IMG/VR virus record: IMGVR_UViG_3300005336_000457
Coordinates: 1-20,480 of that record
DNA length: 20,480 nt
Origin: a virus
Direction: 5' to 3' (one strand)
The notes beneath the pieces are model-generated. The model searched no databases. It had not been told where the DNA came from and saw only the letters and a list, made by a program, of their open reading frames with translations. Made by a program: the position numbers and the translations under genes. Position 1 is the stretch's first letter. Every line of letters begins with the position of its first letter. This document shows positions 1 to 20,480 of this stretch, piece by piece.

Positions 1-105
1 GAAGGCATCGGGCATGAGACGGTCAAGAAGATCCTGCAGCGGCTGTCCGGACAGGGACAGATCGATAAGGTCGGCACCGGTCTCTACAAGCGACGCGACC
101 AGTGA
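1..105 (+). CDS. C-terminal end of a probable replication protein (winged-helix-like tail), partial
   Basis: The window opens inside a reading frame of 34 residues ending at TGA 103-105. The visible peptide has a GHETVKKILQRLSGQG helix followed by a short turn and a GTGLYKR strand. That is the look of a small winged-helix domain of the sort found at the C-terminus of phage primase/helicase or replication initiator proteins. The family assignment is inference from this short tail only; nothing of the catalytic part is in the window. The adjacent origin-like repeats (106-345) fit a replication role. It could equally be the tail of another DNA-binding protein. Confidence 0.6.
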   Translation, partial: EGIGHETVKKILQRLSGQGQIDKVGTGLYKRRDQ

Positions 106-345
106 GCGGGGACAAGCCGCCTCGCGCGTACGTGCGCGTACGCGCTGCCGCGCTGCCGCGCGCACGCGCGTAACGTCCCCTCGTCGTCCCTCGTCCCCCT
201 CCAAAAAAAATAAATAAGGGAAGGGACGGAAAGGGACAAAAACCCCCAAGGGGTGACACCTAAGGTGGAACTGGTGGCATGGGGGACGGGACAGGAAGGG
301 GGCCGGGGTCGTCCCTCTCTTGTCCCCGCTCGGCTCTGGGGCTTG
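106..345. other. Candidate replication origin: GGGAC/GTCCC repeats, A-tract and Z-DNA-prone tract
   Basis: This non-coding stretch holds ten copies of one pentamer. GGGAC starts at 109, 223, 233, 283 and 288, and its complement GTCCC starts at 175, 186, 193, 311 and 322. Several neighbouring copies are 10-11 bp apart, about one helical turn. Between the inner clusters is an A/T island (203-217, eight A's then TAAATAA), conspicuous in a G+C-rich genome. Upstream, 123-145 and 157-172 alternate strictly pyrimidine-purine. Iterons on both strands around an unwinding-prone element next to a replication-gene end fit an origin. The alternative is a multi-operator control region for the operon at 377. 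Confidence 0.4.
253..271 (+). promoter_or_regulatory. Degenerate tandem GTGGCAC-type repeat (copy 1)
   Basis: GTGACAC at 253-259 and GTGGAAC at 265-271 lie exactly 12 bp apart, the same spacing as the promoter-linked pairs at 2716, 11620, 12103, 12610 and 18660. A further GTGGCAT follows at 273-279. No convincing -10 box is found just downstream, so this may be a binding site without its own promoter, perhaps acting on the promoter at 342-370. Confidence 0.4.
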
Positions 346-370
346 TGTCCAAGGAGACAAGGACTAGGAT
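342..370 (+). promoter_or_regulatory. Probable leaderless promoter with overlapping palindrome
   Basis: TAGGAT at 365-370 fits the actinobacterial TANNNT -10 box and ends 6 nt before ATG 377, so transcription would start at or next to the start codon. A weak -35-like TTGTGT (343-348) lies 16 bp upstream. CTTGTGTCC (342-350) and GGAGACAAG (353-361) form an imperfect inverted repeat across the -35 to -10 space, a possible operator. Confidence 0.45.
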
Positions 371-376
371 GGGGGC

Positions 377-637
377 ATGGCTGAAGTTCTGGACAGTTAC
401 CAGTTCCGCGACCCGAGCCCGCCCAGCAGCGTCCGCTACCCGTGGGACGAGTGGACCAACGGCCAAGTCTGGGAGCTACGGCGCGGGGTGGATTTCGATA
501 TTGAGTTGCGTGATATGGCCCGGGAGTTCCGGCGAGCCGCGGCCAAGCGCGGCAAGCGAGCCCGCACCGCCCGGGTGGCGGCCGTAGGTCTGGTAGTCGT
601 TCAGGCGATCCCCGGGTTGCACGGTGGGCCGCAATGA
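377..637 (+). CDS. Small hypothetical phage protein with YPWDEWTNGQVWEL motif
   Basis: An 86-residue protein with no recognised domain. The centre carries an aromatic block, YPWDEWTNGQVWELRRGVDFD (around residues 21-41), followed by a basic stretch rich in R and K (residues 47-66). From memory, small proteins with a similar W-D-E-W...G-x-V-W core and a basic helix occur in actinophages and actinobacterial mobile elements; their function is unknown to me and nucleic-acid binding is only a guess. The start has no Shine-Dalgarno sequence, but a TAGGAT -10 box sits 6 nt before the ATG, so a leaderless transcript is likely. The stop overlaps the next start (ATGA, 634-637), so it is coupled to the lyase gene. 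Confidence 0.75.
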   Translation: MAEVLDSYQFRDPSPPSSVRYPWDEWTNGQVWELRRGVDFDIELRDMAREFRRAAAKRGKRARTARVAAVGLVVVQAIPGLHGGPQ

Positions 638-2181
638 CCACCATCGCCGAGATCTGGTCCGACCATGGGCGCACCGTCAGGTGGCACCGGTTGTGGATCG
701 AGCACCTGAAGCTGCAAGGCGCCGATCCCAAGGCCATCGATAGCTACCAGCGGGTAGCCGACGCTTACGCCGACAGCGAGAGCCCGAACGCGATCGACGT
801 GAACACCAGCAACGGCATGCAGATTGCGCGGCACGAGGTGGTCGCTGCGCTGGAAGCGTTCAATCACGCCGCCGGACGGGACGACGCCCACACTGGGCTG
901 GCCAGCTCCGACATCGTCGACGTGACCACCCAGGGTCAGATCGTGGACAGCCTGTGCCTGATCATCGAGCACGCTTGCCATGTCGTCGGGCGGCTGCGTC
1001 AACTGATGGTTGACTACGCCGACACCCGCCTGGTCGCCCGCACCCACGGGCGACCCGCCCAGCTCACGACCTGGGGCCATCGGCAAGCAACAGTGATATC
1101 ACCGTTACTGGATTGGATCGACCGCGCCATCGACGTCGCCCACGGCTACCCGATGAGGCCGCCCAGCGGAGCCGTCGGGACCAGCGCCGACCTCGCTCGG
1201 GTGGTCGGGACCCCCGGAGTCGCCACGAAGGTATCGCGAGATGGTCTGGAAGCTCACACGAGCGTCTCGGAGGGCTCAGAGGGCATTGAGATAGTGCTCG
1301 ACACGTCCAGTCCAGAAGGACCGCGTATCGTGGGTGGCTCGGGGCCACTGGACCGATATGGCGCCGAGCTGTCGGCCCGGTTCGGGTTCAATGACGTGAT
1401 GGACGCCAGCCGGCAGGTGTACCACCGGTCATACGACGTGTACGTCGCGTCGCTATTGAGCGCACTCGCATCAATAGCGCAGACCTGGGCGAACGACCGC
1501 CGGCTGGAGGCGATGTTAGGACTTGGGAACGAGTCGCACCTTACTGAACAGAGCGCGTCGAGTAGCCTGCCGCAGAAGAACAACCCGAGATTCAGTGAGC
1601 GAATCGTCGCTCTGAGTGCAGTTACTCGGAGTCACCTCGGAGCGGTCGCAGAGCTGGCCGGAATGGAGTGGTTCGAAGGTGATGTGAGCACTTCGGCGGC
1701 TCGCAAGCTGGTCCTGCCGGCCATGTTCAGCAATGTCGACGAGATCCTCGCGAACTGGTACTACGTGACCGGTCTGTGGTCTCTCGACGAGGCGGCGCTG
1801 AGGCAAGAGGTCTACCTGTATCGATATGAGTGGGCCAGTGCCGAGATCATGCACCGGCTGATCCTCGGCGGGGTGAGCCGGACTGATGCCCATCGATACC
1901 TGCGCGAGGCGTGGGCGCGGGCGCGGCGGTCGACCAAGACCCAGCGCACGACCGAGGCCGACTGGTTCGAGGTGGCGCTGGGCGCAGTGCTGTCCGATGC
2001 CGCGGTCAGCCCGCATCCCGAGCAGGTCCTCACCCGCGAGTGGCTGCGCGACGTGATTACCGAGATGTTACAGGCCCCGATCGGCAACGTCGCCGATCAG
2101 ATCGACTGGTTGGACCGGCGGACCCACAGCACCGTGCGGCTGGCCCCGGACATCGACTGGGAGCCGTCGATCGCACCCTGA
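634..2181 (+). CDS. Adenylosuccinate/argininosuccinate lyase-superfamily enzyme (PurB-like)
   Basis: A 515-residue member of the aspartase/fumarase superfamily, most like adenylosuccinate lyase. That family cleaves fumarate from succinyl-AMP-type substrates by beta-elimination. Visible motifs are AHTGLASSDIVD (residues 85-96, His86), ARTHGRPAQLTTWGHR (135-150, His138, the usual general-acid histidine segment), a GAVGTSAD segment (179-186), and the superfamily signature SSSLPQKNNP (309-318), including the mobile-loop serines, Lys315 and Asn317. The usual GSSxMPxKxNP is altered at Met to Leu. The catalytic set therefore appears intact. Length is above the roughly 430-480 usual for PurB. The start overlaps the upstream stop by ATGA. 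The middle third seems less uniformly GC-biased in its codons than its neighbours, possibly recent acquisition. The substrate is unknown; a role in nucleotide or DNA-base modification is inference. Confidence 0.85.
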   Translation: MTTIAEIWSDHGRTVRWHRLWIEHLKLQGADPKAIDSYQRVADAYADSESPNAIDVNTSNGMQIARHEVVAALEAFNHAAGRDDAHTGLASSDIVDVTTQGQIVDSLCLIIEHACHVVGRLRQLMVDYADTRLVARTHGRPAQLTTWGHRQATVISPLLDWIDRAIDVAHGYPMRPPSGAVGTSADLARVVGTPGVATKVSRDGLEAHTSVSEGSEGIEIVLDTSSPEGPRIVGGSGPLDRYGAELSARFGFNDVMDASRQVYHRSYDVYVASLLSALASIAQTWANDRRLEAMLGLGNESHLTEQSASSSLPQKNNPRFSERIVALSAVTRSHLGAVAELAGMEWFEGDVSTSAARKLVLPAMFSNVDEILANWYYVTGLWSLDEAALRQEVYLYRYEWASAEIMHRLILGGVSRTDAHRYLREAWARARRSTKTQRTTEADWFEVALGAVLSDAAVSPHPEQVLTREWLRDVITEMLQAPIGNVADQIDWLDRRTHSTVRLAPDIDWEPSIAP

Positions 2182-2231
2182 GCCGGGATTACGATTGATG
2201 TGAGTTGGTCTATCGCCTATGAGGAGGAGCT

Positions 2232-2708
2232 ATGACCAGGACAATACGTGGGGTGTTGGCGCTACTGGTAGCACTTGGGCTGCTGCTGGTGCCGACCGCG
2301 GCCAGCGCCGCCCGACCGGGCGACGCCCTGCTGCCCCCGGTGCCGGGCTGCCAGGAGCGGACCTCGACCCAATCCGACCCCGGCCCGTGGCGCTACAACT
2401 ATCTGGAGGACTGGTGGGTCGCCGGCAGCTACCGGATCTCGGCCAACTGCGCGGGTCACAACGTGACGGCGTACAGCGACGGGTGGCGGTTCGAGGGCAG
2501 CGAGTGCGGGCAGATGTGGGTTCGCCGACAGCGTTCGGACGGGACAACCTACATCTTGCCCGGATCGGTGAAGCATGTGTGCGGGGGTCAGACGGTGGTG
2601 TTGGCGTCCAGTCAGCCGGTCAACGCCCGGATCTGGATCGAGGCGTGGCAGTACGACGCGGCGGACCGTCGACCCGGTCTGTGGTGGGTCGGCACGATCC
2701 GGTTCTGA
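2232..2708 (+). CDS. Secreted protein of unknown function
   Basis: A 158-residue protein with a clear Sec signal peptide: basic MTRTIR, a hydrophobic core of L, V and A, then a TAASA-A cleavage site near residue 26. The mature part (about 132 residues) contains four cysteines (in GCQE, ANCA, SECG, HVCG) and many Trp and Tyr, suggesting a disulfide-bonded beta-rich extracellular domain. I do not recognise the family. A very strong ribosome site (GAGGAGGAG, 2221-2229) precedes ATG 2232. A weak TTGATG...TATGAG pair (17-bp spacer) in 2182-2220 might be a promoter. It is first of three consecutive exported proteins, so it may share their role. Confidence 0.8.
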   Translation: MTRTIRGVLALLVALGLLLVPTAASAARPGDALLPPVPGCQERTSTQSDPGPWRYNYLEDWWVAGSYRISANCAGHNVTAYSDGWRFEGSECGQMWVRRQRSDGTTYILPGSVKHVCGGQTVVLASSQPVNARIWIEAWQYDAADRRPGLWWVGTIRF

Positions 2709-2715
2709 GATCGAG

Positions 2716-2745
2716 TTGACACTCGACGTGGCACCATGATCTAAT
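2716..2745 (+). promoter_or_regulatory. Promoter with tandem GTGGCAC-type repeats (copy 2)
   Basis: TTGACAC (2716-2722) and GTGGCAC (2728-2734) lie 12 bp apart. TGA plus TCTAAT (2737-2745) forms an extended -10 box. The first repeat also gives a consensus -35 TTGACA with an 18-bp spacer, making this the best sigma-70-type promoter of the window. It drives the secreted protein genes at 2836 and 3249. Confidence 0.75.
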
Positions 2746-2750
2746 GGCCC

Positions 2751-2814
2751 GGGGCCGCCCGCGTTGGGGTTGCGTGATCCAGTTCGCTGCCGGGTCGCGG
2801 CTGCGGGCGGCCCC
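2751..2814 (+). promoter_or_regulatory. Long-range 12-bp leader hairpin
   Basis: GGGGCCGCCCGC (2751-2762) is perfectly complementary to GCGGGCGGCCCC (2803-2814), with a 40-nt loop. It starts about six bases after the -10 box, so it would form at the extreme 5' end of the transcript and end one base before the conserved leader element and ribosome site. There is no T-run, so it is more likely an mRNA 5' stabiliser or translational control structure than a terminator. Confidence 0.55.
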
Positions 2815-2828
2815 CCCTACAGAGAGGG
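2815..2828 (+). promoter_or_regulatory. Conserved leader/ribosome-binding element CCCTACAGAGAGGG
   Basis: This 14-mer recurs exactly at 12649-12662 before the lipoprotein gene, in both cases 7 nt before the ATG. GAGAGGG is the ribosome-binding part. It decides the start of the secreted gene as ATG 2836 rather than any upstream codon. Confidence 0.65.
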
Positions 2829-2835
2829 GACAGGC

Positions 2836-3237
2836 ATGTGGGTGAGGCGAAAGGTCGCCGTCCTGGTCGCGGCTGTTGTGGTCGGGGCGGGCGGCGCGGT
2901 CGCTGTCTCGGCTCCCGCCCAGGCGCACACACAATGGGGCTGCAACCACGGCTCCTCGTGCATCACGACGGGATTCAACGGCGGCGGGAACAGGTTCACC
3001 GTCATCTGGTCGGCGTGGACCAAGAATGAGTGCCACAACCTGCCGTCCAACTTCCGGAACAACACCGCATCAGCGGTGTCGGACTTCGGGTCCGGGTGGG
3101 ACATGATCTGGTATCAGGACCTGAACTGCAACGACTTCTTTGGTGGGGACCGGTTCAACTCACCCGGCCAGGTCAACTTCAACGGGGTGTACTGGTACCT
3201 GGAAGACGACGTCGAGTCGTTCAAGATCGTGCAGTGA
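2836..3237 (+). CDS. Secreted small protein, likely beta/gamma-crystallin or I36-like fold
   Basis: A 133-residue precursor. The signal peptide (MWVRRK, hydrophobic core, APAQA-H cleavage near residue 30) is followed by a roughly 103-residue mature domain with four cysteines, rich in Gly, Asn, Phe and Trp. Segments such as ECHNLPSNFRNNTASAVSDFG and WYQDLNCNDFF match the layout of the neighbouring I36-like protein (CYNVPSSANDRATSYVN, VYRNANCSG). This suggests a diverged paralogue with a Greek-key beta fold. ATG 2836 is chosen because the signal peptide begins there and GAGAGGGG lies just upstream. It has its own promoter at 2716-2745. Function, such as protease inhibition or cell-surface binding outside the host, is inference. 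Confidence 0.75.
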   Translation: MWVRRKVAVLVAAVVVGAGGAVAVSAPAQAHTQWGCNHGSSCITTGFNGGGNRFTVIWSAWTKNECHNLPSNFRNNTASAVSDFGSGWDMIWYQDLNCNDFFGGDRFNSPGQVNFNGVYWYLEDDVESFKIVQ

Positions 3238-3248
3238 GGGGGGGATAC

Positions 3249-3722
3249 ATGAAGCAGGTCCGTGCAGCCGTCGTCGTCTTGCTCGTCGCGCTCGGCATTA
3301 CGTTCACCGCTGTCACCCCCGCACATGCGGCCTACACCGACTGTCCGCTGAACTTCGTGTGCCTGTTCCTCAATCGCGACGGCGGTGGCGGGTACATCGT
3401 CAACATCTATCAGGCGCCTGGAACGTGCTACAACGTGCCATCCAGTGCGAACGACCGCGCCACCTCCTACGTGAACCGCCTGTCCAGTACGAGGAGCATG
3501 CAGGTATACCGCAACGCCAACTGCTCGGGGCATGCGCTGCACAAGGACAACGGATTCGGCGGCTCGACTCAGCCGTTCCCATCGTCCAACGCGCCGTACC
3601 CCACGAACGTGAATGGGTCGGGCAACTTCATCAACATCGACAACCTGGTGTTACCCGGCTGCAGTCTTCCCGATCACTGTGACAACGACATCGCCACCTC
3701 GATCTGGTTCAACAACGTCTAA
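3249..3722 (+). CDS. Secreted peptidase inhibitor family I36-like protein
   Basis: A 157-residue precursor with a signal peptide (MKQVR, hydrophobic core, TPAHA-A near residue 27). The mature part begins with a CPLNFVCLFLNRDGGGG segment, then CYNVPSSANDRATSYVNR, VYRNANCSGHAL, and near the end a DNDIATSIWFN repeat of the ND-x-x-(T/S)S motif. These are the recurring signatures of the I36/SMPI-type beta/gamma-crystallin fold known from Streptomyces metalloprotease inhibitors. The ribosome site GAGGGGGG ends about 4 nt before ATG 3249, and the gene follows its neighbour by 11 nt, so they are co-transcribed. Whether it inhibits a protease is not shown; many I36 relatives have no tested activity. 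A phage carrying it is unusual. Confidence 0.8.
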   Translation: MKQVRAAVVVLLVALGITFTAVTPAHAAYTDCPLNFVCLFLNRDGGGGYIVNIYQAPGTCYNVPSSANDRATSYVNRLSSTRSMQVYRNANCSGHALHKDNGFGGSTQPFPSSNAPYPTNVNGSGNFINIDNLVLPGCSLPDHCDNDIATSIWFNNV

Positions 3723-3733
3723 ACCGGCAAGCT

Positions 3734-3789
3734 CCGGGCCTGGCGACAAGACGGAAGCACCGCAGCCACGTGGTGGTCGCCAGGCCCGG
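3734..3789 (+). terminator. Perfect 14-bp inverted repeat after the secreted-protein genes
   Basis: CCGGGCCTGGCGAC (3734-3747) pairs exactly with GTCGCCAGGCCCGG (3776-3789) across a 28-nt loop, 11 nt after the stop of the I36-like gene. No U-tract follows. I infer a factor-independent-like or processing hairpin. No promoter is evident between it and the operon beginning at 3825, so at least partial read-through would be needed. Confidence 0.5.
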
Positions 3790-3824
3790 TTCCACCACCT
3801 CGTCAATCTGAAAGGAACCCCACG

Positions 3825-4004
3825 ATGGCGAGGATCCCCCCACCCCAGGTGGAGCGCTGCGACGCCTGTCGTACCAACCAGGCGGCGCCGCTGCAGCGTC
3901 TGACAGTCGAGCGGGTCGAGGTGGTAGTGTGCGCCGAGGCTGGCCCGTGCATCCGGCGCGCAGAAGCCAACGGGGTCTGGAAGATGCGGGAGGCGCTGGT
4001 ATGA
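3825..4004 (+). CDS. Small putative zinc-binding protein
   Basis: A 59-residue protein with CDAC (Cys12, Cys15) and a second pair at Cys36 and Cys42, the arrangement of a small zinc-ribbon-like module. No family is recognised. The ribosome site GAAAGGA (3810-3816) lies 8 nt before ATG 3825. The stop overlaps the next start (ATGA at 4001-4004). It is the first gene of the long coupled operon. The zinc role is inferred from cysteine spacing only. Confidence 0.7.
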   Translation: MARIPPPQVERCDACRTNQAAPLQRLTVERVEVVVCAEAGPCIRRAEANGVWKMREALV

Positions 4005-4171
4005 GTTCACCACGGCCGAACTGGGGAGCATGGGAGCGCGAATCGACCGCCGAGCATCCAGAGCACGTGGCGTGGGACCTGCCCGATAAGCCCCAATGGC
4101 CCGCAGTGCTCGGCGCGTTGGTGATGTTGATCGCGTTGGCCGGCCTGGTCGCCCTGGTGATCGTCAAGTGA
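4001..4171 (+). CDS. Small single-pass membrane protein
   Basis: A 56-residue protein. A polar, Trp-rich N-terminal half (residues 1-33) is followed by one hydrophobic helix (about residues 34-55, VLGALVMLIALAGLVALVIV) ending in a single lysine. ATG 4001 overlaps the previous stop, and its own stop overlaps the GTG of the glycosyltransferase (4168). Such a C-terminally anchored peptide could tether the following enzymes to the membrane, but that is speculation. No family is recognised. Confidence 0.75.
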   Translation: MSSPRPNWGAWERESTAEHPEHVAWDLPDKPQWPAVLGALVMLIALAGLVALVIVK

Positions 4172-5022
4172 GCAAGCCGCTGCTGAGCATCCTGTGTCCG
4201 ACCCGGCGCAGGCCCGGCCAGGTGCTGGCGCTGATCGACACCGCGATCAAGACCGCCGCCCACCCGGAGCGACTGCAGTTCGTGTTCTATGTTGACGGGG
4301 ACGACCCGACCCGGGCCGAGGTCCAGAACCTGAAGTTGGACGCGCCAGGCCGCCCGATCATCGTGATCACCGGCCCCCGGGTGGTCCTGTCGCAGATGTG
4401 GAACGAGTGTTACGCGCAGGCGCAGGCCGATGTGCTGATGCAGTGCGGGGACGACATCCGGTTCCGGACCCGCGGCTGGGACACCAAGGTGTTGAGCCAG
4501 TTCCTGCGCTACCCGGACCGGATCGTACTGGTACACGGACAGGACGGGATCCAGGGCGACCGGGTCGCCACCCACGGGTTCCTGCACCGCCGCTGGGTCG
4601 AGGTGGTCGGCTACTTCGTCCCGCCGATCTTCGCCAGCGACTACAACGACATGTGGTTGACCGAGGTGGCCGATCTGCTCCAACGGCGGATCTATCTGCC
4701 GGACGTCTACACCGAGCACATGCACCCAGTAGCCGGGAAAGGCCCGTTGGACCGCACCCACCAGGAGCGGCTGAACCGGCACAACGTCGAGAACTGCGAC
4801 CGGCTCTGGCGCGACACTGCGGCCGACCGACAGGTCGACGCCGGCAAGCTTCGGGCCTACATCGAGGGGTTTGCCGCGGCCGGTGCGGGTCCGCACCAAG
4901 AAGAAGGAGTAGGGCATGGTCACCGATCTGATCCCCCGTCACCGGGTCAGCTGGCGCAAGGTGGGCAGAGGAAGTCACGCCCACGCGGTGATGCTGGTCG
5001 AGAACAACCGGCTGGCGTTTGA
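4168..5022 (+). CDS. Glycosyltransferase, GT2-like (GT-A fold); possible frameshift at the 3' end
   Basis: A 284-residue reading. The N-terminus LLSILCPTRRRP followed by FVFYVDGDDP (residues 39-47) is the nucleotide-binding start of GT-A enzymes. MQCGDDIRF (91-99, Asp95-Asp96) is the DxD-like metal/sugar-nucleotide site, and YTEHMHP (181-187) can supply the late metal ligand. It should transfer a sugar from a nucleotide-sugar donor; the acceptor is unknown. GTG 4168 overlaps the preceding stop. The last 43 residues look unlike protein (PHQEEGVGHGHR...) and overlap the next gene by 107 nt. A one-base frame change near 4885-4890 would instead give ...AGAVRTKKKE ending at 4912, just before the next start. 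The true end is therefore probably 4912. Confidence 0.85.
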   Translation: MSKPLLSILCPTRRRPGQVLALIDTAIKTAAHPERLQFVFYVDGDDPTRAEVQNLKLDAPGRPIIVITGPRVVLSQMWNECYAQAQADVLMQCGDDIRFRTRGWDTKVLSQFLRYPDRIVLVHGQDGIQGDRVATHGFLHRRWVEVVGYFVPPIFASDYNDMWLTEVADLLQRRIYLPDVYTEHMHPVAGKGPLDRTHQERLNRHNVENCDRLWRDTAADRQVDAGKLRAYIEGFAAAGAGPHQEEGVGHGHRSDPPSPGQLAQGGQRKSRPRGDAGREQPAGV

Positions 5023-5137
5023 GACGCTGTGCGGGCGCCCCTCGGCCGGCTCGAAGTACGCGCCGCATCTGATCGAGTGTGGCAAGTGCGCGGAGCAGCT
5101 TGAACCGCTGGTGCGTCCCGATCGGATCCCTGCGTGA
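4916..5137 (+). CDS. Small zinc-ribbon-like protein
   Basis: A 73-residue protein with a SHAHAV segment, TLCGR and IECGKCAEQL. The spacing (His-x-His, Cys-Gly-Arg, then Cys-x-x-Cys) is typical of short zinc-binding proteins common in actinophages. GAAGGAG (4903-4909) stands 6 nt before ATG 4916, a good ribosome site. The stop overlaps the next gene's GTG (GTGA at 5134-5137). The start falls inside the annotated end of the upstream glycosyltransferase, which supports an earlier true end of that gene. Function unknown. Confidence 0.7.
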   Translation: MVTDLIPRHRVSWRKVGRGSHAHAVMLVENNRLAFETLCGRPSAGSKYAPHLIECGKCAEQLEPLVRPDRIPA

Positions 5138-5841
5138 CCCAGCAGCCGTTGTGGACGATCCTGGTGCCGACGATCGGTCGGCGCCGGGACAAGTTCCGCC
5201 GACTGGTGATCGAACTGCTGGCCCAGGCCGAGCCTCGGGTTGGTCAGGTGCGGGTGCTGGCCTACTACAACCAGGGCGAGCGGCCACTGAGCGAGATCCG
5301 CCAGGCGTTGGTCGAAGCGGCGACCGGGACCTATGTCAGCTTTGTCGACGATGATGACTGGGTGCCGGACTACTACGTGCAGCAGGTCCGGACCGCGATC
5401 CACGAGTGGGCGGCAGCACATGCCGTGCCGCCCGGTGTGTCGGTGATCGGCTCGAAGTGGCCCGACCAGGTTGGTTGGCGGATGCAGCACTACTCGGACG
5501 GGCATCCGTCTAAGCCGACCTACCACAGCCTGCAATATGGAAGCTGGCACGAGGATGACAAAGGCTACTATCGGGACATCTCTCACCTCAACCCCGTACG
5601 CCGGAATCTGGCCCTACGCGTTGATTTTCGACGGGGTGATCCGCCCGAGGACGTGGCCTGGACCGTTCAAATGCGTGGACACGTGCGCACCGAGGCCCGC
5701 ATCCCGGACGAGTACGTGATGTACCACTATTACAGCAGTGGCGACTCGACCTGGCGACCGGGCTCGGTCAAGCACGACGGCGGAACGCGTCCCGAGATCT
5801 CGCATCCACTGTTCGATTGGCACCCGGATAGCACGCCGTGA
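5134..5841 (+). CDS. Glycosyltransferase, GT2 family-like (GT-A fold)
   Basis: A 235-residue protein. WTILVPTIGRRRDKF (residues 7-21) is the first beta-strand and nucleotide-binding loop. SEIRQALVEAATGTYVSFVDDDDWV (53-77) contains the acidic DDDD site (72-75) expected to bind the metal and the donor diphosphate. The middle has many Trp, His and Tyr (for example YGSWHEDDKGYY), likely the acceptor side, and PPEDVAW may carry the catalytic acid. Length is short for GT2, with no membrane helices, so it is a soluble cytoplasmic transferase. GTG 5134 and the stop both overlap neighbours by 4 nt. Donor and acceptor are unknown. Confidence 0.85.
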   Translation: MTQQPLWTILVPTIGRRRDKFRRLVIELLAQAEPRVGQVRVLAYYNQGERPLSEIRQALVEAATGTYVSFVDDDDWVPDYYVQQVRTAIHEWAAAHAVPPGVSVIGSKWPDQVGWRMQHYSDGHPSKPTYHSLQYGSWHEDDKGYYRDISHLNPVRRNLALRVDFRRGDPPEDVAWTVQMRGHVRTEARIPDEYVMYHYYSSGDSTWRPGSVKHDGGTRPEISHPLFDWHPDSTP

Positions 5842-6206
5842 CTTATGCAAAGAAACCCCGACCGGAGCGTCCGGTACACCCAGTGGTGGTCCAACTGATC
5901 CAGGCCCGGCATTATCGCGACTGGTCCCGGCTGATGCTGGCCCGCCGGACTGGTGTCAGTGCCGGCACGATCGGCCAGATGGAGTCGGGGTTGAAGGTTC
6001 CGCTGCTGACCACTGTGGCCGACGTCGCTCAGGCCCTGGACCTTCAGATCTGCGCCGTGCCGGTCGGAGCGGTGACCGATGACGCCTTGAGGCGATCTTA
6101 TCGGGCTGGGTTTGATGCGGGGGTGGCCCACGGCCGTGGCGAGGGGCGGCGGCCCGCGCATGCTCCGATCAACCGTGAGCGCGCGATCGTCCTAGGCGAG
6201 GCGTGA
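5838..6206 (+). CDS. XRE/Cro-type helix-turn-helix regulator
   Basis: A 122-residue protein. Residues 16-66 form a standard five-helix HTH_XRE domain: WSRLMLARRTGVSAGTIGQMESG with the recognition helix SAGTIGQMESGLKVP, then LTTVADVAQALDL. The C-terminal half (RRSYRAGFDAGVAHGRGEGRR) is Gly- and Arg-rich. It is likely a DNA-binding transcription factor. Its position inside the glycosylation operon, with 4-nt overlaps on both sides, suggests it controls this or other phage operons. The repeated GTGGCAC promoter element is an obvious but untested candidate target. Confidence 0.85.
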   Translation: MTYAKKPRPERPVHPVVVQLIQARHYRDWSRLMLARRTGVSAGTIGQMESGLKVPLLTTVADVAQALDLQICAVPVGAVTDDALRRSYRAGFDAGVAHGRGEGRRPAHAPINRERAIVLGEA

Positions 6207-6394
6207 CTGTGATCCGTCTATTCCTGCGCTTCCAGACCTGGTGGAACCGGTTGGGCTGCCTCCACCATTGGCACTCGGCGGACGCGATGATCCTGTGGCG
6301 CTGCTGCTACTGCCACAAGGATGCCGACGGCCATCCGGTCGACCGGACCGAGATCTGCCTCTATGAGTGGGCTAGTTGGGGGCAACCGCTATGA
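6203..6394 (+). CDS. Small His/Cys-rich protein, possible zinc finger
   Basis: A 63-residue protein: an N-terminal amphipathic stretch (TVIRLFLRFQTWWNRL), then GCLHHWHS and WRCCYCHKDADG, which together provide Cys and His ligands for a small zinc site, and a short acidic/aromatic end. GTG 6203 and the stop at 6392-6394 overlap both neighbours. The family is not recognised. It belongs to the set of small metal-binding-like proteins scattered through this operon. Confidence 0.65.
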   Translation: MTVIRLFLRFQTWWNRLGCLHHWHSADAMILWRCCYCHKDADGHPVDRTEICLYEWASWGQPL

Positions 6395-7410
6395 CCAGGG
6401 TTCTACTGACCGGCGCGGGCGGCTTTGTCGGGTCCCACGTCCTGGAGGTGCTGTTGGCCAGCACCGATTGGGACATCGTTGTCGTCGACAGCTTCCGGCA
6501 CAACGGCGGCACCGATCGGACCGCGGAGGCGATGGCGACCGGGCGGGGGGTCATGGGCCGCGCGACGTTCCTGGCCCACGACCTGGTCGCCCCGTTCAGC
6601 CCGCGCCAGCTCGACCAGATCGGCAAGTTGGACTACATCGTCCATGTGGCCAGTCGCTGCTCAGTCACCGAGAGCATCGATGACCCGGCTGACTTCGTAC
6701 GCAACAACGTCGACTCGACGCTGACCGTGCTGGAGCTAGCCCGGCATCTGTGGTGCTGGGACGGACAGGATGTGAAGCTGTTCGACCACCGGCTGGTGCA
6801 CCTGTCCACCGATGAGGTGCACGGGCCGGAGCCGGATCTGCCCGACCGGGCACCTGAGCACCGCCCGTCCAGTCCCTACGCCGCGTCGAAGGCGGCGCAG
6901 GAGGACCTGGTCCACGCCTGGCACCGAACCTACGGGATCCCGTCGACGGTGGTCACCAGCGCGAACATGTTCGGGGAGCGCCAGAGTCTGCTCGCCTTCG
7001 TCCCGAAAGTGATCGGGGCGGTACTGCACGGCCTGCAGTTGCCGATCCACACCTGGCACGGGCAGCCGGGCAATCGGCGCTACACCTATGTGCGCAATAC
7101 GGCCCAGGCGATCGTGAACCACCTGAGGGCGAGCGGGAACGGCTGGCCGGGTCGTCCGGCGCACCGGGTCGTGCGGGTCCCGCTGCCCGGTCAGCACCGG
7201 ATCGATAACCTGGAGTTGGCGCAGCGGATCGCCGGGGTGGTCGGTCAGCCGCTGCGCTACCAACTGGTAGACGGATCGGCGGTCCGGCCAGGTTACGATC
7301 GGGACTACTCGCCGCTGGGGGGCGATCCCGACTGGGCCGGGGTGAGCTTTGCCGAGGGGCTGGAGCGCACCGTAAAGTGGTACGTTGATCATCCGGAGTG
7401 GCTACAGTGA
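6391..7410 (+). CDS. NAD-dependent epimerase/dehydratase, dTDP-glucose 4,6-dehydratase-like
   Basis: A 339-residue extended short-chain dehydrogenase. TGAGGFVG (residues 7-14) is the NAD-binding TGxxGxxG, followed by VVVDSF. Catalytic features are STDEVHG (139-145; RmlB enzymes have STDEVYG, with the Asp-Glu pair acting in 4,6-dehydration) and YAASK (Tyr163, Lys167). HVASRCSVTESIDDP matches the RmlB HLAAESHVDRSI region but has Arg-Cys in place of Glu-Ser. It probably oxidises C4 of a nucleotide sugar and dehydrates or epimerises it. The start is ATG 6391, overlapping the upstream stop (ATGA). With the dehydrogenase at 9474 it would supply an unusual sugar to the glycosyltransferases. Confidence 0.9.
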   Translation: MTRVLLTGAGGFVGSHVLEVLLASTDWDIVVVDSFRHNGGTDRTAEAMATGRGVMGRATFLAHDLVAPFSPRQLDQIGKLDYIVHVASRCSVTESIDDPADFVRNNVDSTLTVLELARHLWCWDGQDVKLFDHRLVHLSTDEVHGPEPDLPDRAPEHRPSSPYAASKAAQEDLVHAWHRTYGIPSTVVTSANMFGERQSLLAFVPKVIGAVLHGLQLPIHTWHGQPGNRRYTYVRNTAQAIVNHLRASGNGWPGRPAHRVVRVPLPGQHRIDNLELAQRIAGVVGQPLRYQLVDGSAVRPGYDRDYSPLGGDPDWAGVSFAEGLERTVKWYVDHPEWLQ

Positions 7411-7420
7411 GGAGACCGAC

Positions 7421-7627
7421 ATGACTGAGCCGACCACGCCTGAGAATGGCTGTTGCTCCCCCTGCGCGCAGCATTCCAACCCGCCCGGCGCGTGTCTGGA
7501 CTGCGGGCACTGCCACCCATGCCACATCGCCCGGGACTTCCCGCCCGGCGCCCCGGTGTTGGGTGAGCACCCGGTGCCGATCAAGATCGGGATCCGCGAC
7601 GCCCAGGTCTTCCACCTCGCGACGTGA
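7421..7627 (+). CDS. Small cysteine-rich putative metal-binding protein
   Basis: A 68-residue protein with two cysteine clusters, CCSPC (residues 11-15) and CLDCGHCHPCH (25-35), making seven Cys and several His in 25 residues, then a 30-residue Pro-rich tail. It resembles a double zinc knuckle or treble-clef-like element, though I do not recognise the family. The start is ATG 7421 with GAGGAGA (7409-7415) upstream. The stop overlaps the methyltransferase GTG (7624). It may be a partner subunit of a neighbouring enzyme; that is inference. Confidence 0.7.
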   Translation: MTEPTTPENGCCSPCAQHSNPPGACLDCGHCHPCHIARDFPPGAPVLGEHPVPIKIGIRDAQVFHLAT

Positions 7628-8196
7628 CCTCCCAAGACCTGGCCGGCTACGACGTGGCCTACTACCAGCGGGACGCGCCGGAGTTCTGGTTCGCCCGGCA
7701 TGGCTTGCCCCGACCAGACCAGCTCGCGGCGATCTGCTATACGCTCGGGGTGCCGTTCTGGGGTTCGGAGCCGTATGCTCCGCGCGACCCTGGGCGGGTG
7801 CTGTCGGTCGGCTGCGGGGCAGGTCAGCTGGAGGTGACCCTGGAAGGCATGGGACTCACAGTGACTGGGGTCGACCCGTCGCTTGGGGCGTTGGAGCTTT
7901 ATCGCGGCGGGATGCTGGTGGGCGAGGCCAGGCAGGCTCTGGTGGCCAGCGCCGGGACGGTGATCTACAACGAGTCGATCGAGCATATCCCGGTCGAGCA
8001 GACTCTGCAGGTGCGCTCTTGGATGGCGCCCGGTTCGCGGCTGATCGTGACCAACTGGCCGGACTTCCACCCGATCGAGCCGACCAGCGACTGGGACCAC
8101 ATCACCCGAGTCGACGACGCGCTATATGACCGGCTGGCGCGGGGCGGCCAAGTGGTGCTGCGCCGCGGCTCGCACCTGGTGGTGGATGTTGGGTAG
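7624..8196 (+). CDS. SAM-dependent methyltransferase (class I)
   Basis: A 190-residue Rossmann-fold methyltransferase. Motif I is VLSVGCGAG (residues 59-67), and VTGVDPS (80-86) supplies the acidic residue (Asp84) that binds the SAM ribose. IYNESIEHIP and MAPGSRLIVTNWP are the post-I/IV and V regions of the Methyltransf_11/23 type. The N-terminal YDVAYYQRDAPEFW may cover the substrate. The likely substrate is a sugar or sugar-linked intermediate given the operon, but nothing in the sequence proves it. GTG 7624 overlaps the previous stop; the 3' end overlaps the next gene by 11 nt. Confidence 0.85.
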   Translation: MTSQDLAGYDVAYYQRDAPEFWFARHGLPRPDQLAAICYTLGVPFWGSEPYAPRDPGRVLSVGCGAGQLEVTLEGMGLTVTGVDPSLGALELYRGGMLVGEARQALVASAGTVIYNESIEHIPVEQTLQVRSWMAPGSRLIVTNWPDFHPIEPTSDWDHITRVDDALYDRLARGGQVVLRRGSHLVVDVG

Positions 8197-8746
8197 CCGG
8201 GGGTTCGAGCTGGCAGCCGGTCTGGAGTACCAGCCGGGCGAGGTAATCCTGGAGGTCGGGGCGGACCGCGACGAGGGTTCGACCCCGTTCCTGGCCGGGA
8301 TCGGCCCACCGGTTGTGGTGGTTGACGTCGACCGGGGGGCATGCGATCGGGTCCGCGGCCTGGGCGGCGTGGTCGCTCTACATGGGCTGGCTGAGCAGGT
8401 ACTGGTCGGGTTCCCCAATCCGATCAGGTTCGCCTGGCTGGATGGGCACGACTGGCCATACGAGGGTCCGGAGTACCCGCCGGGCTGTTGGGACGAACAG
8501 GAGCGCCAATACCGCGACCGGGGGCAAGACTACTCGCAGGCGGCCAGCCAGGCGTCCCACCTGCGGATCGCCGAGCTGATCGCCTATCATGTCGCGCCGG
8601 GCGGGATTATCGCGTTCGACGACACCTGGTTGGGCACCCACGGTTGGGACGGCAAAGGCGGCACCGCGATCCCGCATCTGCTCGGCCGAGGTTTTATCCC
8701 AGAGGTCCATGCTGACCGGTGCGTCACCCTGCAGAGGCCGATGTGA
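8186..8746 (+). CDS. SAM-dependent methyltransferase-like protein (Methyltransf_24-like)
   Basis: A 186-residue protein. ILEVGADRDEGST (residues 21-33) resembles SAM motif I with the inserted acidic segment seen in Methyltransf_24/FkbM-type enzymes. VVVVDVD (43-49) is the ribose-binding strand, FAWLDGHDWPYEG the WIDGxH-like metal/substrate motif, and GGIIAFDDTW the following strand and acidic pair. These suggest an O-methyltransferase, perhaps of a sugar. The start is taken as ATG 8186, inside the previous gene. The stop overlaps GTG 8743. The upstream enzyme belongs to a different subfamily, so two distinct methylations are possible. Confidence 0.75.
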   Translation: MLGSRGFELAAGLEYQPGEVILEVGADRDEGSTPFLAGIGPPVVVVDVDRGACDRVRGLGGVVALHGLAEQVLVGFPNPIRFAWLDGHDWPYEGPEYPPGCWDEQERQYRDRGQDYSQAASQASHLRIAELIAYHVAPGGIIAFDDTWLGTHGWDGKGGTAIPHLLGRGFIPEVHADRCVTLQRPM

Positions 8747-9477
8747 TCGAGCCCCTGGTCAGTGTCTTGCTGCCCACCCGCGGCCGGCCGCAGGCGCTGC
8801 GCGAATCAGTCGGATCCCTGTTCGAGACGGCCGGTGATCGCAACGCGTTCGAGGTGCTGTACGCGGTTGACGCGGACGATCAGGAGGACACCCTGACGGT
8901 AGTCGACCAGATGATGCTGGACGGGGGGCGACACCGGGTCAAGATCTTTCAAGAGCGTCACGGTTACGCCAATCTGCACGAGTACGTCAACTACCTCGCG
9001 GGCAGGCCATATGGCTGGGCCGGCCCGGCCGGCGACTGGCTGATGCTCTGGAACGACGACGCGATCATGCAGACCTATGGCTGGGACTGGCGGATCCGCG
9101 AGCTGCCCTGCCGGTTCATCCTGGACACCTGGACCAATCATCCGACCCTGACCTGTACTTTCCCGATCGTGCCACGCGCCTGGGTCGAGACGATCGGGCA
9201 TTTCAGCCTCAACGCCCATTGCGACACTTGGTGGCAGTTGATCGGCGAGTGGACCCACCGGCTGGTCCGGGCTGACATCGACGTACAGCACAACCGGTTC
9301 GACTTGACTGGCCAAAACCACGATCTGACCTACGAACAAGGTCGGCTGCAACACCAGACCATCTCGTTTTACAGCGCCGCGACTACAGAATTGATCAAGC
9401 AGGATGCTAGCGTGGTGATGGGTCTGGTGGAGGCCCAGCGCAACCGGCGCCTACAGGGAAGGACCGACTGGGAGTGA
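8743..9477 (+). CDS. Glycosyltransferase, GT2-like (GT-A fold)
   Basis: A 244-residue protein. LVSVLLPTRGRPQALRESVGSL (residues 5-26) and VLYAVDADD (38-46) form the nucleotide-binding half. GDWLMLWNDDAIM (97-109, Asp105-Asp106) is the DxD-like site, and the sequence around YGWDWRI resembles RGWDTK at the same place in the enzyme at 4168, so the two are probably paralogues. The late HNRFDLTG and NHDLTY segments may supply a metal-ligand histidine. GTG 8743 overlaps the previous stop and the 3' end overlaps the dehydrogenase GTG. Donor and acceptor are unknown. Confidence 0.85.
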   Translation: MIEPLVSVLLPTRGRPQALRESVGSLFETAGDRNAFEVLYAVDADDQEDTLTVVDQMMLDGGRHRVKIFQERHGYANLHEYVNYLAGRPYGWAGPAGDWLMLWNDDAIMQTYGWDWRIRELPCRFILDTWTNHPTLTCTFPIVPRAWVETIGHFSLNAHCDTWWQLIGEWTHRLVRADIDVQHNRFDLTGQNHDLTYEQGRLQHQTISFYSAATTELIKQDASVVMGLVEAQRNRRLQGRTDWE

Positions 9478-10754
9478 AGATCGGGTGGCTGGGCCTGGGT
9501 CGTCTCGGACTGCCGTGTGCGTTGATGCTGGCCGACCGCGGGCACGAGGTGATCGGGCTGGATGCGGTCGAGGCTGTGAACAAGGCGATCGACACTCGCA
9601 ACCTGGGTGAGCTGCCCTACGTGGAGCCCGGGGTGCAGGACCTGATCAATAAGGTCGGGTCCGACGGGTCGGCGGGGTTCCGGGTGGCTTTCAGCCTGCG
9701 CGAGCTGGTCGAGCAGTCCGATGTGGTGTTCGTCGCGGTGCAGACCCCGCACGCGCCCGAATACGGCGGCACGGTGCCGGTGTCGACCAGCACCCGTGAC
9801 TTCGAGTACGGCTACCTGGTCCAGGCTGTGCGCGAGGTCGTGCAGGTGGCGGATGCCCTGGACCGGGATCTGGTGCTGGTGATCGTCTCGACCGTCCTGC
9901 CGGGCACGACCGACCGGCTGATCCGGCCGCTGCTGAGCCGCCGGGTCGCCCTGGTCTACAGCCCGCAGTTCATTGCCATGGGCACGACGCTGCGCGACTT
10001 CGCCAACCCGGAGTTCCTGCTGCTCGGGTCGGACGACCACACTGCCGCGGGGCTGGTCGCCCAGGTCTTCCAGAAGGTGCACACCGCGGCGCCGATGATC
10101 TGCTCAGTCGCCGACGCCGAGATGGCGAAGGTCGCCTACAACACGTTCATCAGCCTCAAGATTGTCTGGGCGAACCACCTGGCCGCGCTGTGCGACGCGA
10201 CCGGGGCGGACGCCGACGCGGTGGTCGATGTACTACAGCGGGCCAGCGTGCGGGTCACCTCGTCGGCCTATATGCGGCCGGGGATGGGTGACGGCGGGGC
10301 CTGCCACCCGCGCGATCTGATTGCGCTGGCTGATCTGGAGGCCCGATCAGACACTCCGGTGACGTTCTTCCACGGCCTGGCGCTGATCCGGGACGAGCAG
10401 AGCCTGGCGCTGGCCCACCTGGTCAAGCGCTGGGCGGATCAGGCTCGGTTGCCGGTATGCCTGCTGGGGCTGGCTTACAAGCCGGGAGTACCACTGACCG
10501 ACGGCTCGCCGGCCCTGTTGCTGCGCCACCATCTGCAGTCGCTTGGCGTCCAGGCGGAGCCGTTCGACCCGCACGTGCAGCATCAATGGGCGCGCAACCT
10601 GCCGCCGACCCCCCGGGTGTTCGTGGTCTCGACCAACCACCCGGAGTTCCACGGGCTGAAGTTCCCGAGCGGCTCGGTGGTGATCGATCCGTGGGGCGAC
10701 GTGAAGCTGCCCCCCGACTCCGGGGTGACCCTGGTGCGGCCGGGCCGTCGATAG
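9474..10754 (+). CDS. UDP-glucose/GDP-mannose dehydrogenase family enzyme
   Basis: A 426-residue protein of normal family length. The N-terminal NAD domain has GLGRLGLP (residues 7-14) and VIGLD. STVLPGTT matches STVxPGTT, YSPQFIAMGTT takes the place of the family's NPEFLREG, and EMAKVAYNTFISLKIVWANH matches the central helix with the conserved Lys and Asn. The catalytic loop GDGGACHPRDL contains Cys277, the nucleophile for two-step oxidation of the sugar C6 alcohol to a carboxylate. LGLAYKPGVPLTDGSPA is the C-terminal nucleotide-sugar domain motif. It should make a UDP- or GDP-linked uronic acid for the neighbouring glycosyltransferases. Which sugar cannot be read from sequence. The start GTG 9474 overlaps the previous stop. 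Confidence 0.9.
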   Translation: MKIGWLGLGRLGLPCALMLADRGHEVIGLDAVEAVNKAIDTRNLGELPYVEPGVQDLINKVGSDGSAGFRVAFSLRELVEQSDVVFVAVQTPHAPEYGGTVPVSTSTRDFEYGYLVQAVREVVQVADALDRDLVLVIVSTVLPGTTDRLIRPLLSRRVALVYSPQFIAMGTTLRDFANPEFLLLGSDDHTAAGLVAQVFQKVHTAAPMICSVADAEMAKVAYNTFISLKIVWANHLAALCDATGADADAVVDVLQRASVRVTSSAYMRPGMGDGGACHPRDLIALADLEARSDTPVTFFHGLALIRDEQSLALAHLVKRWADQARLPVCLLGLAYKPGVPLTDGSPALLLRHHLQSLGVQAEPFDPHVQHQWARNLPPTPRVFVVSTNHPEFHGLKFPSGSVVIDPWGDVKLPPDSGVTLVRPGRR

Positions 10755-10771
10755 GGGAGGGGAGACCGAGG

Positions 10772-10942
10772 ATGGACAAGCAGGAACAGCCGCTGCCGGT
10801 GCTGTCGCGGGTGGCGCTACGGCGTTTCCGACAGGCGCTGGACCAGATCGATCCTGTGGATGCGGAGCGTCTCACCGCGCGGATCATCGCCCGCGATCGC
10901 AAGCCGCGGGTCGAGGTCGCGCGGTTCGGATCGGCGATCTGA
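10772..10942 (+). CDS. Small basic hypothetical protein
   Basis: A 56-residue, Arg-rich, predicted helical protein (LSRVALRRFRQALDQIDPVDAERLTARIIARDRK). There is no signal peptide or recognised domain. A strong purine-rich ribosome site (AGGGGAGGGGAG, 10753-10764) precedes ATG 10772. It sits between the dehydrogenase and the fourth glycosyltransferase, whose GTG starts 9 nt after its stop. It could be an adaptor of these enzymes; function unknown. Confidence 0.65.
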   Translation: MDKQEQPLPVLSRVALRRFRQALDQIDPVDAERLTARIIARDRKPRVEVARFGSAI

Positions 10943-10951
10943 GGCTGACCG

Positions 10952-11623
10952 GTGGTCTTCCGACGCGATGTGACCGTAGTGATCCCGACCCACCCGGGCC
11001 GGGATCCGGCGATGCTACAGCAGGCGGTCCACTCGGCCACCACCCAGGACGAGCCGCCGGAAGCGGTGATCGCCGTCTTCGACAAGGAGCGCCGAGGGGC
11101 GGCCTGGACCCGCAACGAGGCGCTGAAGAGCGTCCGGACCCACTGGGTGGCGTTCTTGGATAGCGACGACTGGCTGTACCCGCAGCACCTGCGGGTGCTG
11201 CTGGACGCGGCGCAGCAGTCGGGCGCCGACCTGGTCTACCCGTATTTCGACACCGATGGGCCGGACGTGCTGTGCACCAGCCAGTACGGCAAGATCGTGT
11301 CCCCCGAAGGCGTGCCGTTCGGGCCGGAGCAGGAGCGCTGGCTGCGCCATCGGGGCGGGTTCATCCCGATTACCCACCTGTGCCGGGCCGACCGGGTCAA
11401 GAAGGCTGGCGGATTCCCAGCCCAGGGCAAGTTCGCCGTCCCGGAGGGCAACGTCTCCGGTGACTGCGAGGACTACGGGATGTTGATCCGTCTGCTGGAC
11501 CGCGGCGCCCGGTTCCACCATGTTGCGGAGCGCACCTGGTTCTACCGCCAGCACGGCGACAACACCGGGGGTCGCCGGGGTGGGCGGACGGAGTTCGAGA
11601 AGGCAGCATATGGCCAGCAGTGA
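10952..11623 (+). CDS. Glycosyltransferase family 2 protein
   Basis: A 223-residue protein and the most canonical GT2 of the four. VTVVIPTHPGRDP (residues 7-19), AWTRNEALKSVRTHWVAFLDSDDW (51-74) with the DSDD metal/donor site (70-73), a VYPYFDTDG segment, and SGDCEDYGMLIRLLDRG near residue 170, where the ED pair matches the catalytic base region of GT2 enzymes. It ends without membrane helices, hence cytoplasmic. GTG 10952 has GAGG at 10941-10944. The next promoter overlaps its stop codon, marking the 3' end of the operon. Confidence 0.9.
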   Translation: MVFRRDVTVVIPTHPGRDPAMLQQAVHSATTQDEPPEAVIAVFDKERRGAAWTRNEALKSVRTHWVAFLDSDDWLYPQHLRVLLDAAQQSGADLVYPYFDTDGPDVLCTSQYGKIVSPEGVPFGPEQERWLRHRGGFIPITHLCRADRVKKAGGFPAQGKFAVPEGNVSGDCEDYGMLIRLLDRGARFHHVAERTWFYRQHGDNTGGRRGGRTEFEKAAYGQQ

Positions 11624-11650
11624 CACCTCGGGTGGCATACGTGCTACACT
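11620..11650 (+). promoter_or_regulatory. Leaderless promoter with tandem repeat (copy 3)
   Basis: GTGACAC (11620-11626) and GTGGCAT (11632-11638) are 12 bp apart. TGC plus TACACT (11642-11650) is an extended -10 box. It ends 7 nt before ATG 11658, so the transcript should begin at the start codon. The first repeat overlaps the stop codon of the fourth glycosyltransferase. Confidence 0.7.
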
Positions 11651-11657
11651 TGACGCC

Positions 11658-11903
11658 ATGACCCTGATCGAGGACATCCTGTTGGCGGTGGACTACGCCT
11701 CGGAGCACCGAGCGCGCTCTCATCCAGAGATGGTGCCCGGTACGACCACCGACGTGGAGGCTGCCGCGCGGCGCGTCCTGGCCGCTCACTACAACGGCGG
11801 CCTGCCCCGGGCGATTGCTGGCCAGATCCTGGCCGGGGCGGAGCGCCGCCTGGCTGCGTTGATCCAGTCCGAGATCGAGCTACTGGCTGGGGGTGGCGGG
11901 TGA
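11658..11903 (+). CDS. Small hypothetical protein, mostly helical
   Basis: An 81-residue protein with no recognised domain. It is Ala-, Leu- and Glu-rich, consistent with helices (DVEAAARRVLAAHY, AERRLAALIQSEIELLA). No ribosome site precedes ATG 11658; instead the -10 box ends 7 nt upstream, which indicates a leaderless mRNA and fixes this start. The stop overlaps the GTG of the small membrane protein (11900). Function unknown. Confidence 0.75.
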   Translation: MTLIEDILLAVDYASEHRARSHPEMVPGTTTDVEAAARRVLAAHYNGGLPRAIAGQILAGAERRLAALIQSEIELLAGGGG

Positions 11904-12016
11904 GCGCCGACGCGGTGGTCTACTGGCTGGTGTTCCTGTGGGTGCTGACCGGCGCCGTGCGGTATTGGCGATGGGCCTGGAGCCGTCGCCGACGGCCTGT
12001 GACGCCGGCAGCCTAG
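11900..12016 (+). CDS. Very small membrane protein (38 residues)
   Basis: A 38-residue peptide starting at GTG 11900, overlapping the previous stop (GTGA). One hydrophobic, Trp-rich helix (residues 5-20, AVVYWLVFLWVLTGAV) is followed by a strongly basic tail (RYWRWAWSRRRR). The topology is that of a single-pass peptide with the basic tail inside. It is immediately followed by a terminator-like hairpin. It is too short to name; a holin-like or membrane-modulating role is only possible. Confidence 0.6.
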   Translation: MSADAVVYWLVFLWVLTGAVRYWRWAWSRRRRPVTPAA

Positions 12017-12020
12017 TTCT

Positions 12021-12070
12021 GGCCCGGTCCCGGGGTTCCTCTCGCTCCTCTCTGGCCCCGGGGCCGGGCC
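12021..12070 (+). terminator. 15-bp stem-loop after the 11658-12016 cassette
   Basis: GGCCCGGTCCCGGGG (12021-12035) pairs with CCCCGGGGCCGGGCC (12056-12070), with one G-U wobble and a 20-nt pyrimidine-rich loop. It starts 4 nt after the stop at 12016. There is no U-tract. It separates this cassette from the next promoter. Confidence 0.6.
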
Positions 12071-12078
12071 GCACCATG

Positions 12079-12094
12079 TGTGACAAAGATCACA
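12079..12094. promoter_or_regulatory. Crp/cAMP-receptor-type palindrome TGTGA-N6-TCACA
   Basis: TGTGACAAAGATCACA is a perfect TGTGA-N6-TCACA match to the Crp/GlxR-type consensus, with further right-arm similarity (GATCACATT). It lies 8 bp upstream of the first tandem repeat of promoter copy 4, about 50 bp before the -10 box centre: a classical activator or repressor distance. The actual binding protein is unknown. Confidence 0.55.
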
Positions 12095-12102
12095 TTCTGA
12101 GG

Positions 12103-12134
12103 GTGGCACGTCGGGTGGCACGCCGTGCTACGAT
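12103..12134 (+). promoter_or_regulatory. Promoter with tandem GTGGCAC repeats (copy 4)
   Basis: GTGGCAC at 12103-12109 and again at 12115-12121 (identical heptamers, 12 bp apart). TGC plus TACGAT (12126-12134) is the extended -10 box. It drives the gene at 12192 through a leader of about 50 nt. Confidence 0.75.
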
Positions 12135-12191
12135 GGGGCGTCCGCCCGGACCACCAGGGCCGGGCTTGACAACTCCAGAGAGGAGCACGGG

Positions 12192-12551
12192 ATGTCCAAG
12201 CACCCGCACGCAAACCCGTACGCGGCGAACTCCCCCGAGCACGTCGAGGCCCTGCGACGGTACGACGCGGGTAAGACCCGCGGGACGCTGGCCGACGGCA
12301 CCGAGTGGGTCGTGTGCCCGCCGTTCTCGCCGACCCAGGGTTGGCCGGAGGTCGAGTCCCATCTGTGGGGCGCGTTCCCGGTCCTGGCGATCGAGACCGG
12401 TGGCTACAGTGACATCGAGGCCATCGACCCGTTCACCCGCCGTCGCTTCAGTGTGGCCCAGGCTTGGGCCGGGGAGACCAACGTGTACGACGCGATGCAG
12501 GAGGTTGGCTTCCTGGACACCATCAACGACGCCCCGGTTTCGCGCACCTGA
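12192..12551 (+). CDS. Hypothetical protein in its own promoter-terminator cassette
   Basis: A 119-residue soluble, mildly acidic protein with no recognised domain; it has a Trp-containing core (ADGTEWVVCPPFSPTQGWPEVESHLWG) and an RRRFSVAQAWAGE segment. The ribosome site AGAGAGGAG (12177-12185) lies 6 nt before ATG 12192. The gene is flanked by its own promoter (12103-12134), a Crp-like site and a strong hairpin (12560-12600), a layout typical of moron genes. I can assign no function. Confidence 0.8.
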   Translation: MSKHPHANPYAANSPEHVEALRRYDAGKTRGTLADGTEWVVCPPFSPTQGWPEVESHLWGAFPVLAIETGGYSDIEAIDPFTRRRFSVAQAWAGETNVYDAMQEVGFLDTINDAPVSRT

Positions 12552-12559
12552 CCCCGTGA

Positions 12560-12600
12560 CCCACGACGCCCCCCCGGCAGCGACAGCCGGGGGGGCGTCG
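12560..12600 (+). terminator. Perfect 17-bp stem-loop
   Basis: CACGACGCCCCCCCGGC (12560-12576), a 7-nt loop, and GCCGGGGGGGCGTCGTG (12584-12600). The stem is perfect and starts 9 nt after the stop of the 12192 gene. Only CTGTCTCG follows, so there is no clear U-tract, but the stability and placement between a stop and the next promoter support termination. Confidence 0.75.
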
Positions 12601-12609
12601 TGCTGTCTC

Positions 12610-12638
12610 GTGGCACCTTGGGTGGCACATGCTACAAT
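12610..12638 (+). promoter_or_regulatory. Promoter with tandem GTGGCAC repeats (copy 5)
   Basis: GTGGCAC at 12610-12616 and 12622-12628 (identical, 12 bp apart). TGC plus TACAAT (12630-12638) is a near-consensus extended -10 box. With the first heptamer as -35 the spacer is 17 bp. It drives the lipoprotein gene at 12670. Confidence 0.8.
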
Positions 12639-12648
12639 GGAGTGCACA

Positions 12649-12662
12649 CCCTACAGAGAGGG
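12649..12662 (+). promoter_or_regulatory. Conserved leader/ribosome-binding element (second copy)
   Basis: An exact repeat of the 14-mer at 2815-2828 (CCCTACAGAGAGGG), again 7 nt before the ATG. It is the ribosome-binding site of the lipoprotein gene. The related CCAGAGAGGAG precedes the 12192 gene. Confidence 0.65.
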
Positions 12663-12669
12663 ACCCACG

Positions 12670-13296
12670 ATGAAGAGGCTTATCGCGACGACCCTGGCTG
12701 GGCTCGCCGCCCTGGTGGCGTTCACCGGCTGCAGCTCGGCCAACAACCTGGTCGCCGACGCTATGCGGGCGCTCGGTGCCACGCCGGGGACCATCTACAA
12801 CTACGGCGCGGACGGGCAGGTCGTGTATGAGGCACACTGCCGCAGCCTGGACTTCCAGCGCGACATCGAGTTCGACCGGTACAACGCCGACGGCAAGAAG
12901 ATCGAGGACTCCTCGGTCGTGGAGATCTCCTGCGGCAACAGCATCATCAAGACCGTCGGGTTCACGACCGTCTACATCTCCGACGACGCGCGGGGCGCGC
13001 TGTTCGCCAACTCGCAGCAGTTCGCCGACCTGCGGATCAAGAACAACGATCGCGGTGTGCCCCTGGTCAACTTCGCCTGGCGCGCAGTCAAAGACCGGTT
13101 CGTCGGCACCAAGCGGGTGGCCCAGGTCTGCGACCAGAACAACAACCCGATCCTGGCTTTCGCCGGCAAGATTGTCGGGTTCGGCACCGACGTGGACAAG
13201 TCCACGATGTTCCAGGTGGACTACAGCGGCCACGTCGGGTACGTCTGGGTCTCGCGCGGGTCGTACACCGTCACCGACACGGCCCTGCTCGGATAG
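12670..13296 (+). CDS. Putative lipoprotein, independently transcribed
   Basis: A 208-residue precursor with a lipoprotein signal peptide: MKRL, a hydrophobic segment, and AFTGC, with Cys21 as the probable lipidated residue (Phe instead of Leu at -3). The mature protein begins with a short Ser/Asn linker, then a roughly 80-residue beta-rich region (IYNYGADGQVV..., DSSVVEISCGNSIIKTVGFTTVYISDD) which, from memory, resembles DUF5052-type lipoproteins; this is not certain. The C-terminal half has VCDQNNNPILAFAGKIVGF and ends in beta-rich sequence. It should sit on the outer face of the cell membrane. It has its own promoter and terminator; phage lipoproteins of this layout often block superinfection, which is inference here. 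Confidence 0.8.
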   Translation: MKRLIATTLAGLAALVAFTGCSSANNLVADAMRALGATPGTIYNYGADGQVVYEAHCRSLDFQRDIEFDRYNADGKKIEDSSVVEISCGNSIIKTVGFTTVYISDDARGALFANSQQFADLRIKNNDRGVPLVNFAWRAVKDRFVGTKRVAQVCDQNNNPILAFAGKIVGFGTDVDKSTMFQVDYSGHVGYVWVSRGSYTVTDTALLG

Positions 13297-13307
13297 GGTG
13301 CACCAGT

Positions 13308-13339
13308 CACCGCCCCCTGGGTTCGCCCGGGGGGCGGTG
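13308..13339. terminator. 14-bp stem with TTCG tetraloop, probably bidirectional
   Basis: CACCGCCCCCTGGG (13308-13321), TTCG loop (13322-13325), CCCGGGGGGCGGTG (13326-13339), with one wobble pair. It lies 11 nt after the lipoprotein stop and 13 nt after the end of the minus-strand gene at 13353, so it can terminate both converging transcripts. Confidence 0.75.
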
Positions 13340-13352
13340 GCATATCTGCGGC

Positions 13353-13493
13353 CTACAGCCGGCCGACCAAGCTGACCGCGACCCAGCAGGCGAGGCCAGC
13401 AGCGATCAAGGTGCGGCGCGGGTCGGACCGCCAGGACCAAGCGGCGGCGATGATGAACAGCACCAACGCCGCGACCAACAGGACCAGTTCCAT
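13353..13493 (-). CDS. Small two-helix membrane protein on the minus strand
   Basis: Reading the minus strand from ATG at 13493 gives 46 residues ending at TAG: MELVLLVAALVLFIIAAAW, then a basic turn (SWRSDPRRT), then LIAAGLACWVAVSLVGRL. This is a compact hairpin of two hydrophobic helices with a cytoplasm-type basic loop, a layout common for tiny actinobacterial and phage membrane proteins. No strong ribosome site is visible. It is the only minus-strand protein I support in the window. It fills the gap between a terminator and the divergent small-terminase gene. A holin-like or regulatory role is possible but unproven. Confidence 0.6.
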   Translation of the reverse strand: MELVLLVAALVLFIIAAAWSWRSDPRRTLIAAGLACWVAVSLVGRL

Positions 13494-13523
13494 GCCGACA
13501 TCTTACCCGGACGTGGCGCGTTG

Positions 13524-13529
13524 TATGCT
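13524..13529 (+). promoter_or_regulatory. Probable -10 box of a leaderless terminase promoter
   Basis: TATGCT (TANNNT type) ends 6 nt before GTG 13536. GTGGCG (13513-13518) upstream resembles half of the tandem repeat, but its partner is missing. The position supports GTG 13536 rather than TTG 13533 as start. Confidence 0.4.
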
Positions 13530-13535
13530 TGATTG

Positions 13536-14174
13536 GTGACACCTGACGAGCGACGTACGGCAGCGCGGCGCCTGCACGCCGAAGGTCACAGCTATGCCGA
13601 GATTGCTCGCATCTTGAAGGTCGCGCCCACAACGGCCAAGAAATATTGTCATGGCCTCGGCCTACCAGACAACCCGGCCAGTCGTCGGGGGGCACAGGAA
13701 GTCGCCCAGAGCCCCAAGGTGAACGAGGCCCGCCGCGCGGAGAAGGTGACGCGCATATTCCAGATGCGCCTGGAGGGCATGACCGTCAAGCAGATCGCCG
13801 CCCAGGAACATATGTCTTGGACGACCGTGCGGGCGATGATCGACGAGGAGATCGAAAGCCGGGTCAGCCCGAAGGTGGAGAGGCAACGCGAACTGGCCAA
13901 CGCCCGCCTGGACGAGATGAGTGTAAGGGTGTGGGAGGTTCTGCGCGGCACCGACAGCGCAGAACTGCGCCTGAAGGCGGTCGACCGGCTGCTACAAATC
14001 GAACGGCGACGGGCAGCCAACAATGGCTCGGACAGCCCGGTCCGGGTGGAGGCGGTCTACACCGAGATCACCCAAGAGGACATGGAGATCGCCGAGCTGA
14101 TTCGGGAGGCGCAGGTGCGCAACCAGATCATCGAGGGGCAGGTTGTCGATGACGCAGACGCTACCCCCGAGTGA
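13536..14174 (+). CDS. terS: Small terminase subunit (putative)
   Basis: A 212-residue protein directly upstream of the large terminase and overlapping it. The N-terminus has a helix-turn-helix (RRLHAEGHSYAEIARILKVAPTTAKKY, residues 10-36) and a second one follows (RLEGMTVKQIAAQEHMSWTTVRAMIDEEI, about 81-109), then a long helical region (SPKVERQRELANARLDEMSVRVWEVL) suited to oligomerisation, and an acidic C-terminus. This is the usual order in small terminases: DNA recognition, ring-forming helices, and a tail that contacts the motor. The start GTG 13536 lies 6 nt after a -10 box, with no ribosome site. A transcriptional regulator is the alternative, but position argues for packaging. Confidence 0.75.
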   Translation: MTPDERRTAARRLHAEGHSYAEIARILKVAPTTAKKYCHGLGLPDNPASRRGAQEVAQSPKVNEARRAEKVTRIFQMRLEGMTVKQIAAQEHMSWTTVRAMIDEEIESRVSPKVERQRELANARLDEMSVRVWEVLRGTDSAELRLKAVDRLLQIERRRAANNGSDSPVRVEAVYTEITQEDMEIAELIREAQVRNQIIEGQVVDDADATPE

Positions 14175-15792
14175 CGAGCTGGAGCTGGACCAGCTTGAGG
14201 CCGATCTCGAATACGATCCGGACCAGCTGCCGGTCCCGTGGTGTGCCGACCCCTACGACCCGGCCTGCAACAGCGAGAACTTCGATCTGTACGGCTATCT
14301 GACCCAGTTCGACCGGCGCCTGTTCGGTAACAGCGAAGGCCGGAAGGTGCTAACCAGGCTCGATCCGATCCTGTTCGCGATCGTCTACTTCAAGCACCAC
14401 ATCAGCACCGACGGGGTGGTCAGCTTCGCCGATCCCCACTTCGAGTGGGCACGCACCGCCCGGCGCTGGATCCGCAAGGCTGGGCTGAAGCAGGACCGCG
14501 ACGCCTACGTCGCCCCCCGCGACACCGGCAAGAGCACCTGGTGGTTCCTGATCCTGCCGATGTGGGCGGCTGCGCACGGGCACATCAAGTTCGCCGCGGC
14601 GTTCGCCCACTCCGGCACTCAATCGGAGACCCACCTGCACGCGTTCCGCTCGGAGCTGGCCGATAACCGTAAGCTGCGCGAGGACTACCCGGACCTGTGC
14701 ACCCCGGCCCGTAAGCCGAACGGCAAGACCACTGCCGACAACATCCAGATGTTGCGGACCAAGGCGGGTTTCGCGTTCGCGGCGCGCGGGGTCGACGCGG
14801 CCAACCTCGGCCTGAAGGAGAAGGACACCCGTCCGGACCTGATCCTGCTGGATGATGTCGAGCCGGACGAGGCCAGCTATAGCCAGTACCAGATGGAGAA
14901 GCGGCGCGGGACGATCATTGAGGCGATCCTGCCGATGAACCTGCGCGCCCACGTGGTACTGGTCGGCACGGTCACTATGCCCGGCTCGATCGTGCACCAA
15001 CTGGTCGCCCGTGCCCGCGGCGACGACGAGGTGGAGCGCTGGATCGACGAGGAGAACTTCACCCCGCACCATGCCCTGCCGATCATCCATCGCGACGATG
15101 GTTCGGAGCGCTCGATCTGGCCGCACAAGTGGCCGCTGAGCTTCCTGCTCAAGATCCGGCACACGCGCTCGTACCTGAAGAACTTCGCCAACGACCCGGC
15201 CGGCAACGACGGCGGGTACTGGACGCTGGACGACATCACCTACGGCATCCTGCCCAACGTCACCACCCAGATCCTGGCGATCGACCCGACCGTCACCACC
15301 AAGACCCAGTCGGACCCGGCGGGGCTGGCGATCATCTCCTACGCCCCGGCCTACTTCGAGGACGACGGGGCAGGCGGTAGGCGCAAGATCCCGTCCCGTT
15401 GCAGCGTCGACTACGCCCGCGAGGTGCGCTACGTGGGCGAGACCCTGCGCGCCTACGTGCTGCGACTGCTGTCCGCCAACCCGCGGGTACGCCTGATCGT
15501 AGTGGAGGGCAACCAGGCCGGCGAGAACTGGCATGCGATCCTGCACCACATGCCGGTGCGGGTGGTGGTGGTCTGGTCCACGGTCAAGAAGGAGGTCCGG
15601 GCGGCGAACCTGCTGGAGATGTACCAGCATGTCCCGCTGCCCCGGGTGATCCACAGTGCCCGCCACACCGCGTACGAGCAGCAGCTGTGCAGCTTCCCGA
15701 AAGGCAACGACGACATGGTCGACGCGGTGGGCTCGGTGGTGCTGCGCCTGCTTGGGCCGCGGGTCAAGGGCGGGACGGTCTTCCCGTCTTGA
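14149..15792 (+). CDS. terL: Large terminase subunit
   Basis: A 547-residue packaging motor and nuclease. The ATPase domain has VAPRDTGKST (residues 121-130; Walker A-like, Lys128) and RPDLILLDDVEPDE (228-241; Walker B with catalytic Glu238), with LVGTVTMPGS as the coupling-like motif (271-280). The C-terminal RNase H-type nuclease shows ILAIDPTVTT (Asp379), LIVVEGNQAG (Glu453) and FPKGNDDMVDAVG (Asp522/Asp525), the expected acidic triad for two-metal cleavage. ATG 14149 is chosen because it overlaps the terS end. It pumps DNA into the prohead through the portal. Length and motif order are normal. Confidence 0.95.
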   Translation: MTQTLPPSDELELDQLEADLEYDPDQLPVPWCADPYDPACNSENFDLYGYLTQFDRRLFGNSEGRKVLTRLDPILFAIVYFKHHISTDGVVSFADPHFEWARTARRWIRKAGLKQDRDAYVAPRDTGKSTWWFLILPMWAAAHGHIKFAAAFAHSGTQSETHLHAFRSELADNRKLREDYPDLCTPARKPNGKTTADNIQMLRTKAGFAFAARGVDAANLGLKEKDTRPDLILLDDVEPDEASYSQYQMEKRRGTIIEAILPMNLRAHVVLVGTVTMPGSIVHQLVARARGDDEVERWIDEENFTPHHALPIIHRDDGSERSIWPHKWPLSFLLKIRHTRSYLKNFANDPAGNDGGYWTLDDITYGILPNVTTQILAIDPTVTTKTQSDPAGLAIISYAPAYFEDDGAGGRRKIPSRCSVDYAREVRYVGETLRAYVLRLLSANPRVRLIVVEGNQAGENWHAILHHMPVRVVVVWSTVKKEVRAANLLEMYQHVPLPRVIHSARHTAYEQQLCSFPKGNDDMVDAVGSVVLRLLGPRVKGGTVFPS

Positions 15793-15807
15793 CGGCGGGG
15801 GGTCGGG

Positions 15808-15840
15808 CCGGCTGGGCGCCCCGCCGGGCGCCAGCCCCGG
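15808..15840 (+). terminator. GC-rich hairpin after the large terminase
   Basis: CCGGCTGGGCGCC pairs with GGCGCCAGCCCCGG around a short GC-rich loop (15808-15840), with one bulge. It starts 16 nt after the terL stop. There is no U-tract. It probably ends the terminase transcript. The rest of 15841-15983 shows no convincing gene. Confidence 0.5.
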
Positions 15841-15983
15841 TGCAGCGTCTTGCCCCAGGTCAGCCGGCCCTTTGACCCACAGACCTCGCCATCCACACCT
15901 GCTGGACGCGCCGATCCGTGGCGCCGCCGCGGTGCACCGCAGCGGGCTTGCTTGGAGGCCAACCCCCCGAGTGGTGGAGGCTA

Positions 15984-16056
15984 TGTTTGGAGCGGGATTC
16001 GAACCCGCCACCTTCGCGTTAGCATCGCGACGCTCAACCGAATGAGCTGTCCACTG
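15984..16056 (-). tRNA. tRNA-like gene, anticodon GCT (Ser codons AGC/AGU), acceptor stem degenerate
   Basis: On the minus strand a full cloverleaf can be drawn. D-stem GCTC/GAGC with a GG-containing loop; anticodon stem TCGCG/CGCGA with loop ATGCTAA (anticodon GCT); 5-nt variable loop; T-arm GCGGG-TTCGAAT-CCCGC. Only four of the seven acceptor pairs form (those next to the T-arm), and position 8 is C instead of U. Serine tRNAs normally have a long variable arm, absent here. CCA is not encoded. It lies opposite to all neighbours, between terL and portal. It is either a decayed phage tRNA or an unusual one. Confidence 0.65.
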
Positions 16057-16082
16057 CGTGTGAGCACCCGCCGGCTGGGAGG

Positions 16083-16134
16083 TTGGCACTGTCAGTGTAA
16101 CACAGGCCGGCCCGTCTCCGCTTCGTGCTACTAT
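16083..16134 (+). promoter_or_regulatory. Degenerate tandem repeat plus extended -10 before the portal (copy 7)
   Basis: TTGGCAC (16083-16089) and GTGTAAC (16095-16101) are 12 bp apart, a weaker match. TGC plus TACTAT (16126-16134) is an extended -10 box, but 27 bp downstream of the pair, further than in the other copies. It would yield a leader of about 30 nt to GTG 16172. Confidence 0.45.
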
Positions 16135-16171
16135 GACGGATAGTCGTACCCCGCTCCGATCGGAGTAGCTC

Positions 16172-18103
16172 GTGACCTCCCCCACCCGGACCGCGCAACT
16201 CGTGTACAACCTTCCATCCAGTGCCTTCAATGAACCGGGTCCCAAGAGCGCCGGTTCGGGTGGGGTTTTGCTCGGTCCGGACGACGTCTACCCGGACACC
16301 ACCGAGCTGCCGCGGCGGGGCAGCGACGAACTGATGGCGGCACTGAAAGACCTGGAGGCCGCCCAGGAGGCATATCGCCTCGCCGACGCGTTCTACGACG
16401 GGCTGGCCGGCGACATCCACACCGCCCCTCGGATCGCAGAGCTACTGGCGCGGGCCGGGGCAGCCGACATCGAGTCGTTCAACTACGCGGCAGTGCCGGT
16501 CGACTCGGTGGCCGACAACCTGATCGTGCGTGCGGTCACCGCGTCCACCGGGGTGGAAGCTAATCGGACGGTGATACCCGCCGGCCCACCACCGGTCGAT
16601 GACCTGGCCGAGCAGGCACAGGAGCTGGTCGACGACCTGCGGGCCGACAACGAGCTGGACGCCGAAGAGGCCGTGCTGCACCTTGAGGTCTCGACCCACG
16701 GCGACGCCTACCTGTTCGTCTGGCCGCGGATCGAGGAAGGCGAACTACCGGACACCGATCAGGCGGATGAGCTGGACCTGCACGAGGGGGTCTATCCGTC
16801 GCAGGTGACCGGGGTCGACATGTGGGTGAACACCGCGGACACCGTCCGGGTGTTCTACGACCGGGAGAACCCGCTGCTGATGACCCACGCGATCAAAGCC
16901 TGGGAGTGGGGCGACGGGCGGTACCGGGCCACGCTGTACTACCCGGACCGGATCGAGCGCTGGGTGTCGGACAAGGACGAGGACCGGGCCAACCCGGAGG
17001 CATGGAAGCCGTACGTGCCAGAAGGCAGCGAATGGCCGCTGGAGAACCCGACCGGCCGGGTGCCGTTCTTCCACTTCCGCAACCGGCGGCCCTACGGTAA
17101 GCCGGAGCACCTGCGCGCCTACGGGCCGCAGCGACTGGTGAACAAGCTGATCCTGGCCCACGCCGGCACGATCGACTACCAGAGCTTCCCGCAGCGCTAC
17201 ATCATGCTATCGGCCAAGACCGAGGACGCGCTACTGAACCTGGTCGACCCGGACTTCCCAGAGGACGACCAGGACGATCCCGAAGGCGATGGGCGCAGCC
17301 AGTACCGGGCTGACCCGGCAGCGATCTGGAAGATCCCCGGGGGGGCGGGGGTCGGGCAGTTCTCGCCGGCCGACCCGGGCATATTCCTGGAGCCGCTGGA
17401 CCGCTATATCCGCTCGATGGCGGAGTTGACCAAGACCCCGCTGGACGAGTTTGTCGGGTACGGCCAGTCCCTGTCCGGCGAGGCCCGCAAGATGGGCCGC
17501 AAGCCGCTGACCGACAAGCTGCGCAACCGGGCGAAATCCTATGGGGCGACCTGGCAGGACGCCTACGAGTTCGCGCTGGAGCTGATGTCGCTGACCGATA
17601 TCACGATCAACGTCGAGTGGGCGCCGTTCGAGACCGCGTCCGGCCTGGAAGACTGGAATGTGATCGCCACCAAGATCAGCCAGGGTGTGCCGGTCAGTCA
17701 GGCGTTGCAGGAGGCCGGTTACGAACGCGATGTGGTCGAGACCTGGCTGAACGACGAGACCGGTGCGGACCTGATGCGCCGGGTGACTCTGCTGAATGCG
17801 ATCGGCACCGCGGTGCAGACGCTGGGGGCCGGGGTCGGGCTCGGTGTGGTCAGCGCGCCGCAGGTGGCGGACATCATCAGCCGGATTCTGGGCCTTACCG
17901 GCGAGGCGCTGCCGACGCTGGAGACCCCGGTGGAGATTCAGCCCCCGCCCCCGCCCCCGGTGCCAGGCGCCGGTCCGCCACCGGACGAACAGGACCAGGG
18001 GGGTGGTGAGACTGGGGGGACGCCGGCACCACCACCTCCACCGCCGCCCCCACCTCCGCCTTTCCCGGCCGGGCAGGGTAGCCCCGGCCCGAGTAGGGAG
18101 TAA
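16172..18103 (+). CDS. Portal protein
   Basis: A 643-residue protein following the terminase, as portal proteins do. Helical N-terminal part, then a segment typical of SPP1 gp6-like portals: DNLIVRAVTASTGVEANRTV, ELVDDLRADNELDAEEAVLHLEVSTHGDAYLFVWPRIEEG and a long C-terminal part with PLTDKLRNRAKSYGATWQDAYEFALELM, matching the wing/stem region. It forms the dodecameric DNA gate at one capsid vertex. Length is above the usual 450-550, partly because of a C-terminal low-complexity tail (about 590-643) with runs of six and eleven prolines. GTG 16172 has CGGAG 10 nt upstream. Confidence 0.85.
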   Translation: MTSPTRTAQLVYNLPSSAFNEPGPKSAGSGGVLLGPDDVYPDTTELPRRGSDELMAALKDLEAAQEAYRLADAFYDGLAGDIHTAPRIAELLARAGAADIESFNYAAVPVDSVADNLIVRAVTASTGVEANRTVIPAGPPPVDDLAEQAQELVDDLRADNELDAEEAVLHLEVSTHGDAYLFVWPRIEEGELPDTDQADELDLHEGVYPSQVTGVDMWVNTADTVRVFYDRENPLLMTHAIKAWEWGDGRYRATLYYPDRIERWVSDKDEDRANPEAWKPYVPEGSEWPLENPTGRVPFFHFRNRRPYGKPEHLRAYGPQRLVNKLILAHAGTIDYQSFPQRYIMLSAKTEDALLNLVDPDFPEDDQDDPEGDGRSQYRADPAAIWKIPGGAGVGQFSPADPGIFLEPLDRYIRSMAELTKTPLDEFVGYGQSLSGEARKMGRKPLTDKLRNRAKSYGATWQDAYEFALELMSLTDITINVEWAPFETASGLEDWNVIATKISQGVPVSQALQEAGYERDVVETWLNDETGADLMRRVTLLNAIGTAVQTLGAGVGLGVVSAPQVADIISRILGLTGEALPTLETPVEIQPPPPPPVPGAGPPPDEQDQGGGETGGTPAPPPPPPPPPPPFPAGQGSPGPSRE

Positions 18104-18108
18104 CAGTG

Positions 18109-18474
18109 ATGGCCAGATGGGACACTCGCAAGCATCCGCGCGACAAGTACGGACGGTTCACCGATTCCGGTGTCCGCGGCGGCTCGGTCTTGAAGGCAGT
18201 CAGGGGTGGGCGCTCAAAGATCATCAACAAGAACTCCGATTCGGTCCGGGCCAGGTCGGCTAGTCTGCGCCACGGCGGATACCAGAACCGCATGATCGCC
18301 CAGGGTAGGGACCCCTATGGCCTGAGCGCGGCGCAGATACGACGGCTGGCGATCGGCTCGGGGATGCGCCGCCGCGGCCAGGTGGTCCGCTCGATCGAGC
18401 GGGTGAACCGGGTCGTGGTCGTGCCGACGTCGAAGGTACGCAGGAGTCGAGCTGTGCGTAGGCGCAGCAGGTAG
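18109..18474 (+). CDS. Basic head-operon protein with W...HPR...GRF N-terminus
   Basis: A 121-residue, very basic protein. The N-terminus MARWDTRKHPRDKYGRFTDSG carries Trp4, His9-Pro10-Arg11 and Gly15-Arg16-Phe17, a segment that recurs at the N-termini of the proteins at 18727 and 19728. The rest is Arg- and Ser-rich and ends in an Arg-rich run (VRRSRAVRRRSR), which could bind DNA or the inside of a capsid. ATG 18109 follows the portal stop by 5 nt, with GGGAG upstream. Likely an internal head or ejection protein; inference from position and charge. Confidence 0.7.
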   Translation: MARWDTRKHPRDKYGRFTDSGVRGGSVLKAVRGGRSKIINKNSDSVRARSASLRHGGYQNRMIAQGRDPYGLSAAQIRRLAIGSGMRRRGQVVRSIERVNRVVVVPTSKVRRSRAVRRRSR

Positions 18475-18485
18475 GAGGAGATCTG

Positions 18486-18656
18486 ATGGCAACGAGGATG
18501 CGCAGGCGGGTGGGCAGCATCACCCGGGCGGGGCACCGCGCCCACACCCGGATGGGCCTGAGCCGCGGCAACCCGATGGCGAAGGGCGGCAACTTCGGCC
18601 GGGGTCGACGCCGCGCCCGCACGGTGGTGGCTGGGCGGAGCCCGCGCCGCTACTAG
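18486..18656 (+). CDS. Very basic protamine-like small protein
   Basis: A 56-residue protein with about seventeen arginines plus one lysine, and only Gly, Met and His otherwise prominent (MATRMRRRVGSITRAGHR, GRGRRRARTVVAGRSPRRY). It has no acidic residues at all. It could neutralise packaged DNA or bind RNA. A strong ribosome site (AGGAGGAG) precedes ATG 18486. It shares the operon with the 18109 gene and is followed 3 nt later by promoter copy 6. No family recognised. Confidence 0.7.
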   Translation: MATRMRRRVGSITRAGHRAHTRMGLSRGNPMAKGGNFGRGRRRARTVVAGRSPRRY

Positions 18657-18659
18657 CAG

Positions 18660-18686
18660 GTGCCACTCCAGGTGCCATGGTATAAT
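18660..18686 (+). promoter_or_regulatory. Promoter with tandem GTGCCAC-type repeats (copy 6)
   Basis: GTGCCAC (18660-18666) and GTGCCAT (18672-18678) are 12 bp apart. TGG plus TATAAT (18678-18686) is a perfect -10 with extended element, directly abutting the second repeat. It starts 4 nt after the stop of the protamine-like gene and drives the genes from 18727 on. Confidence 0.8.
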
Positions 18687-18726
18687 TGACGGGGAACACC
18701 GTCTGGACTGAGGAGGATCGCCGGGG

Positions 18727-19320
18727 ATGGCGCGACGACGTTGGGTAGAGAGAGATCATCCGCGCCACCCCGGCGAGAGCCCGGGTGGCGTGGGTGGTCG
18801 GTTCCGTGAGCGGGTCGGCTCGGGTGGCTGGGCGACCCGCCTTAACAGTATGCTCGCCCGCCGGGACCGGGGAGGGGCCAGCGGCCGATCCGATCTGGGC
18901 GACACCAGCCGCAGCGACCTGCGGCGGGCACTGGCCGAGTCCGACGCCGACTACGCGCGGGGGATCTCGCCGCGCGAGCGGGCGATCATGGACGAGCGGA
19001 TGGACGAGGGCGGCAACCTGCCCCGCCTGACCAACCAGGAGGTCGCCCAGGCGCTGTCGGCCCAGGCCAACCCCGACCGGATCCGCAGCGCGCTGCGCGC
19101 CCGGGTGAGCAGCGAAGGTCGCCTCGGTGCCCGGATCACCGAGGAGGACCTGGCGGCGTTGAATGACGCGATCATCAACGAAGTGATCGAGCAGACCCGC
19201 GGCGAGATCACCGTCAATCCGCTGCCGGCCGGGATGAGCTTTGAGGAGCAGGTGGTCGACACTCTGGCCGAGCTGCTGCGCCGCTTCTCGCCGGACGAAC
19301 TCTGGCCACACCTGCTCTGA
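18727..19320 (+). CDS. Hypothetical head-operon protein with W...HPR...GRF N-terminus
   Basis: A 197-residue protein. The N-terminal basic segment contains Trp6, His11-Pro12-Arg13 and Gly24-Arg25-Phe26, a longer-spaced version of the tag seen at 18109. Beyond residue 55 it is helical and acidic/basic mixed (SDLRRALAESDADYARGISPRERAIMDERM; EVAQALSAQANPDRIRSALRARV; FEEQVVDTLAELLRRFSPDELW). No catalytic motif is recognised; a scaffold, internal head or connector-associated protein is possible. GAGGAGGAT precedes ATG 18727. First gene after promoter copy 6. Confidence 0.75.
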   Translation: MARRRWVERDHPRHPGESPGGVGGRFRERVGSGGWATRLNSMLARRDRGGASGRSDLGDTSRSDLRRALAESDADYARGISPRERAIMDERMDEGGNLPRLTNQEVAQALSAQANPDRIRSALRARVSSEGRLGARITEEDLAALNDAIINEVIEQTRGEITVNPLPAGMSFEEQVVDTLAELLRRFSPDELWPHLL

Positions 19321-19332
19321 GGAGGAGACACG

Positions 19333-19506
19333 ATGAACCCCGAGGTGAGCCGCGCCTGCGCGGCGCTGAAGAACCACGAGAACATGCCGCCCGGTCCGCA
19401 GCTCGACGCACTGATCGAGGCGGCCGAGAACGCCGACAGCCTGGCCGACTTGCCTTCCTGGGTCAAGACCGGGCTGCGTAACATCGGATGGCCGGGTGAA
19501 TACTGA
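19333..19506 (+). CDS. Small hypothetical protein
   Basis: A 57-residue acidic, mostly helical protein (SRACAALKNHENMPPGPQLDALIEAAENADSLADLPSWVK...). GAGGAGA directly upstream of ATG 19333 is a strong ribosome site. The stop overlaps the next start (TGATG, 19504-19508). No recognised domain; it may form a small complex with its coupled neighbours. Confidence 0.65.
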   Translation: MNPEVSRACAALKNHENMPPGPQLDALIEAAENADSLADLPSWVKTGLRNIGWPGEY

Positions 19507-19724
19507 TGGCACAGCGTGTGGTCAATGTGCTGACCGTCCCGCGGACCGACAGCGAGCAGCCGATGCCGCCGGGGCGCCTGATCGATCCGGGTGACGGCCG
19601 GGAGCCGTTCGGCGACAGTCCGATCAGCGACCGGATGCTCAATGGTGGCGACGGGCGCCGCGAGAAGTTCGAGTACTACTATGCCGGCTGGTCCAACGGT
19701 TACACCCAGACCAAGGCAGCATGA
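19506..19724 (+). CDS. Small hypothetical protein
   Basis: A 72-residue protein with many Gly, Asp, Arg and Pro, likely poorly ordered, ending in a Tyr/Gly/Trp patch (EKFEYYYAGWSNGYTQ). ATG 19506 overlaps the previous stop by one base, so translation is coupled. It is followed 3 nt later by the kinase-like gene. No recognised family. Confidence 0.65.
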   Translation: MAQRVVNVLTVPRTDSEQPMPPGRLIDPGDGREPFGDSPISDRMLNGGDGRREKFEYYYAGWSNGYTQTKAA

Positions 19725-19727
19725 GCC

Positions 19728-20480
19728 GTGGTCTGGCCGGGTCCGGTCTACTTCCCCGATCTGCTGCCGGGTGAGTGGGACGAGTCGGAACACCCCCGCC
19801 ACCCCCGCGGCTCCAGCCGCGGGGGTCGATTCCGCGACAAGACCGGCCCGAGCTTCCCGTCGACCGGCAGTAGTGAGCGCTGGATCCAGACCGCCCTGAG
19901 CGGCATCGGGATCGACCTGGGCGAGGACGAACTGCGGGACGTGCTGACCCGGGGCCGAGAGGTCGGGCGCACCCCACTGCACGGCGGGTCGGTCGGGACC
20001 ACCTCAATCGTGACCATGGAGATGCCGGACGGGTTGCGGGTAGCGCTGGTGCACAAGCGCCAGGACGCCGAGTTCTCCGACCTGGAGGTCTGGTCCAGCC
20101 GGATTGGGCGGGCGATCGGCGCCCCAGTGCCGACGATGGTGCACGACCCGGACGACCAGGACTCGGTCTACATGTCCTACATCGAAGGTCATGCGGCGCT
20201 GCACCGCGCACTGGATATCTCGGCCGACACTGGCGACGACGAGTACGGGATCCTGGACGACCTGACCCAAGAGCACGGCGGCACCCAGCGCGGCGCGCTG
20301 CTCGGCCTACTGGATGTCGCTTTGCTCAACGCCGACCGCCACGGCGGCAACTGGGTGATCGACCACGAGAACCGAGCCTGGGGGATCGACCACACCCACA
20401 TCAGGCCGTGGTCTGACGACGACTACGGTGACGCCGGCTACGAGGACTTCGGCATGCTGGTATATCAGGGCGAGAGTTCA
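19728..20480 (+). CDS. Kinase-like protein (HipA/PI-kinase type fold) with W...HPR...GRF N-terminal tag, partial
   Basis: An open reading frame from GTG 19728 that runs off the window (251 residues seen). The N-terminus has Trp17, His22-Pro23-Arg24 and Gly33-Arg34-Phe35, the same tag as in the proteins at 18109 and 18727. Residues 100-160 look like a kinase small lobe: LRVALVHKRQDAEF (Lys110 as candidate ATP lysine), an IGRAIGAPVPTM helix/strand, and VYMSYIEG as hinge. ALLNADRHGGNWVID (Asp203, Asn208) and WGIDHTHIRPW (Asp221) match the catalytic DRHxxN and the metal-binding Asp of HipA/phosphatidylinositol-kinase-like enzymes. It probably phosphorylates a protein or small molecule; an injected effector is one idea. 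Confidence 0.7.
   Translation, partial: MVWPGPVYFPDLLPGEWDESEHPRHPRGSSRGGRFRDKTGPSFPSTGSSERWIQTALSGIGIDLGEDELRDVLTRGREVGRTPLHGGSVGTTSIVTMEMPDGLRVALVHKRQDAEFSDLEVWSSRIGRAIGAPVPTMVHDPDDQDSVYMSYIEGHAALHRALDISADTGDDEYGILDDLTQEHGGTQRGALLGLLDVALLNADRHGGNWVIDHENRAWGIDHTHIRPWSDDDYGDAGYEDFGMLVYQGESS

What the first reader, a model, noticed from the sequence alone, without database searches (positions are those of the whole stretch)
2232..3722. Three consecutive exported proteins, including I36 inhibitor-like ones, in a phage
All three have clean signal peptides and cysteine-containing beta-rich mature domains; the last matches the peptidase inhibitor I36 (beta/gamma-crystallin) pattern and the second looks related. 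Phages rarely export such proteins. They could protect the infected cell or virions from secreted proteases, act on competing bacteria, or modify the lysogen's surroundings.
Basis: partly seen in the sequence, partly recalled or inferred. Interest (0 to 1): 0.65.

Follow-up and report, generated by a model that had tools for sequence, protein, structure and literature searches.

The report
Actinophage-exported crystallin-like small proteins
A virus of (probably) actinobacteria carries three genes for small secreted proteins, two of them related to a bacterial family that includes a protease inhibitor and eye-lens-like calcium-binding proteins; relatives of this virus carry other secreted proteins, so it is an unusual member of a recurring theme whose function is untested.

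Summary
Three consecutive genes (2232-2708, 2836-3237, 3249-3722, +) have ribosome-binding sites and Sec signal peptides. The third (P3) is a clear Pfam Inhibitor_I36 member (E 1.9e-10), scoring higher than the founding inhibitor SMPI. The second (P2) is a divergent relative: no Pfam hit, but it matches P3 and an I36 profile along its length. The first (P1) is unrelated and unplaced. The phage setting is real: flanking PurB-like and terminase genes are syntenic in related phages. I36 is absent from 60 related records, so the trio is accessory. P3 carries two canonical beta/gamma-crystallin Ca2+ motifs (NDRATS, NDIATS) and lacks SMPI's two-cysteine reactive loop, so 'I36' here means family, not shown inhibition. 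Perfect hairpins flank P2-P3; a second exported gene (DUF5052 lipoprotein) has the same anatomy, as expected of independently transcribed 'morons'. I36 is rare in phages (one other found), but exported proteins are common in this clade (ricin-type lectin, GDSL esterase, lipoproteins). The nearest long relatives have no detectable integrase, so a lysogen role is unsupported. Best reading: exported accessory crystallin-like binding proteins acting outside the infected cell. Structure predictions failed; function is inferred only.

The parts
2232..2708 (+). P1: exported 158-aa protein, 4 Cys in the mature part, no known family; signal peptide 2232-2309
   Evidence: no Pfam/PHROG/NCBIfam/PADLOC hit of note; no relative in phages, plasmids or viral contigs
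2716..2745 (+). possible promoter: exact TTGACA (2716-2721), 18-nt spacer, TGA-TCTAAT (-10 at 2740-2745)
   Evidence: seen by eye; not reported by the consensus scan because the -10 lacks A at position 2; weak
2751..2814 (.). inverted repeat between P1 and P2: 12-bp perfect arms, 40-nt loop; terminator of P1 or 5' leader hairpin of P2
   Evidence: RNA folding energy not exceptional (z -1.25)
2836..3237 (+). P2: exported 133-aa divergent I36/beta-gamma-crystallin-like protein, 4 Cys, degenerate motifs NNTASA and DDVESF; signal peptide 2836-2925
3249..3722 (+). P3: exported 157-aa Inhibitor_I36 protein, 6 Cys in the mature part, motifs NDRATS and NDIATS; signal peptide 3249-3329
3734..3789 (.). 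hairpin 12 nt after the P3 stop: 14-bp perfect stem with a nested stem; terminator-like, no T run
   Evidence: (z -4.17)
12562..12602 (.). 17-bp perfect hairpin upstream of the second exported gene
12670..13296 (+). second exported gene of the window: DUF5052 lipoprotein (signal ending LVAFTGC), 69% identical to one in relative G006
13308..13339 (.). 14-nt inverted repeat (93%), 4-nt loop, 11 nt after the lipoprotein stop; terminator-like

Best explanation
The three genes are an accessory, host-directed export cassette ('moron'-type) in a tailed phage of an actinobacterium. P2 and P3 are most likely tandem paralogues, each a single secreted beta/gamma-crystallin-type (I36) domain held by disulphides, P3 also by Ca2+. 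They leave the infected cell through Sec and act outside it as stable binding proteins. My best single guess for the target is a secreted or envelope-bound protease of the host (about 0.3); close behind, masking of a cell-surface polymer or receptor (about 0.3). Shown here: gene anatomy, phage context, P3's family, P2's distant relationship, flanking hairpins, absence from relatives. Inferred: export, independent transcription, fold, Ca2+ binding, target.
For: I36 membership of P3; full-length match of P2; both canonical Ca2+ motifs in P3 (motif definition in PMC8639718); the family profile matches solved Ca2+-binding microbial crystallins, clostrillin and spherulin 3a. Accessory status: flanking PurB-like gene and terminase are syntenic in G003 and G006, but the trio is absent. 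Own-unit anatomy: the only three perfect stems of 12 bp or more (loop up to 60) in 20 kb flank exported genes, against 0.15 expected. In related phages, exported genes are more often followed by a strong hairpin (13/40 against 211/1445, p 0.005). Clade-mates export other extracellular-type proteins.
Against: No expression, secretion or binding data. Structure predictions failed. No sequence relatives of P1. The promoter is weak, and the P1-P2 hairpin is not exceptional by folding energy. The hairpin enrichment test was devised after seeing the data, and the exported set contains some doubtful calls. Intergenic space is scarce in the window, so hairpins have few other places to lie.
Confidence: 0.6

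Rival explanations
1. P3 (and perhaps P2) are SMPI-like inhibitors of secreted metalloproteases, protecting newly made virions, phage-exported proteins or the host envelope from host or neighbour proteases.
For: P3 scores higher against Pfam I36 than SMPI itself does (40.9 against 26.0 bits). Actinobacteria secrete many proteases (established knowledge).
Against: SMPI's reactive loop (the C-V-R-F-P-C stretch) is not conserved: only one of its two cysteines aligns in P3. The Ca2+ motifs of P3 are absent from SMPI. Most I36 members are named from the family, not from assays (own knowledge).
Confidence: 0.25
2. The exported proteins bind the host cell wall or surface glycans and block further phage adsorption or injection (superinfection exclusion).
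For: A DUF5052 lipoprotein sits in the same genome with the same hairpin anatomy. Relative G006 exports a ricin-type lectin. Phage lipoproteins with this role are known elsewhere (own knowledge).
Against: P2 and P3 have no lipobox or wall anchor; no binding site is recognisable.
Confidence: 0.25
3. They are antibacterial or antifungal beta/gamma-crystallin proteins (like the killer-toxin-like proteins of Streptomyces) that harm competitors of the infected mycelium.
For: Same general fold class and secretion (own knowledge).
Against: No linked immunity gene was recognised; no sequence match to such proteins was found.
Confidence: 0.1
4. They are virion proteins with a hydrophobic N-terminus.
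For: They lie in a phage genome, on the same strand as the structural genes.
Against: They lie 10 kb upstream of the terminase, were not found in any relative, and have classic A-x-A signal peptides and multiple cysteines.
Confidence: 0.06
5. The contig is chimeric and the trio is host DNA.
For: I36 proteins occur on Streptomyces plasmids.
Against: The PurB-like gene on one side and the DUF5052 gene and terminase on the other are shared with related phages in the same order. No bacterial match close enough to be a source was found.
Confidence: 0.03

Closest known systems
Pfam PF03995 Inhibitor_I36 / SMPI (PDB 1bhu)
   Same: P3 is over the family cut-off; N-terminal C-P-x(4)-C, small secreted protein, spaced cysteines
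   Different: no two-cysteine reactive loop; Ca2+ motifs in both halves; longer C-terminal half with two extra cysteines; inhibition untested
Microbial Ca2+-binding beta/gamma-crystallins (clostrillin, spherulin 3a, M-crystallin)
   Same: two half-motifs N/D-N/D-x-x-S/T-S in P3; the I36 profile that includes P3 matches them
   Different: exported and cysteine-rich; P3 or P2 alone do not reach these structures by sequence
Streptomyces plasmid 'peptidase inhibitor family I36 protein' (e.g. WP_326615290.1)
   Same: signal-peptide-like N-terminus; about 34-36% identical to P3 over 67 residues
   Different: in the plasmid loci read here, single genes without P1- or P2-like neighbours; not in phages
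I36 protein of phage record L111 (IMGVR_UViG_2872980847_000001)
   Same: I36 protein in a phage genome, both Ca2+ motifs intact (NDRASS, NDSLSS)
   Different: a different phage; no signal peptide at its apparent start
Phage morons
   Same: accessory gene unit, flanked by hairpins, absent from relatives
   Different: promoter not demonstrated; the nearest long relatives lack a detectable integrase, so the lysogenic expression that morons are known for is unproven

Membership tests
Pfam PF03995 Inhibitor_I36 | profile score above the curated cut-off (P3) | tested here: met
   P3: 40.9 bits against cut-off 21.1
Pfam PF03995 Inhibitor_I36 | profile score above the curated cut-off (P2) | tested here: not met
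   no Pfam match; supported only by similarity to P3 and a custom profile, so P2 is a distant relative, not a filed member
SMPI-type metalloprotease inhibitor | reactive loop closed by two cysteines | tested here: not met
   only one of the two cysteines aligns in P3
SMPI-type metalloprotease inhibitor | inhibits a metalloprotease | not testable with these tools
   needs an enzyme assay
Ca2+-binding beta/gamma-crystallin | N/D-N/D-x-x-S/T-S in both halves | tested here: met
   P3: NDRATS and NDIATS; two or more in 0.26% of shuffles. P2 has only degenerate forms (NNTASA, DDVESF)
Ca2+-binding beta/gamma-crystallin | double Greek-key fold | tested here: inconclusive
   AlphaFold2 with a 2-sequence alignment gave pLDDT 38
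Moron cassette | accessory gene between conserved phage genes, absent from relatives | tested here: met
Moron cassette | own promoter and terminator | tested here: inconclusive
   hairpin after P3 strong, promoter weak
Moron cassette | expressed in the lysogen | not testable with these tools
   no integrase in the longest near relatives; lifestyle of this phage unknown

The most novel reading that the evidence does not exclude
A clade of actinophages carries a swappable 'secretome' of independently transcribed exported proteins (crystallin-like I36 pair, lectin, esterase, lipoproteins) that remodels the outside of the infected mycelium, even in phages that may not lysogenise; the I36 pair would be a phage-made extracellular inhibitor or shield.
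Probability: 0.2. Interest if true: 0.65.

Novelty: new member of a known kind. Interest (0 to 1): 0.36.

Why it matters
If true, it would show that phages of filamentous actinobacteria routinely spend genes on proteins that work outside the infected cell. That makes sense in a multicellular mycelium, where an infected compartment has living kin next to it. It would also give a small, testable example of a phage-borne I36/beta-gamma-crystallin protein, a family whose bacterial members are mostly named as protease inhibitors without assays.

Tried and rejected
Close relatives of P1, P2 and P3 in viral contigs, phage records (16-18) and, for P3, genome contigs: none. P1 as an I36 protein: rejected (hhalign 1.6%); its PDB matches are weak immunoglobulin-chain matches (best E 0.0015), treated as chance. 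P2's best PDB match (PIT54, E 0.0011) rests on short scattered pieces and was dismissed. Structure prediction for P1 and for the P3/P2 alignment was too poor to use, so no fold search was run. PADLOC: nothing for the trio. Literature: no paper linking I36 and phages in the held library.

Full report
What is there. The window is a whole 20,480-base virus record. On the + strand, between a PurB-like gene (634-2181) and a run of glycosyltransferase-type genes, lie three small genes: P1 2232-2708, P2 2836-3237 and P3 3249-3722. Each starts with a clear ribosome-binding site and a classic Sec signal peptide ending A-x-A (read from the sequence). Third-position GC is 0.83-0.87, as in the phage's other genes, so all three look like real coding genes.

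Phage context. The terminase (14149-15792) is 74-79% identical to those of eight other viral contigs and about 48% identical to Streptomyces phages such as Rooney and Gibson. In the two longest near relatives, G003 (80.9 kb) and G006 (73.0 kb), the PurB-like gene (44-46%), a small gene before the terminase, the helix-turn-helix gene, terminase and portal occur in the same order; G003 also has the small gene upstream of PurB. The trio is therefore inside a phage genome. The host is probably an actinobacterium; it was not identified.

Families. P3 matches Pfam Inhibitor_I36 at E 1.9e-10, 40.9 bits. The founding inhibitor SMPI, whose sequence was checked as identical to PDB 1bhu, reaches only 26.0 bits. 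P2 has no Pfam match, but BLAST links it to P3 (27% over 109 residues). A profile made from seven other I36 proteins, without P2 and P3, aligns with P2 from its first cysteine to its last residues. In a stricter test on the mature region, its score of 22.2 was not reached by any of 300 shuffles (mean 11.0, maximum 21.3); the margin over the best shuffle is small. P1 is unrelated to these and has no known family.

Inhibitor or crystallin? Microbial beta/gamma-crystallins bind Ca2+ through N/D-N/D-X1-X2-S/T-S in each Greek key (PMC8639718). P3 has NDRATS and NDIATS, one in each half; two or more such motifs occur in 0.26% of shuffles. P2 keeps degenerate forms (NNTASA, DDVESF). The profile of the I36 set including P3 finds solved Ca2+-binding crystallins (clostrillin group 4.7e-7 to 2.5e-6, spherulin 3a 6.5e-6) but not SMPI. 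SMPI's reactive loop, closed by two cysteines, is not conserved in P3 (the role of the loop is my own knowledge). So the family assignment is firm for P3, and protease inhibition is possible but not indicated by the site itself. Structure prediction was uninformative.

Rarity. None of 10 close and 50 wider related records has an I36 match; many are fragments. One other phage record, L111, has an I36 protein (Pfam 1e-12) with both Ca2+ motifs, lying between a replication-type gene and lysis-type genes, apparently without a signal peptide. Exported proteins in general are not rare in this group: G006 exports a ricin-type lectin (Pfam 7.9e-9), L044 a GDSL esterase (7.2e-22), and several records encode lipoproteins, including a DUF5052 lipoprotein shared by the window and G006.

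Anatomy of the cassette. The window has only three perfect stems of 12 bp or more with loops up to 60 nt; shuffles give 0.15 on average. They lie between P1 and P2 (2751-2814), just after P3 (3734-3789), and before the DUF5052 gene (12562-12602); a near-perfect fourth follows that gene (13308-13339). The hairpin after P3 is strong by folding energy (z -4.17), the one between P1 and P2 is not (z -1.25). Across related phages, genes with a predicted export signal are followed by a stem of 10 bp or more within 120 nt in 13 of 40 cases, against 211 of 1445 others (p 0.005). I chose this test after seeing the pattern, and the signal-peptide heuristic is rough, so it is a lead. A TTGACA box at 2716 with a TGA-TCTAAT box 18 nt on is a possible promoter for P2-P3, but the scan did not list it. 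This fits the 'moron' idea of horizontally acquired, independently transcribed phage genes (PMC6469090).

Lifestyle. No tyrosine integrase or serine recombinase was found in G000, G003 or G006, while several wider relatives have one. G000 is a fragment and the completeness of the other two is unknown. A role in lysogens is therefore open, and action during lytic infection of a mycelium is equally possible.

Mechanism. Step 1, transcription as a separate unit: supported by hairpins, not shown. Step 2, Sec export: supported by signal peptides. Step 3, folding into a disulphide- and, for P3, Ca2+-stabilised crystallin domain: supported by family and motifs. Step 4, binding an extracellular target: inferred; a protease or a surface polymer are the two best guesses, at about 0.3 each. 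P1 is simply a co-located exported protein of unknown type; nothing shows that it works with P2 and P3.

Noticed in passing
window 18106-18474 and 19728-20480; related loci L017, L018, L021, L030: Many different proteins in the structural region share an N-terminal tag of the form W-(D/N)-x(3-5)-H-P-R-(D/N)-x(1-9)-G-(R/Q)-(F/W)-x-(D/E), up to 7 per 20-kb stretch of a relative and, in the records listed, never further inside a protein. It could be a capsid-targeting or prohead-protease signal for internal virion proteins; it deserves its own study.
   Followed up: partly
window 634-2181: PurB-like (adenylosuccinate lyase superfamily) protein conserved in the close relatives (44-46%) but below the curated purB cut-off (TIGR00928, 165.9 against 326.2 bits); no partner PurZ gene was searched for.
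   Followed up: partly
window 4168-11623: Island with glycosyltransferase-type, NAD-dependent epimerase-type, methyltransferase-type and UDP-sugar dehydrogenase-type genes (types judged by eye except the first glycosyltransferase), mostly absent from the nearest relatives; suggests glycan, DNA or virion sugar modification.
   Followed up: no
window 12562-13339: DUF5052 lipoprotein enclosed by two strong hairpins; a candidate superinfection-exclusion lipoprotein, 69% identical to one in G006.
   Followed up: partly
window 19728-20480: Tagged protein with a kinase-like stretch (LLNADRHGGNWVI); relatives carry several paralogues (several matching stretches in L018).
   Followed up: no
L022 7073-7615 (-); L044 4184-4879 (+); L111 1555-2085 (-): Other exported proteins in related or other actinophage-type records: a ricin-type lectin, a GDSL esterase, and an unclassified 176-aa secreted protein.
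   Followed up: partly
window 13353-13493 (-); L017 12679-12825 (-); L021 4067-4216 (-): Tiny membrane-type gene on the opposite strand at the same place before the terminase in relatives.
   Followed up: no
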